In this document: piece after piece, positions 1-64,000 of the stretch
How the letters are laid out: every line of letters starts with the position of its first letter
How positions within the stretch are numbered: position 1 is the first letter of the stretch
DNA from: an uncultured Bacteroidota bacterium
Lineage (GTDB): Bacteria > Bacteroidota > Bacteroidia > Flavobacteriales > Flavobacteriaceae
Direction: 5' to 3'
DNA length: 64,000 bases
NCBI GenBank assembly: GCA_902620455.1
Contig: CACNIG010000001.1
Location: forward strand, 62,001-126,000
The notes under the pieces: model-generated
What the model saw: the letters and a program-made list of their open reading frames with translations, nothing else
What the model was told of the DNA's origin: nothing
The model's database searches: none
Program-made: the position numbers and the translations under genes

Positions 1-1
1 T

Positions 2-1324
2 TTAACAATTACATTCAGTGCTTTTTCATTTTTAGCGGTGAATTCACAACAAATTGAATTTGTAGAATATGACCTGGATAACGGACTACACGTTATTCTT
101 CATCAAGATAATACAGCCCCAGTAATAACTACTGCTGTTTCATATCATGTTGGTTCTAAAGATGAGGAAGAGGGAAGAACCGGTTTTGCACACTTTTTTG
201 AGCATCTACTATTTGAAGGAACCAAAAACATTGAAGGAGGACAATGGTTTAAAATTGTTGAAGCCAACGGTGGATCAAATAATGCGTATACATCAGATGA
301 CCAAACTTATTACTATGAAGTTTTCCCCTCAAATAAATTAGAATTAAGTCTATGGATGGAGTCTGAAAGAATGTTACATCCAATAATAAGACAAGAGGAT
401 AGAATTACATTACAGGAAGGTGTTGTTAAAGAGGAAAAAAACTTCAGATTAAGGAATGCTCCATATGGAGCTCTCTTATATGCTGTAAGAAGTAATCTTT
501 ACAGAAAACATCCATATGGAAGATTAACAATTGGATTAGATAAAGATCTTGAAGCAGCAAATATTGATGATTTTAAGAAATTTAATCAATTATACCATAA
601 ACCAAATAATGCTACACTGGTTGTTGCAGGCGATATAGATGTTGAAGAAGCCAAAATGTTGATCAAAAAATATTTCAATGATATTCCTAGCTCTGAACTA
701 AATAAAAAAGAATTCCCCAAAGAAGACCCAATAACCGAGACAATCGAGGCGACTTGGTATGATCCTAATATTCAAGTCCCAGCACTACTAATTGGATATA
801 TAACACCAAAAATGACTTCTAGAGAGTCTAGAGTCCTTAATTTACTATCCACTTATTTAAGTGATGGCAAAAGCTCTGTACTTTATAAAAAAATGATAGA
901 TGAAAAGAAAATGGCTCTTGGAGTTCAAACTATTAATCTTGCTCAAGAGGATTATGGTACATATTTAATGTTGGCAGTGCCTCTTGGTGACTTTACACTC
1001 GATGATTTATTATCCGAGATAGATGAAGAGATTACTAAAGTTCAGAAAGATTTAATTTCAGACAGAGATTATGAAAAGCTACAAAATATTCTTGAGTCCC
1101 AATTTGTAAGCAGAAATGCTTCAATCGAGGGAATTGCAAATTCACTATCTGACTACCATACATTTTATGGAGATGCAAATCTGATAAATACTGAAATTGA
1201 AATTTATCAGAGTGTAACTAAAGAAGAAATAAGAGAAGTTGCAAGAAAGTATTTAATGCCAAATCAAAGGGTAGTTTTAGATTACTTGCCTGGGGATGAA
1301 AACAATAAAACAATAATAGAATAA
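2..1324 (+). CDS. M16 family zinc metallopeptidase, catalytic subunit (5' end outside window)
   Basis: This is a predicted secreted or periplasmic zinc peptidase of the M16 (insulinase/pitrilysin) family. The inverted zinc motif HFFEH is encoded near base 191, and a Glu 76 residues after its second His (in VVKEE) fits the third metal ligand. The reading frame is open to the left window edge and reads as the hydrophobic end of a signal peptide (LTITFSAFSFLAVNSQ), so the true start lies upstream; the GTG at 38 is inside the signal peptide. Its TAA overlaps the ATG of the next M16 gene (TAATG), so the two are probably translated together and may work as a pair. The family call is firm; the substrate is unknown. 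Confidence 0.93.
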   Translation, partial: LTITFSAFSFLAVNSQQIEFVEYDLDNGLHVILHQDNTAPVITTAVSYHVGSKDEEEGRTGFAHFFEHLLFEGTKNIEGGQWFKIVEANGGSNNAYTSDDQTYYYEVFPSNKLELSLWMESERMLHPIIRQEDRITLQEGVVKEEKNFRLRNAPYGALLYAVRSNLYRKHPYGRLTIGLDKDLEAANIDDFKKFNQLYHKPNNATLVVAGDIDVEEAKMLIKKYFNDIPSSELNKKEFPKEDPITETIEATWYDPNIQVPALLIGYITPKMTSRESRVLNLLSTYLSDGKSSVLYKKMIDEKKMALGVQTINLAQEDYGTYLMLAVPLGDFTLDDLLSEIDEEITKVQKDLISDRDYEKLQNILESQFVSRNASIEGIANSLSDYHTFYGDANLINTEIEIYQSVTKEEIREVARKYLMPNQRVVLDYLPGDENNKTIIE

Positions 1325-3447
1325 TGAAAAATATTTTAAAAAATTTAATTAAACCTAGTGCTTTAAGTAAGGCGTTAATAATTACTGGATTAATTTTTTA
1401 TAATCCTGTAAGCTCTCAATTAGACAGATCCGTAATGCCTGAATCTGGTCCTGCACCGGAGATATTTTTTGGTAAACCTAATACTTTTAAATTAGATAAC
1501 GGTCTTACAGTAATGGTAGTAGAAAACTCTAAACTACCAAGAGCCTCAGCTTCATTATCATTTGATAATCCACTAATTTTTGAAGGAGAAGTAGCCGGAG
1601 TCAGTTCAATTTTAGGGGAAATGATTGGAAATGGAACTCAGTCAATTTCAAAAGAAAAATTTTTAGAAGAAGTTGATTTTATGGGTGCTTCAATGAGTGT
1701 GTCTGGATCTGGTGCATTTGCTAGCTCACTTTCAAGATATTTCCCAAGAGTATTAGAGTTAATGGCAGATGCTGTTTTAAATCCTCTTTTAACACAAGAG
1801 GAATTTGATAGTCAGAAAAATTTAATTAAAGAAAGTCTAAAATCTGCAGACAAAGATGTTGCCACTGCTGCGAATAGAGTTCAGGATTTAATTACATATG
1901 GAGCAAGCCACCCCAATGGAGAGTTTGTTTCGCAAGAGACTCTTGATAAATCCGAATTAAATGATGCAATTGATTTTTACAATAATTATGCAAGTCCTAA
2001 AAATGCATATTTGGTAATACTAGGTGATGTAAATTTTGAGGAAATTAAAGAAAGTGTAACTAAACTTTTTAGTGCTTGGGAATCAAAAGAAGTTGTATCA
2101 AAATCTTTCCCTAAACCAACCAACCCAGAAAATACTGAAATAATTTTCGTTGATATGCCAAATGGTGTTCAAGCAGTTGTATCAGTAATTAATACAATTG
2201 ATTTTAATAAAAAAGAGTCTGATTACTTTTCAGCATTAGTTGCTAATAGAATACTTGGTGGTGGTGGTGCTGGAAGATTATTTAATAATCTAAGAGAAGA
2301 AAAAGGTTGGACATATGGATCTTATTCAGGAATATCTGAGAGTTATAAAACAAAAGGATATTTTATTGCTCAAGCTCAAGTAAGGAATGAGGTTGCTGAT
2401 AGTGCTGCTGTTGAACTACTTAGGGAGATAGATAAAATGAGAAACACATTAGTATCTGACGATGAGTTGTCCTCAGCCAAAGCAAAATACACAGGAAATT
2501 TTGTTATGTCGCTTGAAGATCCTTCAACAATTGCAGGTTTTGCAAGAAATATAATTACTCAGGATTTACCTGAAGATTATTATAATAGTTTTCTTGAGAA
2601 AATTAATTCTGTAACAAAAGAAGATGTTAAGAATGCTGCAGAAAAATATTTTCTTACAAACAACACTAGAGTATTTGTTACCGGTAAAGGAAGTGAAATT
2701 TTAGATGCTCTAGAAGGTCTAGAATATAACGGTGAAGAACTTTCAATTAGATACTTTGATAAGTTTGGTAATGAAACTAGTAAACCCAATTATACTGTTT
2801 CTGCTGATGTGAGCGCAGAAAGTATAGTATCTAATTATATAAATTCAATTGGAGGAAGAGATAGATTAGAAGAAGTTCAGTCTATTGAAGTTACCGGAAA
2901 TGCTAATCTGAATATGCAAGGACAAAGCTTTGTTTTAGAATTCTATTCTCTAAAAAATAATCAGAATCAATCTCTAGCTACAGTTACTGCTGGAGGTATG
3001 ATGGTTCAAAAAAGTGTTTTCAATAAGTATCAAGGATACAATGAGGTTAATGGTCAAAGAATTCCGTTAACTGATTCGGAACTTGAAAGTGCTATTATTG
3101 ATTCAGCTTTATTCTCTGAGTTAAATTATGATTTTTCAACAATTGAACTAGTTGGGACATCTGTTGTAAATGATGAAAAGGTATATGAAATTAAAGTAAC
3201 CGATAGTAAGACTGAGTACTATTCAATAGAGTCTGGTCTCAAAATAAAAGAAGTTGAGACAACAGAGATTGAAGGAAATCAGATAGTTGTTGAGACAACT
3301 GTAAATGACTATGAGGAAATTGATGGAGTTTTAATACCAAGTGAAATAAATCAAGTTACTCCAGCTCTTCCAATACCTGGTGGAATTACAATAAAATTTA
3401 GTAAGATTAAACTCGATGTAAAAACATCAGATTCAGATTTTAATTAA
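1324..3447 (+). CDS. M16 family peptidase-like protein, non-catalytic partner with extra C-terminal domain
   Basis: This is a 707-residue exported M16-type protein. It has an N-terminal signal peptide (hydrophobic stretch ending PVSSQ) and two M16 halves. Where the first half should carry HxxEH it reads SSILGEMIGNG, so it lacks the zinc site. The second half keeps the Arg/Tyr segment GRLFNNLREEKGWTYG typical of the non-catalytic partners in M16 heterodimers. About 200 residues after residue 490 form a C-terminal extension that resembles a lipoprotein-sorting type beta domain; that resemblance is weak. The start overlaps the preceding catalytic M16 gene by one base, which suggests a heteromeric peptidase. 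A clear terminator follows at 3469. Confidence 0.9.
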   Translation: MKNILKNLIKPSALSKALIITGLIFYNPVSSQLDRSVMPESGPAPEIFFGKPNTFKLDNGLTVMVVENSKLPRASASLSFDNPLIFEGEVAGVSSILGEMIGNGTQSISKEKFLEEVDFMGASMSVSGSGAFASSLSRYFPRVLELMADAVLNPLLTQEEFDSQKNLIKESLKSADKDVATAANRVQDLITYGASHPNGEFVSQETLDKSELNDAIDFYNNYASPKNAYLVILGDVNFEEIKESVTKLFSAWESKEVVSKSFPKPTNPENTEIIFVDMPNGVQAVVSVINTIDFNKKESDYFSALVANRILGGGGAGRLFNNLREEKGWTYGSYSGISESYKTKGYFIAQAQVRNEVADSAAVELLREIDKMRNTLVSDDELSSAKAKYTGNFVMSLEDPSTIAGFARNIITQDLPEDYYNSFLEKINSVTKEDVKNAAEKYFLTNNTRVFVTGKGSEILDALEGLEYNGEELSIRYFDKFGNETSKPNYTVSADVSAESIVSNYINSIGGRDRLEEVQSIEVTGNANLNMQGQSFVLEFYSLKNNQNQSLATVTAGGMMVQKSVFNKYQGYNEVNGQRIPLTDSELESAIIDSALFSELNYDFSTIELVGTSVVNDEKVYEIKVTDSKTEYYSIESGLKIKEVETTEIEGNQIVVETTVNDYEEIDGVLIPSEINQVTPALPIPGGITIKFSKIKLDVKTSDSDFN

Positions 3448-3459
3448 AACTAAAAAACA

Positions 3460-4356
3460 CTAATTAGAGGCACCTTCAATAGGTGCCTTTTTTTTTGTCA
3501 CTAAATAAACACCTACTAGAATTATGCTTGTCCCAATAAACTGTGTTAATTTAAAATCTTCTCCATCTAATAAACCCCAGAAAATAGCGACAACTGGCAT
3601 TAAATATGTAGTGGATACAGAAAAAACAGGAGATGATATAGCTAGTAATTTTATATAAAGAACTTTTGCAATCGCTGTTCCAAAAAGTGCAAGTATTACT
3701 ATGTACACAATAGACTCTATTATTAGTGGATTTGATGTAAAATTAGAAAATGGAAAGTCAGAGAATAGTAGAACAACAAAAGCTGGAACTATTAAAAACA
3801 AGAAACTCATAAATACTATACCTAATGCTGGAATATTTGGAAGTTTATATTTTAAAACATTAGCATTAACAGCATAACAAAAAGCAGCTAAGACAATAAA
3901 CATAACATAAAATATATTGAATGATGAAGCTAAGAGCTCATTATTTATTAATACAACAATACCTAGAAATCCAATTATTACACCTACAACTTGCTTTTTT
4001 AATAACTCCTCTCCAAAAACTATCACACTAATTAATAAAGTGAAAAGTGGCGTTAGTGAAACCATTACTGCAGTAACAGAACTTGAAATCTCAGTTTCTG
4101 CAAATGCAAATAAATATGCAGGGAAAAACGAACCTACAAATGCAGAAAACGCAACCCATTTCATTTTTTTTATTGGTACATGTTTAATTTTATTATAGCC
4201 AATAGGAGCGATTAATAGGGTTGTTATAATTACTCTAACTGATCCCAGTTGTACTGGTGTAAGACCAGTTAAACCTTTTTTTATAAGTATGTAAGAACTT
4301 CCCCATATAACAGATAGAATAATCAAAGTCCCCCATTTTCTGAGATTTAAGTTCAC
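3460..4356 (-). CDS. EamA/DMT family transporter (10 TM permease)
   Basis: This is a 298-residue inner-membrane protein of the drug/metabolite transporter superfamily. About ten hydrophobic helices are arranged as two EamA repeats; the first opens with a WGSSYILIKKGL motif and each repeat ends in a glycine-rich helix before a basic tail. The substrate cannot be told from sequence; family members export amino acids or other metabolites. It starts with GTG three bases after gldE ends, so it is probably the last gene of the mutY-ssb-gldE transcript, at the position where many flavobacteria carry gldD. Its last codons are encoded by the opposite-strand terminator of the M16 operon. Confidence 0.9.
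   Translation of the reverse strand: MNLNLRKWGTLIILSVIWGSSYILIKKGLTGLTPVQLGSVRVIITTLLIAPIGYNKIKHVPIKKMKWVAFSAFVGSFFPAYLFAFAETEISSSVTAVMVSLTPLFTLLISVIVFGEELLKKQVVGVIIGFLGIVVLINNELLASSFNIFYVMFIVLAAFCYAVNANVLKYKLPNIPALGIVFMSFLFLIVPAFVVLLFSDFPFSNFTSNPLIIESIVYIVILALFGTAIAKVLYIKLLAISSPVFSVSTTYLMPVVAIFWGLLDGEDFKLTQFIGTSIILVGVYLVTKKKAPIEGASN
3469..3496 (+). terminator. Rho-independent terminator for the M16 operon
   Basis: GGCACC (3469-3474) and GGTGCC (3482-3487) form a perfect 6-bp stem, followed by nine T residues (3488-3496). It lies 21 bases after the M16 stop and inside the last codons of the convergent EamA gene. Confidence 0.88.
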
Positions 4357-4359
4357 AGA

Positions 4360-5613
4360 CTATTTATTTTTTGGCATTATTAATTTTACTTGCTTGATTC
4401 GTTTTTTATCAACTATTTCAATTACAAACTTTAAGGATTCATGATTGATTACCTGACCTACTTTTGGAATTTTTTTAACTTTTTCAATTAGAAATCCCCC
4501 CAGAGTTTCAATTTCTGTGGATATATCATCAAATGAGGCTGAATCTTTTAAGTTTATGGCTCTATAAAAATCTTGTAAATTAATTTTAGAATCAAAAATA
4601 TAGGTAAAATCATCTAGCTTAGAGAATAAATTATCTTCTTCATCAAACTCACCACTAATTTCTCCAAAAATTTCCTCAATAACGTCTTCCAACGTAATTA
4701 TTCCTGATGTTCCCCCATATTCGTCAACTACAATTCCAATGTGTATTTTTTTTGTTTTAAACTCAGTTAATAAATCGTCAAGCTTTTTGTTTTCAGGAAT
4801 AAATAAAGGCTTTCTAAGCAGGCTTTTCCAATTAAAATCATCTTTTTCTAGATGAGGTAAAAGATCTTTAACATAAAGTACACCTTCAATCTTATCGAGA
4901 TTATCGTTATATACTGGAACTCTAGAAAATCCTTTATCAATCAAATTTTCAACTATTTTTATAAATTCTATATTTGCGTCAAGAGCAAAAACATCAACTC
5001 TTGGACACATTATTTGCCTTGTCTCAACATTCCCAAAATTCACAATACCTGTAAGAATTTTTTTCTCCTCTTTACTAGTTTCTTTTGAATCAGTAAGTTC
5101 AAAAGCCTTAGATAGTTTATCTACAGAAAGTTGTCTAGAATCCTTTACTAAATTTGATTCTAAATAACTCATAGATTTACTCATTGGTGTGTTAAATAAG
5201 AATAATATATATCTGTCTAAAAAGTAAATAGGATTCACCATAATTTTAGAGAAAACTAAAGGATTTCTATTAGCATAAATTTTAGGTAAGATATCTCCAA
5301 TAAATAAAATTAACATCCCTATTAAACCTACCTCAATGATAGTTTCTAGTATAGGGTTCAGTGAGCTCAAATATGGATTATCAATTGAAGCAAACAATAT
5401 TACTATGGCAATATTTATAAAGTTATTTGATATTAAAATGGTAGCAAGTAACCTCTTAGGCTTTTCTAAAAGTGAAAGTATTTTGGATATCAATTTATCA
5501 CCCTTTTCATTAATAAGATTTAATTTATCTAGTGAAAAAAAAGCAACCTCCGAGCCAGATGTTAGGGCTGATAAGATTAGAAAGATTATGATTAAAGAAA
5601 GTTTAACTATCAA
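4360..5613 (-). CDS. gldE: CNNM/CorC-type membrane protein, GldE-like
   Basis: This is a 417-residue membrane protein with a DUF21/CNNM transmembrane domain (about residues 1-180, beginning with the GSEVAFFSL motif), a CBS pair (about 195-310, including RVPVYNDN and GIVVDEYGGTSGIITLEDV) and a CorC/HlyC domain at the C terminus. Family members act in metal-ion handling. The order mutY-ssb-then this protein is the flavobacterial gldE context, where GldE supports gliding and type IX secretion together with GldD. No gldD follows; an EamA permease does. The start is TTG with an in-frame TAG directly upstream, so it cannot be longer. The GldE name rests on context; a general hemolysin-C family protein is the alternative. 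Confidence 0.82.
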   Translation of the reverse strand: MIVKLSLIIIFLILSALTSGSEVAFFSLDKLNLINEKGDKLISKILSLLEKPKRLLATILISNNFINIAIVILFASIDNPYLSSLNPILETIIEVGLIGMLILFIGDILPKIYANRNPLVFSKIMVNPIYFLDRYILFLFNTPMSKSMSYLESNLVKDSRQLSVDKLSKAFELTDSKETSKEEKKILTGIVNFGNVETRQIMCPRVDVFALDANIEFIKIVENLIDKGFSRVPVYNDNLDKIEGVLYVKDLLPHLEKDDFNWKSLLRKPLFIPENKKLDDLLTEFKTKKIHIGIVVDEYGGTSGIITLEDVIEEIFGEISGEFDEEDNLFSKLDDFTYIFDSKINLQDFYRAINLKDSASFDDISTEIETLGGFLIEKVKKIPKVGQVINHESLKFVIEIVDKKRIKQVKLIMPKNK

Positions 5614-5657
5614 CTAGTTCTAGGGTTTAATTTACAAGTATGGTTTTAGAAATTATT

Positions 5658-6083
5658 CTAGAATGGTAAATCATCTTCATTCTGATCACTTGCCTGATTA
5701 TTTGTAGATGCAGGTGGATTAGATTCAACATTGACAGAGGGCTCTTTTTTTGTTGACAAAAATGTAAATTCATCAACATTTACCTCAGTGGTATACCTAT
5801 CAGCTCCATCATCTCCTTGCCATTTTCTCGTTCTAAGTTTACCCTCTACATAAACCTTGTCTCCTTTTGATAAGTATTTTTCACAAATTTCTGCTGCTTT
5901 ATTTCTAAGAACAACATTATGCCAATCTGTATTTGTTACTTTTTCATTTGTTGACTTATTTGTATAAGTTTCATTGGTAGCTAATGGAAATCTTGCAATA
6001 CATCCTCCATTGTCAAAGTGCTTAATTTTAACATCATCACCTAGATGTCCAATCAACATAACTTTATTTAGAGTTCCACTCAT
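5658..6083 (-). CDS. ssb: Single-stranded DNA-binding protein
   Basis: This is a 141-residue SSB that coats single-stranded DNA during replication, repair and recombination. An OB fold covers about residues 1-110 (start MSGTLNKVMLIGHLGDDV, then DWHNVVLRNKAAEICEKYLSKGDKVYVEGKL). A short polar linker leads to the acidic tip NEDDLPF, which recruits partner proteins in this family. It sits 30 bases after mutY and 44 bases before gldE on the same strand, and a promoter box in the mutY gap may give it its own start. Confidence 0.96.
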   Translation of the reverse strand: MSGTLNKVMLIGHLGDDVKIKHFDNGGCIARFPLATNETYTNKSTNEKVTNTDWHNVVLRNKAAEICEKYLSKGDKVYVEGKLRTRKWQGDDGADRYTTEVNVDEFTFLSTKKEPSVNVESNPPASTNNQASDQNEDDLPF

Positions 6084-6099
6084 ATATATAGCTAATATA

Positions 6100-6107
6100 C
6101 AAAAATA
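6100..6107 (-). promoter_or_regulatory. Possible -7 box for ssb-gldE
   Basis: On the minus strand the bases read TATTTTTG, which fits the Bacteroidota -7 consensus TAnnTTTG. It lies 16 bases upstream of the ssb start, in the gap after mutY. No -33 element is obvious. Confidence 0.4.
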
Positions 6108-6113
6108 GAGTAC

Positions 6114-7154
6114 CTACAATAATTTCTTATTAATAAAATTATTTATCGGGACAGGGAAGTTATAGTTGCTTAATTTCAATAAATCAATACCCATAGGGAT
6201 ATCTTTTTCAGTTTTAAAGATGTAAAATGACATATATAAAACTTGATGAGATAAAACATGTTTAATATTATATTTTAAAAATGTATTGGTTTTAATTAAA
6301 ATCTTTTGGGAATTAATGAATTTAATAAAGCTAGAAACTTTCTTAATATTTTCAACCTTAAAATTTGTTTCGATTAATGGAAACTGATTCAGTTTAAACC
6401 AAATATCCTTTTTAATGCGTTTTTCAATAAGAGTTTTATTTTTTGGGTCAACTAAAACTATATAGTTAAAGAACCTCTCCTTTACTTTTTTCTTTTTTGA
6501 TTTAAATGGAAGCTTTTCTACAATATTCTTTTTATATGCCGTACATTTTGAACTTAAAATACATGAATTACAGTCTGGAAATGGAGTACATATTAGTGCA
6601 CCAAATTCCATCATAGCTTGATTAAAGTCTCCAGGATTATTAGTCTTATCAATTAATCCTTTTCCAATCTCTTTTACTTTGTTTTGAGTTTTTTTTGAAT
6701 CAATTGGCTCCTTTATTCCATTATACCTGGTTAAAAATCTCATGACATTTCCATCAACAACAGGGTTAAATTCATCGAAACAAATAGAGGATATAGCGCT
6801 TGCAGTATAGTCACCAATTCCCTTTAATTTAATTAAGTCTCTATATGTAGAAGGAAATTTTCCGTCAAGATTATTAATGATTTCTTTCGAGGTTTTATGA
6901 AGATTTATGGCTCTGTTGTAATATCCTAAACCCTGCCAAGCTTTAAGGACAAGGCTTTCCTTTGACTTTGAAAGTTTTTCAATGTTTGGAAATATCTTCA
7001 TAAAGTTTTTATAATAATGGATTCCTTGTGAAACTCTTGTTTGTTGAAGTATTATTTCTGAAATCCAAACACTGTATGGATCTTTATTCTTTCTCCATGG
7101 CAAGTCTCTTTTATTAATTAAATACCATTTCAGTAATTGATTTTCCAAAGGCAT
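6114..7154 (-). CDS. mutY: A/G-specific adenine glycosylase MutY
   Basis: This is a 346-residue base-excision repair enzyme that removes adenine mispaired with 8-oxoguanine. The catalytic Glu is in SEIILQQTRV, the helix-hairpin-helix is LKGIGDYTASAI, and the catalytic Asp is in VVDGNVMRFL. Four cluster cysteines follow (ICTPFPDCNSCILSSKC), but their spacing is C-x5-C-x2-C-x5-C, one residue shorter in the first gap than the usual C-x6-C. The C-terminal region is a NUDIX-like 8-oxoG recognition domain with an LSH motif in place of FSH. It is the first gene of the minus-strand mutY-ssb-gldE-EamA group and is divergent from HU. Confidence 0.95.
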   Translation of the reverse strand: MPLENQLLKWYLINKRDLPWRKNKDPYSVWISEIILQQTRVSQGIHYYKNFMKIFPNIEKLSKSKESLVLKAWQGLGYYNRAINLHKTSKEIINNLDGKFPSTYRDLIKLKGIGDYTASAISSICFDEFNPVVDGNVMRFLTRYNGIKEPIDSKKTQNKVKEIGKGLIDKTNNPGDFNQAMMEFGALICTPFPDCNSCILSSKCTAYKKNIVEKLPFKSKKKKVKERFFNYIVLVDPKNKTLIEKRIKKDIWFKLNQFPLIETNFKVENIKKVSSFIKFINSQKILIKTNTFLKYNIKHVLSHQVLYMSFYIFKTEKDIPMGIDLLKLSNYNFPVPINNFINKKLL

Positions 7155-7215
7155 CTGGCAATTTAAATGTGGCTAATTATATATTACTTAATAACTAATT
7201 TAAAATATAAATTTA

Positions 7216-7223
7216 TATATTTG
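7216..7223 (+). promoter_or_regulatory. -7 box for the HU gene
   Basis: TATATTTG is a perfect match to the Bacteroidota -7 consensus, 41 bases before the chosen HU start. The box supports ATG 7265 as well as an upstream ATG at 7241; homology decides for 7265. Confidence 0.55.
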
Positions 7224-7264
7224 CTAGCCTTAAAAGCTAATTGTATAACCAATATAACAGAAAA

Positions 7265-7555
7265 ATGACAAAGGCAGATATTGTAAAAAATATATCGGAT
7301 CAAACAGGGATGGATAAAACTGATGTTCAAATGATCGCTGAAAAATTTATGGATGAAATTAAAAGTTCTCTCCAAAATAATAATAATGTTTATCTAAGAG
7401 GTTTCGGAAGTTTTATAATCAAAACAAGAGCAGAAAAAACAGGTAGAAATATTTCACAAAATACTGCTGTAATTATTCCAGCTCATAATATTCCAGCATT
7501 TAAACCTTCTAAAACTTTTGTCAAATCTGTCAAACAAAATGTTCCAGTTAGCTAA
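7265..7555 (+). CDS. HU family DNA-binding protein
   Basis: This is a 96-residue histone-like protein that bends and compacts DNA as a dimer. It begins MTKADIVKNISDQTGM, the usual HU start, so I prefer ATG 7265 over the in-frame ATG at 7241, which adds eight unrelated residues. The family arm signature is present as GFGSFIIKTRAEKTGRNISQN, with AHNIPAFKPSK after it. It is divergent from mutY and is followed after 17 bases by a tiny basic gene and then rng, an order common in flavobacteria. HU versus an IHF-like subunit cannot be separated by eye. Confidence 0.93.
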   Translation: MTKADIVKNISDQTGMDKTDVQMIAEKFMDEIKSSLQNNNNVYLRGFGSFIIKTRAEKTGRNISQNTAVIIPAHNIPAFKPSKTFVKSVKQNVPVS

Positions 7556-7572
7556 TTTTAAATTAGATATAT

Positions 7573-7662
7573 ATGCCTAGCGGTAAAAAAAGAAAAAGAC
7601 ACAAGGTTGCTACTCATAAGAGAAAAAAAAGGGCGAGAGCTAACCGTCACAAAAAGAAATAG
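7573..7662 (+). CDS. 29-residue very basic conserved small protein (putative ribosome-associated)
   Basis: This complete 30-codon frame begins MPSGKKRKRHKVATHKRKK and ends in RANRHKKK, with about 17 Lys/Arg among 29 residues. I recognise it as a tiny protein conserved in Bacteroidota, usually encoded between HU and rng as here. Its composition and Lys/Arg/His pattern resemble the COX24/AURKAIP1-type small ribosomal proteins (mS38/bS22 class), so a ribosomal or RNA-binding role is likely, but this is inference. It is short enough to be missed by gene finders. It lies 17 bases after HU and probably shares its transcript. Confidence 0.8.
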   Translation: MPSGKKRKRHKVATHKRKKRARANRHKKK

Positions 7663-7705
7663 TGTTCGGGATTACACTTTAAACATCCCAAGTTCTTTGA
7701 AATAA

Positions 7706-7725
7706 ATTATAACGAAAGTTATAAT
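7706..7725 (+). promoter_or_regulatory. Hairpin 1 in the rng 5' leader, GAAA tetraloop
   Basis: ATTATAAC (7706-7713) pairs perfectly with GTTATAAT (7718-7725) around a GAAA loop closed by a C-G pair, a stable GNRA tetraloop. It lies about 55 bases upstream of the rng start. It may regulate rng or mark a processing site. Confidence 0.6.
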
Positions 7726-7744
7726 TATTGGAAAATGTTTAACC

Positions 7745-7764
7745 TTTCTACCATAGAGTAGAAA
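7745..7764 (+). promoter_or_regulatory. Hairpin 2 in the rng 5' leader
   Basis: TTTCTAC (7745-7751) pairs perfectly with GTAGAAA (7758-7764) around the six-base loop CATAGA, ending 14 bases before the rng GTG. No T-run follows, so it is not an ordinary terminator. It could affect translation or serve as an RNase G recognition structure. Confidence 0.5.
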
Positions 7765-7778
7765 TAATACTTACAACA

Positions 7779-9329
7779 GTGAAAAAAGAATTGATTATAA
7801 GGTCAAATTCAAATGCTGTTGATTTTGCAATGCTTAATGAGGGAAGACTTATTGAGCTAGACAAGGAAGTAGGTAAAAACAAATTTTCTGTAGGTGATAT
7901 TTTTGTTGCAAAAATTAGGAAAACCATACCTGGATTGAATGCTGCATTTGTAAATGTAGGACATGAAAAGGATGGATTTCTTCACTATCATGACTTAGGA
8001 CCAAAACTGTTGTCATTATCTAAATTTGTTGATCAAATTGATTCAAAAAAAGTAAAATCTTTTTCTTTCAGTAAATTTAATTTTGAGAAGGATATACCAA
8101 AAAATGGTCTAATCAAAGATTGTCTAAAATCTAAACAGACAACTTTGGTACAAATAATAAAAGAACCTATATCTACAAAAGGGCCAAGATTAAGCTCTGA
8201 AATTTCTTTAGCGGGTAGGTATATGGTCTTGATTCCCTTTTCTGAGAGAATCTCAATTTCACAAAAAATTAAAAGTCAGGATGAAAAGAAAAGGCTAAAA
8301 ACCTTAGTTAAGAATATTAAGCCAAAAGGTTTTGGAGTAATAATTCGAACAGTAGCAAAAAATAAATCCGTAAGTGAGCTCGAAGGAGATCTCAAAGATT
8401 TAATTATGAGATGGAAAAGACTATGTATAAATTTTAGTAAGTCTGATTCATATCCAACAAAAATCTTAGGGGAGATAAACAGAACGACATCAAAACTAAG
8501 AGATGTATTTGATGATTCATTCTCAAACATTTATCTTGATGATCCTAATTTGTATAGTGAAATTAAAGAATACATAAAGCTAATTGCTCCAGGAAAATCA
8601 TCAATAGTTAAACTTTATAAAGGGGTAACTCCAATTTTTGACAAATATGGAATTGAAAGGCAGATAAAATCTTCATTTGGAAGAACTGTCTCTATGCAAA
8701 AAGGAGCATATCTAATTATAGAACACACAGAAGCTCTTCATGTGATTGATGTAAATAGCGGAAACAGATCTAACAAATCAAAAACACAAGAAGAGACTGC
8801 CATGGAAGTTAATTTAATTGCATCTGCTGAAATTGCAAGACAATTAAGACTTCGGGATATGGGAGGAATTATAGTTGTAGACTTTATAGATTTAACTAAA
8901 AGAGAAAACAGAAAAAAGTTATTTGATCACTTTTGCGCAGAGATGGCAAAAGACAGAACAAAGCACAAGATTCTTCCACCTAGTAAATTTGGATTAATTC
9001 AAATCACAAGGCAAAGGGTAAGGCCTGAAATGAATATTAAAACAAAAGAAGCTAATCCGAATAAAGAATTTGAAGTGGAAGCACCTATTTTACTTGTTGA
9101 TAAAATTAACACAGAACTTAACAGGATTGTTAAGAATTCGCGTTACAAAAGTGGAGCAATATACATACATGCTCATCCATTTGTAGCAGCGTATATAAAC
9201 AAGGGTCTATTTTCATTAGTAAATAAGTGGAGCTTTCAGTACAAACGAATAATTAAAGTTATTCCAAGAGACTCATACTTATATCTTCAATATAATTTAA
9301 CAAACAATAGATCTAAAATTTTGAAATAA
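7779..9329 (+). CDS. rng: Ribonuclease G (RNase E/G family)
   Basis: This is a 516-residue endoribonuclease of rRNA maturation and mRNA turnover. It has an N-terminal S1-like domain (GDIFVAKIRKTIPGLNAAFVNVGHEKDGFLH), then the catalytic region with the metal-binding DVNSG in HVIDVNSGNRS and the second Asp in GGIIVVDFIDL. The CPxC zinc-link of E. coli RNase E/G is absent: after TRQRVRPEMNI the sequence has no cysteines, a feature I believe is shared by Bacteroidota homologues. The start is GTG at 7779, fixed by the family-typical N terminus MKKELIIRSNSNAVDF. A 116-base leader with two hairpins precedes it and a good terminator follows. Confidence 0.95.
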   Translation: MKKELIIRSNSNAVDFAMLNEGRLIELDKEVGKNKFSVGDIFVAKIRKTIPGLNAAFVNVGHEKDGFLHYHDLGPKLLSLSKFVDQIDSKKVKSFSFSKFNFEKDIPKNGLIKDCLKSKQTTLVQIIKEPISTKGPRLSSEISLAGRYMVLIPFSERISISQKIKSQDEKKRLKTLVKNIKPKGFGVIIRTVAKNKSVSELEGDLKDLIMRWKRLCINFSKSDSYPTKILGEINRTTSKLRDVFDDSFSNIYLDDPNLYSEIKEYIKLIAPGKSSIVKLYKGVTPIFDKYGIERQIKSSFGRTVSMQKGAYLIIEHTEALHVIDVNSGNRSNKSKTQEETAMEVNLIASAEIARQLRLRDMGGIIVVDFIDLTKRENRKKLFDHFCAEMAKDRTKHKILPPSKFGLIQITRQRVRPEMNIKTKEANPNKEFEVEAPILLVDKINTELNRIVKNSRYKSGAIYIHAHPFVAAYINKGLFSLVNKWSFQYKRIIKVIPRDSYLYLQYNLTNNRSKILK

Positions 9330-9336
9330 AAATTAC

Positions 9337-9371
9337 TAAAAACCGTTTAGAATTTCTGAGCGGTTTTTTTT
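9337..9371 (+). terminator. Rho-independent terminator of rng
   Basis: AAAACCG at 9338-9344 pairs with CGGTTTT from 9361. The inner arms also pair (TTTAGA with TCTGAG, including two G-T pairs) around ATT, and a run of T residues continues to 9371. It separates rng from recX. Confidence 0.85.
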
Positions 9372-9381
9372 ATATTATAGA

Positions 9382-9831
9382 ATGGAGTCTTCAGTAAAAA
9401 ATAAAATAGAACATTATTGTGCATATCAAGAAAGATGTCACTTTGATGTTAAAAATAAACTTAATAAACTTGGAATATTTGGTGATGAATTAGATGAATA
9501 TATCTGTTATTTAATTGATGAGAATTATTTATCAGAAACAAGATATTCTGAAGCATTCGTTAGAGGTAAATATAACAATAACAACTGGGGGCGTATTAAA
9601 ATTATAATGGAGTTAAAATCAAAAAATATTTCGGAATGGAATATTAACAATGCGTTAAAACAAATTACTGAGGAAGACTATGAAAACAAATTATATAAAA
9701 TTTGTGAGAAGAAATTACAACATGTTGATGAAACTCAGTATGAAGTTAAAAATAAGATAGTTAGACACCTAACTCAGAAAGGTTGGGAAATGGATTTAAT
9801 AATTAAATGCCTTAATCAACTAATAAGGTAA
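9382..9831 (+). CDS. recX: RecX family regulatory protein
   Basis: This is a 149-residue, helix-rich protein of the RecX family, which binds and modulates RecA filaments. Typical features are the N-terminal CAYQERCHFDVKNKL helix, the LIDENYLSETRYSEAFVRGK segment and WGRIKIIMELKSKNI. It starts 11 bases after the rng terminator, with no clear -7 box in that space. Its 3' end overlaps the convergent atpC gene by 20 bases. Confidence 0.92.
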   Translation: MESSVKNKIEHYCAYQERCHFDVKNKLNKLGIFGDELDEYICYLIDENYLSETRYSEAFVRGKYNNNNWGRIKIIMELKSKNISEWNINNALKQITEEDYENKLYKICEKKLQHVDETQYEVKNKIVRHLTQKGWEMDLIIKCLNQLIR

Positions 9832-10087
9832 CTTGATTGTTATTCATTTCTACAGTACCAGACTCAATGTCAAGTGTTGTCTCTTTCTCATTAAACTCAA
9901 ATTTATCTTTGACATCTTTATCAATAGAAATGTTACCTAAAATTTTAACCTTACCTTTTGTAAGAGTAGATACAATTGGTGCATGATTATTAAGGACCTG
10001 GAAATCGCCATATGTTCCAGGGAAAAGAACAGACTCAACTTCTCCTTTAAATAATGTTTTTTCTGGTGAGATTATTTCTAGGTACAT
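9812..10087 (-). CDS. atpC: F1Fo ATP synthase epsilon subunit, short form
   Basis: This 91-residue epsilon subunit of the membrane ATP synthase couples gamma rotation to the Fo ring. Only the N-terminal beta-sandwich is present (MYLEIISPEKTLFKGEVESV, PGTYGDFQVLNNHAPIVSTL). The C-terminal helical hairpin that inhibits ATP hydrolysis in E. coli and Bacillus is missing, which is usual for Bacteroidota. It follows atpD by two bases. The remaining ATP synthase genes are not in the window. The last 20 bases overlap recX on the other strand. Confidence 0.95.
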   Translation of the reverse strand: MYLEIISPEKTLFKGEVESVLFPGTYGDFQVLNNHAPIVSTLTKGKVKILGNISIDKDVKDKFEFNEKETTLDIESGTVEMNNNQVTLLVD

Positions 10088-10089
10088 TA

Positions 10090-11613
<1,524 letters not shown>

Positions 11614-11629
11614 TTATGAAATTAAAGTG

Positions 11630-11637
11630 CAAATATA
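11630..11637 (-). promoter_or_regulatory. -7 box for atpD-atpC
   Basis: The minus strand reads TATATTTG, a perfect Bacteroidota -7 box, giving a leader of about 20 bases before the atpD ATG. I see no -33 TTTG at the expected distance. Confidence 0.6.
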
Positions 11638-11744
11638 TGTTCTTGGATTAAAATTTAAAAGTTAATGGGCCTTCAATTTTTGATAATTTATTAAGATAAA
11701 ATCATAATCGTTTAAATGGTTAAGAATTTTATAATTAAATAGGA

Positions 11745-11752
11745 TATATTTG
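11745..11752 (+). promoter_or_regulatory. -7 box for the large acyl-CoA dehydrogenase
   Basis: TATATTTG matches the Bacteroidota -7 consensus and ends 18 bases before the ATG at 11771. It is divergent from the atpD promoter in the same 166-base gap. Confidence 0.6.
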
Positions 11753-11770
11753 CTCAAATTATAAATTTTT

Positions 11771-13585
11771 ATGGCATCTAAATATATTGATATAAAGACA
11801 GTTAAATTCTTTATGAACAGTGTACAAGAATTAGAAAAAATATTAAATAAAGAAAGGTTTATCGATCATAATAGTGAATCTGTAGACCTTTATATTGATT
11901 CTGTCAAAAAATTTGCTGACAGAGAACTGTTTCCTTATTTCAAAGAGATGGATGAGAAACCTGCTCATTATAAAGATGGTTCAATCCATGTTCATCAACA
12001 AGTTGAAAAAATGATGAAAGAAGGAGGTGCTATGGGTTTAATTTCTGCACCATTTAATTATGAAGACGGAGGTCTTCAGTTGCCTTTACTTGTTCATACT
12101 GCTTCAAACTATATTTTAGATGCTGCTAACAATCATTTACCAGGTTATTCTGGGCTTACTTCAGGTGCTGCAGAACTAATTATAGAATTTGCAAGTAAAG
12201 AACTAAAAGAAAAATATACTCCTAAGATGCTTACCGGAGAATGGGGTGGAACTATGTGTTTAACCGAACCACAAGCTGGAAGCTCTTTATCTGACATTGT
12301 TACAAAAGCTACACCAGATGCAAATAATGCATACAAAATTTGTGGTCAAAAAATATTTATATCAGGAGGGGATCATCAGTACGCAGGGAATATAGTTCAT
12401 CTTTTACTGGCCAGAATAGAAGGAGCTCCTGCTGGGACAAAAGGAATATCATTGTTTGTAGTACCAAAAAATAGATTAAATGATAATGGTGAGTTAGAAG
12501 CTAACGATGTAACTACGGTTGCTGATTTTGAAAAAATGGGTCAAAAAGGTTATTGTACTACTCATCTAAGTTTTGGAGATAAAGGTGACTGTCATGGTTA
12601 TCTGGTAGGTGAAGAAAACCAGGGTCTTAATTATATGTTTCTTATGATGAACGGTGCTCGAATTGCAGTCGGTCGTGGTGCATCAGCAATTGCATGTGCT
12701 GCTTATTACGCATCTTTAGAATATGCTAATGAACGTCCTCAAGGTCGTAAACTTTCATCTGATGGTACAAAGAATTTAAAAAATAAACAAAGTCTAATAA
12801 TTGAACACCCCGATGTAAGACGAATGCTCCTTTTACAAAAATCAATGGTTGAAGGTTCAATGAATATTATCTTTAAAGCTGCAAAATATTTTGATCTTCA
12901 GCATAATAGCACTGACAAAAAAGAAAAACATAAATATGAGACTTTACTTGAAATGATAATTCCTGTAGTCAAAACTTATCCATCAGAGGCTGGCATTTAT
13001 TCTATTAATAATGGGCTCCAAGTTCTTGGGGGTTATGGTTTTTGTTCAGACTTTATTTTACAACAATATTATCGTGATATAAGAATATCATCTATATATG
13101 AGGGAACTACTGGAATACAATCCCAAGATCTACTTGGTAGGAAGATGATGTTAAATAATGGTGAGGGTGCTAAGCTTTTATTAGATGAAATAAAAATAAC
13201 AATTGATAAGGCAATTCAGGATGAAGATTTAAAAAAGTGGGCAGAGGCATTAAATGATCAACTTGATCAAACTCAAAAAATTTTATTTCACCTTATACCC
13301 TTTGCTGCTAAAGGTGATTATGAAAGATTTCTAGCAGATGCATCAATATTTATGGAATTTTTTAGCCTTGTTCTTATTGGGTGGTCATGGTTAGAAATTG
13401 GCATTACTAGCAAAAAATCTTTAATAATGAGCAATAGTTCTGATGACTCTAGCTTCTTTAAAAGTAAGTTAGATACTTTGGAATATTTTTATGCATATGA
13501 ATTACCTAAAACAAAGGGACTGGCTGATATACTATTACACCCTTCATCAATTACCATAAAAAAGGAAAACAAAGTAATAAGTTAA
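11771..13585 (+). CDS. Acyl-CoA dehydrogenase, long form (about 600 residues)
   Basis: This 604-residue flavoprotein oxidises acyl-CoA to enoyl-CoA and passes electrons to ETF. The core holds the FAD/substrate motif MCLTEPQAGSSLSD and the catalytic base region SIYEGTTGIQ (Glu near residue 444). The length with extra N- and C-terminal segments fits the FadE/DmdC-like subgroup common in marine flavobacteria. The chain length is unknown; DmdC-type activity on 3-methylmercaptopropionyl-CoA is one option but no other dmd genes are nearby. It has its own promoter box. It sits opposite a second, different acyl-CoA dehydrogenase operon, and etfBA lies about 10 kb downstream. Confidence 0.93.
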   Translation: MASKYIDIKTVKFFMNSVQELEKILNKERFIDHNSESVDLYIDSVKKFADRELFPYFKEMDEKPAHYKDGSIHVHQQVEKMMKEGGAMGLISAPFNYEDGGLQLPLLVHTASNYILDAANNHLPGYSGLTSGAAELIIEFASKELKEKYTPKMLTGEWGGTMCLTEPQAGSSLSDIVTKATPDANNAYKICGQKIFISGGDHQYAGNIVHLLLARIEGAPAGTKGISLFVVPKNRLNDNGELEANDVTTVADFEKMGQKGYCTTHLSFGDKGDCHGYLVGEENQGLNYMFLMMNGARIAVGRGASAIACAAYYASLEYANERPQGRKLSSDGTKNLKNKQSLIIEHPDVRRMLLLQKSMVEGSMNIIFKAAKYFDLQHNSTDKKEKHKYETLLEMIIPVVKTYPSEAGIYSINNGLQVLGGYGFCSDFILQQYYRDIRISSIYEGTTGIQSQDLLGRKMMLNNGEGAKLLLDEIKITIDKAIQDEDLKKWAEALNDQLDQTQKILFHLIPFAAKGDYERFLADASIFMEFFSLVLIGWSWLEIGITSKKSLIMSNSSDDSSFFKSKLDTLEYFYAYELPKTKGLADILLHPSSITIKKENKVIS

Positions 13586-13614
13586 TTGACTTTTAACTGC
13601 ACTAATAGTTTTCA

Positions 13615-14688
13615 TTAAAATTCAATTTTTTGATTTTCGATTGATATTTTAGCCATTCTAGCATATGATTGGACAACTAAATTTAAGTTTTTAAACCTTA
13701 TATCATTTGTAAAACCTCTTTCATATCTAAAATATATTTGTTGGACTATAACTGCTATTTTAAACAATCCAAAAACAAAATAAAAAACAATATTTTCAAT
13801 GTTTACACCAAATCTGGTAGAATACATTTCTAATATTTCTCCTCTCTTTGGATTATTTTCATTTGATGTAATGTTTAGGTTAATTGCTTGCATATATTCA
13901 GGATCATCTTTGTTGATCCAATAAGCAAGAGAGGTTCCTAAATCCATAAAAGGATCACCTGTTGTACACATCTCCCAATCTAAAACAGATTTAACAGATA
14001 AATCATTAGAGTCAATAACTAAATTGTCATATTTAAAATCATTATGAATGAGGGAAACATATTCTGATTCTGAAATATTTTCATTTAACCATTTAATTAC
14101 AAAATTTATTTCAGGAATATGAGAGGTTTTAGAATTTTCATACCTCTTTGACCAACCTTGAACTTGTCTTGAGCAGTAACCTTTAGGTCTTCCAAATTCA
14201 GCTAGACCTATTTCCTCAACATTTAATTTATGAAGTTCAACAAGTGTATCTACAAACTCTGATGCTATAAAATTATATTTATTTTTATCTGTAAGTATTT
14301 TTTGATAATTATTATTTCTGAGTACTGTTCCTCTTATCCTCTCCATTATATAAAAATCAGAACCAATAATATTTATATCATCACAATAGTGAATAGGAGT
14401 AGGTGATTTTTTATAATTTTTATCAAGAGCAGATAATACATTGAATTCTCTACTCATATCATGACCAGATTTTATTTTTGCACCAATAGGTGGTTTTCTA
14501 AGAATATACTCCTTATTGTTAGAACTTATTAAATAAGTAAGATTTGAAAATCCTGATGGAAATTGAAGAAGCTCAAAGCTACTCTTATCAATGTCTAAAA
14601 AGTTAATTAAATAATTACACAAACTATTATTATCTAGGACTTCGTCCTTTCTTATTTGTGTTGGATTGTCAATGAATTTTTCAGACAT
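13615..14688 (-). CDS. APH-fold kinase, ACAD10/11 N-terminal type
   Basis: This 357-residue protein kinase-like phosphotransferase has the nucleotide-binding segment FPSGFSNLTYLI, the catalytic loop HNDFKYDN (residues 215-222, base Asp217) and the metal-binding Asp237 in VLDWEMCTTGDPFMDLG. YILRKPPIGAKIKSGHDMSREF closely follows the kinase half of ACAD10/11. The related bacterial LvaA phosphorylates the 4-hydroxyl of 4-hydroxyvaleryl-CoA. Here the kinase is a separate gene 21 bases after the matching dehydrogenase, last in an operon with MaoC and SDR genes. I infer 4-hydroxyacyl-CoA kinase activity. Aminoglycoside resistance is unlikely. Confidence 0.88.
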   Translation of the reverse strand: MSEKFIDNPTQIRKDEVLDNNSLCNYLINFLDIDKSSFELLQFPSGFSNLTYLISSNNKEYILRKPPIGAKIKSGHDMSREFNVLSALDKNYKKSPTPIHYCDDINIIGSDFYIMERIRGTVLRNNNYQKILTDKNKYNFIASEFVDTLVELHKLNVEEIGLAEFGRPKGYCSRQVQGWSKRYENSKTSHIPEINFVIKWLNENISESEYVSLIHNDFKYDNLVIDSNDLSVKSVLDWEMCTTGDPFMDLGTSLAYWINKDDPEYMQAINLNITSNENNPKRGEILEMYSTRFGVNIENIVFYFVFGLFKIAVIVQQIYFRYERGFTNDIRFKNLNLVVQSYARMAKISIENQKIEF

Positions 14689-14709
14689 TATAAGTTAGGG
14701 TAACAAACT

Positions 14710-15888
14710 TTATTTTTTGTAAGATTTTAAAATAAGCCTGGCCAGTCTGCTTTTATGTACTTCGTCAGCGCCATCATATATTCTTGAGGCTCTTTCATGT
14801 CTATAATATGATGATAAAATCAGGTCATCCGTAACTCCTAATGCACCATGAACCTGAATAGCATAATCAACGACTTTCTGAAGAACATTAGCGCAATAAA
14901 ATTTTATTATAGATATCTCAGCCCTGGACTTATATGTTCCTTGAGCATCAATTTTTTTTGCGGCATCCTGAACCATCAACCTTGCAGCATTTATTTCTGC
15001 CCTTGATTCTGCGATCCAATTTTGAATTGTCTGCTTATCTGAAAGCATTGTTCCATCAGATATTTCTCTAGATACTGCTCTTTCACACATTAGATTAAAT
15101 GCTCTTTCACACATTCCTATCCACCTCATACAATGATGAATCCTACCTGGCCCTAATCGCTTTTGAGCTATAGCAAACCCCTCTCCTTCAGAGCCTAAAA
15201 CATTAGTAATAGGTACTTTAACATTATTAAATTTTATTTCAGCATGACTTTCCCAACCTGCTCCAGGATGTCCCATAATTGAGACATTTCTAACAAATTC
15301 AACTCCATCTGTTTCTAATGGAACAATTATTTGACTAGCTTTTTTGTGTAAATCTTCACCATCAGGATCAGTTACTACCATTACTATAGCAAAGCTAGCT
15401 CCATCAAAACTTGAAGTAAACCATTTATGACCATTAATAATATAGTTGTCATTTTCTTTTTTTGCGGTTGTTCCCATTCTTGTTGGATTTGATCCTGCAT
15501 ATTGAGGCTCTGTCATTGCAAAACAACTTCTAATTTTTCCTTCTAAAAGAGGATACAAATACTGTTGTTTTTGTTCCTCCGTACCAGTCTCAATTAATAC
15601 TTCCATATTTCCTGCATCAGGTGCCTGACAATTAAAAACGTAAAAGCCATACGGACTTGCACCAAGAATTTCACTTACCTCTCCATGTTGTTCAAGAGAT
15701 AAACCAAGACCACCATATTCTTTTGATACTTGAGGTAACCAAAAGCCCATCTTTTTTACTTTATCTCTTAATTCATTAAGTTTAGGAAGCTTTTCACTCC
15801 ACTCTGAATTAACAATCCATGGTTCGAGTGAAATTAATTCATCTTTTATGAATGTTCTAATTTGTTCTTTTACCTCTGTAAAGTTCAT
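14710..15888 (-). CDS. Acyl-CoA dehydrogenase family protein, ACAD10/11-type
   Basis: This is a 392-residue acyl-CoA dehydrogenase fold protein. It has the FAD motif AMTEPQYAGSNPT and a strong ACAD11 signature, LGPGRIHHCMRWIGMCERA (residues 245-263). The position of the usual catalytic Glu reads IYDGADEVH (Asp372), as in ACAD10/11, whereas the other dehydrogenase in the window reads IYEG. In this subfamily the enzyme converts a 4-phosphoacyl-CoA toward enoyl-CoA rather than doing a plain dehydrogenation. It lies between the MaoC gene (26 bases away) and the kinase gene (21 bases away) in one operon. The subfamily assignment is strong; the chain length is unknown. Confidence 0.92.
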   Translation of the reverse strand: MNFTEVKEQIRTFIKDELISLEPWIVNSEWSEKLPKLNELRDKVKKMGFWLPQVSKEYGGLGLSLEQHGEVSEILGASPYGFYVFNCQAPDAGNMEVLIETGTEEQKQQYLYPLLEGKIRSCFAMTEPQYAGSNPTRMGTTAKKENDNYIINGHKWFTSSFDGASFAIVMVVTDPDGEDLHKKASQIIVPLETDGVEFVRNVSIMGHPGAGWESHAEIKFNNVKVPITNVLGSEGEGFAIAQKRLGPGRIHHCMRWIGMCERAFNLMCERAVSREISDGTMLSDKQTIQNWIAESRAEINAARLMVQDAAKKIDAQGTYKSRAEISIIKFYCANVLQKVVDYAIQVHGALGVTDDLILSSYYRHERASRIYDGADEVHKSRLARLILKSYKK

Positions 15889-15914
15889 TTTTTAAAAATA
15901 TAAATTTTTATTTT

Positions 15915-16394
15915 TTAGCTTGGAAGTGAATATATTAGTGATATTGTCTCTGCCACGCATACAGGTTTAATTTCACCATCAACTTCGAATATAATTTTGA
16001 AAGTATATTTTGCCCCTCCTGTAACTTTCTCAATTTTTATCAAAGACACCCTACCTCTAAATTTTGACTCAGCTGGAGTAGCATTAGGAAATCGAACCTT
16101 TTCAAGGCCATAGTTTACTGCAAGTGCAATGTTATTTATCTTTAATGTTTGAAACACAACCTGTGATGCATATGAAAGAATATGAAACCCGTGAGCTATA
16201 GTTTTTTTGTAAGGAGAATATTTTGCAGCTTTTTCTTGGTCAATATGAATCCACTGTTTATCTTCAGTTAATTCTGCAAATTCGTTAACTTTATCTTGTG
16301 ACATATTAAACCACTTAGATATTCCAATTTCTTTTCCAAGGTATTTATCTAAATCTTCTATATTTTCTATTTCTGTTGAATAAGGTTTTTCCAT
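15915..16394 (-). CDS. MaoC-like (R)-specific enoyl-CoA hydratase
   Basis: This 159-residue hot-dog fold protein probably adds water to an enoyl-CoA. The hydratase-2 motif is TEDKQWIHIDQEKA with likely catalytic Asp45 and His50, followed by KKTIAHGFHILS. It is the second gene of the SDR-MaoC-ACAD-kinase operon, ten bases after the SDR stop. In that setting it would hydrate the enoyl-CoA made by the ACAD10/11-type dehydrogenase. R-stereospecificity is a family property that I have not been able to test. Confidence 0.9.
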   Translation of the reverse strand: MEKPYSTEIENIEDLDKYLGKEIGISKWFNMSQDKVNEFAELTEDKQWIHIDQEKAAKYSPYKKTIAHGFHILSYASQVVFQTLKINNIALAVNYGLEKVRFPNATPAESKFRGRVSLIKIEKVTGGAKYTFKIIFEVDGEIKPVCVAETISLIYSLPS

Positions 16395-16403
16395 AATGTT
16401 GGG

Positions 16404-17180
16404 TTAATTTATCATATAACCACCGTCTATATTAAATGTTTCTCCAGTTGTATAACTTGAAGCTTCAGAAGCAAGATAAAGAGCTATTCCTGATATTTCG
16501 TCAGGATCTCCAGCCCTTCGAATTGGAAGATCACCAAGCCATGTTTCTAACATTTCCTCATTTTGCCATAAAGCTGAACTTAATTTTGTTTTGATTAACC
16601 CGGGACAAATTGCATTTGACCTTACCCCATATTTACCCCACTCCTTTGCCTGAGATTTAGTGAGCATTGATATAGCGGCTTTGCTGATAGAGTAAACTCC
16701 CAAACCTTTGTCAGGCTTATTTGCCTCAACTGATGATATATTTATAATAGAACCAGACTTGTTTTCCTTCATATATTCAAACACAAGATTAGATAGTTTG
16801 AAAGGGGACTTTGTATTGATATCTAGTATTTTATTAAAAAGTTTTTCATCAGCATTTTCTAGACGATCAAATACAGGATTTATTCCAGCATTATTAACAA
16901 GTATATCAATTCTTCCATATTTATTGATTGTAGTTTCAATTAGATTTTTTAACTGATCATCTTCACCTACGTGACAAACACATTCAATTGCGTTATAACC
17001 ATTTGCAGTTATTTCACTAACAACTTTCTCAATACCCTCTTGAGATCTACTGCTTACAACGACGTTTGCCCCAAATTCTGCAAATGCTTTTGCAATTGAG
17101 GCCCCTATGCCTTTACTGGCCCCAGTTACAATTGCTACCTTATCTGTTAAATCAAATAAGTTTTTATATTTTGTTTTCAT
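16404..17180 (-). CDS. Short-chain dehydrogenase/reductase (FabG-like)
   Basis: This is a 258-residue NAD(P)-dependent oxidoreductase. The cofactor motif TGASKGIG is at residues 19-26, NNAG at 96-99, and the catalytic Ser149/150, Tyr163 and Lys167 are in INISS and YSISK. The C-terminal ICPGLIKTKLS and GETFNIDGGYMIN are typical of classical SDRs. It is the first gene of the minus-strand operon with MaoC, ACAD and kinase, and is divergent from the acyl-CoA ligase. In this setting it may oxidise a hydroxyacyl-CoA or, like LvaD, interconvert a 4-keto and 4-hydroxy group; the sequence does not decide. Confidence 0.93.
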   Translation of the reverse strand: MKTKYKNLFDLTDKVAIVTGASKGIGASIAKAFAEFGANVVVSSRSQEGIEKVVSEITANGYNAIECVCHVGEDDQLKNLIETTINKYGRIDILVNNAGINPVFDRLENADEKLFNKILDINTKSPFKLSNLVFEYMKENKSGSIINISSVEANKPDKGLGVYSISKAAISMLTKSQAKEWGKYGVRSNAICPGLIKTKLSSALWQNEEMLETWLGDLPIRRAGDPDEISGIALYLASEASSYTTGETFNIDGGYMIN

Positions 17181-17345
17181 GTAGATATTTTGATTGTCAT
17201 TTTTATGTAATATACTAATTGATTTAATTTGATTACTATGATTCTTCTATAAATAGGGGAAAATCTAAAAATTAAAACTTGCAAAGCATTACATTGTTTT
17301 TAAAGCTGAAAATAATCTTATATATTTAAATAAAAACCAAAAGAT

Positions 17346-19034
17346 ATGAGTGCAAATCAAGAATTATTTGAACTAAAATTCTATAAATGGGAGAAAGAGT
17401 TTAAGGACAAGCCTTATCTGAGGCAACCAATAGGTGAAACATGGGAGGAGTATACATGGGGTGAAGTTGGTGATATGGCAAGAAGATTAGCCTCCGGACT
17501 AAAATCACTTAATCTTAGAGAGGGAGCTCACATAGGTATTTATTCTAAAAATTGTAGAGAATGGATAATCTCAGATTTAGCAATTGTAATGGCAGGATAT
17601 ATCTCTGTTCCTTTTTTCCCATCTTTAAATGGTAAGGAACTATCCTACATAATGGATTATGGTGATGTTGATGCTCTTTTTATAGGAAAAATTGAAACTT
17701 GGGATGATATCAAGAATGATTTGCCCAGTGAAATGCCCATAATAAGATTCCCTAAATATGAGGGGTGTTCAAATGTAACCAAAGGTCATGAGTGGCATGA
17801 ATTTATAAATAGTCATGAACCGATTGAAAATCCAAATAAACCAAAACTATCAGATCTATGGACTATTATTTTTACATCTGGGACAACAGGTAACCCAAAA
17901 GGAGTTATGCTAACATACCAGGCAATTGATGGAATAAAAGTTGTTTTGGATGATCCAAACAATCCTTTAGGAATAAAACATACTGGGAATAATGATTTTA
18001 TTTCATACTTACCATTAAATCATATTTTTGAAAGAGTTGTAATCGAATGGTGTTCATTTAGGTATGGAGGTACAATCTCATTTGTAGAATCTATTGAAAC
18101 CTTTGGCCAAAATTTAAAGGAGGTACAGCCACATGTATTCGCTGCTGCTCCAAGAGTCTGGACTAAACTTCAAATGGGAATATTATCTAAATTCCCTCAG
18201 AAAAAGTTAGACACTCTTCTTAAAATTCCATTGCTCTCAACTATTCTTAAAAAACTAATAAGAAAAGGACTTGGTTTTAGCAGAGTTAGAGTGACGGTTT
18301 CCGGGTCAGCACCTATGCCAGTTGAATTAATTGAGTGGTTTAGAAAAGTTGGAGTATACATAACTAATGGATACGGTATGACAGAGAATTGTGCCATATG
18401 TAGCTCTGTAGATGGTAAAGACTTTGAAAAATTAAATACTGTTGGAAAACCTCAAAAAGGTGTTGAGCTTAAGATTGACGAGGGAACAGGTGAAATTTTG
18501 ATGCGTGGGCCTTTTGTGATGATTGGTTATTATAAAAATAAAGAGTTATCAAATGAGACTTTAAGAGGTGGTTGGCTACACACAGGAGATAAAGGGTTCT
18601 TGGATGAAGATGGTTACCTTCATATAACAGGAAGAGTTGCTGATAGCTTTAAGACATCAAAAGGAGAATATATTGAACCACTTACTTTAGAACAGTTTTT
18701 TGTTAATATGAATGAAATTGAAGAAGTTTGTGTAGTAGGTCTTGGAATTGCTCAACCAATGTGTCTAATTCAATTATCAGATATTGGAAAAAGTGCCACT
18801 AAGGATAATCTATCAAAAATGTTCCTTGATACTCTTAAAAATATTAATAGCGACCTGGTAAACTATAAGAAAATATCAACGCTTATAATTGTTAAAGATG
18901 AATGGTCGCAAGAAAATGGAATTGTTGGACCAACTCAAAAGTTGAAGCGAGGAGCAGTTGATGAAAAGTATAATAAAGACTACTTAAAATGGCATGAATC
19001 AGACCAAAAATTAATTTTTGAAGACAGTTTTTGA
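17346..19034 (+). CDS. Long-chain fatty acid--CoA ligase (AMP-forming)
   Basis: This is a 562-residue acyl-CoA synthetase that activates fatty acids via an acyl-AMP. The P-loop IIFTSGTTGNPKGVM is near residues 175-190, GYGMTENCA is the A5-type motif, and WLHTGDKGFLDEDGYLHITGR contains the hinge Asp and Arg. The C-terminal domain carries the expected basic residues near GPTQKLKRG. It is divergent from the SDR-led operon across a 165-base gap in which I see no clear TAnnTTTG box. It is the natural supplier of acyl-CoA for the surrounding dehydrogenases. Confidence 0.94.
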   Translation: MSANQELFELKFYKWEKEFKDKPYLRQPIGETWEEYTWGEVGDMARRLASGLKSLNLREGAHIGIYSKNCREWIISDLAIVMAGYISVPFFPSLNGKELSYIMDYGDVDALFIGKIETWDDIKNDLPSEMPIIRFPKYEGCSNVTKGHEWHEFINSHEPIENPNKPKLSDLWTIIFTSGTTGNPKGVMLTYQAIDGIKVVLDDPNNPLGIKHTGNNDFISYLPLNHIFERVVIEWCSFRYGGTISFVESIETFGQNLKEVQPHVFAAAPRVWTKLQMGILSKFPQKKLDTLLKIPLLSTILKKLIRKGLGFSRVRVTVSGSAPMPVELIEWFRKVGVYITNGYGMTENCAICSSVDGKDFEKLNTVGKPQKGVELKIDEGTGEILMRGPFVMIGYYKNKELSNETLRGGWLHTGDKGFLDEDGYLHITGRVADSFKTSKGEYIEPLTLEQFFVNMNEIEEVCVVGLGIAQPMCLIQLSDIGKSATKDNLSKMFLDTLKNINSDLVNYKKISTLIIVKDEWSQENGIVGPTQKLKRGAVDEKYNKDYLKWHESDQKLIFEDSF

Positions 19035-19204
19035 TTTATACTTAAAATTCATGTAAACTATTAGCTGCATAATTTCATTTGGTACATGAAAAAAATTATA
19101 TTAACTTGGATTCAAATCAGATTAAGAAATGTTTGGATTTACCTTTGTTTATTGTAATTCCACTGCGTTTCTTTATAAATTATAAACTAGTTATTGAAAA
19201 GACT

Positions 19205-19212
19205 TAACTTTG
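19205..19212 (+). promoter_or_regulatory. -7 box for the lipid-island TonB receptor
   Basis: TAACTTTG fits TAnnTTTG and lies 20 bases before ATG 19233. An in-frame TTG at 19194 lies upstream of the box, so it cannot be the start of this transcript's protein. Confidence 0.5.
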
Positions 19213-19232
19213 ACGTAACAAAAACTAATTAT

Positions 19233-22154
19233 ATGAAAAATATTTTAAATAAGTATTATCTAGCCTTTATGGCTGTAATTCTGTTTGGTAATGTTTACTC
19301 TCAAACTCAAATTTCTGGATCTGTTAGTGATGCAGAAAGCATGAGTTCTATACCTGGAGTAAATGTAATCATAGATGGAACAAATATTGGAACAGTAACT
19401 GACTTTGATGGAAATTTTTCCATTAATACAAGTCAAGATCTTCCTTTGACAATAGTTGTTAGTTATGTAGGGTACTCAGCTGAGAAAGTTATTGTTACCT
19501 CTGCTAACCAAGATATTAACGTAATGCTTTCAGCAGGTCAAAACCTTGAAGAAATAGTAGTATCTGCCTCAAGGCGTGCTCAAAAAGCACTAGAAGCTCC
19601 TGCATCAGTTAGTGTTATTTCAACAAGAGAGATTGAAAACTCTTCTGCAGTTGCAGATCCTGCAAGAATTCTTACAAATGTGCCAGGAGTTCAAATACAA
19701 CAACAAAGTGCAAACTCTTTGAATTTCGAAATGAGAGCAGGCTCTGGTACATTTGGTACCTCGACATTTATCATGCAAGATAACAGGTTTCTAACAACAC
19801 CTGCTGCCGGAACTTATTTCAGTTTTCAACAAGGTCTTTCAAATTTAGATTTAGCCTCGGTTGAGGTTGTTAGAGGTGCTGCTGGTGTTTTATATGGACC
19901 TGGTGTAACTTCTGGTGTTATTCACTTTAGGACTAAGAGTCCAATAGAATATCAAGGAAATTCTCTTTCTATGTGGGCAGGTGAAATGAATACCTTTGGT
20001 TCAGAATTTAGAATTGCTAGAGCAAATGATGACAAAACTTTTGGATGGAAAATTAATGCTACTTTAAGCTCTGGTACAGATTTTACTTATGAAGATGAAT
20101 CCCAACTTAGTAATGCGGGTATTACAATAAATAGAATCATTCGTCAGCCTATAATTACAAATAAATATGTAGACCCAGGACTATCTCCTGGCGGACCTAT
20201 TCTTTTAGACTTTAGTAACAATGAAAATGCAATTATAGATGAATACAGCAATTTAACCGCTAATACTACTTTAGAGTGGAGACCAAGTGATGATACAAAC
20301 TATACTGTTAGTGCTGGACTAAACAGTGGTAGTGGTTTATTCTGGCAAGACTTAGGTATTGGTTATGCAGATGGTACTACATATTGGGGTCAAGCTCAGG
20401 CAACTATTGGTAATTGGTATGCCCAAGCATTTGTTGACCACAATGATGGTGGACAAGAAGAGAATCCAACGTTCCTTTATGGATCTGGTTATAGACAAGT
20501 AGCAAAAAGAACCTCTGTGGAAGCTCAACTTCAATATAACTTTGATTTACCTTCACTATTTGACTCAGAATGGACCTTTGGATGGGATTACAGAGATACG
20601 GCCTCTGATTCTGAATACACACTTTATGGAAGAAATGATGATGATGATAAGTATACTATTAATGGTATTTACGGACAAGGTACTCTTAAAATGTCAGAAA
20701 AAGTTGATCTTGTTTTGGCGGGAAGATACGATCAAATGAATATAATAAGTACAGGAGAATTTGCTCCTAGAGTTGCATTAGTATATAAGCCATCTGAGAA
20801 TACAACTTGGAGGTTTGCATACAACAAAGCACTCTCTGGACCTACAGCTCTTCAACAATATATTGACTTTCCTGTAGCTGTTCAAGCTCCAGGAATTTTA
20901 GATGCATGGCTTACAGGACAAGCAAATGCTCAAAGATTTGGTGATCCTTCAACTCAAGTAATTGATCTTGCTGGACTTCCAATAGATATTCCTGTGAGTG
21001 CTGCAGGAGGTGGTCTTCCACTTGCTATCCCTTACGGATCTGTTGCATCTGCATCTTGGGCTGGTTTATTTGCTCAAGCGCCATCACTACAGCCTCTATT
21101 AACACCATGGATTGCTCAGTATGGTGGTCCATCTGGCGGATCTGGGATATTAAGTCCTTATGATGCATTTGAACCAACAAGAACTACAGGAAATAGAGAT
21201 ACTAACAGGGCTGCTTTTACCTCTGTTGAGAACATCGAGTTTGGAGTAACAAGTGTTATCGGTAAACTTAAGTTAAGTGCAGATGTATACTCTTATGAAA
21301 CAATTGGTTTCACAAACTTTAATGCTGTAGGTGATACTTATGCACTGGTTGGTTCTGATATTCCTGGAGATTTAGGTGCTGCTGTTGCTGCTGATGCTAC
21401 TGCATATGTTACAGGAGCTTTGACTGCAGTTACTACTCAAACCTATCAAGGTGTTGCTGCTCAATTAGGACTTCCTTTTAGTGTTGTTGCATCTGGTGCT
21501 CTAGCTGCACAAGGTGTACCTGCTCTTCAAACTGCAATTGCTGGTGGTGTGGCACAAACTCTTGGAGGAATTAATGGTGCTTTCCAAGCTGGTGGTGCAG
21601 GATTTGTTAGTCAATTAGGTCCTCTATTTGGTGCTATTGGTGCTGTTGAGTCTGATATGGTACCTCAAGGAGATGGTATTACTCACATTACAACAGGTTA
21701 CATAACTAATGGAGACGCTAGAAGATCACACTTTGGTGCTGACTTTTCAATGGATTACTTCGCAAATCCTGACTTAAGGTTATGGGCTAATGCTTCATGG
21801 TTAAGTCAAAATGAGTGGATTCCAGGAGAAGACAATGATGATGGGTTATTAAATACATCATATTTAAATGTTCCTAAATGGAAATATAGAATGGGTGTAG
21901 ATTATACTCCTCTTTCAGGATTTAATTTCTCAGTCTCATTCCAACATGATGATAAGTTTAGATCAGTCCAAGGTTTTTGGAATGGTATGGTTGAAACAAA
22001 AAACTTAGTTGATGCTAGTGTAGGTTACAAATTTAGTCCAAATCTAAGGTTTGATATATCTGCTACTAATTTAACAGATAAACCATATCAAACTTATCCA
22101 AATCTTCCTACAATTAGAAGAAGAGTGTTAGGTAAACTTACTTTCAACTTCTAA
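19233..22154 (+). CDS. TonB-dependent outer-membrane receptor with carboxypeptidase-D-like N-terminal domain
   Basis: This is a 973-residue outer-membrane receptor that takes up a ligand using TonB energy. A signal peptide (MKNILNKYYLAFMAVILFGN) is followed by a CarboxypepD_reg-like domain (about 25-105), a plug (EEIVVSASRRAQKALEAPASVSV, then VVRGAAGVLYGPGV) and a beta-barrel ending in LTFNF. Two unusual Ala/Gly/Leu-rich stretches (about residues 545-650 and 712-809) look like long hydrophobic inserts between strands. It lies between an acyl-CoA ligase and HMG-CoA synthase/ETF genes, so a lipid or other hydrophobic ligand is plausible. The start is ATG 19233, downstream of the -7 box. A strong terminator follows. 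Confidence 0.93.
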   Translation: MKNILNKYYLAFMAVILFGNVYSQTQISGSVSDAESMSSIPGVNVIIDGTNIGTVTDFDGNFSINTSQDLPLTIVVSYVGYSAEKVIVTSANQDINVMLSAGQNLEEIVVSASRRAQKALEAPASVSVISTREIENSSAVADPARILTNVPGVQIQQQSANSLNFEMRAGSGTFGTSTFIMQDNRFLTTPAAGTYFSFQQGLSNLDLASVEVVRGAAGVLYGPGVTSGVIHFRTKSPIEYQGNSLSMWAGEMNTFGSEFRIARANDDKTFGWKINATLSSGTDFTYEDESQLSNAGITINRIIRQPIITNKYVDPGLSPGGPILLDFSNNENAIIDEYSNLTANTTLEWRPSDDTNYTVSAGLNSGSGLFWQDLGIGYADGTTYWGQAQATIGNWYAQAFVDHNDGGQEENPTFLYGSGYRQVAKRTSVEAQLQYNFDLPSLFDSEWTFGWDYRDTASDSEYTLYGRNDDDDKYTINGIYGQGTLKMSEKVDLVLAGRYDQMNIISTGEFAPRVALVYKPSENTTWRFAYNKALSGPTALQQYIDFPVAVQAPGILDAWLTGQANAQRFGDPSTQVIDLAGLPIDIPVSAAGGGLPLAIPYGSVASASWAGLFAQAPSLQPLLTPWIAQYGGPSGGSGILSPYDAFEPTRTTGNRDTNRAAFTSVENIEFGVTSVIGKLKLSADVYSYETIGFTNFNAVGDTYALVGSDIPGDLGAAVAADATAYVTGALTAVTTQTYQGVAAQLGLPFSVVASGALAAQGVPALQTAIAGGVAQTLGGINGAFQAGGAGFVSQLGPLFGAIGAVESDMVPQGDGITHITTGYITNGDARRSHFGADFSMDYFANPDLRLWANASWLSQNEWIPGEDNDDGLLNTSYLNVPKWKYRMGVDYTPLSGFNFSVSFQHDDKFRSVQGFWNGMVETKNLVDASVGYKFSPNLRFDISATNLTDKPYQTYPNLPTIRRRVLGKLTFNF

Positions 22155-22175
22155 TTATTCATAATATTATCATAA

Positions 22176-22205
22176 AAAGAGCAACTTTGGTTGCTCTTTT
22201 TTTTT
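22176..22205 (+). terminator. Rho-independent terminator after the TonB receptor
   Basis: AAAGAGCAA (22176-22184) and TTGCTCTTT (22191-22199) form a perfect 9-bp stem around CTTTGG, followed by T residues to 22205. The end of the T-run also forms part of the next gene's -33 element. Confidence 0.92.
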
Positions 22206-22232
22206 GGAAAAGCTTTTATGTAACTATATTTG
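22203..22232 (+). promoter_or_regulatory. Bacteroidota promoter of the HMG-CoA synthase/ETF operon (-33 and -7)
   Basis: TTTG at 22203-22206, an 18-base spacer and TATATTTG at 22225-22232 match both elements of the Bacteroidota consensus. It is the best two-part promoter I found in the window. It makes ATG 22248 the start, with a leader of about 12 bases. Confidence 0.7.
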
Positions 22233-22247
22233 AATCTAAGCATTGTT

Positions 22248-23690
22248 ATGATTAAAGTAGGTATTGATTCAATTTCATATTATGTCCCATCTCTTTATGT
22301 AGATATTGAAGAATTGGCTACAGCTCGAGATATTCCCTCAGAAAAGCTAGTTAAGGGATTAGGTCTTAAAAAAATGGCTACCCCTGATTATGATGAAGAC
22401 TCTGCATCAATTGCTGCAAACTCATTATACAGGCTAATAAAGGAAAATAATATTGATCCTAGAAAAGTTGGAAGGGTTTACTTAGGAACAGAAAGTGGCG
22501 TTGACGCTTCTAAACCTACATCTTCTTACGTAGTTGAAATTCTTGAAGATATTTGTGCTGAAGAATTTGGTGAAAGATGTTTCAAGAACTGTGATATTGT
22601 AGATCTTACTTTTGCTTGTGCTGGCGCTGTTGATGCCCTTCAAAATTGTTGTGATTGGGTAAGAAATGGGGAAAATAGACAAGCAATTGTAATCGCATCT
22701 GATATTGCAAAATATGAGCTTAATTCAACTGGTGAATACACACAGGGTGCAGGATCTGTTTCAATGTTAATTTGTGAAAATCCATCAATTATTTCTTTCA
22801 ACGGATCATGGGGAGTTTCTACAAAAGGAATTGGAGATTTTTTCAAGCCGAGGAGATTATTTAAAAAATCAAATATACTTATGGAAGCTGCTAGACTTTT
22901 AGGAAAAGAAGTATCTTCAAGTGAAGCTGAAAAACTTCTACATAAGGCTGATTCAAAATTCTGGTCTGATTCTAATGATTTTGTTGAAGTATACAAAGAA
23001 GAACCAATATTTGAAGGTCAATTTTCAAATGAAAGTTATAAAGAAAGAGTATATGAGGCAATTGAAGACTTTAATGAACAGAATCAAAGAGATATTTTAA
23101 GTGATTGGGAAAATATAATTTTCCACCTTCCTTATGCATATCATGGAAGGAGAATGATAGTAAATAAATGGATGGACTGGATGAAAGAAAATAATCAACT
23201 TGAAAAAATATACTCGGAGATTGGTAAACCAAATTCATCTGAAGATAAAGATTGGATAAAAAAAGTTTCAAAGTCAGATATCTATAAGTCTTTTATTGAA
23301 GATAAAATTTCTCCAGGTGAGAAAGCCTCATCCGAAATTGGAAATATGTATACTGCTTCCATTTTTATGTCTTTAATAAGTTCTTTAGTTGAAGCTTTTG
23401 AAAAAGAAAGAGAGCTAATAAATAAGAAAATAGGGTTTATTAGTTACGGTAGTGGCTCAAAAGCTAAAATTTTCGAAGGTACTATCCAAAAAGATTGGAT
23501 AATAAAAACTAAACCAATCAAATTATTTGAAAACCTAGATAATAGGAAGAAAGTGAGTGTTGATATTTATGAAAAACTGCACAAAAGAAAAATATCCTCT
23601 AACATAAATAACAACGATGGAATTATAAAGCTTTCCAAAATCTCTAAAGATGAGTTTACAGAAGGTCTGAGAAATTATATCAAGTACTAG
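22248..23690 (+). CDS. Hydroxymethylglutaryl-CoA synthase family protein
   Basis: This is a 480-residue thiolase-fold condensing enzyme. The nucleophile Cys124 is in DLTFACAGAVDAL, the catalytic His region is IIFHLPYAYHGRRM, and ISYGSGSKAKIFEG is the C-terminal Gly motif. HMG-CoA synthase makes HMG-CoA from acetoacetyl-CoA and acetyl-CoA for the mevalonate route; this protein is somewhat longer than most bacterial forms. ATG 22248 is chosen because the -7 box covers the in-frame TTG at 22230. It is nine bases upstream of etfB, so it shares a transcript with ETF. A role in acyl-CoA breakdown is therefore an alternative to isoprenoid synthesis. Confidence 0.87.
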   Translation: MIKVGIDSISYYVPSLYVDIEELATARDIPSEKLVKGLGLKKMATPDYDEDSASIAANSLYRLIKENNIDPRKVGRVYLGTESGVDASKPTSSYVVEILEDICAEEFGERCFKNCDIVDLTFACAGAVDALQNCCDWVRNGENRQAIVIASDIAKYELNSTGEYTQGAGSVSMLICENPSIISFNGSWGVSTKGIGDFFKPRRLFKKSNILMEAARLLGKEVSSSEAEKLLHKADSKFWSDSNDFVEVYKEEPIFEGQFSNESYKERVYEAIEDFNEQNQRDILSDWENIIFHLPYAYHGRRMIVNKWMDWMKENNQLEKIYSEIGKPNSSEDKDWIKKVSKSDIYKSFIEDKISPGEKASSEIGNMYTASIFMSLISSLVEAFEKERELINKKIGFISYGSGSKAKIFEGTIQKDWIIKTKPIKLFENLDNRKKVSVDIYEKLHKRKISSNINNNDGIIKLSKISKDEFTEGLRNYIKY

Positions 23691-23699
23691 AACATAATA

Positions 23700-24446
23700 A
23701 TGAATATTTTAGTTTGTATTAGCAACGTACCCGACACTACATCAAAAATTAATTTTGTTGAAAATGATTCAAGTTTTGATACAAATGGAGTACAATTTGT
23801 AATTAATCCAAATGATGAATTTGGATTAACCAAAGCTGTTTGGATGAAGGAATCAAATCAAGCAAATTTAACAGTACTAACCGTTGGTGATTCCTCAGTA
23901 GAGGCTACCCTAAGAAAGTGTCTTGCAATTGGTGCAGACAGAGCTATTAGAATTGACTGTCCAGCACATGATGCTTATTCTGTTGCTAAAGAAATTGAAG
24001 CACATTGCAAGGAAACAGACTATGATTTAATTATTTGTGGAAGAGAATCAATTGATTACAATGGTGGCTTAGTCCCTGGACTTTTGGCTGGACTGCTTGA
24101 CTTCAACTTTGTTACAAATTGTGTAAGTTTAGAAATTGAAGGATCAAAAGCTACATTTTCTCGTGAAATGTCAGGAGGTACTGAGATTAGTCAATGTAAG
24201 CTTCCTCTTGTTATTGGATCTCAAAAAGGATTAGTTGAAGAAAGTGATCTTATTATCCCTAATATGAGAGGAATAATGATGGCAAGACAAAAACCCCTAG
24301 ACGTAATTCCAGCACAAGGCATCAATCCCAAAACTCTTGATAAAAAGTTCAGTAAACCTGATGTTAAAAGTGAAGTTAAACTTGTAAAAGCAGATGAGCT
24401 TGATAAATTAATTGATCTATTAGAAAACGAAGCAAAAGTAATATAA
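23700..24446 (+). CDS. etfB: Electron transfer flavoprotein beta subunit
   Basis: This is the 248-residue small subunit of ETF, which carries electrons from acyl-CoA dehydrogenases to the respiratory chain. It shows the family pattern VCISNVPDTTSKINF, GVQFVINPNDEFGLTKAVWMKE, CLAIGADRAIRIDC and the AMP-site region GRESIDYNGGLVPGLLAGLL. It lies nine bases after the HMG-CoA synthase gene and three bases before etfA, in one operon. It is the likely electron acceptor for the two acyl-CoA dehydrogenases upstream. Confidence 0.96.
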   Translation: MNILVCISNVPDTTSKINFVENDSSFDTNGVQFVINPNDEFGLTKAVWMKESNQANLTVLTVGDSSVEATLRKCLAIGADRAIRIDCPAHDAYSVAKEIEAHCKETDYDLIICGRESIDYNGGLVPGLLAGLLDFNFVTNCVSLEIEGSKATFSREMSGGTEISQCKLPLVIGSQKGLVEESDLIIPNMRGIMMARQKPLDVIPAQGINPKTLDKKFSKPDVKSEVKLVKADELDKLIDLLENEAKVI

Positions 24447-24449
24447 TAA

Positions 24450-25397
24450 ATGGCAGTACTAGTATATATAGAATCTGAAAACAATCAATTCAAAAAATCA
24501 TCTTGTGAGGCTCTTTGTTATGGCAAAGCTCTTGGAGATAATTTTGGAGAAGTGGTTTATGGTGTAGTTGTTAACTGTACTGATACAGAAAGTTTAAATG
24601 CTTATGGTGCTGACAAAATCATTAATATTAATAGTCCTGATTTAAATGATTTTTCTTCAAAAAAATATGCCCATGCTATAGTTGAAGTCATGAAAAGTGA
24701 AAATTCAAAGATTGTTATCTTATCCTCTTCACCTAATTCAAAATATCTTGGTGCTTACTTATCTGGCATAACTGATTCATCATTTGTTTCAAATGTTGTA
24801 GAATTACCTGAAAGTAATAACCCGTTTACTGTAAAAAGAACTTGTTTTACAAATAAAGCTTTCTCTTTAACAGAATTGAATTCAGATATAAAAATTATTA
24901 GTATTACTTCAAATTCTTTTGGGATAGTTGAGAATCCAAATAATCCTAAAAATGAAGTAATAAATATAAAGGGAATTGATTCAAACCAGAAAATATTAAA
25001 TATTGAAAAAGAAACCGGATCTGTTACAATAGCAGATGCAGAAATTGTAGTTTCAGCTGGAAGGGGACTTAAAGGACCTGAAAATTGGGCAATGATCGAA
25101 TCTCTTGCTGATACATTAGGAGCTGCTACAGCATGTTCTAAACCAGTTTCAGATATGGGTTGGAGACCTCACAGCGAGCATGTTGGTCAAACTGGTAAAC
25201 CAGTATCCTCAAACTTATACATAGCAATTGGTATTTCTGGAGCTATTCAACATCTTGCGGGAATAAACTCCTCAAAAGTAAAAGTTGTTATTAATAATGA
25301 TCCTGAAGCACCATTTTTTAAAGCTGCAGATTATGGTGTTGTTGGTGATGCATTTGAAGTTGTTCCCACGTTAATAGAGAAACTTAAAGCCAGATAA
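24450..25397 (+). CDS. etfA: Electron transfer flavoprotein alpha subunit
   Basis: This is the 315-residue FAD-binding subunit of ETF. The C-terminal FAD domain is clear: VVSAGRGLKGPENWAMIESL, KPVSDMGWRPHSEHVGQTGK, YIAIGISGAIQHLAG and VVINNDPEAPFFKAADYGVVGD. The N-terminal domain is diverged, as is usual. It pairs with etfB directly upstream. A 141-base very AT-rich convergent gap follows, with only a weak hairpin near 25486-25513. Confidence 0.97.
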   Translation: MAVLVYIESENNQFKKSSCEALCYGKALGDNFGEVVYGVVVNCTDTESLNAYGADKIININSPDLNDFSSKKYAHAIVEVMKSENSKIVILSSSPNSKYLGAYLSGITDSSFVSNVVELPESNNPFTVKRTCFTNKAFSLTELNSDIKIISITSNSFGIVENPNNPKNEVINIKGIDSNQKILNIEKETGSVTIADAEIVVSAGRGLKGPENWAMIESLADTLGAATACSKPVSDMGWRPHSEHVGQTGKPVSSNLYIAIGISGAIQHLAGINSSKVKVVINNDPEAPFFKAADYGVVGDAFEVVPTLIEKLKAR

Positions 25398-25538
25398 TAG
25401 TTTTATCTTATCATAATTATTTATATATAATTTTTTCTTATATTATATTAATTCCTATATAAAATTTAAACGAAATTCTAAAATTAATAGATATTATATA
25501 ATTTTTATCTATTAAAAATAAATAATCTATTAGTATTT

Positions 25539-27368
25539 CTAATACTCTGTATATATAACCTCTAATTTGAGCTTCTTTGAGATATCAGCTTGATTAGGAT
25601 TAGATCCAATTATGGCAGCTGGAAATGGTAATGTTATTGATGGGGAAGGCAGATAAACTCTCTCTTGATTACCAAAATATCCATTTTTAAGAGATATATC
25701 TTCAATATTTGAAGTGGTTGTTAAACCCAAATCTACATTTAATGAATCATATCTAACAATATTTGAAATATGATTCGTAATATTAAATTTATAGCTGGTT
25801 GGTAAATTATTTGAATCATATTGGAGAATACCCCCAAAAAGAAACTTATTAGCATTTACAGCTGTAGCACTATAATTAATTGAAAAATCTTTATTGTAAT
25901 CCTCTATAGGCAGACCATCCTTATATGAGTATACGTAGAGTCTTTTAGGTAAAAACTCGTAATTTGATTCATGTATATTGTTATCGAGATGCAATACTAA
26001 ATTTGCCTCATTAATTAAAACATCTCTTGCTTTAAACTCCCGAAGATCTGATGATATAGAATTGTCATCAGAAAATAGTTTCAGTTTAGAAACAAACTTT
26101 GTTCCATTTAAATAAATTTTCTCGGAATGAATATTATCGTTAGAAGCTTCAACTTCTTCATTAATAATTTGATTAAACCCTGTATGCTCATACAAATTAT
26201 ATGTTACGCCACCTAAAGGAATAGAATTTACTTTTTTCTTTCTCTCGATTAAATCATCAGACACATCATCTGTTCCATTAGTGTTATAAAAATTATAATC
26301 ATACTCAAGGACTACTTTAGCATTAGAAATATCAAGAGACATAAATAGATCATCTGAAAAGTTTTCTGCTTTAACAATTATTCCATTAAAATAATTATTA
26401 AAGTTGGCCTGATTTATAAGTTTATCTGAACCCTCAAGATTCATTATATAACGTTGGAAAAATAAGATGTCTAGAGGAATTCTAATTCTTGGTGTTTCAA
26501 AATAATTTACTTGGGTTAACTCATCAGGATCAGTTGTAGGGTCATCTTCAGTATATAAAACTGGAATTTCGTCAAAGTTTAGGGATACTGTGTCATCATG
26601 GAGAATCTTTCCATAAAATCCTTTTTCATAAAAATTATCATTTGAAAAATATTCCTTTGTTGATTCAAAATTGTTATTAGGATCCAATGTGCTTAAGTAA
26701 TAAGTAAGCTGATAAACCTTTAAATCAAAACTAGCATTTCTATTACCAAAGACAGAGTCTATTTCATACACTTGACTTTCACTATTATAATTAGAATTAT
26801 CATCATCATCAGGATCAGAGATTCCATCATTATCAGAATCACTACTTAATGGGTCTAGGCCAGCCCTTGATTCTATAATATCAGTGAGACCATCATTATC
26901 AGAATCACTCTCTGGGTTTGTTGGATCAGAATCATATATATCAATGACCCCGTCACCATCCGTATCGTTAGTGTTATTAAAAAATGGAAGATCAAGATAA
27001 ACCCCAGTCAACTGTTCTTCTTCATTGATAACTCTTATATCTGTGAGACTACCTTCATTTTCTTGATCTTGATTAAAGTCACCAAAAGTTTGCAAGGAAA
27101 ATACATCAAGCTGAGATACAAAACTAGAATTTGTTCTGCCAAAAAAATCATCACTGAATGTACCTAATTGAACACTGGAAATATTATTTGTTTGAACCTT
27201 ATCTAGTGACTGCTGATATGAATATACAGGAAAAGTTTTAGTCTTCAAATCAACAAACTGTTGCTCAAAAATTTCTATTCCAACAGAATAATAATCTTTG
27301 TTACAAGAAAAAATTAATAGAAAAGAAAATGAAATTAAATAAATTTTTAATAAGACCTTTTTATCCAT
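25539..27368 (-). CDS. DUF4270 family lipoprotein with TSP3-like calcium-binding repeats
   Basis: This is a 609-residue outer-membrane or periplasmic lipoprotein. The signal ends in the lipobox LLIFSC (Cys22). Most of the chain is beta-rich and matches the Bacteroidota DUF4270 family, whose function is not known. Residues about 135-190 hold three thrombospondin-type-3-like calcium motifs (DTDGDGVIDIYDSDPTNP, SDSDNDGLTD, SDSDNDGISDPDDDD) inserted in the N-terminal part. It ends the transcript led by the glycogen-synthase-like gene, with no gap between them. The context next to panC is common in flavobacteria. Confidence 0.85.
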   Translation of the reverse strand: MDKKVLLKIYLISFSFLLIFSCNKDYYSVGIEIFEQQFVDLKTKTFPVYSYQQSLDKVQTNNISSVQLGTFSDDFFGRTNSSFVSQLDVFSLQTFGDFNQDQENEGSLTDIRVINEEEQLTGVYLDLPFFNNTNDTDGDGVIDIYDSDPTNPESDSDNDGLTDIIESRAGLDPLSSDSDNDGISDPDDDDNSNYNSESQVYEIDSVFGNRNASFDLKVYQLTYYLSTLDPNNNFESTKEYFSNDNFYEKGFYGKILHDDTVSLNFDEIPVLYTEDDPTTDPDELTQVNYFETPRIRIPLDILFFQRYIMNLEGSDKLINQANFNNYFNGIIVKAENFSDDLFMSLDISNAKVVLEYDYNFYNTNGTDDVSDDLIERKKKVNSIPLGGVTYNLYEHTGFNQIINEEVEASNDNIHSEKIYLNGTKFVSKLKLFSDDNSISSDLREFKARDVLINEANLVLHLDNNIHESNYEFLPKRLYVYSYKDGLPIEDYNKDFSINYSATAVNANKFLFGGILQYDSNNLPTSYKFNITNHISNIVRYDSLNVDLGLTTTSNIEDISLKNGYFGNQERVYLPSPSITLPFPAAIIGSNPNQADISKKLKLEVIYTEY

Positions 27369-28178
27369 TTAATCTATGTTTTTTAATAGGAATTCTATTA
27401 ATTTCTCATCATTTGATGAATCCTTAAAACTTAAAGAATCCTTTGAATGTAGTTTAATTGAGTTAAGTGTTGATTTATCAATCTTATCTGATGAAATAAT
27501 AACTGAATCAGAGTATTTAATCATTAAATCTGTCAGAGAATTAAAGTCAGGAGAGGATATATGACTAATATCCTCTTCAATGCCATCAAATTGAATTTTT
27601 TCTATAGTTTTTTTAGATAAACTTCCTTCAAAAGATTTACTGTAAATAGATGAAACTATTTTACTATTATCAAAAACAGGGTCATCTGAGAAAAGGGTTT
27701 TAAAATACAATGGAAACAATGATGTAAACCATCCATGTAGATGAATTATGTCAGGCATCCAATTGAGTTTTTTTACAGTCTCAATAACACCTTTAGTGAA
27801 AAATATCATTCGTTCATCATTATCTTTTAAGAGTTTATCATCTTTATCTAGAAGTAAGTCCTTCCTTTTAAAATAATCTTCATTATCAATAAAATAAACC
27901 TGCATTCTCTCTTTAGGTATAGATGCAACTTTAATAATTAAAGGCATATACAAATCATTAATAATCATATTCATTCCCGATAGCCTAATTACCTCATGAA
28001 GTTGATGTCTCCTTTCGTTAATAATGCCATACTTAGGCATGAAAATTCTAGTCATACCCCCGTAGTCATTAATTTTTTTTGATACTGTAAATGAATTAAC
28101 AGATTTTTCTGTTTGAGGTAAATAAGGAACAACCTCTGATGAAATGACTAATATTTTTTTGTCTTTCAATAATTTCAA
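27369..28178 (-). CDS. Half-length glycogen/starch synthase-like protein (GT5 N-terminal domain)
   Basis: This 269-residue protein resembles the N-terminal Rossmann half of bacterial glycogen synthase: ILVISSEVVPYLP, MTRIFMPKYG and DIIHLHGWFTSLFPLYF. Full-length GlgA is about 480 residues; the nucleotide-sugar-binding C-terminal half is missing, and the KxGGL motif is replaced by KINDYGG. I believe the short form is conserved in Bacteroidota rather than a local truncation. Glycogen synthase activity is doubtful. The start is TTG, divergent from panC, and the stop directly abuts the DUF4270 gene. Confidence 0.8.
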   Translation of the reverse strand: MKLLKDKKILVISSEVVPYLPQTEKSVNSFTVSKKINDYGGMTRIFMPKYGIINERRHQLHEVIRLSGMNMIINDLYMPLIIKVASIPKERMQVYFIDNEDYFKRKDLLLDKDDKLLKDNDERMIFFTKGVIETVKKLNWMPDIIHLHGWFTSLFPLYFKTLFSDDPVFDNSKIVSSIYSKSFEGSLSKKTIEKIQFDGIEEDISHISSPDFNSLTDLMIKYSDSVIISSDKIDKSTLNSIKLHSKDSLSFKDSSNDEKLIEFLLKNID

Positions 28179-28269
28179 AATCTAAACTTTGGCTATAGCT
28201 TGGCAAAATTACGAAAATTATGAGTAAGAATATAAAAACATTATCTTTAAGACAATTAATTTCTCAGAA

Positions 28270-29094
28270 TTGAGAGCTTACTCTTCCCATAAAGACATTA
28301 TTAAATTAGTTAATAAAGTAGATTCAGTTGGTCTGGTTCCAACAATGGGGTCTCTTCATGAAGGACATTTGTCTTTAATAAGGAAAGCCATAAGTGAAAA
28401 TGAAAAAGTAATTGTTTCAATTTATGTTAATCCATTGCAATTTAATAATGTTAATGACTTAAAAAAGTACCCGCGTGACATTAAAAACGATCTTCAAAGA
28501 TTAGAGGCTATAAGTGATATTATAGTTTACGTTCCTGGTGATAATGATATATATGAAAAAGACAAAAAGAAGAAAAAATATAATTTTGGTCATTTCACAA
28601 AAATAATGGAAGGTAAAGTTAGACCTGGTCATTTTGATGGTGTTGCAACTGTTGTTGAAAAACTTTTAAGGATGTTTAATCCCTCTAATGCATATTTTGG
28701 CGAAAAAGATTTTCAGCAGCTAATTTTAATTAAAACATTAGTAAAAAAGCAAGAACTAAAAGTTAGTATTGTTGGATGTGAAACAATTCGAGAAGATGAT
28801 GGCCTTGCTATGAGCTCAAGAAATAAATTACTTAACAGCTCGGAAAGAACTATTGCAGGTAATGTTATTAGATTACTAAAAAAAGCCAAAAAACTTTATA
28901 AAAGCTCAACTAAAGAGGAAACAAAATTCAATATAATAAAGGATGCCCTAATGATCGAGAATTTTAATTTAGAGTATTTTGAGATACTTGATATCTCTGA
29001 GCTTTCAGGGTTTCTAGAAGAGGAGAAAGAAATTAGAGCATTTATAGCATGTAAAGTTGGTAAGATTAGGCTTATAGATAATATAAAAATTTAA
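28270..29094 (+). CDS. panC: Pantothenate synthetase
   Basis: This 274-residue ligase joins pantoate and beta-alanine in the synthesis of pantothenate and CoA. The nucleotide-binding motif is PTMGSLHEGHLSLI (HEGH), and later motifs are NPLQFNN, FGEKDFQQL and AMSSRNKLL. The start is TTG at 28270, fixed by the homologous N terminus and by an in-frame stop at 28225. A 17-codon frame starting at 28220 ends in a TGA overlapping this TTG. In many flavobacteria panD follows; here a flippase-like gene follows after four bases. Confidence 0.94.
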   Translation: MRAYSSHKDIIKLVNKVDSVGLVPTMGSLHEGHLSLIRKAISENEKVIVSIYVNPLQFNNVNDLKKYPRDIKNDLQRLEAISDIIVYVPGDNDIYEKDKKKKKYNFGHFTKIMEGKVRPGHFDGVATVVEKLLRMFNPSNAYFGEKDFQQLILIKTLVKKQELKVSIVGCETIREDDGLAMSSRNKLLNSSERTIAGNVIRLLKKAKKLYKSSTKEETKFNIIKDALMIENFNLEYFEILDISELSGFLEEEKEIRAFIACKVGKIRLIDNIKI

Positions 29095-29098
29095 GACT

Positions 29099-30049
29099 TT
29101 GAAAAAAAAGCTGAGAATATTAGTCCCAATAATACTAGGCGTATTTTTTATATATGCAACTTTTGAAATTACAAGTAAAGAGGAAAGGCTTTTAATCTTA
29201 GATTACATAAAATCTGCTAAAATAGAATATTTGATTGTAGCTATGGTTCTCGGAGCATCTGCTGATATAGTTAGAGGGTTGAGATGGCAGCTTCTATCAA
29301 AAGCTATTGGATATAATTCTGGAAGGATTAATAGTATTGCAAGTGTGTTTATGTGCTACACATCTAATATGGCTATTCCAAGATCAGGAGAAATTTTAAG
29401 GGCAACTGTTCTAAGTGAATATAATAAAATACCCATCGGAAAAACTTTTGGAACAATTGCTGCTGAAAGAGTTATTGATATGTCTATTTCAATAACAATA
29501 CTTTTTTTGGTTTGGGTACTTCAATATGAAATTATACTTGAATCTTTTTTTGAAGACAATTTTTTAAATTTTATTGATGATAATTTTTGGCTTATTTTTT
29601 TCTCAGTAATCATACTAGCAGCTATTTTATTTCTATTAATTATAAAAGTTGAAAGTATAAAACTATTTTTTAAAAGTGTAATTGAAGGTTTTTTGTCACT
29701 GACTAAACTTAAGGAAAGACTCTTAACATTTGTCTTTCTCTCTTTACTAATATGGACATGTTACATTATAGCTTTTTTTGTTATTAAGTTTTCAGTTACA
29801 GAACTTAATATTATTGATAATAACCTTATTTTCCCTGCTTTTGTTGTTGGAGTATTTAGTATTTCTTTATCAAACCATGGCTTAGGTGTCTATCCTTTAG
29901 CAATAGCCTTATTTCTATCAAATTTTGGAATAAACACTGAAATAGGACTAACATATGGTTGGGTTGCATGGTCTTGTCAAGCTATTATAACTCTAATTTT
30001 TGGAGGTCTTTCTTTTTTTGTGCTACCTTTGTTAAAGACAAGAAGTTGA
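29099..30049 (+). CDS. Lysylphosphatidylglycerol synthase TM-region/UPF0104 family membrane protein
   Basis: This is a 316-residue integral membrane protein with about eight hydrophobic helices. It has the family region ASADIVRGLRWQLLSKA and the AAERVIDMSISITILF and SNHGLGVYPLAIALFL segments of the flippase-like domain family (PF03706 type). The aminoacyl-transferase domain of MprF is absent, so lipid movement or a related membrane function is likely but unproven. The start is TTG, four bases after panC, and it ends one base before gdhA. Confidence 0.85.
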   Translation: MKKKLRILVPIILGVFFIYATFEITSKEERLLILDYIKSAKIEYLIVAMVLGASADIVRGLRWQLLSKAIGYNSGRINSIASVFMCYTSNMAIPRSGEILRATVLSEYNKIPIGKTFGTIAAERVIDMSISITILFLVWVLQYEIILESFFEDNFLNFIDDNFWLIFFSVIILAAILFLLIIKVESIKLFFKSVIEGFLSLTKLKERLLTFVFLSLLIWTCYIIAFFVIKFSVTELNIIDNNLIFPAFVVGVFSISLSNHGLGVYPLAIALFLSNFGINTEIGLTYGWVAWSCQAIITLIFGGLSFFVLPLLKTRS

Positions 30050-30050
30050 A

Positions 30051-31391
30051 ATGGAAAAAATTATCAAACAATTTTTGTCAGAAGTAAATAAAAAAAACCA
30101 AAATGAGCCTGAATTTATGCAGGCAGTTACTGAGGTTGCTGAGACTGTCATCCCATATATTGTTACAAAAGATATCTACTATGGTCAGAACATTCTTTTA
30201 AGAATGGTAGAACCAGAAAGAGTTGTCTCGTTTAGGGTTGCATGGATTGATGATAATGAAGAAATTCAAGTAAACAGGGGTTTCAGAATTGAAATGAACT
30301 CTGCAATAGGACCATATAAAGGTGGATTAAGATTCCACCCTTCTGTAAACATGAGTATCCTAAAATTTCTTGCTTTTGAACAAGTTTTTAAAAATGCTCT
30401 AACTACTCTTCCTATGGGTGGTGGAAAAGGTGGATCAGACTTTGATCCAAAAGGAAAATCTGATACTGAAGTTATGCGTTTTTGTCAAAGCTTTATGACA
30501 GAATTATTTAGGCATATTGGTCCTAATAAAGATATACCTGCAGGAGACATAGGCGTTGGCGGTAGAGAGATTGGTTATCTTTTTGGACAATATAAAAGAT
30601 TAAAAAATGAATTTTCTGGAGTTCTGACAGGTAAAGGAGTTTCATGGGGAGGATCTCTAATAAGACCTGAAGCTACTGGATATGGTGTAGTTTATTTTAT
30701 TGATGAAATGTTAAAGAATAATGGTGATGGTCTAAAAAATAAGTCTGTTGTAATCTCTGGTTCTGGAAATGTTGCTCAGTATGCTACAGAAAAGTGTGTT
30801 GATATGGGAGCTAAAGTTTTAACTCTTTCTGACTCATCTGGATATATTTATGATGGGGATGGAATCAATAAAGAGAAGTTAGAGTATATCATGGAGTTAA
30901 AAAACGACAAACGTGAAAGGATCTCTGAATATGTTAAAAAATATTCCAAAGCAGAGTTTCACTCCGATAAAAAACCTTGGTCTGTAAAATGTGATATTGC
31001 TATCCCATGTGCTACAGAAAATGAGCTTAATGTTACTGATGCAAAAGAATTACTCAAAAATGGCTGTAAAACTATTGGTGAAGGAGCTAATATGCCTTGT
31101 ACATCAGATGCTATAAAATTAATCATTAAAAATAAAATTCAATATGCGCCAGGCAAAGCCTCCAATGCTGGTGGAGTCGCTGTTTCTGGATTAGAGATGG
31201 CTCAAAACTCACTTAAATATACTTGGTCAAGAGAGGTTGTAGATGGTAAACTTAAAGAAATTATGTCCGATATTCACTCCTCATGTCTTAAATATGGTGC
31301 TGATAAAGATTATATAAATTATGTTAAAGGGGCAAATATTGCTGGTTTTGTAAAAGTAGCCGATGCAATGCTAGCACAAGGTGTAGTCTAG
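30051..31391 (+). CDS. gdhA: NADP-type glutamate dehydrogenase
   Basis: This 446-residue hexameric enzyme interconverts 2-oxoglutarate, ammonium and glutamate. The active-site region LPMGGGKGGSDFDPKGKSD with the catalytic Lys is present, as are RFCQSFMTEL, DIPAGDIGVGGREIGYLFGQ and the nucleotide-binding SGSGNVAQYA. The sequence resembles the NADP-dependent, biosynthetic class. It follows the membrane protein gene by one base, so transcription is probably shared with panC. Confidence 0.97.
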   Translation: MEKIIKQFLSEVNKKNQNEPEFMQAVTEVAETVIPYIVTKDIYYGQNILLRMVEPERVVSFRVAWIDDNEEIQVNRGFRIEMNSAIGPYKGGLRFHPSVNMSILKFLAFEQVFKNALTTLPMGGGKGGSDFDPKGKSDTEVMRFCQSFMTELFRHIGPNKDIPAGDIGVGGREIGYLFGQYKRLKNEFSGVLTGKGVSWGGSLIRPEATGYGVVYFIDEMLKNNGDGLKNKSVVISGSGNVAQYATEKCVDMGAKVLTLSDSSGYIYDGDGINKEKLEYIMELKNDKRERISEYVKKYSKAEFHSDKKPWSVKCDIAIPCATENELNVTDAKELLKNGCKTIGEGANMPCTSDAIKLIIKNKIQYAPGKASNAGGVAVSGLEMAQNSLKYTWSREVVDGKLKEIMSDIHSSCLKYGADKDYINYVKGANIAGFVKVADAMLAQGVV

Positions 31392-31396
31392 TTTAA

Positions 31397-32116
31397 ATGT
31401 CAAATTCCAGAGCACTTGTAATTAAGTCAATAAAACAAGGTGAAACTAGTTTAATAGTTTCATGTTACCTTGAAGAAATAGGTTATAGATCTTTTTTAGT
31501 AAAAGGATTGTACGGTTCAAAAAAATCAAGATTTAGTAAGGCACATTTTTTTCCACTTAATTTAATTAACATTCATTATTCATTTAATGAAAAGAAAAAC
31601 TTAGGGTTTATTAAAGAAGTAAAATCTGAGGTTCTATTTAAAACAATCCATTCAGATGTTCAGAAAAGTTCTGTAATTGTTTTTCTTTCAGAAATTTTAA
31701 ATAACGTATTTAGAGAAGAATTAGAAGTCAATCAAGATTTATTTGATTTTTTATTGAACAGCCTCATATGGTATGACAATGTAATAGAATGTAATAATTA
31801 TCATATTAAATTTTTGATAGAACTTTCAAAATATATTGGTTTTCACCCAAACATAATTAGCGAAAATGATCCTTATCTCTGTCTTGAGTCTGGTACAACA
31901 TCTAAAATCAAACCATTAGGCGGAAATATTAATGGAGAGGATCTAAAATTATTTAAAAAATTATTAGGCATGAAATTTGAGGATTTAAATACAATAAGTG
32001 TAAGTAGAGAATCTAGAACAAGAATATTAAAAAAGATAATTAACTATTATTCTCTACATTTACAAATGTTCAAAACACCTAAATCAATTAATGTATTTGC
32101 AGAAGTTTTTAAATAA
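31397..32116 (+). CDS. recO: DNA repair protein RecO
   Basis: This is a 239-residue recombination mediator that works with RecR to load RecA. The N-terminal OB fold is clear (SRALVIKSIKQGETSLIVSCY, FLVKGLYGSKKSRFSKAHFF). The CxxC zinc motif of many RecO proteins is not seen; only one Cys occurs in the corresponding YLCLESGT region. It starts five bases after gdhA, and its last 26 bases overlap the start of the TonB receptor gene in another frame. Confidence 0.9.
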   Translation: MSNSRALVIKSIKQGETSLIVSCYLEEIGYRSFLVKGLYGSKKSRFSKAHFFPLNLINIHYSFNEKKNLGFIKEVKSEVLFKTIHSDVQKSSVIVFLSEILNNVFREELEVNQDLFDFLLNSLIWYDNVIECNNYHIKFLIELSKYIGFHPNIISENDPYLCLESGTTSKIKPLGGNINGEDLKLFKKLLGMKFEDLNTISVSRESRTRILKKIINYYSLHLQMFKTPKSINVFAEVFK

Positions 32117-34589
32117 ATTGTCAAATCCAATAAGTCTTAGAATTTTGTTTTTTTTAATTCTAAGTCAATCATATAGCCAACAAATTTCTGTACAAGATGA
32201 AACTACTAATGAGAATCTCCCTGATGTAGTCATCTATAATGAAGACAAATCAAAGTCAATAATTACAAACACAAATGGATTTGTTGATTTAGATATTTTT
32301 TCAGATAATGAAAAAATATTTTTCCAACTTCTTGGTTATGCATTATTAGAAAGAATTAAGGAGAGTATAGTTGATGGAGATATAGTATTTCTTAAAGAGG
32401 AAAGTCAAGCACTAGACGAAGTAATATTATCTGTCGCAAGATCAGAGTCTAATGTAAACCAGGTTGCCGAAAAGGTTTCTGTGATTAAATCTGAGGATGT
32501 TTTTTTAACTTCTCCCTCGTCCGGTGCTGAACTACTTGAACTTAGCCCTGGTGTTAGAATTCAAAAAAGTCAAGGTGGAGGTGGGAGCCCAATAATTAGA
32601 GGTTTTGAAGCAAACAGAGTATTAATTGTTGTAGATGGTGTAAGGATGAATAATGCTATTTACAGATCAGGACATTTGCAAAATTCAATAACAATTGATC
32701 CTAATAATATTGAAAGAGCAGAGGTAATTTTTGGTTCATCCTCTGTAGGCTATGGATCTGATGCTATGGGAGGTGTTATTCACTATTATACTAAAGACCC
32801 CGTTTTGAAATCTTCACAAAAAATTAAGTCAGGTTTTACTACGAATTACTCATCTGCAAATCAATCTATCTCTAATAACTTTATTACTAACTATAGTAAA
32901 GAAAATTGGGGGAGCATTACGTCTTTAACTATTTCTAAATACGGAGATATTAGAATGGGAGAAAATAGAAACCATGGGTATGAAAATTGGGGTTTATCTC
33001 CCTTATTTTCAAGGAACTCCAGATATAGTTATTATACTGAGCCATCCGTTAATGAAGATGAAAACATACAGAGAAACACAGAATATAGTCAGGTGGATCT
33101 ATTTCAAAAATTTTTATTTAAGGTTGGTGAAACCAACTTATTAAATGTTAATATTCAGTTTTCTGAATCAAGCGATATCGATCGCTACGATCAATTAAGT
33201 ATCCCAAAGGGTAATTCCTTAAAATTTGCTGAGTGGTATTACGGTCCTCAAAAAAGACTTTTAATCTCGCCTAGTCTAAAGATTTTCCCAGAAAGAAAGT
33301 TTATGAAAAAAGGTATTATTACACTTGGATTTCAAAAAATTAACGAAAGTAGAATTAAAAGAAAATTTAATACTTTGAATAGGTCGCATCAAATTGAAGA
33401 CCTTAAAGTTTTTAGTATTAATGGGGATTTTGATACTTTTTTTGAAGGTGGTCACTCAATATCATATGGGCTAGAATCCACTTACAATTACAATGATTCA
33501 AGAGCATATGATAGAATGCTTGAAATATCAGGCAACAGTGTAATAGGACTAGGGCAAAAAATTGCAATACCAACAAGATACCCAAGTAACGGAAGCTCAT
33601 ACTCAAGTTTTGCTACATACATAAATTGGTCATGGAATATGAGTGAGTTTTTTACATTTAATGTTGGGACAAGATTAACTTTTACCGGTATTAAAGCTAG
33701 TTGGAATGATATAATTTCAGTGAATCCTCAACTTTCTAAAATTGATTTAAACTCAGAAGCTTTAACAACCACAATTTCAATAAAGTTAAGACCAAGTAAA
33801 AAAGTTCAAATTAATACTGTTCTATCAAGTGGGTTTAGAAACCCAAACATAGATGATATTGGGAAAATTAGAGAAAATAATGGGTTACTGGTAGTCCCTA
33901 ATACTTTTTTAAAACCAGAATACGCATATAATTTAGATCTTGGAATTGATTTTAGATCTCTTGATAATAGTAATTTCATTTCATTAAGAGGATTCAGCAC
34001 AATTATTTCGAGACATATAGGTAGAGATAATTATACAGTTTTCTCAGATATAACTACACCTGATTTATCCACAATTATTTACAATGGTGAAGAGGTAACT
34101 ACAATTTCAAATAAAAATCTTGGTAATAGATTTATACATGGGTTCTCTATCGATGGATTCTCTGAGGTTTATGATAATCTAAAATTTAATTATAGTTTGA
34201 CATATACAAAAGGAGATGATAATGATAATTATGGTCCCCTTCCTTCTATATCTCCCTTATTTGGCTCACTTGCAATGACATATTCAAAAAATGATATAAA
34301 TGTAAAAGCAATGTTTAAATTTAGTGAAGCAAAAAATGCTGATGAATATAGCTTTGGAGGGGAAGACGGTCTTGATGAAACTCCCTTCATTTTTGAAAAC
34401 GAAAGATTAGTTTACTTAGGTACACCAAAATGGTCTGATCTATCAATTTATGCTAGTAAAAATATTTCATCTGATATTATTTTTAGGATTGGACTAACAA
34501 ATCTCTTTGATACTCATTATAGAACTTTTGCATCAGGAATTTCAGCTCCTGGAAGATCTTTTCAAATTGGTCTTAACTTTAAATTATAA
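32091..34589 (+). CDS. TonB-dependent outer-membrane receptor (heme/siderophore-type plug)
   Basis: This is an 832-residue TonB-dependent receptor. It has a signal peptide (LRILFFLILSQSYSQ), a short carboxypeptidase-D-like domain (about 30-105), a plug (EVILSVARSESNV, SPIIRGFEANRVLIVVDGVR, YGSDAMGGVIHYYT) and a barrel with C-terminal RSFQIGLNFKL. The VLIVVDGVRMNNAIYRSGHL stretch is typical of heme/hemoglobin or siderophore receptors, so iron uptake is the best guess. The ATG at 32091 overlaps recO by 26 bases. The recO-receptor-ileS order is seen in other flavobacteria. Confidence 0.92.
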   Translation: MYLQKFLNKLSNPISLRILFFLILSQSYSQQISVQDETTNENLPDVVIYNEDKSKSIITNTNGFVDLDIFSDNEKIFFQLLGYALLERIKESIVDGDIVFLKEESQALDEVILSVARSESNVNQVAEKVSVIKSEDVFLTSPSSGAELLELSPGVRIQKSQGGGGSPIIRGFEANRVLIVVDGVRMNNAIYRSGHLQNSITIDPNNIERAEVIFGSSSVGYGSDAMGGVIHYYTKDPVLKSSQKIKSGFTTNYSSANQSISNNFITNYSKENWGSITSLTISKYGDIRMGENRNHGYENWGLSPLFSRNSRYSYYTEPSVNEDENIQRNTEYSQVDLFQKFLFKVGETNLLNVNIQFSESSDIDRYDQLSIPKGNSLKFAEWYYGPQKRLLISPSLKIFPERKFMKKGIITLGFQKINESRIKRKFNTLNRSHQIEDLKVFSINGDFDTFFEGGHSISYGLESTYNYNDSRAYDRMLEISGNSVIGLGQKIAIPTRYPSNGSSYSSFATYINWSWNMSEFFTFNVGTRLTFTGIKASWNDIISVNPQLSKIDLNSEALTTTISIKLRPSKKVQINTVLSSGFRNPNIDDIGKIRENNGLLVVPNTFLKPEYAYNLDLGIDFRSLDNSNFISLRGFSTIISRHIGRDNYTVFSDITTPDLSTIIYNGEEVTTISNKNLGNRFIHGFSIDGFSEVYDNLKFNYSLTYTKGDDNDNYGPLPSISPLFGSLAMTYSKNDINVKAMFKFSEAKNADEYSFGGEDGLDETPFIFENERLVYLGTPKWSDLSIYASKNISSDIIFRIGLTNLFDTHYRTFASGISAPGRSFQIGLNFKL

Positions 34590-34648
34590 CCTATTAGATT
34601 AACTTTTATTTGATCTAAAATCATTAATTTCGCCTTTAAATATCCATA

Positions 34649-37600
34649 ATGGGATTTAGAGAATCAAAAAACTTTTCACTTTCAACAATCGCTTCAGAAA
34701 TTCAAGATTTTTGGATAAAGAATGATGTCTTCGCTAAATCCTGTAGTAGAGAAAACAGTCCAGATTTTATCTTTTATGAAGGACCTCCTTCTGCAAATGG
34801 TAAGCCAGGTATTCACCATGTGATGGCAAGAACTATAAAAGATGCATTTTGTAGGTATAAAACATTAAAGGGTTATAATGTTAAAAGAAAAGCTGGTTGG
34901 GATACTCATGGATTACCAGTAGAGTTAGGAGTAGAAAAAGAATTAGGAATTTCAAAGGATGATATTGGAGATAAAATTAGTATTTCTGAATACAACAGCG
35001 CTTGTAAAAAAGCAGTTATGAAATATACCTCAGAGTGGGAGGTGTTAACTGAAAGTATGGGATATTGGATTGACTTGTCAGACCCTTACATCACTTATAA
35101 GCCTAAATACATGGAAACTGTCTGGTGGTTAATTAAAAACATATTTGAAAAAAATCTTCTTTACAAAGGATATACTGTTCAACCTTATTCACCAGCTGCA
35201 GGCTCAGGCTTAAGCTCTCATGAACTAAATCAGCCTGGTGCCTACAGGGAAATTAGTGATACCTCAGTAATTGCTCAATTTAAATGTATCAACGACAATA
35301 AAACCGATAAATTCAATGGAATGTTCCCCTTTTATTTCTTAGCATGGACTACAACCCCATGGACTCTTCCCTCTAACACGGCTTTGACTTTAGGTGCTAA
35401 AATTGAATATTCATTTGTAAAAACATTCAACCAGTATACAAGAGAAAAAATAACCGTGGTTCTTGCAACCTCTCTTATTGAAAAAGTTTTTACTAAAAAC
35501 TTTTTTATTGTTAAAGAAGAAAGTAAGCTAAGTTTATTCAAAGAATCTGATGCAAAAATTCCATACTATGTTGTCAACTCATTTAAAGGTTTTGAGTTTG
35601 AAAATCTTAGATATGAAAGAATTTGGGATGAAGCTCCTTTACCAATTGACAATCCAGAAAATGCATTTAGAGTGATTTTAGGGGATTTTGTAACAACTGA
35701 TGACGGAACTGGAATTGTTCATACGGCTCCAACATTTGGTGCAGATGATTATAAGGCAGCAAAATCTGCAAAACCTGAGGTTCCGCCTCTTCTAGTTCCT
35801 GATAAAAATGGCAATAAGGTTCCTCTAGTTGATTTAAAAGGTAAATTTATTGATGATATTGGTATGATAAGCGGAAAATATGTAAAAAATGAATACTATG
35901 AAGAAGATAAGATACCTGAAAAATCGATAGATGTTGAAATCGCTATTAAACTTAAAGAAAAGAATCTAGCTTTTAGGGTTGAAAAATACTCTCACTCTTA
36001 TCCTCATTGCTGGAGAACAGATAAGCCTATTTTATATTACCCTATGGAATCATGGTTTATTAAAGTTAGTGACTTGTCTGAAAGAATGTTTAATCTCAAT
36101 AAAGAAATTAATTGGAAGCCCAATTCAACTGGTGAGGGAAGATTTGGAAACTGGTTAAAATCTGCAAATGATTGGAACCTTTCAAGATCAAGGTTTTGGG
36201 GAGTTCCACTTCCTATTTGGGCTAATGAAGATAGTTCGGAATACAAAATTATAGGATCTGTTGAAGAGCTTATAAATGAAATAAATATATCAATCAAAGA
36301 TGGGAATATGAAATCTAACCCATTCTCAAGTTTTGTGATAGAGAATATGTCTGATGAGAATTATGATAATATAGACTTACACAAAGACATTGTTGATCAA
36401 ATTATTTTATCATCAAGTAACGGTTTACCAATGAAAAGAGAGAAAGATATAATTGATGTTTGGTTTGAATCAGGCTCAATGCCTTATGCTCAAATTCACT
36501 ATCCGTTTGAGAATAAAGACCTAATTGATAAACAAATTAATTTCCCAGCTGACTTCATAGCAGAAGGTGTTGATCAAACAAGAGGTTGGTTCTATACTCT
36601 TCATGCTATATCATGTCTATCCTTTAACTCCATTTCATATAAAAATGTTGTTTCTAATGGACTTGTATTAGACAAGAATGGGCAAAAAATGTCTAAAAGA
36701 TTAGGAAATGCTATTGATCCATTTGAAATGATAAATGAATATAGTGCAGATGCCGTAAGATGGTACATGATATCTAATTCAAACCCATGGGATAATTTAA
36801 AATTTGATATAGAGGGTGTTGCTGAAGTTAAAAGAAAATTCTTTGGTACTCTTCAAAACGTATATAGTTTTTTCAGTTTATATGCCAACATTGATAACTT
36901 CAAATATGATGAAGATAAAATAGATGTTGTCAAAAGACCTGAGCTTGATAGATGGATTATCTCAGAGATAAATTCATTGGCTAAAAAAGTAGATTATAAT
37001 CTTGATAATTATGATTTAACGCCTGCTGCTCGTGATATAAATGATTTTGTTCAGGAGAAACTTAGCAATTGGTATGTAAGATTATCTAGGAGGAGATTCT
37101 GGAAAGGAGAATATAATGAAGATAAGATTTCTGCATATCAGACGCTACATGAATGTTTAATGAAAATTAGTAAACTCATATCACCTATAGCACCTTTTTA
37201 TTCTGAATATATATTCCAATCTTTAAATATAATTTCCAAAAAAGAAGCTTCTGAGTCTGTTCACTTATCAAGTTTTCCAGATATAGTTTCAGAGTTAATT
37301 GATAAAAAGCTTGAGGAAAAAATTAATCAAGTAAGAAATATTTGCTCTTTGGCGCTTTCAATTAGAAAAAAAGAAAAAATTAAAGTTAGACAGCCACTGA
37401 ATAAGATAATTATTCCAGTTAAAACAGATAATGAAAAAGAAGATATTGAAAATGCAAAATCTCAAATACTATCTGAAATAAATGTAAAGTCAATTGAATT
37501 TCTCGATAAAAAAGACTCACTCCTTGTTAAAGAGCTTAAACCTAACTTTAAACTGCTTGGTCCTAAATATGGAAAAATTATTAATGCTGTTGCAAAAGAA

Positions 37601-38047
37601 ATCAAAGAACTCTCAAATAATGAAATTGAAAAACTGGAAATTGATGGGAGTATCAATCTATCAGTTGAAAACACTAACGTAATTATTTCTGCTGATGATG
37701 TTGAGATAAACTATAAGGATATTGAAGGTCTTTCTGTAGCAACTGATGGTAGTCAAACAATAGCTCTTGATTTAAATCTTGATGAAGAGCTTGTTAATGA
37801 GGGTATTACAAGAGAAATAGTCAATAGAATTCAAAACATAAGAAAGAATCAAGGCTATGATGTAACTGATAAAATTGAGATTAATATAAAAAATAACAAA
37901 AAACTTGAAGAAGCATTAAATTCTAATTTAGATTACTTAAAGGGTGAAACTCTAGCAATAAAATTATATTTTAGCGAAAATTTAAATGAAGGAGAAAAAA
38001 TTGAGTTTGATGATATAAAAACAGTTATAACCATAAATAAAGTTTAG
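34649..38047 (+). CDS. ileS: Isoleucyl-tRNA synthetase, eukaryotic-like IleRS2 with GIHH motif
   Basis: This 1132-residue class I enzyme charges tRNA-Ile. The length and the lack of a C-terminal zinc-cysteine module match IleRS2, the form shared with the eukaryotic cytosol. The first signature reads PPSANGKPGIHH (residues 46-57), so HIGH is replaced by GIHH with the first His and the Gly exchanged. The second signature is normal, NGQKMSKRLGN. The editing region includes GIVHTAPTFGADDY. IleRS2 enzymes resist mupirocin, and the GxHH variant is reported to increase this. It lies two bases before the DksA-like gene. Confidence 0.97.
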   Translation: MGFRESKNFSLSTIASEIQDFWIKNDVFAKSCSRENSPDFIFYEGPPSANGKPGIHHVMARTIKDAFCRYKTLKGYNVKRKAGWDTHGLPVELGVEKELGISKDDIGDKISISEYNSACKKAVMKYTSEWEVLTESMGYWIDLSDPYITYKPKYMETVWWLIKNIFEKNLLYKGYTVQPYSPAAGSGLSSHELNQPGAYREISDTSVIAQFKCINDNKTDKFNGMFPFYFLAWTTTPWTLPSNTALTLGAKIEYSFVKTFNQYTREKITVVLATSLIEKVFTKNFFIVKEESKLSLFKESDAKIPYYVVNSFKGFEFENLRYERIWDEAPLPIDNPENAFRVILGDFVTTDDGTGIVHTAPTFGADDYKAAKSAKPEVPPLLVPDKNGNKVPLVDLKGKFIDDIGMISGKYVKNEYYEEDKIPEKSIDVEIAIKLKEKNLAFRVEKYSHSYPHCWRTDKPILYYPMESWFIKVSDLSERMFNLNKEINWKPNSTGEGRFGNWLKSANDWNLSRSRFWGVPLPIWANEDSSEYKIIGSVEELINEINISIKDGNMKSNPFSSFVIENMSDENYDNIDLHKDIVDQIILSSSNGLPMKREKDIIDVWFESGSMPYAQIHYPFENKDLIDKQINFPADFIAEGVDQTRGWFYTLHAISCLSFNSISYKNVVSNGLVLDKNGQKMSKRLGNAIDPFEMINEYSADAVRWYMISNSNPWDNLKFDIEGVAEVKRKFFGTLQNVYSFFSLYANIDNFKYDEDKIDVVKRPELDRWIISEINSLAKKVDYNLDNYDLTPAARDINDFVQEKLSNWYVRLSRRRFWKGEYNEDKISAYQTLHECLMKISKLISPIAPFYSEYIFQSLNIISKKEASESVHLSSFPDIVSELIDKKLEEKINQVRNICSLALSIRKKEKIKVRQPLNKIIIPVKTDNEKEDIENAKSQILSEINVKSIEFLDKKDSLLVKELKPNFKLLGPKYGKIINAVAKEIKELSNNEIEKLEIDGSINLSVENTNVIISADDVEINYKDIEGLSVATDGSQTIALDLNLDEELVNEGITREIVNRIQNIRKNQGYDVTDKIEINIKNNKKLEEALNSNLDYLKGETLAIKLYFSENLNEGEKIEFDDIKTVITINKV

Positions 38048-38048
38048 A

Positions 38049-38432
38049 ATGAGCAAAAAGATAAAAAACAGGTATACTGATAAAGAATTAGAAAGCTTTA
38101 GAAAAATTATCAATGAAAAAATTGAAAAAGCAAAGACAGATTTAGATCTTCTAAAAAGTGCATATATGAATGACAGTAACAATGGGACTGATGATACATC
38201 GCCAACATTTAAATCTTTTGAAGAGGGTTCTGAAACTATGTCTAAAGAAGCTAATACTCAACTAGCCCTAAGACAAGAGAAATTTATCAGAGATTTAAAG
38301 AATGCCTTGATAAGAATTGAAAATAAAACATACGGAGTATGTAGGGTTACTGGAAAGCTTATCAATAAAAAAAGACTTAAAATCGTTCCTCATGCAACAT
38401 TAAGTATTGAGGCAAAGAATATTCAAAGTTAA
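38049..38432 (+). CDS. TraR/DksA family protein
   Basis: This is a 127-residue coiled-coil protein of the DksA/TraR family, whose members bind RNA polymerase. A long helical N-terminal part (about residues 8-90) is followed by YGVCRVTGKLINKKRLKIVPHATLSIEA. Of the four zinc cysteines of E. coli DksA only one remains, as is usual for Bacteroidota homologues. It starts two bases after ileS and is followed by lspA. Confidence 0.92.
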   Translation: MSKKIKNRYTDKELESFRKIINEKIEKAKTDLDLLKSAYMNDSNNGTDDTSPTFKSFEEGSETMSKEANTQLALRQEKFIRDLKNALIRIENKTYGVCRVTGKLINKKRLKIVPHATLSIEAKNIQS

Positions 38433-38442
38433 GTTCTGTTTC

Positions 38443-39075
38443 TTGATCTCCCTGCTAAAAAATATTGATGCTAAAAAGTCCATAATATTAATCTTTATAT
38501 TGGTTTTTTTAGATCAGTTTGTAAAGTTTTATATTAAGCTTAATTATCCTATTACAGCATACGGTGAGATGCCAATTATAGACTTGGGATTTTTCAAACT
38601 TTTATTTATAGAAAATAAGGGCATGGCAATGGGTGCTAGGTTACCTTTTTTAGATGAAGATTCTGCAAAATTAATTTTAACCTTTGTTAGAATCATTCTT
38701 TGTGTAGGAATTGGATTTTACCTAAAAAGTATTATAAAAAACAAAGGTTCACAATTATTAATATTCTGTTTTTGCCTAATATTAGCAGGTGCCGTTGGAA
38801 ATCTTATAGACTCCGTTTTTTATGGTGTAATATTTTCATCTAGTTTTGGTCAAGTTGCTACATTATTTCCAGAGGTTGGTTATTCCTCATTATTTTATGG
38901 AAGCGTAGTTGATATGATTCAATTTCCACTAGCAACATGGGTATGGCCAAATTGGTTGCCGTATTTTGGTGGGAAAGAATATACCTTCTTTGAGTATGTA
39001 TTTAATTTTGCTGATTCCTATATCAGCACAGGTATAATTCTTTTGTTAATCTTTAATAAAAAGGTTTCTTTTTAA
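38443..39075 (+). CDS. lspA: Lipoprotein signal peptidase II
   Basis: This is an inner-membrane aspartic peptidase that removes signal peptides from lipoproteins. About four TM helices are present with conserved IENKGMAMG, GNLIDSVFYG (first catalytic Asp) and FNFADSYISTG (second catalytic Asp). A long loop between the last two motifs is usual for Bacteroidota. No ATG fits; I chose TTG 38443, giving 210 residues and starting 11 bases after the DksA-like stop. A TTG at 38407 would overlap the upstream gene and adds a poorly matching N terminus. Its TAA interlocks with the stop of the convergent cyclo-ligase gene. Confidence 0.92.
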   Translation: MISLLKNIDAKKSIILIFILVFLDQFVKFYIKLNYPITAYGEMPIIDLGFFKLLFIENKGMAMGARLPFLDEDSAKLILTFVRIILCVGIGFYLKSIIKNKGSQLLIFCFCLILAGAVGNLIDSVFYGVIFSSSFGQVATLFPEVGYSSLFYGSVVDMIQFPLATWVWPNWLPYFGGKEYTFFEYVFNFADSYISTGIILLLIFNKKVSF

Positions 39076-39641
39076 TTAAAGCTATATGTTTTACTTGGGG
39101 TTACAACAAAATTAAGCTCAATATCATTTTGATTAATATCGATTATTTCATTGACAGGTTCAAATAAAGAAAGTCCTATTTTAATCACATTTTTTGGAGC
39201 ATCGCCCATAAACTTATCATAATATCCTCCACCATATCCAACTCTATGGCCTTTTCTATCAAAAACTAATAGTGGAACTATTATTATTTCAATTAGTGAT
39301 TTATCAAACTCTACATCAATTAAAGGTTCTCTAATTCCAAGTTTATTAATCATGAATTCTGTGTTTAAATCTATTTCAAAATGTATTAATTGATCATGAC
39401 AAATTTTTGGAACTATCACTTTTTTATTTTTTTTCATCAATAAGCTCACAATACTATCTGTGCTAACCTCTTTTTTAGAATCATTGGATAGATAAATATG
39501 GAAAAAATCTTTATCCCAGATTTCAAGCATAATTAAGTTATTATAGATACACTTACATAAATACTGATAATGACTCAAATTAATTTTAGATCTTTTTTCT
39601 TTGAAAGCTTTTCGTAAAAACTTTTTATTGTTATTTATCAT
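39072..39641 (-). CDS. 5-formyltetrahydrofolate cyclo-ligase
   Basis: This 189-residue folate enzyme makes 5,10-methenyl-THF from 5-formyl-THF using ATP. The C-terminal signature VGYGGGYYDKFM is clear, and the N terminus RKAFKEKRSKINL is typical. It is divergent from uvrC across 41 bases, and its 3' end overlaps lspA by four bases (TTAA, stops on both strands). Confidence 0.92.
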   Translation of the reverse strand: MINNNKKFLRKAFKEKRSKINLSHYQYLCKCIYNNLIMLEIWDKDFFHIYLSNDSKKEVSTDSIVSLLMKKNKKVIVPKICHDQLIHFEIDLNTEFMINKLGIREPLIDVEFDKSLIEIIIVPLLVFDRKGHRVGYGGGYYDKFMGDAPKNVIKIGLSLFEPVNEIIDINQNDIELNFVVTPSKTYSFN

Positions 39642-39669
39642 CTATATTAATATAAAATAAAAATAGCTT

Positions 39670-39677
39670 TAATTTTG
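39670..39677 (+). promoter_or_regulatory. -7 box for uvrC, nearly leaderless
   Basis: TAATTTTG fits TAnnTTTG and ends five bases before the uvrC ATG. If used, the mRNA would begin within a few bases of the start codon. Confidence 0.45.
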
Positions 39678-39682
39678 TTTGG

Positions 39683-41410
39683 ATGGAAAAATCTGATCTT
39701 CATATTCAATCAAAATCACTTCCAGAGTTGCCTGGTGTATATCAGTTTTATGACGATGAAAAAATAATATATATAGGGAAAGCAAAAAATTTAAAAAAAA
39801 GAGTAAGCTCATATTTTACCAAGACTCATGAAAGTAAAAAAACTAGGCTTTTAGTCAAGAGCATAAAAAAAATTGAGAAGATTGTTGTTGATACAGAAAT
39901 GGATGCTCTCTTACTTGAAAATAATTTAATAAAGAAATACCAGCCTAAGTATAATATACTGCTAAAAGATGATAAGTCATATCCGTGGATATGTATAGTA
40001 AAAGATCCTATTCCTGATATTTTTTATACTAGAAAAGTTGAGAGAAGAAGAGGAGAGTATTACGGACCATTCACAAATGTATATAGCGCTCGTTTTTTAA
40101 TTAAACTCATAAAAGATATTTATCCTTTCTTAAATCATGAACTTAACCACATGATTAAGAAGGAGACAGAGGATACAATAAAAATTAAGTTTTCTGAAAA
40201 TATAAAATCAATAAGACATTTGATTAAAGGTCATTTTAAAAAATCAATTGATGAGTTAAAGAATAAAATGGATGCTTTTTCCGAGAATCTAAAATATGAA
40301 GAGGCACAGGAGGTTAAAGATAAGCTCGATATTCTATATAATTATCAAGCAAAATCAACGATTGTTAATTCCAAGATTAGTGATATCGATGTTTTTGCAT
40401 TGGTAACTGATCAAACCCATGCATATGTAAATTATTTACAAATATCTTATGGTGCAGTTATCAGATCATTTACACTTGAAATAAAGAAAAGGCTTGAAGA
40501 AGCTGATGAGGAAATTTTAAGATTAGCTGTTGTTGAACTTAAACAAAGGTTTCATTCTCAAAGTAAAGAAGTAGTTGTCCCATTTAAAGTAAGTCTTCCT
40601 AAAACACTTAAAATTTCAGTTCCTAAATCAGGTGATAAAAAAAAGTTGATCGAGCTTTCTGAAAGAAATGCAAAATTTTACAGAATTGATAAGTTAAAGC
40701 AAATAAAAATTGTTGATCCTGAGGCCCATGGAATTAGGATTATGGAACAAGCAAAGAGAGATTTACAGTTAAAAAATCAACCTCTTCAAATTGAATGTTT
40801 TGACAATTCAAATTTAATGGGTACAAATCCTGTTGCCTCCTGCGTTGTGTTTAAAAATGGTAAACCGTCCAAGAAAGATTACAGACATTTTAAAATCAAG
40901 AATATTGAGGGGCCCGATGACTTTGCATCTATGGAACAAGTTATATCTAGAAGATTGTCAAGGCTTTTAAAAGAGAATAAACCATTACCTAATCTTATTA
41001 TAGTAGATGGAGGAAAAGGGCAGCTTTCTGCAGGCCTAAAAAGTATAAAGAAACTCAAGTTAGAAAAAAAAGTAGCTATAATAGGTATAGCTAAAAAACT
41101 TGAAGAAATATTTAAGCCAAATGACAAGCTTCCTCTGTACATTGATAAAAAATCAGAAACCTTAAAATTAATCCAGCAATTGAGGAATGAAGCACATAGA
41201 TTTGCTATTAATTTTCACAGAGACATAAGAAGTAAAGATGCACTTAAATCAGGTATAGATGATTTAATTGGAATTGGTCCTATTCTAAAAGAGAAATTAT
41301 TAAAAAAATATAAATCTTTTATTAGACTAAAAGAACTCGACGAAGAAGAACTAATTAATTTTCTTGGTAAGGCAAGAGGTAGTTCGGTTTTTAATCAATT
41401 AAGAAATTAA
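39683..41410 (+). CDS. uvrC: Excinuclease ABC subunit C
   Basis: This is the 575-residue dual-incision nuclease of nucleotide excision repair. The GIY-YIG domain is at the N terminus (LPGVYQFYDDEKIIYIGKAK, about residues 15-35). A UVR-like helical pair lies near residue 195-225 (NLKYEEAQEVKDKLDIL), then the C-terminal RNase H-like nuclease (ECFDNSNLMGTNPVAS, LIIVDGGKGQLSAG), and a final helix-hairpin-helix (LIGIGPILKEKLLKKYKS). The length is slightly below the usual 600. Confidence 0.97.
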   Translation: MEKSDLHIQSKSLPELPGVYQFYDDEKIIYIGKAKNLKKRVSSYFTKTHESKKTRLLVKSIKKIEKIVVDTEMDALLLENNLIKKYQPKYNILLKDDKSYPWICIVKDPIPDIFYTRKVERRRGEYYGPFTNVYSARFLIKLIKDIYPFLNHELNHMIKKETEDTIKIKFSENIKSIRHLIKGHFKKSIDELKNKMDAFSENLKYEEAQEVKDKLDILYNYQAKSTIVNSKISDIDVFALVTDQTHAYVNYLQISYGAVIRSFTLEIKKRLEEADEEILRLAVVELKQRFHSQSKEVVVPFKVSLPKTLKISVPKSGDKKKLIELSERNAKFYRIDKLKQIKIVDPEAHGIRIMEQAKRDLQLKNQPLQIECFDNSNLMGTNPVASCVVFKNGKPSKKDYRHFKIKNIEGPDDFASMEQVISRRLSRLLKENKPLPNLIIVDGGKGQLSAGLKSIKKLKLEKKVAIIGIAKKLEEIFKPNDKLPLYIDKKSETLKLIQQLRNEAHRFAINFHRDIRSKDALKSGIDDLIGIGPILKEKLLKKYKSFIRLKELDEEELINFLGKARGSSVFNQLRN

Positions 41411-41417
41411 TTTTGAT

Positions 41418-41425
41418 TAGTTTTG
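41418..41425 (+). promoter_or_regulatory. -7 box for the DUF3108-M23-pgi operon
   Basis: TAGTTTTG fits TAnnTTTG and ends ten bases before the ATG at 41436, in the short gap after uvrC. Confidence 0.42.
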
Positions 41426-41435
41426 TAAGTGAAAA

Positions 41436-42230
41436 ATGAAAATTATTCTTATATATCTCAAGGCGATATTCTTTAGTATTAATCTAATTTTCAGTCAAAC
41501 ATCCTCTGCTGATTTTGATCCATTTCAAGCTGGGGAAAATCTTGAATACAGAGTCCATTATGGAATTTTTAATGCTAGTTATGCCTCTCTAACCCTTTCA
41601 AATGAAAAGGTTGATGGGGAAGATGTTTTGCTCGCATCTGGGTATGGAAAAACAATTGGTCTAGCTAGGCTTTTTTTCAAAGTTGAGGATTATTACAGTA
41701 GCTATTTTGAATCAAAAAAAGTACAACCAAAGCTTTTCAAAAGAAATATTTACGAAGGGGGATATACAAAAAATTTGGAAGTTAGTTTTAACTCAGAAAA
41801 AAAAGAAGCTACTGTAAAAAATATTAAAAGAGGGACTACTGATGTCATTTCTACAAAGGATAATGTTCAAGATCTTATATCTTCACTTTATTACTTAAGA
41901 AAAAATTTCTCTGAAGATGATATAAACGAAGGAGATTTTTTTACTATCAATATGTTCTACGATTCAAAAAATAGAGAGTTGGCTCTCAAATATATAGGTA
42001 AAGAGGTTATAAGAACTAAATATGGTAAAATAGAGTGCTTAAAACTTATGCCTGCCACAAATAGAAGTAGAATTTTTAAAGGTGAGGGGAGCATAACAAT
42101 TTGGCTTACAAATGATGCAAATAAAATTCCCATTAGAGTTCAAGCAGATTTATTAGTAGGTTCTATTAAAGCTGACTTGAATAGCTATTCAGGCATTGTG
42201 AGTCCTATTTTAATTAAACAAAAAAGTTAA
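41436..42230 (+). CDS. Exported DUF3108 domain protein
   Basis: This is a 264-residue exported protein. A signal peptide (LKAIFFSINLIFSQ) is followed by a beta-rich domain that begins FQAGENLEYRVHYGIFNAS and ends with WLTNDANKIPIRVQADL, as in DUF3108 proteins. These are periplasmic or outer-membrane associated, and their function is unknown to me. Its TAA overlaps the ATG of the M23 peptidase gene (TAATG), so the two may be coupled in envelope work. Confidence 0.85.
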   Translation: MKIILIYLKAIFFSINLIFSQTSSADFDPFQAGENLEYRVHYGIFNASYASLTLSNEKVDGEDVLLASGYGKTIGLARLFFKVEDYYSSYFESKKVQPKLFKRNIYEGGYTKNLEVSFNSEKKEATVKNIKRGTTDVISTKDNVQDLISSLYYLRKNFSEDDINEGDFFTINMFYDSKNRELALKYIGKEVIRTKYGKIECLKLMPATNRSRIFKGEGSITIWLTNDANKIPIRVQADLLVGSIKADLNSYSGIVSPILIKQKS

Positions 42231-43474
42231 TGGTGAATATTAAATATTATTTTTTCTCATTTTTATTTCTAATTATCAACTTATTTAGTTCATGTGGATC
42301 TGATCTTGCCTCAGTTATTTTAGATGAGGAAGAACCAATTATTTATAGATATGGGTATGAAGAGTCAAAACATATTTTTGAAGAAAAAAAAGTTGGAAGA
42401 GGTGATACTTTCGGAGATATAATTGAAGCCCAAGGTATTGATTATCCTGAAATATATAAAGCTTTAGAAAAGACCAAAAATGATGTTAACTTTAAGATAC
42501 TACAACGTGGAAAACCATATACACTAATATTCACAAATGATTCAATACCCAGCTTAAAAGCATTTGTCTATCATCCAACAATTGAGGGATATTCTATGAT
42601 TCAACTCAAGGATAGCATTTATGGAAAAACTTTTAAAAAGGAAAGAACATACAAAGATTTATCTGCATCAGGTAATATTGAAAACTCACTATACCTAACA
42701 CTTGAAGAGCAAGGTAAAGACCCTTTATTAACATATTATTTATCCGATATCTATGCTTGGACAATTGATTTTTTTAGACTAGACAAAGGTGACAAATTTA
42801 AAGTTATCTATACACAAGCCTACGTAGATGACACTATACCTGTTGAAATCACAAAAGTTAAAGCAGCATATTTTTTACATAAAGGAACTGAAAGGTATGC
42901 ATTCGAGTATGAGACTGATTCTATAAAAGGTATTGTTGATTATCTCGATCAAGATGGTAAGAATCTTAGAAGGGCTTTTTTACAATCCCCAATAAAATTT
43001 GGTAGAATTTCATCGAGATATAATCTTAGGAGAAGAATTGCGCTTTATAACAATCGAATAAGGCCACATAGAGGCACAGATTTTGCAGCACCAATTGGTA
43101 CGCCGATATTATCAACTGCAAACGGAACAGTGACAGAGGTAAGCTATACAAGAGCAAATGGGAGATATGTAAAAGTTAAACATAACAACACATATACAAC
43201 TCAATATCTGCACATGCAAAAAGCTAATGTAAAAGTAGGTCAATTTGTTGAACAAGGTGACGTAATAGGTTTTGTAGGAGTAACAGGGTATACCTCAGGT
43301 CCCCATGTATGCTATAGATTCTGGAAAGATGGACGTGAAGTGGATCCATTTAAGCAAAAGCTGCCAGAAGCTAAGCCAATTAATGAGTCCTTAAAAAAGA
43401 AATATTTTAATGATATTGTTTTAATTAAATCACAAATTGATTCTATAATAATTAAAAATAAAACCTCTATATAA
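42230..43474 (+). CDS. M23 family metallopeptidase lipoprotein
   Basis: This is a 414-residue peptidoglycan endopeptidase-like lipoprotein. The signal ends LFSSC (Cys22). A LysM-like or linker region (VGRGDTFGDIIEAQGI) precedes the LytM domain, with zinc ligands His280 and Asp284 in PHRGTDFAAP, YLHMQK, and His359 in SGPHVCYRF. All the usual M23 residues appear present, so it may cut crosslinks or act in cell division. Both ends overlap neighbours through TAATG (DUF3108 upstream, pgi downstream). Confidence 0.92.
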   Translation: MVNIKYYFFSFLFLIINLFSSCGSDLASVILDEEEPIIYRYGYEESKHIFEEKKVGRGDTFGDIIEAQGIDYPEIYKALEKTKNDVNFKILQRGKPYTLIFTNDSIPSLKAFVYHPTIEGYSMIQLKDSIYGKTFKKERTYKDLSASGNIENSLYLTLEEQGKDPLLTYYLSDIYAWTIDFFRLDKGDKFKVIYTQAYVDDTIPVEITKVKAAYFLHKGTERYAFEYETDSIKGIVDYLDQDGKNLRRAFLQSPIKFGRISSRYNLRRRIALYNNRIRPHRGTDFAAPIGTPILSTANGTVTEVSYTRANGRYVKVKHNNTYTTQYLHMQKANVKVGQFVEQGDVIGFVGVTGYTSGPHVCYRFWKDGREVDPFKQKLPEAKPINESLKKKYFNDIVLIKSQIDSIIIKNKTSI

Positions 43475-45015
43475 TGGCTTTATCAAAGATAAATCCCACG
43501 AAACTATCTTCATGGAAAAAACTTTTTCAGCAATTTAATAAAGAAAATAATTATCATATCAATGATTTTTTTAAAGAAGAAAATAACAGAGTCGAAGAGT
43601 TTTCCATTAATTGGAATAACTTTTACCTTGACTTTTCAAAAAATAGATTAAGCAATAATTCATTTAAGCTTTTAACAAGCCTATGCGAAGAAACTAATCT
43701 GAAAGATAATATTGAGAAATATTTTAATGGATCTATTATAAATGAAACTGAAAGTAGAGCTGTTCTTCACACCGCTTTAAGGTCATCGGAAAACGATGAG
43801 GTTAATAAAGCTTTAAATAAAATAATTAACATTTCAGATGAAATAAATACAGGAAAGAGATTAGGGTATTCTGGCAAGAGAATTACTGATATTGTTAATA
43901 TAGGAATTGGAGGGTCACATCTAGGCCCTGAGATGGTTACAGAAGCACTCTCATATTACAGCAAAGGAATTAAACCACATTTTATCTCAAATATAGATCC
44001 TGATTTCACATCAAAGCTAATAGAAAAAATAAATCCAGAGACTACCATTTTTATAATAGTTTCAAAAACCTTTACTACTATTGAGACACTTGAAAATGCT
44101 AATAAAATTAGAGCATGGTTTATTGATAACGCAAGTAAAGATTCTATAAAAGATCATTTTATATTTATTTCAAATAATACTGAAGCTCCAAAAAAGTTTG
44201 GTGTTTCCTCAGAAAATATCCTTTCAATACCTGAATGGGTTGGTGGAAGATTTTCATTATGGGGTTCTGTTGGGCTTGTTATTTCAATAGTTATAGGTTC
44301 AGAAAATTTTAAAGATTTTCTAAGAGGTGCAAATGAAATGGATATTCATTTTAAGAGCTCTCCATTTGAAAAAAATATTCCAGTAGTTCTAGCTTTAATT
44401 AGTATTTGGTATAATAATTTTTTTAAGTGTGAGACTGAAGCAGTTCTCCCTTACAGTCAATTCTTAACTAAGCTTCCCGATTATCTTCAACAAGCAAGCA
44501 TGGAAAGTAATGGTAAAAGCATTGACAGAAATGGGGAAAAAGTAAATTACGAAACTGGCTCGATAGTATGGGGATCAACAGGAACTAATGCACAACATGC
44601 TTTTTTTCAATTAATGCATCAAGGAACTAAAATTATCCCATCTGACTTTATAGCATTTAAAAGATCATTATATGGTGATTCTAAACAACATGAAATTTTA
44701 AACTCCAACTTTTTAGCTCAAACAAATGCTCTGATGCTAGGAAAATCAACTTCAGGTGAAAATATCCATAAAAATATAGATGGTAACAAACCATCAAACT
44801 CAATAGTTATTAACAAGTTAGACCCATTTAATCTTGGATCACTAATAGCAATGTATGAAAATAAAATTTTTACAATTGGTTCAATTTTAAATTTATTTAG
44901 TTATGATCAATGGGGTGTTGAGCTAGGAAAATCAGTAGCTAAAGAAATTTTGGCCGGTAAGGATATGGATCTTGACAGTTCAACAAGAAAAACAATGGAC
45001 CAACTAAAAAAATAA
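43474..45015 (+). CDS. pgi: Glucose-6-phosphate isomerase
   Basis: This is a 513-residue glycolytic enzyme interconverting glucose-6-phosphate and fructose-6-phosphate. Family signatures are IGIGGSHLGPEMV, VGGRFSLWGSVGL, the catalytic Glu/Gly region ESNGKSI and FQLMHQGTKIIPSDFI. The length is slightly under the 550 of E. coli. The start overlaps the M23 gene stop by one base (TAATG), forming a three-gene unit with DUF3108 and M23. Confidence 0.97.
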   Translation: MALSKINPTKLSSWKKLFQQFNKENNYHINDFFKEENNRVEEFSINWNNFYLDFSKNRLSNNSFKLLTSLCEETNLKDNIEKYFNGSIINETESRAVLHTALRSSENDEVNKALNKIINISDEINTGKRLGYSGKRITDIVNIGIGGSHLGPEMVTEALSYYSKGIKPHFISNIDPDFTSKLIEKINPETTIFIIVSKTFTTIETLENANKIRAWFIDNASKDSIKDHFIFISNNTEAPKKFGVSSENILSIPEWVGGRFSLWGSVGLVISIVIGSENFKDFLRGANEMDIHFKSSPFEKNIPVVLALISIWYNNFFKCETEAVLPYSQFLTKLPDYLQQASMESNGKSIDRNGEKVNYETGSIVWGSTGTNAQHAFFQLMHQGTKIIPSDFIAFKRSLYGDSKQHEILNSNFLAQTNALMLGKSTSGENIHKNIDGNKPSNSIVINKLDPFNLGSLIAMYENKIFTIGSILNLFSYDQWGVELGKSVAKEILAGKDMDLDSSTRKTMDQLKK

Positions 45016-45087
45016 CTCAATACTTTTGTTGACATATTCACAACCCTTTGTTAATATTTAGTTCACATAAATAAGACTGAATAATTT

Positions 45088-45095
45088 TACTTTTG
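45088..45095 (+). promoter_or_regulatory. -7 box for the third TonB receptor
   Basis: TACTTTTG fits TAnnTTTG and ends 23 bases before ATG 45119, in the 103-base gap after pgi. No -33 TTTG sits at the usual distance. Confidence 0.48.
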
Positions 45096-45118
45096 TACTA
45101 AACAAAAATTAATTATTC

Positions 45119-47653
45119 ATGAAAAAATTATTCTTAATAGTATTTTCTCTTTTTACGTTTACAATTTCTGCTCAAGAGTCTGTTCTTGACTCTATAGCTC
45201 TGACTGAGGTTACCGTGACTTCTCAAGTTGTTGATGTAGCTAGAGACAGAATAACTCCTATTGCATTTAGTTCAGTTTCAGGTGCTGAAATTGATCTTAA
45301 AGCTGGAAATCTTGAGTTTGTTGAAACGTTAAAAAGAACCCCTGGGGTTTATACAAATCAAGATAATGGTGGTTATGGTGATGGTCAAATGTATGTTAGA
45401 GGTTTTGGTTTTACCAATACCGCATATGTAATTAATGGTCAGCCAGTAAACGACATGGAAAATGGTCGTGTGTATTGGTCAAACTGGATGGGATTAATTG
45501 ATCTTACTTCAAGTGTTCAGATTCAAAGAGGTCTTGGTTCAACATCTCTTGCAGTTCCTTCTGCCGGTGGAACTGTTTCAGTTAATACACGAGCTGCTGA
45601 GGTAGATCCTGGTTCAGGGATTAAAATGTCAATTGGTGATAATAGCTATCAAAAGTTCACTGCATTCCATAATACTGGAGTTAATGAACTAGGTTGGTCT
45701 TCAAGTTTTCTTCTTGGCTTCTGGCAAGGTGATGGCTGGAGAAATGGTATGCAAGGGGAGGGAACAACATATGCCTTCTCGGTTGGTTATACACCTAGAG
45801 GAGGAGATCACGAATTTAACTTCTCATTAATAGGTGCTGGACAGTGGCATCATCAAGCATATTATGGAACACAACTTCAAGATTATCTTGATTATGGTCC
45901 AATTCAAGGTGACGATTACAGAAAATTTAATGCATTATATGGAGACTATCAAGGTGAAGAATTTTCAATACTAAGAAATTACTACAATAAGCCATTAGCA
46001 ACGTTTAACTGGGATTGGGAAATTTCTAGTAGGGTAACTTTAGCAACATCTTTATATGGTTCTGCCGGAAGAGGTGGTGGAACAGGTTTGAGAGGAAGAG
46101 GGTCTTATGGTGTTAGTCCATTTAGAGAGTCATACGCTGAGTATCTTGATGATCATGGTGAATGGAGAAATCCTGATACAACTATAAATTGGGGTGTGGC
46201 TGTACAGAAAAATATGGCTGGGGCACATGTCCCTGACAGTGGTCCTTTTGCAGGAATGAAACTCGGATATCACAATACAATTGATGGTCTTCCTAGTAAG
46301 TGGGGTGCTGATACAACTATAAGAAGATTTTCGACAAACTCTCACAACTGGTTGGGTGGAATTTCTAAAATTAAAATAGATTCAGATAATTTTAGATATG
46401 AAGTTGGAATTGATTTGAGGTCATATAAAGCATACCACAGAAGGGGTCCTGAAACTCTATTTGGACTCGATGGGTATATTTCCACTATAAATGGATTTAA
46501 TTTCTCAGGAAATGGTGATAGAATTGGAACTGTTATTACTGACACATATGAAGCAAATCCATTTAAAAATTTAGGTATGGATAATCCTAATGGATCTCAA
46601 AGGTATTACATAGGTCATGTTAATTGGACAGGTTTTAACGGTTTGATGGAATATACAGGTAGTGATAAATTCTCGGCTGTACTTCAAGTTGGTACATCAA
46701 GTCAGGACTATCAATGGGAAGGTTTTTATACTGCTGCACCTGACACTAAAAGTAGAGTGGTTACTGTAAATGGTGGATATATTAAGGGTGGTGCTAACTA
46801 TAGAGCAAATGATAGTTCAAACTTTTTCTTCAATGTGGGGCAAATCATGAGACCTCCATCTTTTGATGGTGTATTCCCCAACGCTGACTATGATTTTGAA
46901 GAAGCTGATGAAATTCTTAATGAATCATTTACTTCCTTCGAGATTGGATATGGTTTTAGGTCTTCTAATTTCAAAGGTACTATTAATGCATATCACACTG
47001 TATGGGGAGACAGAACATTAAGGAGAAGTACATCAATTGATGATCAGGGAGTAAGAATTATCTATAGCGGTGTAGAGCAAACTCATCAGGGTATTGAAGG
47101 TGAAATGACATGGTACCCTTCAAATAGACTCAGAGTAAAAGGAATGTTTTCACTTGGTGATTGGAAGTATACCAAAAACTTTCAAGGAGATGCCTACTTC
47201 ATTGATAATAACCAGCCTGCTGGAACAACTGGGACACTCTATTTAGATGGAGTTAAGATTGGAGATGCAGCTCAAACCGTTTTATATTTAGGATTTGATT
47301 ATAAACTATCATCTAAACTATCAGTTGATTTAGACATGATGAGTTATGATAATCTTCATGGTAGGTTTGGACCTCTTGATAGCGAATTTAATTCTGCAAA
47401 TAATAGAGGTTCCATCAAATTACCGTCTTGGGGAACTGCTGACTTAGGTGCTACTTATTCATTTAGTCTGTTAGGTTATGATGCAAGAGCTAGATTAAAT
47501 GTAAATAATCTGTTTGATGAAGAATATCTTTCACAATCACAAACAAATTTCCATAACGATGGTGGAAGAACTTGGAATGGTATTAATGTTGAAAACAATG
47601 TATACTTTGGAAAAGGGACAACATGGAATTTAGGACTTAATATTAATTTCTAA
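45119..47653 (+). CDS. TonB-dependent outer-membrane receptor, no N-terminal CarboxypepD domain
   Basis: This is an 844-residue receptor. The signal peptide (KKLFLIVFSLFTFTISAQ) is followed almost directly by the plug (ALTEVTVTSQVVDVARDRI, FVETLKRTPGVYTNQDNG, MYVRGFGFTNTAYVINGQ, VQIQRGLGSTSLAVPSAGG). The barrel is rich in aromatic residues and ends TTWNLGLNINF. Unlike the other two receptors it lacks a carboxypeptidase-like domain. The ligand is unknown and no SusD-like gene is near. It is a single-gene transcript with its own promoter box and a strong terminator. Confidence 0.92.
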   Translation: MKKLFLIVFSLFTFTISAQESVLDSIALTEVTVTSQVVDVARDRITPIAFSSVSGAEIDLKAGNLEFVETLKRTPGVYTNQDNGGYGDGQMYVRGFGFTNTAYVINGQPVNDMENGRVYWSNWMGLIDLTSSVQIQRGLGSTSLAVPSAGGTVSVNTRAAEVDPGSGIKMSIGDNSYQKFTAFHNTGVNELGWSSSFLLGFWQGDGWRNGMQGEGTTYAFSVGYTPRGGDHEFNFSLIGAGQWHHQAYYGTQLQDYLDYGPIQGDDYRKFNALYGDYQGEEFSILRNYYNKPLATFNWDWEISSRVTLATSLYGSAGRGGGTGLRGRGSYGVSPFRESYAEYLDDHGEWRNPDTTINWGVAVQKNMAGAHVPDSGPFAGMKLGYHNTIDGLPSKWGADTTIRRFSTNSHNWLGGISKIKIDSDNFRYEVGIDLRSYKAYHRRGPETLFGLDGYISTINGFNFSGNGDRIGTVITDTYEANPFKNLGMDNPNGSQRYYIGHVNWTGFNGLMEYTGSDKFSAVLQVGTSSQDYQWEGFYTAAPDTKSRVVTVNGGYIKGGANYRANDSSNFFFNVGQIMRPPSFDGVFPNADYDFEEADEILNESFTSFEIGYGFRSSNFKGTINAYHTVWGDRTLRRSTSIDDQGVRIIYSGVEQTHQGIEGEMTWYPSNRLRVKGMFSLGDWKYTKNFQGDAYFIDNNQPAGTTGTLYLDGVKIGDAAQTVLYLGFDYKLSSKLSVDLDMMSYDNLHGRFGPLDSEFNSANNRGSIKLPSWGTADLGATYSFSLLGYDARARLNVNNLFDEEYLSQSQTNFHNDGGRTWNGINVENNVYFGKGTTWNLGLNINF

Positions 47654-47676
47654 AGACTATATTTATTCTTATATGT

Positions 47677-47707
47677 AAACCCTGCCATTGGTGGGGTTTA
47701 TTTTTTT
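47677..47707 (+). terminator. Rho-independent terminator of the TonB receptor
   Basis: AAACCCTGCC (47677-47686) pairs with GGTGGGGTTT (47690-47699) around ATT, with two G-T pairs, and is followed by seven T residues. The stop codon and last Lys codons of the convergent recJ lie in its 3' arm and T-run. Confidence 0.88.
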
Positions 47708-49371
47708 ATAAATAACTCTCTAATATTTAGTTCAACCGATTCTTGACCTGAAAAAGTATTTAGATTGACATTGTAAAGAATATCAAATGGTGATTTAAGA
47801 CCAACTAAATCGCTTTTCTTCTCAAAACATATAAATGATAATTTTGTCTCATATTTATCTTTAATGATTGATTTGACAATTTGTTGATCTTTTCCTAAAA
47901 ATTTCAATTCAGAATCTATTAAACAATTGTTAGTTCTAAAAACTGGGCGTTTATTACCTAATCCAAAAGGAGCCATCCTTTGAATAATTTTTATATTCTC
48001 AATAGTTAACTTTGAAAAGTCAATTAAGAGATCGTAATTGAATGATCTAGTAAACATTTTATTACCTACAGAATCTTTGACAATGGACTCAAATTGATTT
48101 TTAAAAATATAAAAATTTGATTTTTTTAATTTTAATCCAGCTGCATACTTATGGCCTCCATACTGAATGAGGTTGTCTTGACATTCTGATAATGATTTAT
48201 AAACATCATAATCTTTAACAGACCTTACGGAACCAGTTAAAATTTCATCACTTGATTCTGTTAATACTACAGTTGGCTTATAGGACCTTTCAATTAATCT
48301 TGATGCAACAATTCCTAAAACTCCTTGACTCCATCCCTCTCCGTAAACAATATTTGTATATCGTTCATTATCAATTTGCCTCATAGCTTCGTCAACAACA
48401 TATTTTTCTATTTTTCTTCTGTTTTGATTTAAATATTCAACATCATTTGAAAGAGTATTTGCTCTATTAATATCTTCTTCAATTAATAAATCCACAATTA
48501 TTTTTCCTGTTTTCATTCTTCCAGCAGCATTGATTCTTGGCCCAATATTAAACGAGATTTTCGATTCATCAATTTTGCCATTAATTGACTTCAAAAAATT
48601 GCTCAAACCTATTCTTGGATTTGAATTCATAACATTTAATCCATGAAATACCATAATTCTATTTTCATCAACTAAAGGCATCATATCTGAAATTGTTGCA
48701 AGAGCTACAAAATCTAAAAATATAGATGTATCAATTGAACTCTCTGCTAATGAGTTATGAGCTATTATTAATTTGTAAGCAATACCACAACCACATAACT
48801 CTTTAAATGGATAATTACAGTTTTCTTGCTTGGGATTCAATATTCCAAAAGCATTTGGAATTTGTTCACCTGGAAGGTGGTGATCACATATTATAACGTC
48901 TATATTCTTAGAATTGGATAAATCAACTTGATTAACTGCTTTTATACCACAGTCTACAGTTATTATTAAAGAGACTTTATTTATTTCCGCATAATCAATA
49001 GCTTTTTCTGATACTCCATACCCTTCTTCATATCGATCAGGGATATAATATAGAAGATCATAGTCCATATTTTTAAAATATTTATACAACATAGCTGTAG
49101 ATGTTGTGCCATCTACATCGTAGTCACCTAAAATCATTATCCTATGCTCCTTAGAATTTTGAATTTTTTCAACAACCTTTTTCATGTCCTTCATAAGAAA
49201 TGGATCATGCAGTAAGTTAATATCAGGTCTAAAAAACTTTTGAGCTTTTTTTAAAGAATTGACCTCTCTTTGAAGTAACAAATTGCAGATAAAATCATCA
49301 ATTTTTAAATCTTTTTTTAAAGATTGCAGTGTATCCTCTTCTGGCTGTTCTTTTTCTATCCAATTTCTCAT
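47698..49371 (-). CDS. recJ: Single-stranded-DNA-specific exonuclease RecJ
   Basis: This is a 557-residue 5'-3' exonuclease of repair and recombination. DHH-family motifs are present: MILGDYDVDGTTSTAML, VIICDHHLPGEQIPNA, and the DHHA1 motif GGHKYAAGLKL. An OB-like C-terminal domain follows. It precedes no gene downstream on its strand; rsmI and a small gene lie upstream with eight bases to rsmI, suggesting an operon. The final FIKK residues are encoded by the T-run of the opposite terminator. Confidence 0.96.
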   Translation of the reverse strand: MRNWIEKEQPEEDTLQSLKKDLKIDDFICNLLLQREVNSLKKAQKFFRPDINLLHDPFLMKDMKKVVEKIQNSKEHRIMILGDYDVDGTTSTAMLYKYFKNMDYDLLYYIPDRYEEGYGVSEKAIDYAEINKVSLIITVDCGIKAVNQVDLSNSKNIDVIICDHHLPGEQIPNAFGILNPKQENCNYPFKELCGCGIAYKLIIAHNSLAESSIDTSIFLDFVALATISDMMPLVDENRIMVFHGLNVMNSNPRIGLSNFLKSINGKIDESKISFNIGPRINAAGRMKTGKIIVDLLIEEDINRANTLSNDVEYLNQNRRKIEKYVVDEAMRQIDNERYTNIVYGEGWSQGVLGIVASRLIERSYKPTVVLTESSDEILTGSVRSVKDYDVYKSLSECQDNLIQYGGHKYAAGLKLKKSNFYIFKNQFESIVKDSVGNKMFTRSFNYDLLIDFSKLTIENIKIIQRMAPFGLGNKRPVFRTNNCLIDSELKFLGKDQQIVKSIIKDKYETKLSFICFEKKSDLVGLKSPFDILYNVNLNTFSGQESVELNIRELFIKK

Positions 49372-49379
49372 AAGAAATT

Positions 49380-50072
49380 TTAACTTTGATCTTTGCTTTT
49401 ATTAATACAAATTACGAACTCACCTTTTATTTTTTTATCAGAGAAATAGTTAAGAGCATCATTAATAGATCCTCTATACGTTTCTTCATACATCTTTGAT
49501 ATTTCTCTACTAACAGAAATTTCCCTATCAGCTCCTAAAGAGTCTAACAAGTCAGATAGTGTTTTAATAATTCTATGCGGAGATTCATAGATAATTGTTG
49601 TAATTGAATTATCTGAAATCTCTTTAAGTTTTGTTTTCCTGCCTTTTTTTCTTGGTAAAAAACCTTCAAAGATAAAAGTCTCACTAGAAAGTCCACTTAA
49701 AACAAGTGCAGGTATTAGAGCTGTTGGACCTGGTAGACATGTAATTTTAATTCCATTTTTAATTGACTCCCTAACCAATAAAAATCCAGGGTCTGATATA
49801 CATGGAGTTCCTGCATCAGTAATTAAAGAAATTGTTTTACCACTAAGCATTAACTCAACATACTCATTCACTTTTTTATGCTCATTATTCAAATGATAAC
49901 TTTTAACTTGTGTAGAAATTTTGTAGTGACTTAAAAGTTTTTTCGCGTGTCTTGTATCCTCAGATAAAATTAGATCTGAGTTTTTTAAAGTGTCAATTGC
50001 CCTTATTGTAATATCATCAAGATTTCCTATTGGTGTTGGTACAACAAAAAGTTTGATCTCATTTGTCATCAT
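49380..50072 (-). CDS. rsmI: 16S rRNA 2'-O-methyltransferase RsmI
   Basis: This is a 230-residue tetrapyrrole-methylase fold enzyme that methylates the ribose of C1402 in 16S rRNA. Signatures are VVPTPIGNLDDITIRAI, ILSEDTRHAKKLLSHY, SLITDAGTPCISDPGF and CLPGPTALIPALVLSGL. The start overlaps the upstream 105-residue gene by 14 bases. It runs eight bases from recJ. Confidence 0.95.
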   Translation of the reverse strand: MMTNEIKLFVVPTPIGNLDDITIRAIDTLKNSDLILSEDTRHAKKLLSHYKISTQVKSYHLNNEHKKVNEYVELMLSGKTISLITDAGTPCISDPGFLLVRESIKNGIKITCLPGPTALIPALVLSGLSSETFIFEGFLPRKKGRKTKLKEISDNSITTIIYESPHRIIKTLSDLLDSLGADREISVSREISKMYEETYRGSINDALNYFSDKKIKGEFVICINKSKDQS

Positions 50073-50376
50073 CTGACTCAGGTATTTCTGTTACTAAATC
50101 TTTTATAGAATCAATCAAAGGGATAATCTCACTTGCATTATTTGGAGTTGTGATTGTTTTTTTTGTCTCTAGATTTAGACCTTTTAATGTTTCTTTTAGT
50201 CTCTCCTCATACAACAACCAGTCAGTATCTTTTTCTTGATTAGTAAGATATTTGTGTATAATAGTTAATTCATATAGAATTTTTGAATCTTCATAAATAA
50301 TTTTTGAGTCATTTAATCTTGATTGATAAATTTTTAAAGCAAGTTCTTTAATTTTATTTTCTAATTTTTTAAACAC
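50059..50376 (-). CDS. Small conserved protein of unknown function between rsmI and tdk
   Basis: This 105-residue, mostly helical, charged protein begins MFKKLENKIKELALKIYQ and ends in an acidic tail (EIPESDDDK). There are no signal peptide, TM helix or cysteines. I do not recognise a domain. The position between rsmI and tdk is, as far as I recall, shared by other flavobacteria, so it is probably a real gene. The start is GTG, and the 3' end overlaps rsmI by 14 bases, which suggests coupled translation. Confidence 0.7.
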   Translation of the reverse strand: MFKKLENKIKELALKIYQSRLNDSKIIYEDSKILYELTIIHKYLTNQEKDTDWLLYEERLKETLKGLNLETKKTITTPNNASEIIPLIDSIKDLVTEIPESDDDK

Positions 50377-50409
50377 CTTAGTTTATTATTATAATGATTT
50401 ACTTTTTGA

Positions 50410-50417
50410 TAAATTTG
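50410..50417 (+). promoter_or_regulatory. -7 box for tdk-asd
   Basis: TAAATTTG matches TAnnTTTG and ends 25 bases before the tdk ATG. Confidence 0.5.
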
Positions 50418-50442
50418 TTTTTATTACAAATCAAATTACAAA

Positions 50443-51030
50443 ATGTTTTTAGAAAATCCAGTATATAATAATGAACAATTCGGATGGATTGAGGTTATAT
50501 GTGGATCAATGTTCTCAGGAAAAACAGAAGAACTTATTAGGCGTATCAAAAGAGCAAAGATTGCTAATCAGAAAATTAAAGTCTTTAAACCAGTTATTGA
50601 CTCAAGAAGTAAAAATTTTATTGAATCACATGATGAAAGTAAGCTTGAATGTATAGAGGTAAAATCATCAAATGAAATTTTAAAAAAAATTGATAACTGT
50701 GATGTTGTTGCTATAGATGAAGCTCAGTTTTTCGATGATCTAATAGTACCAGTTTGTAATAAAATTGCAAATAATGGAGTTAGAGTTATAATTGCTGGTT
50801 TAGACATGGACTATCTTGGAAATCCATTTGGTCCTATGCCAAATCTTATGGCAATTTCAGAGTATGTTACAAAAGTACATGCCGTTTGTAAAAAATCAGG
50901 AAATATTGCAAATTACAGTTATAGAAAAAACAACAAAAAGGATATAGTTGTAATAGGAGAAAAAGACAAATATGAACCTTTAAGTCGTTCAGTCTTTTAC
51001 AAAAAAATGAATAAAAATAAAAAAATATGA
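50443..51030 (+). CDS. tdk: Thymidine kinase, type II
   Basis: This 195-residue salvage enzyme phosphorylates thymidine. The P-loop is GSMFSGKTEELIRR, the Walker B-like DE is in VVAIDEAQFFDD, and the lasso region has IAGLDMDYLGNPFGPMP. The zinc-binding cysteines of the human-like enzyme are mostly replaced (HAVCKKSGNIANYSYR keeps one). It overlaps asd by four bases (ATGA). Confidence 0.96.
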   Translation: MFLENPVYNNEQFGWIEVICGSMFSGKTEELIRRIKRAKIANQKIKVFKPVIDSRSKNFIESHDESKLECIEVKSSNEILKKIDNCDVVAIDEAQFFDDLIVPVCNKIANNGVRVIIAGLDMDYLGNPFGPMPNLMAISEYVTKVHAVCKKSGNIANYSYRKNNKKDIVVIGEKDKYEPLSRSVFYKKMNKNKKI

Positions 51031-52022
51031 AAGTAGCTGTAGTCGGTGTAACAGGTGTTGTTGGAACCGTTATGCTGAGTCTATTAGATAAACGAAAATT
51101 TCCAATTACTCAGATAATACCTGTTGCCTCAGAAAAGTCTGTAGGGAATCATATCAGATTTCAAGGTAAAGATTATACTATAGTCTCATTAAATGATGCA
51201 GTAGCTATGAAACCTGATATTGCACTTTTTTCAGCCGGAGGATCAATCTCAAAGGAATGGGCACCTAAATTTGCAGATATAGGGACTCGAGTAGTTGATA
51301 ATTCCTCTGCATGGAGGATGGACTCAACAAAAAAACTAATAGTTAGCGAGGTAAATTCAGAGACTTTAACAGACAATGATTATATAATTGCTAATCCTAA
51401 TTGCTCTACTATGCAAATGCTAGTTGTCTTAGCTCCTCTTCACAAAAGGTTCAAAATTAAACGTCTTGTGATTTCTACATATCAATCTGTGTCTGGTACT
51501 GGTAAAAACGCAATTGATCAATTATATAGTGAAAGGAATGGGTCTGATTCTAAAAAAGTTTACCCATATTCTATAGATCAAAATCTTTTACCACACTGTG
51601 ATGTATTTGAAGAAGGTGGTTACACTAAAGAAGAAAATAAACTAATTAACGAAACAAAAAAAATACTAAACGATAATAGTATTCAAATTACATCTACTGC
51701 TGTCAGAGTACCAATAGAAATTTGTCATGGTGAGTCTGTAAATATTGAATTTGAAGATAATTTTAAACTTGAAGAGGTACTTAATGTTTTAAAAAATTCT
51801 CCTGGATTAATAGTTCAAGATGAACCAGAAAAAAACTTATATCCAATGCCTATTAACGCTTCAAATAAGGATGAGGTTTTCGTAGGAAGAATAAGAAGAG
51901 ACTTTAGCATAAAGAGTGGCCTAAACCTCTGGATTATTGCTGACAATCTGAGAAAAGGTGCTGCTACAAATACTATTCAAATAGCTGAAAAATTAATTGT
52001 GATGGGCATTGTAAAGTCCTAA
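51027..52022 (+). CDS. asd: Aspartate-semialdehyde dehydrogenase
   Basis: This 331-residue enzyme reduces aspartyl phosphate to the semialdehyde for lysine, threonine, methionine and diaminopimelate synthesis. It has the nucleotide motif [12 protein letters not shown], the catalytic Cys in [10 protein letters not shown], and the His region [17 protein letters not shown]. It starts in tdk (ATGA) and ends in a four-base overlap with the convergent accC. Confidence 0.96.
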
Positions 52023-53353
52023 ACTTCAGTTGATTCCATAAATCTTATTGTGTAATTTCCTGATATAAAATCTGGATGTTCCATCATTTTTTTATGAAAC
52101 GGAATAGTAGTTTTAACTCCTTCAATAACAAATTCATCTAATGCCCTTTTCATTTTATTAATGGCTTCTTCTCTGGTCTGAGCAGTAGTAATAAGTTTTG
52201 CAATCATTGAATCATAATGTGGAGGTATAATGTATCCGCTGTATACATGGGTGTCAATTCTTACACCATGTCCACCAGGAAAATGAAGATTAAGAATCTT
52301 TCCTGGATTAGGCATAAAATCATTTTCAGAATCTTCTGCATTAATTCTACACTCTATTGAACATAATTTTGGAAAATAATTCTTTCCCTTTATTAATTCA
52401 CCTGCTGCTACTTTTATTTGCTCTCTTATTAAGTCATAGTCTATTACTTGTTCAGTGATTGGATGCTCAACTTGAATTCTTGTGTTCATCTCCATAAAAT
52501 AAAAATTCTTATGTTTATCAACAAGAAACTCAATAGTTCCAGCTCCTTCATATTTTATATATTCAGCTGCTTTTACAGCCGCTTCACCCATTGCCTTTCT
52601 CAAAGGCTTCGTCATAAATGGTGAGGGTGTCTCTTCAATTAATTTTTGATGACGTCTTTGTATAGAACAGTCTCGTTCTGATAAATGACAAGCTCTACCT
52701 TTTGAATCAGCCATAATCTGAATCTCAATATGTCTTGGGTCTTCTATAAATTTTTCCAAATACATATCGTCATTGTCAAAAGCTGATTTGGACTCTTGTC
52801 TTGCAACTTCCCATGCTTTCATCAAATCATTCGGATCTTTTGCCATTCTCATACCTTTACCTCCTCCTCCAGCAGTAGCTTTTAACATTACAGGATAGCC
52901 TATCTCAAGAGCAATATTTTGAGCATCTTCCAAGGTTGGAACAAGACCATCTGAACCAGGAATTACAGGCACCCCAGCTTTTTGCATTGTTTTCTTAGCT
53001 GTTGATTTATCTCCCATTGCTTCAATCATTGAAGGTGAAGCTCCAATAAATTTTATTTTATGCTCCTCACATATTTTTGAAAAATTACTATTCTCAGATA
53101 AAAAACCATAACCAGGATGAATTGCATCAGCATTTGTTATCTCTGCAGCTGCAATTATATTTGCTGGTTTTAAATATGATTCGTTACTAGGAGCAGGTCC
53201 AATACATACAGCCTCGTCAGCAAAGCGAACATGTAAGCTTTCTTCATCGGCTTTAGAATATACAGCTACAGTTTTAATACCCATTTCTTTACATGTCCTA
53301 ATGACACGCATAGCTATTTCTCCTCTATTAGCAATTAATATTTTTTTAAACAT
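52019..53353 (-). CDS. accC: Acetyl-CoA carboxylase, biotin carboxylase subunit
   Basis: This 444-residue ATP-grasp enzyme carboxylates biotin on AccB in the first step of fatty-acid synthesis. Motifs are [20 protein letters not shown], the ATP lid [13 protein letters not shown], and [18 protein letters not shown]. The length is as expected. It follows accB by three bases at the end of the yceD-rpmF-fabH-accB-accC operon. Confidence 0.98.
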
Positions 53354-53356
53354 TTT

Positions 53357-53842
53357 TTATGATGGATCGATGAGAAATAAAGGCTGATCAAACTCAACTG
53401 GACTTTTATCATCTACAAGAATTTTTACTATTTTACCAGATATCTCAGATTCTATCTCATTAAACAATTTCATTGCCTCAATAACACAAAGCACTTCTCC
53501 TTCCACTATGTTTTGTCCAACCTCTACAAATGCAGGTTTATCAGGTGAAGGTTTTCTGTAGAAAGTTCCTATTATAGGAGACTTAACTATTACATGATTT
53601 GAATCCCCAGCTTTAGGAGTCTCAACATCTGTAGGCTTTTCTTGAAGAGCTTCTTGGCTTACCGGAACTATAGCCTGAGTTGGAATATTTATTTTACTAG
53701 GTAATTCGTCGACAACTATTTGTTGAGGTAAATTTTTCTTTGTCTTAATAGTAATTTTGAAATCCTCTCTCTCAATTTTTACCTCTTCAACACCAGATTT
53801 TGAAACGAATTTTATTAAGTTTTGTATTTCTTTTATATCCAT
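53357..53842 (-). CDS. accB: Biotin carboxyl carrier protein of acetyl-CoA carboxylase
   Basis: This is the 161-residue biotin carrier. The biotinylation site is the Lys in CVIEAMKLFNEIE, set in a normal biotinyl domain (IIGTFYRKPSPDKPAFVEVG). The N-terminal helical part and a Pro-rich linker precede it. It sits ten bases after fabH. Confidence 0.97.
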   Translation of the reverse strand: MDIKEIQNLIKFVSKSGVEEVKIEREDFKITIKTKKNLPQQIVVDELPSKINIPTQAIVPVSQEALQEKPTDVETPKAGDSNHVIVKSPIIGTFYRKPSPDKPAFVEVGQNIVEGEVLCVIEAMKLFNEIESEISGKIVKILVDDKSPVEFDQPLFLIDPS

Positions 53843-53852
53843 TATTTTTTTT

Positions 53853-54860
53853 TTAATTATACGCCCATGTTAGATATGCTGCACCCCAAGTAAGGCCTGC
53901 TCCAAAAGCGGCAAGAATAATTTTATCTCCTTTTTTAAAGTTGCTCTCATAGTCATGCATTAGCAATGGTATAGTGGCTGCTGTTGTGTTCCCATATTCT
54001 TCTATATTCATTAAAACTTTATTTTTATCTAAATTAATCTTTTCTGCGGTAGCATCAATAATTCTTTTATTAGCTTGATGAGGCAATAGATATTTTATAT
54101 CATTTCGATCAAGTTTATTTCTTATTATAATTTGCTCTGTTGCATTTGCCATCTCTGAAACAGCAGATTTAAAAACAGTCTTTCCATCCTGAGTAATATA
54201 ATGCCATTTTTTTTCAAAGGTCTCTTTTGAAGTTGGGTATAATGATCCTCCTGCTTTAATTTTTAACCAATCTGCACCAACTCCATCTGATCTCAAAAAT
54301 TCGTCCTCCCATCCAAACTCATTTTTGCTAGGTTCAATCAAAACTGCACCTGCTCCATCACCAAATAATATGCTTGTTGATCTATCTGTATAATCGACTA
54401 TTGAAGACATCATGTCTGCTCCTATTAAAAGAACTTTTTTATATCTTCCAGACTCAATATAGCTTGTTGCTGTAGACATTCCATACAAAAATCCAGAACA
54501 TGCTGCATTTATATCAAATGCATAAGCATTAGATGCATTTATTTGAGATGCAACTGTTGGGGATGTAGATGCTCCATGGAAGTCTGGGGTTATCGTAGAT
54601 ACAATAACTAAGTCAATAGTGTCAGGTTCTAATTTTTTTTTCTTTATAAGATCATTAGCTGCTTTTATTGCTAAATATGAAGTAGCTTTCCCTTTTTCTT
54701 TAAGTATTCTTCTTTTTTTTATTCCAGTTCTTGCAGTTATCCACTCATCATTTGTGTCAACCATTTTTTCTAAATCTTTATTTGAGATAAAGTCTTCTGG
54801 AACATAACCACCAATTGCAGTAATTGCGGCTTTTATTTTTTTTGTATTGTTAGATATCAT
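53853..54860 (-). CDS. fabH: Beta-ketoacyl-ACP synthase III
   Basis: This thiolase-fold enzyme starts fatty-acid chains from acetyl-CoA and malonyl-ACP. The catalytic Cys is in DINAACSGFLYGMS, His in LLPHQANKRIID and Asn in EYGNTTAATIPL. I chose ATG 54860 (335 residues, MISNNTKKIKAAITAIGG), which matches the usual N terminus; TTG 54887 would add nine residues. It lies 56 bases after rpmF in the operon. Confidence 0.95.
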   Translation of the reverse strand: MISNNTKKIKAAITAIGGYVPEDFISNKDLEKMVDTNDEWITARTGIKKRRILKEKGKATSYLAIKAANDLIKKKKLEPDTIDLVIVSTITPDFHGASTSPTVASQINASNAYAFDINAACSGFLYGMSTATSYIESGRYKKVLLIGADMMSSIVDYTDRSTSILFGDGAGAVLIEPSKNEFGWEDEFLRSDGVGADWLKIKAGGSLYPTSKETFEKKWHYITQDGKTVFKSAVSEMANATEQIIIRNKLDRNDIKYLLPHQANKRIIDATAEKINLDKNKVLMNIEEYGNTTAATIPLLMHDYESNFKKGDKIILAAFGAGLTWGAAYLTWAYN

Positions 54861-54916
54861 ACTAACATCAATTATGTCATTAGACAATTAAATTGATAGT
54901 TTAAGATACTAGTTTT

Positions 54917-55105
54917 TTATGATTCTAAAGAATCAACTAAAACTTTTCCTCTGTAATAAAGCTTCCCTTCGTGCCAATGAGCTCTGTGGTATAGGTGTGA
55001 CTCACCTGTTGCTTTACATATCGAAATTTGCTGTTTCTCAGCTTTAATATGAGTTCTACGTTTATCTCTTCTTGTTTTAGATATTTTACGTTTTGGATGT
55101 GCCAT
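54917..55105 (-). CDS. rpmF: 50S ribosomal protein L32
   Basis: This is a 62-residue ribosomal protein. The N terminus [19 protein letters not shown] is typical, and the end has the Bacteroidota form [18 protein letters not shown]. Zinc cysteines are reduced to one. It directly abuts yceD with no gap and precedes fabH, the classic yceD-rpmF-fab arrangement. Confidence 0.97.
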
Positions 55106-55624
55106 TTATAATAAATCTTTTAGTTTGTCCCACCTAGGGTCAGTTTTCTCATTAAAATTCTTTTTAGGTCTAAGTTCTTCTAGCTTTTCAACTATTTCTG
55201 ATTTTAATGAACCATTTTCTATTCCTGGATGAACTTTTTTTTGAGGAACTGCTAAAATTATACTTTCATATATTAAATGGGAAACATCAATACTATGTGA
55301 CCCCACAGGCATAAATATAACTTTATCATCTGTTGAGATTATATCATCTTTAAATTTCACAACAACTGCATGTTCAGTCTCCAACTTAAGATCAAAACTT
55401 TCCATAGAGACATCACACTGTACCTCAATTTCTCCATTAAAAGAAAACTTAAGGTTTAAAAGTGTAGATTGTTTCTCTAACTCCAGCTTAGCAAATAGCT
55501 TTGCATCGAGAAAATCATAATAGTCAAAATTTTTAAAGAACTTATTTCCTATTTCATAGTTAAAGAGATGTATTCCTTCTTTCAAACCTGAAAACTTTAT
55601 CAAATATGGCGAAAGCGATTTCAT
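55106..55624 (-). CDS. DUF177/YceD family protein
   Basis: This protein of about 172 residues belongs to the YceD (DUF177) family, linked in other bacteria to rRNA/large-subunit maturation and almost always placed before rpmF. The central motif is IEVQCDVSMESFDLKLE, with one Cys in place of the CxxC of other phyla. The C terminus is DPRWDKLKDLL. An ATG at 55624 is preceded by an in-frame GTG at 55627; I chose the ATG. A -7 box lies just upstream. Confidence 0.9.
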   Translation of the reverse strand: MKSLSPYLIKFSGLKEGIHLFNYEIGNKFFKNFDYYDFLDAKLFAKLELEKQSTLLNLKFSFNGEIEVQCDVSMESFDLKLETEHAVVVKFKDDIISTDDKVIFMPVGSHSIDVSHLIYESIILAVPQKKVHPGIENGSLKSEIVEKLEELRPKKNFNEKTDPRWDKLKDLL

Positions 55625-55642
55625 CACTTAACTATTGAGCGG

Positions 55643-55650
55643 CAAATTTA
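55643..55650 (-). promoter_or_regulatory. -7 box for the yceD-rpmF-fabH-accB-accC operon
   Basis: The minus strand reads TAAATTTG, fitting TAnnTTTG, 18 bases upstream of the ATG. It lies between pdxA and yceD, so the fatty-acid/L32 operon may be transcribed separately from pdxA. Confidence 0.48.
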
Positions 55651-55671
55651 TAAAAATTTATCTATTTAATG

Positions 55672-56673
55672 TTAAAGTATCTTATTTCTTACCTTGTATA
55701 CATCCAATGCTAACTTTAAAGCATGTTTAAATGAGGATGGGTCTGCAATACTTTTTCCTGCAATATCAAAACCTGTTCCATGATCGGGAGAAGTCCGAAT
55801 AATAGGAAGGCCTGCACTATAGTTTACCCCTTCACCAAAAGAAATAGTCTTAAACGGGATTAACCCTTGGTCATGATATACTGCTAGAATAGCATCATAT
55901 TTAACATAATTGTTACAAAAAAAAGTGTCAGCTGAAAAAGGACCAGAAATTATATTTTCTTTTTGATTTAACTCATTTATAGCTGGAATTAATAATTTTT
56001 GATCTTCAGTTCCGATTAGACCCTTATCTCCAATATGAGGATTAATTGAAAGAACTGCAATCTTTGGCTTTAGTATCCCAAAGTCTTCATTTAGGACTTT
56101 GTATAAAATCTTTAATTTTTTAGTTGTTTTTTCAACTGTAATATTATGGACAACATCTTTTAATGCTATATGCTCCGTCAGTAATCCCACTTTAAGTTTC
56201 TTAGAGACCATTAACATAATTGGATCTTCATTAAAATACTGTCTTAAATAATCTGTATGGCCTGAAAATTTAAAAGTTTTAGAATAAGACAGATTTTTAT
56301 CAATTGGAGAGGTAATTAGAATATCTATCTTCTTATCTCTTGCATCTTTTACTGCCTCTTTAAAAGAAATAATTGCATTTTGAGAAACTTGTTTGTCAAA
56401 TACCCCAAATTCATATTTTGATTCAGTAAAGATCTCTTTTATGTTTAATGAGTTTTCAGATATTTCATCAAAGCTTTCTATTTTTTTTAAAGGGAGTGAC
56501 TTAATATTTAAATCTTTTTTCTGATTTATAATTAATTCATATGAGGAATAGATTATATAATTACAATTACCGTTGGAAGGTCTATCAGGGAGTGCTTTAA
56601 GCATAACTTCTATTCCAATACCATTGGGGTCACCTATAGAAATTCCAACATTAATTTTTTTTGATTTTACCAC
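55672..56673 (-). CDS. pdxA: 4-hydroxythreonine-4-phosphate dehydrogenase
   Basis: This 333-residue NAD-dependent enzyme belongs to the DXP-dependent pyridoxal phosphate pathway. The N-terminal GISIGDPNGIGIEV, metal/substrate region FSGHTDYLRQYF, and AVYHDQGLIPFKTISF with GLPIIRTSPDHGTGFDIAGK are clear. The start is GTG 56673, divergent from ribE. It occurs upstream of yceD with a 44-base gap. Confidence 0.96.
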   Translation of the reverse strand: MVKSKKINVGISIGDPNGIGIEVMLKALPDRPSNGNCNYIIYSSYELIINQKKDLNIKSLPLKKIESFDEISENSLNIKEIFTESKYEFGVFDKQVSQNAIISFKEAVKDARDKKIDILITSPIDKNLSYSKTFKFSGHTDYLRQYFNEDPIMLMVSKKLKVGLLTEHIALKDVVHNITVEKTTKKLKILYKVLNEDFGILKPKIAVLSINPHIGDKGLIGTEDQKLLIPAINELNQKENIISGPFSADTFFCNNYVKYDAILAVYHDQGLIPFKTISFGEGVNYSAGLPIIRTSPDHGTGFDIAGKSIADPSSFKHALKLALDVYKVRNKIL

Positions 56674-56702
56674 TAGTTAATTTAATTAGTAATTTTACTG
56701 AG

Positions 56703-56710
56703 CAAAAATA
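56703..56710 (-). promoter_or_regulatory. -7 box for pdxA
   Basis: The minus strand reads TATTTTTG, fitting TAnnTTTG, 29 bases before the pdxA start in the 46-base divergent gap with ribE. Confidence 0.42.
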
Positions 56711-56719
56711 AAGATAAAA

Positions 56720-57304
56720 ATGTTCACTGGGATCATAGAATGTTTAGCTACAGTTAAAAAAGTTGAAAAAGAAAAGGGTAATCTAAATCTCTCTTTAGAA
56801 TCCTCTGTAACAAAAGAATTAAAAATTGACCAAAGTCTATGTCATAATGGAGTATGTTTAACCGTAGTTGACATTAAAGATGATATTTATACTGTAACAG
56901 TTATTGAAGAAAGCTTAAATAGAAGCAATCTTGGCAAACTAATTCCTGGTGATCTTGTAAATATAGAGAGGTCAATGTCAGTTAATTCCAGATTTGATGG
57001 GCATGTTGTTCAAGGTCATGTTGATGAAGTAGCAGTATGTTCTGAAGTTCAAGAGACAAACGGTAGTTGGAAATATGTTTTTAAACATAATAGGGAAAAT
57101 ATTACAGTAGAAAAAGGCTCCATAACTATCAATGGTGTTAGCTTAACTGTTGTTGATTCATCACCTGATTCTTTCTCAGTGGCAATTATTCCCTACACCT
57201 ATGAAAATACAAATTTTAAGACCATTGGGCCTGGTAGTGTTGTTAATCTAGAGTTTGACATATTAGGAAAGTATATTGCAAAAATAATTGCTAAAAAAGA
57301 CTAA
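56720..57304 (+). CDS. ribE: Riboflavin synthase alpha subunit
   Basis: This 194-residue trimeric enzyme makes riboflavin by dismutation of two lumazine molecules. The N-terminal MFTGIIE and two similar lumazine-binding barrels are visible: NGVCLTVVDI with GKLIPGDLVNIERSM in the first, NGVSLTVVDS with VNLEFDILGKYIAK in the second. GHVVQGHVDEV joins them. It is followed after two bases by a 2-oxoglutarate oxygenase gene. Confidence 0.96.
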   Translation: MFTGIIECLATVKKVEKEKGNLNLSLESSVTKELKIDQSLCHNGVCLTVVDIKDDIYTVTVIEESLNRSNLGKLIPGDLVNIERSMSVNSRFDGHVVQGHVDEVAVCSEVQETNGSWKYVFKHNRENITVEKGSITINGVSLTVVDSSPDSFSVAIIPYTYENTNFKTIGPGSVVNLEFDILGKYIAKIIAKKD

Positions 57305-57306
57305 AA

Positions 57307-58257
57307 ATGAGTAGAATTCCACAAGTAAACTTAAATGATTATTTATCTGGTGATGCAAGCAGTAAAGAAAAATTTATAAAAGACATTGGAAAAGGTTTTA
57401 GTGAGATTGGATTTGTAGCAGTTAAAGGCCACTTACTGAATGATGAAGTAAAAGAATCTTTATACAAAGAGGTTAGACAATTTTTTAGTCTTCCAGACAA
57501 TATTAAGTCTAAATATATTATTAAAGGTCTTGCTAGTCAGAGAGGTTTCACTCCATTTGGCAAAGAACATGCAAAAGGAAAAAATGTAGGAGATTTAAAA
57601 GAATTTTGGCATTTTGGTCAGTATGTTAAAAATGAACCTGAAATGGAGGATAAATATCCTGAAAATGTAATTGTAGAGGAACTTGAAAATTTTAATAAGA
57701 TTGGTCAAGAAACCTATGAGCTACTTGAGGATACCGGAAGACATATTTTAAGGTCAATTGCTTGTTATTTAGATCTGGAAGAAACATATTTTGATAAGCA
57801 CATATTTAATGGTAACTCCATTCTCAGAGCAATTCATTATCCTCCTATTACTGAGGAGCCAAAAAAGGCTGAAAGGGCTGCAGCTCATGGTGATATCAAT
57901 TTAATTACACTCTTAATGGGTGCTCAAGGTAGGGGTCTACAAGTGTTAAATAATAAAGGAGAGTGGGTTGATGCAATAGCTGAAGATGATGAAATTATTG
58001 TCAATATTGGTGATATGTTATCTAGACATACAAACAATAAACTTAAATCTACAATACATAGAGTTGTAAATCCTCCAAAAAGTCTTTGGAATAGCTCTAG
58101 ATATTCTATTCCTTTTTTCTTACATCCTAGGCTTGAAATGCCACTAAATTGTATTGATTCATGTGTTGATGAGAATAATCCAAAAGGATTTGAAGATATA
58201 ACAGCAGGAGATTTTCTTTATCAAAGATTAGTTGACCTTGGTTTGGTAAAAGACTAA
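57307..58257 (+). CDS. Isopenicillin N synthase-like 2OG-Fe(II) oxygenase
   Basis: This 316-residue cytosolic oxygenase has an N-terminal DIOX_N-type region (IPQVNLNDYLSGDA, GFVAVKGHLL) and a jelly-roll core. The iron ligands are His194 and Asp196 in AHGDINLITLL and His251 in STIHRVVNP, and the 2-oxoglutarate motif is R265-x-S267 (RYSIPFF). All cofactor residues are present, so it should be active. The substrate is unknown. It is placed two bases after ribE, probably one transcript. Its stop interlocks with that of the convergent lipoprotein gene. Confidence 0.9.
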   Translation: MSRIPQVNLNDYLSGDASSKEKFIKDIGKGFSEIGFVAVKGHLLNDEVKESLYKEVRQFFSLPDNIKSKYIIKGLASQRGFTPFGKEHAKGKNVGDLKEFWHFGQYVKNEPEMEDKYPENVIVEELENFNKIGQETYELLEDTGRHILRSIACYLDLEETYFDKHIFNGNSILRAIHYPPITEEPKKAERAAAHGDINLITLLMGAQGRGLQVLNNKGEWVDAIAEDDEIIVNIGDMLSRHTNNKLKSTIHRVVNPPKSLWNSSRYSIPFFLHPRLEMPLNCIDSCVDENNPKGFEDITAGDFLYQRLVDLGLVKD

Positions 58258-59408
58258 TCTAAAAGGTCTTTATAAATAGCTTTTGATAATTTTGATAAAA
58301 AAGGAATAGCTGTCTCTCTATATTCATAAATGTCATCATTTATTATTTTATTTTCGTTTGTATAAATAGTTGCTGTTAAAAAAAACTCAACATCTTCTTT
58401 ATAATTTTTAATGTATGCGCTATCAGTTGATGTTCCATAAGCCTGTCCAATCTTATTGTATACCCTTATATCAGTATTATTTAAAATTGTATCCATGCCA
58501 TGTATAAAGAATTTGTTGTAAGAGTTAAAGAACTTTTCATCACCAATATATTTAGCTCCAAGATCTTCAAAAGTAAATCTACTCATCCAATACCTTATGA
58601 AATCATAGTCCTCTACATTTAAATTAAATTTTGAAAGTGTAACCTCAGGATAAATTAGATTCTTAATGATGTTATGCATGTCTGTTAATGATGATCTATT
58701 TTTGGAAAAAAAGTCTAGAGGTTCATTTATTATTTCTCCGTTAATGAATCTTTTGTTACCCTTTTTTAAATTTGATATATCACTACTAGCTGAAACAGTT
58801 ATTTTATTTTTATCAGATGAAATTGTATCATTATCTATATTGGTAATTATCCAAGAAGAATCAACAAAAGGGTCAGGATTAAACTTATGATTTAAATAAG
58901 TGTTTTCAAACCCTAAATTACTCATTGATGAGTTAAAATAATTATAGCCTATAAAATCAATTAGTACATTAGAGGCAGAGTTATCACTAACCAAAAAAAC
59001 ATCCGCAATTAAATTCTGAAAAGAAGTAATAGAGTCCTTTACAATAATTTCTTTTTTATTGTTAATTAGGGAAAGATTGATTTTAGATTTAAGTGAAATA
59101 TTTGACCCCACTGCTCTTAGCTCGTTAATTTTTGATAGAGTCATTACTGCTATAGGCAGTTTAATTGTACTTGCTGGATAGAAATATTTTTGATCATTTA
59201 GCTTAAATTCAAAATCTGTAAACTCAGTCTGGCCAAGTGTGTTTTTCGAAACTTCTGTATAAAGAATTTGTATTTCATATTTATCCTTGTCTTTTAAAAT
59301 ACGTCTTAAAAAATCATCTTTTTTAAAAGCAGATCTAATAGGATTAGGGTTAAAAGAACAGCTAGCAAAAAGGAGTAGAGATATAATAATTACGACAATA
59401 TTTCTCAT
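58254..59408 (-). CDS. Class A beta-lactamase-like serine hydrolase lipoprotein
   Basis: This lipoprotein of about 384 residues has signal SLLLFASC (Cys17). The serine hydrolase fold shows S80-T-I-K83 in YPASTIKLP, S141-D-N143 in VFLVSDNSASN, and KIG in YNKIGQAYG where class A beta-lactamases have KTG. The N-terminal insert (KDKYEIQILYTEVSK) is as in the Beta-lactamase2 domain family. Start ATG 59408 is chosen for the lipobox; a longer frame exists upstream but runs through a terminator. It could hydrolyse beta-lactams or wall peptides; substrate unknown. Confidence 0.85.
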   Translation of the reverse strand: MRNIVVIIISLLLFASCSFNPNPIRSAFKKDDFLRRILKDKDKYEIQILYTEVSKNTLGQTEFTDFEFKLNDQKYFYPASTIKLPIAVMTLSKINELRAVGSNISLKSKINLSLINNKKEIIVKDSITSFQNLIADVFLVSDNSASNVLIDFIGYNYFNSSMSNLGFENTYLNHKFNPDPFVDSSWIITNIDNDTISSDKNKITVSASSDISNLKKGNKRFINGEIINEPLDFFSKNRSSLTDMHNIIKNLIYPEVTLSKFNLNVEDYDFIRYWMSRFTFEDLGAKYIGDEKFFNSYNKFFIHGMDTILNNTDIRVYNKIGQAYGTSTDSAYIKNYKEDVEFFLTATIYTNENKIINDDIYEYRETAIPFLSKLSKAIYKDLLD

Positions 59409-59413
59409 TATGT

Positions 59414-59421
59414 CAAAAATA
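59414..59421 (-). promoter_or_regulatory. -7 box for the beta-lactamase-like gene, nearly leaderless
   Basis: The minus strand reads TATTTTTG, fitting TAnnTTTG, directly after the T-run of the upstream terminator and five bases from ATG 59408. Confidence 0.42.
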
Positions 59422-59450
59422 AAAAAACCCCTTAAATGAGGGGTTTTTTT
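59421..59450 (-). terminator. Symmetric Rho-independent terminator
   Basis: Seven A, CCCCT (59421-59432), loop TAAATG, then AGGGG and seven T (59439-59450) form a perfect 12-bp stem with T-runs on both strands. It ends the transcript of the 249-residue secreted protein gene, 17 bases after its stop. Confidence 0.92.
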
Positions 59451-59467
59451 ATAAGTTGTTTTATAAA

Positions 59468-60217
59468 TTATTGTGTTGGTCTCAATGAAATGCCTGACCA
59501 TAGCGTAATACTACTTACATGCTTTCTCATTTTAACAACTTCTTGTAGCTGTCTATTAGCATTTTGAGTTGGAACTCTAGAGAGCATCACATCAGACATT
59601 TTTTCATAGAAGTCAACTGTCATATAATTGTGATGAATATCATCTCCATAGTTATCTATCCTCTTTAACAAGCCCCAACCCAATCTTGGACCTAAATCTC
59701 CCGAATTTAGACTGTTTTCTAACGCCTCATACTTCGCATCATTAGTGTAATCTGTTTTCATTGGATTTATTACTGCAACTTGAGGTACCGCAGGTGTTTC
59801 ACCATTATTACCAGCAAAATTTAACCCCTTGTTTACATATACATTTTGCCAAACAAGAGTTCTTGCTTTATAATTTTTTTCTAGAAAAATTTCTCTATCC
59901 ATTTCACTGTATTCAGGTCTCATTTTTGCTACTCCGACGTTGGCATTAAGGCTATCTGGGTGCTTTGCAACTGTAACAATTAAAAGATTCCAATCAGATT
60001 CTGGTGTTGCACCAACTCTCCACCATGTATCCCAACCTGTTATTGTCCCATCATCTATTCTCATTTGATGAAGTTCTTTCCATTTTTCATTCAATATTAC
60101 GTTATATTGTTCTCCTGGTGTTGTCTTTACAAACTGAAAAGAAACAAAGTCACCATTTCCTTGCGCAGAAATTGAACCTAAAGCAAGGATCGTTATTAGT
60201 AAAAATAATTTTTTCAT
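59468..60217 (-). CDS. Exported protein of unknown function
   Basis: This is a 249-residue protein with a signal peptide (KKLFLLITILALGSISAQ). The mature part has no TM helix, few cysteines and no motif I recognise. It is rich in Trp (GWDTWWRVG, ESDWNLLIV, LVWQNVYV), and the pattern of strands and helices might suit a ferredoxin-like or dimeric alpha-beta barrel fold, but this is a guess. It is a single-gene transcript with its own terminator, and it is divergent from a Tat-exported TIM-barrel gene across a gap containing a 14-base palindrome. Confidence 0.75.
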   Translation of the reverse strand: MKKLFLLITILALGSISAQGNGDFVSFQFVKTTPGEQYNVILNEKWKELHQMRIDDGTITGWDTWWRVGATPESDWNLLIVTVAKHPDSLNANVGVAKMRPEYSEMDREIFLEKNYKARTLVWQNVYVNKGLNFAGNNGETPAVPQVAVINPMKTDYTNDAKYEALENSLNSGDLGPRLGWGLLKRIDNYGDDIHHNYMTVDFYEKMSDVMLSRVPTQNANRQLQEVVKMRKHVSSITLWSGISLRPTQ

Positions 60218-60248
60218 TTTTTTGATTTTAGTTTAGAATTAATTTGAG

Positions 60249-60262
60249 AACTAAATTTAGTT
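60249..60262. promoter_or_regulatory. Perfect 14-base palindrome in a divergent gap
   Basis: AACTAAATTTAGTT is its own reverse complement. It sits between the divergent genes at 60217 (minus) and 60296 (plus), 31 and 33 bases from their starts, which suits a dimeric operator. The AT richness makes chance occurrence possible. Confidence 0.4.
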
Positions 60263-60295
60263 AAAAAACCAATTCCTTTTATTAATTTACAACTT

Positions 60296-61270
60296 ATGAA
60301 ACGAAGATCTTTAATTAAATCCATTGCTGCTGCAACAATAGGAGCTCCTTTAGCAAGCTTTAACAAGCCCAAAAGCGGTAATAACTTGTTATTAAAAAAA
60401 ATTAAACATAATCCCATTGGTGTGTCAACTTACTCTTTTTGGCAATTTAATGGACGAGAAACTCCTATTGAGTATTGTATTGATAAAGCCTCCGAGTTTG
60501 GATTCGACGGAATAGAATTACTACTAATTCAAATGGAATCCGAAGAAAATAGTTATTTACAAAAACTCAAAAAAAGAGCATTTGATTCAGGTTTAGATAT
60601 CATGGGACTCTCAACCCACCAAAGTTATGTAAGTCCAGATGCCTCAAAAAGAAAAGAAAATATTGAATTAACAAAGCGTCAGATTGAGGTGGCTTACTCT
60701 CTGGGAATACCAACTATTAGAATTAATACTGGAAGGTGGGGAACAACAAAGCCAATGGGAGATAAATCAGAGTTTGATGTTCTAATGGATAACAAAGGTG
60801 TAGAATCTATTATTGATGGCTATACGGAGGAAGAAGGATTCAAATGGGTTATTGATTCTATTGAACAGTGTATTCCAACAGCGGAAAAATGTGGAGTCGT
60901 TCTAGGTCTTGAAAACCACTGGGGCTTAGGTTTAACTTCTAAAGGGGTAATGAAAATTGTCAATGCTATAGACTCACCATGGCTAAGTGTTACCCTGGAT
61001 ACAGGTAACTTCTTTGAAAATAGAGAAGAGCAACTAGCCGAGCTAGCTCCGCACACATGCTTAATTCAAGCAAAAACATACTTTGGTGGTGCAAAATGGC
61101 CAGCTTTTGATCAAATTAATATTGATTACAAATCAATAGGTGAATTAATGAGAAAAAACAACTACAAAGGATATATATCCCTTGAGTTTGAGGGAAATGA
61201 AGATGCTAATACTGCTGTACCAAAAAGTCTCGAATTATTGAGAAACTCATTCTATTATAATCTTAGTTAA
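60296..61270 (+). CDS. Tat-exported sugar phosphate isomerase/epimerase-like TIM-barrel protein
   Basis: This is a 324-residue protein of the xylose-isomerase-like TIM barrel superfamily (AP endonuclease 2 type). The N terminus KRRSLIKSIAAATIGAPLA is a twin-arginine signal. Barrel motifs are GFDGIELLLIQM, GLENHWGLG, SVTLDTGNFF and GYISLEFEGNED, with likely metal-binding Glu/Asp/His in these strands. Export after folding fits a metal enzyme. Substrate unknown; related proteins act on sugars or cyclic polyols. It is divergent from the 249-residue secreted protein. Confidence 0.85.
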   Translation: MKRRSLIKSIAAATIGAPLASFNKPKSGNNLLLKKIKHNPIGVSTYSFWQFNGRETPIEYCIDKASEFGFDGIELLLIQMESEENSYLQKLKKRAFDSGLDIMGLSTHQSYVSPDASKRKENIELTKRQIEVAYSLGIPTIRINTGRWGTTKPMGDKSEFDVLMDNKGVESIIDGYTEEEGFKWVIDSIEQCIPTAEKCGVVLGLENHWGLGLTSKGVMKIVNAIDSPWLSVTLDTGNFFENREEQLAELAPHTCLIQAKTYFGGAKWPAFDQINIDYKSIGELMRKNNYKGYISLEFEGNEDANTAVPKSLELLRNSFYYNLS

Positions 61271-61280
61271 ATAGTTTTTA

Positions 61281-61288
61281 TACTTTTG
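61281..61288 (+). promoter_or_regulatory. -7 box for the 61.3-63.1 kb operon
   Basis: TACTTTTG fits TAnnTTTG and ends 16 bases before ATG 61305. Confidence 0.45.
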
Positions 61289-61304
61289 AAAAAACAGCTT
61301 TAAT

Positions 61305-62009
61305 ATGGAAGAAAATCCAATCCCAATTTATGTTGTTGAATTTATGACAGACGAATGGAAGACTTGGACTCTCTTTTCATTAATTTTTATTTCTGTTCCT
61401 CTAATTATTGCTCGGTTTTTAAACAGAAAACAGAAAATTCAGGTTACATATCTTATTGGGGTCATAATGATTCTTGATTTTCTAACTGAAAATGGAGGAT
61501 ATATTATTAGTGGCACATGGGATGTTCAATATAATTTACCTATTCAACTGTGTGGTATATCCTCCCTTATATGTTGTGTGCTTCCTTTCATAAAAAAGAA
61601 AGAAAAACTTTTTCAATTTGTTTACTACACAGGAGTTATCGGTGGAATAATGGCAATTTTAACTCCACAGATGAACCATTTTGACGGGTCGTTAAGATAC
61701 TATTTAAACTATTATGTTTCACATAGTTTAATTATAGTTCTGCCAATTTTTATGTTTCTTCATTTAGACCTTAAACTCCCTAAGTTTTCTTGGTTTAAGA
61801 TTTGGATTCATCTTAATATTTTAATGGCAATCATAATGCCAATTAATTTTCTATTAGACTCCAATTATATGTATGTTAATGCTGCCCCAGAGGTAAGCAA
61901 CCCTCTTGTAATTGGAGAGTGGCCATACTATCTACTTATATGGGAGCCCCTTGTAATGATTATTGCATATTTAATTTATGCTATAAGTAAAAGAAAAATA
62001 ATACTTTGA
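61305..62009 (+). CDS. TIGR02206/YwaF-like integral membrane protein
   Basis: This is a 234-residue membrane protein with about seven TM helices. The short motif LPIQLCGISSLICC is typical of the TIGR02206 (YwaF) family of unknown function. It has NGGYIISGTW before the motif and LTPQMNHFDGSLRYYLNYYVSH after. It begins a plus-strand group with a histidine phosphatase (TTGA overlap) and a methyltransferase. Confidence 0.82.
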   Translation: MEENPIPIYVVEFMTDEWKTWTLFSLIFISVPLIIARFLNRKQKIQVTYLIGVIMILDFLTENGGYIISGTWDVQYNLPIQLCGISSLICCVLPFIKKKEKLFQFVYYTGVIGGIMAILTPQMNHFDGSLRYYLNYYVSHSLIIVLPIFMFLHLDLKLPKFSWFKIWIHLNILMAIIMPINFLLDSNYMYVNAAPEVSNPLVIGEWPYYLLIWEPLVMIIAYLIYAISKRKIIL

Positions 62010-62500
62010 ATATTTTAAAAATATTAGTCTTTCTCTTATTTACTTCATTTTATAAGCCAAGTGAAAGGTGCTCTAACATTTACCTAATTAGACATGCTGA
62101 GAAAGTAAGGACTGATAAATCAGATCGTGATCCAGATCTTAACAAGAATGGTTTTTTAAGGGCTATAAATTGGAAAAATTATTTTAGTGATAAAAATATT
62201 TCTAGAATATACTCCACAAATTATAAGAGGACAATAAAAACAGTCGAACCTCTTGCAGAAAATAATAGCTTGGAAATAATTTTATACTCTTCCGATGATA
62301 TAATATATGAAGCTTTTTTAAAATCAAGTATTGGGAAAAACACACTTGTTGTTGGCCATAGTAATACTATTCCTGGTTTTGTAAATAATCTTATTGATGA
62401 AGATTATTATGATCAAATTGATGACTTGAATAATTCTAATCTTTATATTGTTTCTCTCTGTGATTCAGGTATGATCCACAAATTAATAACTGTAGATTAA
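62006..62500 (+). CDS. Histidine phosphatase family protein, probably exported
   Basis: This 164-residue protein carries the phosphoglycerate-mutase-like active site RHAEK (IYLIRHAEKVRT), with the second His in VVGHSNTIPGFV. About 20 N-terminal residues (NILKILVFLLFTSFY) look like a signal peptide or anchor, so it probably acts outside the cytoplasm. The start TTG overlaps the upstream stop as TTGA, and its TAA is followed at once by the next ATG. Confidence 0.87.
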   Translation: MNILKILVFLLFTSFYKPSERCSNIYLIRHAEKVRTDKSDRDPDLNKNGFLRAINWKNYFSDKNISRIYSTNYKRTIKTVEPLAENNSLEIILYSSDDIIYEAFLKSSIGKNTLVVGHSNTIPGFVNNLIDEDYYDQIDDLNNSNLYIVSLCDSGMIHKLITVD

Positions 62501-63109
62501 ATGGAGTCACCTATTAAGGTATTTAGTAATTGGGCTTTAAATGGAAAAGATGAAGGTATGGAGAAAAACCATTCTGCATCTGTTGAGAACATGATTCAAT
62601 ATTCAACTAAAGGAATCGATAAATATAAATTTATAGATGCTGGCTGTGGGAATGGTTGGGTTGTTCGAAAAGTTTCTTCTGATAAAAAGTGTATCAACGC
62701 AATTGGTGTTGATGGATCAATACACATGATAGAAAAGGCAAAAATGTTAGATGATAAAAATCAATACTTCTGCTCTGACCTGTTAAGATGGATCCCTAAG
62801 CAAAAAGTAGATATCGTTCATTCAATGGAGGTTTTCTATTATTTTGAAAAACCTGAAATTCTCATAGGTCATATTCATGATAATTGGTTAGATAATGGTG
62901 GTCGCTTAATTATGGGTATTGATCATTATTTAGAAAATAAACCGTCACACAGTTGGAAAGATGATATATCAATAAGTACTATGCAATTACTTTCTAAAAA
63001 CACATGGTTAAACTTTTACAAATCAGCAGGGTTTAGTAATGTAGAATATTGGTATTTCGGAAAAAAAGGTAAGTGGAATGGAACACTAATCATTACTGGA
63101 GTGAAGTAA
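62501..63109 (+). CDS. Class I SAM-dependent methyltransferase
   Basis: This 202-residue cytosolic enzyme has SAM motif I in FIDAGCGNGWVVRKV, acidic motif II in AIGVDGSIHMIEKA and a post-motif CSDLLRWIPKQKVDIVHSMEVFYYF. Substrate unknown. It starts immediately after the phosphatase stop and its 3' end overlaps the convergent FMN reductase gene by 24 bases. Confidence 0.9.
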   Translation: MESPIKVFSNWALNGKDEGMEKNHSASVENMIQYSTKGIDKYKFIDAGCGNGWVVRKVSSDKKCINAIGVDGSIHMIEKAKMLDDKNQYFCSDLLRWIPKQKVDIVHSMEVFYYFEKPEILIGHIHDNWLDNGGRLIMGIDHYLENKPSHSWKDDISISTMQLLSKNTWLNFYKSAGFSNVEYWYFGKKGKWNGTLIITGVK

Positions 63110-63646
63110 GTTATCAACTTGACTTGAGAATATACTTATCTGTTTATCTAACTCTTCGCTTAGTTTTTTGTTAATAATTCCATCGGTATCGGAAAAGTTT
63201 TCATTAAAGTTTGGAAGTGAAAAATGAGGAATTTCCTGTTTACTTTGTCTAGAAAAACGAGATAAGGCTGTTTGAAGCACTGTTTTGCCAGCATTTTGTC
63301 CATCACTGGTTGATAATAGTATTAAAGGCTTGTTACTCCATACTGTTGTTTCAATTACAGAAATCCAGTCATATATATTTTTAAATGCCGAGGTATAAGA
63401 ACCATTGTGTTCAGCAAGTGAAATTATTATTCCTATACTTTCATTGACCAATTTTTTAAACTCATGTGCTTTATCTGGAATACCTATCTCTTGTTCTCTA
63501 TCTTCACTATAAATAGGCATTTCGAATTCGTTTAAATCAATGAGAATAGCCTCTTTTGGAGCCATTTTATTGGCAACATAAGAGGCTAGTTTTTTGTTTC
63601 TTGAATTTTTTGAGGAAGAAGCCCCAAATGCAAGTAACTTATTCAT
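63086..63646 (-). CDS. NADPH-dependent FMN reductase family protein
   Basis: This is a 186-residue flavodoxin-like NAD(P)H oxidoreductase. It has the FMN phosphate-binding segment GASSSKNSRNKKLASYV and the LAEHNGSYTSAFKNIYDWIS region of the family. It is the third gene of a tight minus-strand set, YceI, CDGSH, then this gene; its ATG overlaps the CDGSH stop as TAATG. The set suggests redox or iron-sulfur stress work. Confidence 0.88.
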   Translation of the reverse strand: MNKLLAFGASSSKNSRNKKLASYVANKMAPKEAILIDLNEFEMPIYSEDREQEIGIPDKAHEFKKLVNESIGIIISLAEHNGSYTSAFKNIYDWISVIETTVWSNKPLILLSTSDGQNAGKTVLQTALSRFSRQSKQEIPHFSLPNFNENFSDTDGIINKKLSEELDKQISIFSSQVDNLLHSSND

Positions 63647-63729
63647 TATTGGCTGCTATGAGAACCATCACAAAACCCTTCTGGGTCTTGCGTGTTTCCA
63701 CATCCACATCTTGGTCTATTAGGATTCAT
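63646..63729 (-). CDS. Minimal CDGSH iron-sulfur protein (27 residues)
   Basis: This complete 28-codon frame starts ATG 63729, begins MNPNRPRCGCGN and ends EGFCDGSHSSQ. The CxC...CDGSH set gives the three Cys and one His that hold a 2Fe-2S cluster in mitoNEET-type proteins. It is shorter than any CDGSH protein I know, which are usually 60 residues or more. It is one base after the YceI stop and overlaps the FMN reductase start (TAATG), so coupled translation is likely. Such a short gene is easily missed. Confidence 0.75.
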   Translation of the reverse strand: MNPNRPRCGCGNTQDPEGFCDGSHSSQ

Positions 63730-63730
63730 A

Positions 63731-64000
63731 TTATGAAGTTTTAAGATTAATTTCTAACTCAATATCATCGTAAATGAGTTTGTCACCAAGATTCTCAAAA
63801 AATGTTCCTGATCTAAACTTCACATTATACTTTGATCTATCAAAAACAAGATTGGCTGTCCACCCATCCTCAGTATTTGCCATTTCAAATAAAACAGGGT
63901 GTGAAATGTCTTTTATAGTTAAAAAACCGTTCACCATCCATTTTCCATCCGATATAAGCTCAGAACTTGAAATATAGAGATGAGCTGAAGGAAAGGATTC
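63731..64000 (-). CDS. YceI family protein (5' end outside window)
   Basis: The visible 89 residues are the C-terminal part of a YceI/lipocalin-like protein: FPSAHLYISSSELISDGKW, GFLTIKDISHPVLFEM, LVFDRSKYNVKFRSG and a final DDIELEINLK. The frame is open to the right window edge, so the start is missing. YceI proteins bind isoprenoid or other lipids and are often tied to stress. It leads the tight YceI-CDGSH-FMN reductase set. Confidence 0.85.
   Translation of the reverse strand, partial: ESFPSAHLYISSSELISDGKWMVNGFLTIKDISHPVLFEMANTEDGWTANLVFDRSKYNVKFRSGTFFENLGDKLIYDDIELEINLKTS

Follow-up and report, generated by a model that had tools for sequence, protein, structure and literature searches.

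The window, a stretch of 64,000 nucleotides from the 1.24 Mb genome (95.4% complete) of a marine flavobacterium, contains at 13615–17180 a minus-strand operon of four open reading frames. These code for an SDR, a MaoC hydratase, an ACAD11-like dehydrogenase and an APH-fold kinase, and they are separated by gaps of 9 bp (SDR/MaoC), 26 bp (MaoC/dehydrogenase) and 21 bp (dehydrogenase/kinase). The operon and its surroundings are as follows.

11771–13585, plus strand: ordinary long acyl-CoA dehydrogenase, 604 residues, FadE5-like (PDB 8r1e, FadE5), convergent to the operon
13615–14688, minus strand: APH-fold kinase, 357 residues, predicted 4-hydroxyacyl-CoA kinase of the LvaB-independent ACAD10/11 type (Pfam APH; PDB 9o56, mouse ACAD11 8v3v)
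14710–15888, minus strand: HCMR-type acyl-CoA dehydrogenase homologue, 392 residues, predicted to eliminate phosphate from 4-phosphoacyl-CoA (top PDB matches ACAD11 2wbi/8v3u; residues, tree, fold)
15915–16394, minus strand: MaoC-type enoyl-CoA hydratase, 159 residues, Rv0130-like (PF01575; PDB 2c2i, Rv0130, E 5.5e-32; D45-x4-H50)
16404–17180, minus strand: SDR, 258 residues, proposed C4 keto/hydroxyacyl-CoA oxidoreductase in the role of LvaD (PF13561/PF00106; nearest solved structure DHRS4; YxxxK, NNAG)
17346–19034, plus strand: acyl-CoA ligase, 562 residues, divergent from the operon, proposed to activate the substrate (PF00501)
19233–22154, plus strand: TonB-dependent receptor, proposed to take up the substrate or a precursor (PF13715, PF07715, PF00593)

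A first-pass annotation had reported this four-gene operon, the motifs GPGRIHHCMRW, IYDG and HNDFKYDN, and a divergent acyl-CoA ligase. All of these were recovered: the four reading frames, the three motifs in their translations, and the ligase. The TonB-dependent receptor has no SusD partner, and scanning the operon for promoters and terminators gave signals no richer than those in shuffled sequences. The long acyl-CoA dehydrogenase is likely the beta-oxidation partner of the operon; its orthologues (58–65%) directly adjoin the SDR, ACAD11-like and APH genes in eight other flavobacteria.

The dehydrogenase

In a sequence search of the PDB, the dehydrogenase matches human ACAD11 (2wbi) with an E value of 9.9e-85, compared to 1.1e-40 for the best ordinary acyl-CoA dehydrogenase, and the kinase matches mouse ACAD11 with 4.2e-48. 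With such values the match to ACAD11 is not due to chance, while the identity of the dehydrogenase to ACAD11 is only about 40%. When its predicted model was compared with known folds, ACAD11 and one mycobacterial homologue came out best by about 7–8 orders of magnitude in E.

The dehydrogenase carries the HCMR motif, the upstream arginine (R244), and a catalytic aspartate (D372) that replaces the usual glutamate. R244, R249, H252, R255 and D372 correspond to R626, R631, H634, R637 and D753 of ACAD11, where replacement of the active-site equivalents abolishes elimination (PMC12440821). All five are invariant across the 102 HCMR-type rows of the alignment, the conservation of HHCMR being partly built in for those rows that were fetched by motif, and nine ordinary acyl-CoA dehydrogenases lack them as a set.

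In the tree, which compares 63 HCMR-type rows with seven ordinary ones, the HCMR enzymes form a single clade apart from the ordinary dehydrogenases (support 100/100). The window protein falls in a 40-row clade (99/97) and ACAD11 in a separate 18-row clade (100/100), so the former is not nested with mammalian ACAD11 in the ACAD10/11 clade proper. Judged from its sequence, the dehydrogenase is a well-supported sister lineage of that clade, not a member of it. It is not fused to the kinase either, the two being separate reading frames. An ordinary acyl-CoA dehydrogenase was also considered as its identity, and is rejected on account of D372 in the position of the glutamate and of the tree placement.

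The kinase

The AlphaFold model of the kinase (pLDDT 90.9) matches the folds of 3dxp, of the 25-hydroxy steroid kinase (25-HSK) and of ACAD11, with identities of 16–17% to 25-HSK and 27% to ACAD11; by sequence, 25-HSK is matched with an E value of 4e-4. The alignment shows that the catalytic H215-x-D217, N222 and D237 are kept. D217 and N222 are the equivalents of D220 and N225 in ACAD11, and R80 and R174 those of the CoA-contacting R86 and R176.

In a tree built without resistance kinases, the protein and the mouse ACAD11 kinase form a group from which the LvaB-associated kinase is separate (97/92). The latter type is represented by a Thermus LvaB operon (L134) in place of Pseudomonas putida LvaA/LvaC, and we only infer the tree position of LvaC itself. 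By its sequence characteristics, then, the kinase is assigned to the LvaB-free ACAD10/11 type. The first-pass annotation had seen no LvaB-like small subunit in the window, and this holds further afield: LvaB (PF19802/DUF6285) has no match in the whole 95.4%-complete genome, whereas the same search was positive in the Caulobacter and Thermus controls. Its absence is what one would expect for a kinase of the LvaB-independent type.

Automatic annotation often labels kinases of this kind as aminoglycoside phosphotransferase.

The APH(3') family score of the protein is 19.3 bits against a cut-off of 205, and no aminoglycoside-resistance kinase was found among its PDB matches at E 1e-3. No aminoglycoside-resistance record appeared among the matches listed when 72,556 plasmids were searched at the same threshold. 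APH(3') kinases were also sought as an outgroup in 198 Bacteroidota genomes, where none was found. On the strength of the score, the PDB and plasmid matches and the grouping with the ACAD11 kinase, an aminoglycoside kinase is rejected.

Gene neighbourhoods in relatives

Members of the clade of the window dehydrogenase come from about ten bacterial groups. In 67 of 79 loci the HCMR dehydrogenase has a kinase on the same strand at a distance of no more than 3 kb. It is in our view exceedingly improbable that an ordinary acyl-CoA dehydrogenase here happens to adjoin a small-molecule or aminoglycoside kinase unrelated to it. Both superfamilies do contain many other functions, and the common annotation points that way, but the trees, the active-site residues, the pairing across these groups, the APH(3') score and the lack of resistance kinases at E 1e-3 among solved structures all speak against it. 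The first-pass annotation had named grouping with aminoglycoside kinases or with ordinary dehydrogenases among the outcomes that would contradict it; the trees show neither, that of the kinase having been built without resistance kinases.

The SDR is 17-fold enriched beside HCMR dehydrogenases and ranks second in conservation among the neighbours of the pair. It stays in the conserved core even without MaoC, and also alongside a separate 3-hydroxyacyl-CoA dehydrogenase, which makes it more likely that it acts at C4, in the role of LvaD, than at C3. In two relatives, a 4-hydroxybutyryl-CoA dehydratase gene lies between the dehydrogenase and the kinase, an independent indication of a 4-hydroxyacyl-CoA; none is found in the genome of the window. 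Orthologues of the acyl-CoA ligase (59–92%) are near the same cluster at four loci (L036, L038, L039, L043), and divergent orthologues of the TonB receptor are beside it at seven (L021–L024, L036, L038, L043). The operons of relatives also hold ECH, PimC/PimD-like and second SDR genes that the present genome lacks, and two-subunit acyl-CoA dehydrogenases adjoin the pair in relatives, one of them resembling the steroid-type enzymes 6wy8 and 4x28.

This last resemblance fits a scenario in which the kinase, like 25-HSK with C25 of sterols, would phosphorylate a bulky lipid at some other hydroxyl and the HCMR flavoprotein would then eliminate the phosphate, the site not being position 4 of a CoA ester. 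Among the fold matches of the kinase model, 25-HSK (9fsg/9ft5) ranks second, and it is likewise one half of an ATP-driven dehydration (PMC8449060). We nevertheless regard this as very unlikely: 25-HSK is far more distant than ACAD11 in both identity and E value (4e-4 vs 4e-48), the CoA-contacting R80 and R174 are conserved, the catalytic aspartate and the residues that bind phosphate are the ones by which ACAD11 handles the 4-phosphate, and the dehydratase gene of the two relatives is a 4-hydroxybutyryl-CoA one.

Proposed pathway

On the basis of these sequence comparisons, the operon is probably a two-protein bacterial counterpart of ACAD10/11, in which a 4-hydroxyacyl-CoA would be phosphorylated, its phosphate eliminated, and the product passed to beta-oxidation. 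The acyl-CoA ligase (ACSL or another) would make a 4-oxo- or 4-hydroxyacyl-CoA, and the SDR, by analogy to LvaD, would reduce or adjust C4 to give the 4-hydroxyacyl-CoA. The kinase would then move a phosphate from ATP to the 4-hydroxyl, with R80 and R174 holding CoA and D217 acting as the catalytic base. As the residues suggest, D372 of the flavoprotein would take the alpha proton while R244, H252 and R255 hold the 4-phosphate, whose elimination would yield the 2-enoyl-CoA with no net oxidation. Hydration by MaoC would follow, and a FadB-like protein and a thiolase, both encoded in the genome, could complete beta-oxidation.

The first-pass proposal of a split ACAD10/11-type pair acting on 4-hydroxyacyl-CoA is in this way supported by sequence and fold matches, residues, trees, pairing and the 4-hydroxybutyryl-CoA dehydratase gene in the operon of two relatives, with the correction that the dehydrogenase belongs to the sister lineage. 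Its suggestion that hydratase and SDR complete the route fits MaoC as the enoyl-CoA hydratase but less well the SDR, given the likely C4 role. Nothing was found in favor of the lactone substrate it had named, as the cluster has no lactonase family, but such a substrate is not contradicted either.

A route for levulinate-type short-chain 4-oxo acids, with the ligase activating the acid and SDR, kinase and dehydrogenase as LvaD, LvaA and LvaC, is unlikely. The window has the same set of predicted activities as lvaABCDE minus LvaB, with an SDR and an acyl-CoA synthetase next to kinase and dehydrogenase; LvaD is the oxidoreductase that reduces levulinyl-CoA (PMC6692424), and the SDR is well conserved beside the pair. 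However, the genome has no DUF6285 partner for the kinase, which itself differs from the LvaB-associated type, and relatives keep PimC/PimD-like dehydrogenases in their operons. Furthermore, levulinate is able to cross porins, and the dedicated TonB receptor thus points to something larger.

Implications

In mammals, the way in which 4-hydroxy acids enter beta-oxidation was worked out only in 2024–2025, ACAD10 and ACAD11 being the enzymes that make 4-hydroxy fatty acids burnable. The chemistry is already known, and what is new here is the clade, its shuffling of partners and the gene set. As far as tested or inferred, the experimentally studied enzymes belong to the ACAD10/11 clade and not to that of the window, whose large bacterial side branch nobody appears to have tested; a literature search gave no paper on a flavobacterial cluster of kinase and HCMR dehydrogenase.

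Many bacterial phyla have a related two-gene system from this deep sister branch, and even an ocean genome of 1.24 Mb has retained it. This distribution suggests that, in the sea, 4-hydroxy or 4-oxo acids regularly serve as a source of carbon. More tentatively, the sister clade might form a second line of phosphate-eliminating flavoproteins, widespread among bacteria and with substrates of its own. These could be lipids bearing hydroxyl or oxo groups, or isoprenoid-like acids, which streamlined ocean bacteria would import through a dedicated TonB receptor; kinases would have moved between lineages, and 4-hydroxybutyryl-CoA dehydratase would offer an alternative or parallel route. With separate subunits and no LvaB, the pair would be a handy model for redox-neutral flavin elimination, an unusual chemistry, and many aminoglycoside phosphotransferase annotations would be corrected.

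Comparison with known systems

4-Hydroxybutyryl-CoA dehydratase (AbfD), the enzyme encoded inside the operon of two relatives, also dehydrates a 4-hydroxyacyl-CoA, but it is a non-homologous Fe-S/FAD enzyme and is absent from the present genome. 25-HSK of Sterolibacterium denitrificans shares the APH fold and starts an ATP-driven dehydration; unlike the predicted kinase, it acts on a tertiary steroid alcohol.

The ACAD10-like kinase and dehydrogenase of Burkholderia pseudomallei are a split bacterial pair like the present one, and in vitro they can take over from the domains of ACAD10 (PMC11342911). A Burkholderia dehydrogenase homologue (L117, not the tested protein itself) falls in the ACAD10/11 clade, unlike that of the window. 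The lva operon of P. putida (LvaA–LvaE, levulinate catabolism) similarly has a split kinase and dehydrogenase homologue with an SDR and a ligase nearby; the window differs in lacking LvaB, in its type of kinase (with Thermus L134 as the stand-in), and in having a TonB receptor and MaoC.

With mammalian ACAD11 and ACAD10, in which the kinase is fused to the eliminating flavoprotein, the window shares both domains and the independence of LvaB, and the ACAD11 residues proven by mutation (R626, H634, R637 and D753; D220, N225, R86 and R176) all have equivalents in the pair. The differences are that the window has two separate proteins, that its dehydrogenase belongs to the sister clade, and that its operon adds the SDR and MaoC.

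Results and Discussion

The four minus-strand genes described in the first-pass annotation are all present where it had placed them. The intergenic gaps from the kinase through the ACAD homologue and MaoC to the SDR are 21, 26 and 9 bp, and a single transcript is therefore very probable. The operon and its flanking genes are:

13615-14688, minus: APH-fold kinase
14710-15888, minus: ACAD homologue
15915-16394, minus: MaoC hydratase
16404-17180, minus: SDR
17346-19034, plus: acyl-CoA ligase, divergent from the operon
19233-22154, plus: TonB-dependent receptor without SusD, on the ligase side
11771-13585, plus: FadE5-like acyl-CoA dehydrogenase, convergent, on the side opposite the ligase

The source genome is a 1.24 Mb draft (95.4% complete). 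Its near relative AG-447-K04, a marine single-cell genome, has the identical gene arrangement and a dehydrogenase that is 95% identical. Past the ligase and the receptor lie genes for HMG-CoA synthase and for electron transfer flavoprotein beta and alpha (22248-25397); phosphate elimination should not need the electron transfer flavoprotein.

We now consider the dehydrogenase. Its top matches among solved structures are human (E 9.9e-85) and mouse (2.7e-82) ACAD11, followed by a Mycobacterium abscessus homologue, while the best ordinary ACAD reaches only 1.1e-40. A fold search with the AlphaFold model (pLDDT 90.4) returns the same set, with 4hr3, 2wbi and 8v3u at E ~1e-30 and all others at ~1e-22 or worse. 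In ACAD11 the phosphate is held by R626, H634 and R637, whose substitution ablates elimination, the base is D753, and R631 is a general ACAD residue (Rashan et al., PMC12440821). The window equivalents are R244, H252, R255, D372 and R249, respectively. This set is missing from nine ordinary ACADs and present in 102 of 102 HCMR-type rows (ACAD10/11-LvaC superfamily), 78 of which were retrieved by peptide patterns including IHHCMRW, so that motif conservation is partly built in. R244 and D372 lie outside these patterns, and retrieval of the 11 flavobacterial and 10 plasmid rows did not use them.

An IQ-TREE phylogeny of 70 rows sets the 63 HCMR rows apart from seven ordinary ACADs in a clade of their own (support 100/100), within which there are two large groups. 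Mouse and human ACAD11 fall in one of them, the ACAD11 group (18 rows, 100/100), together with sequences from Burkholderia, Sphingopyxis, Bosea, Deinococcus and Streptomyces and the form carried by many other flavobacteria. P. putida LvaC, with 62% and 56% identity to the ACAD10 and ACAD11 domains (PMC11342911), would presumably belong here as well. The window group (40 rows, 99/97) spans Bacteroidota, Chloroflexota, Marinimicrobia, Myxococcota, Verrucomicrobiota, Spirochaetota, Planctomycetota, Gemmatimonadota, KSB1 and one proteobacterium. The gene occurs in only 22 of 297 Bacteroidota genomes, where identity to the window protein, itself excluded, splits sharply into 51-61% and 42-44%; a separate count over 151 Flavobacteriaceae gives 17 with the gene.

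The kinase had been assigned to the ACAD10/11 type, and its best PDB matches are 9o56 (labelled 'aminoglycoside phosphotransferase') and mouse ACAD11. Its model (pLDDT 90.9) matches the folds of 3dxp, a 25-hydroxy-steroid kinase and ACAD11. An aminoglycoside-kinase assignment is not borne out by its score against the APH(3') family, by the solved structures or by the plasmid matches listed. The kinase tree, which contained no resistance kinase, joins the window and mouse ACAD11 kinases apart from the Thermus LvaB-operon kinase (97/92). The CoA-contacting R86 and R176 of the ACAD11 model correspond to R80 and R174 in the window kinase, which fits with the absence of LvaB from the whole source genome as searched (95.4% complete). 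The Thermus kinase lacks both arginines, and LvaB may thus supply the CoA-binding surface in its operon:

L134 (Thermus thermophilus pTT27), 2010-5911: Lva-like operon with SDR, HCMR ACAD, kinase, DUF6285 (LvaB) and histidine phosphatase

In other flavobacteria (L025-L035) an ACAD11-clade dehydrogenase is paired with a kinase placed among window-clade kinases, and an AU test rejects a single clade of kinases partnering window-clade dehydrogenases (p 0.0008). The subunits have thus been swapped during evolution, which would be consistent with a freely diffusing phospho-intermediate.

Gene neighbourhoods were counted at 79 loci whose sequence extends 3 kb or more to either side. A same-strand kinase lies within 3 kb of the dehydrogenase in 67 of the 79, and SDR genes are ~17-fold enriched close by, with 58 in 237 kb at distances up to 1.5 kb and 8 in 551 kb past 4 kb. 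Cyclobacteriaceae and others lack MaoC and have a 3-hydroxyacyl-CoA dehydrogenase gene directly after SDR-ACAD-kinase; this gene is seen in 17 loci, and never farther away. The SDR is thus not required for the C3 step there; since reduction of 4-oxo- to 4-hydroxyacyl-CoA is the LvaD reaction (PMC6692424), we infer that the SDR acts at C4. The MaoC protein is Rv0130-like and retains D-x4-H. The source genome carries FadB-like protein and thiolase genes in tandem, so the enoyl-CoA can be burnt.

The operon of the closest relatives (L020-L024) adds an enoyl-CoA hydratase, a PimC/PimD-like ACAD pair and a second SDR, with a TonB receptor nearby and also a ligase where the examined stretch extends far enough; in the window genome this set is shortened. 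The ACAD pair, two adjacent genes (e.g. L022:5564-7887), lies downstream of the kinase and is absent from the window genome; one subunit also resembles the steroid-type heterotetrameric ACADs 6wy8 and 4x28. L024:12357-14753 is a 798-aa ORF with two acyl-CoA dehydrogenases in tandem. Elsewhere, the operon in Arenibacter (L042:6575-7909, L041:6579-7913) has MaoC fused to enoyl-CoA hydratase (444 aa), plasmids of Sphingopyxis and Alteromonas also have TonB-dependent receptors next to the kinase and ACAD genes (L118:11968-13068, L121:1973-4798), and on a Streptomyces sp. NBC_00388 plasmid (L125:4823-13173) kinase and HCMR ACAD adjoin AfsA-type (butyrolactone synthesis) and ketosynthase genes. In 18 loci of many phyla the HCMR dehydrogenase has a histidine phosphatase (PF00300) no more than 3.5 kb away, and none occurs at a greater distance within the stretches examined; one also adjoins the lvaA homologue of P. 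citronellolis (PMC6692424). It possibly acts on dead-end 4-phospho acids. Examples, besides 14 other loci, are:

L046:7289-7972
L107:7160-7879
L134:5258-5911
L135:6070-6768

In two marine relatives, L038 (same genome as L021) and L040, a 4-hydroxybutyryl-CoA dehydratase gene of AbfD type separates the ACAD11-like dehydrogenase gene from that of the kinase:

L038:9197-10708, plus: AbfD-type gene
L040:9185-10699, plus: AbfD-type gene
L021:6976-8487, minus: AbfD-type gene

The product matches solved vinylacetyl-CoA isomerase/4-hydroxybutyryl-CoA dehydratases (6vjr, E 2.7e-228; AbfD 1u8v, E 1.5e-166), and its CFQRC and YHRRSYVC segments match 6vjr. Because a second, non-homologous enzyme of 4-hydroxyacyl-CoA dehydration shares the operon, this neighbour is independent support for 4-hydroxyacyl-CoA as the substrate class. 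That the window system takes a lactone, as first proposed, is a guess.

Work on ACAD10/11 and Lva has already established the chemistry itself, and orthologues from bacteria have been demonstrated to work (PMC11342911). What is new, as read from sequence, is a deep sister clade of predicted function, together with the gene set that it has in marine flavobacteria with streamlined genomes; the AbfD-type dehydratase neighbour and the shuffling of kinase and dehydrogenase are also new.
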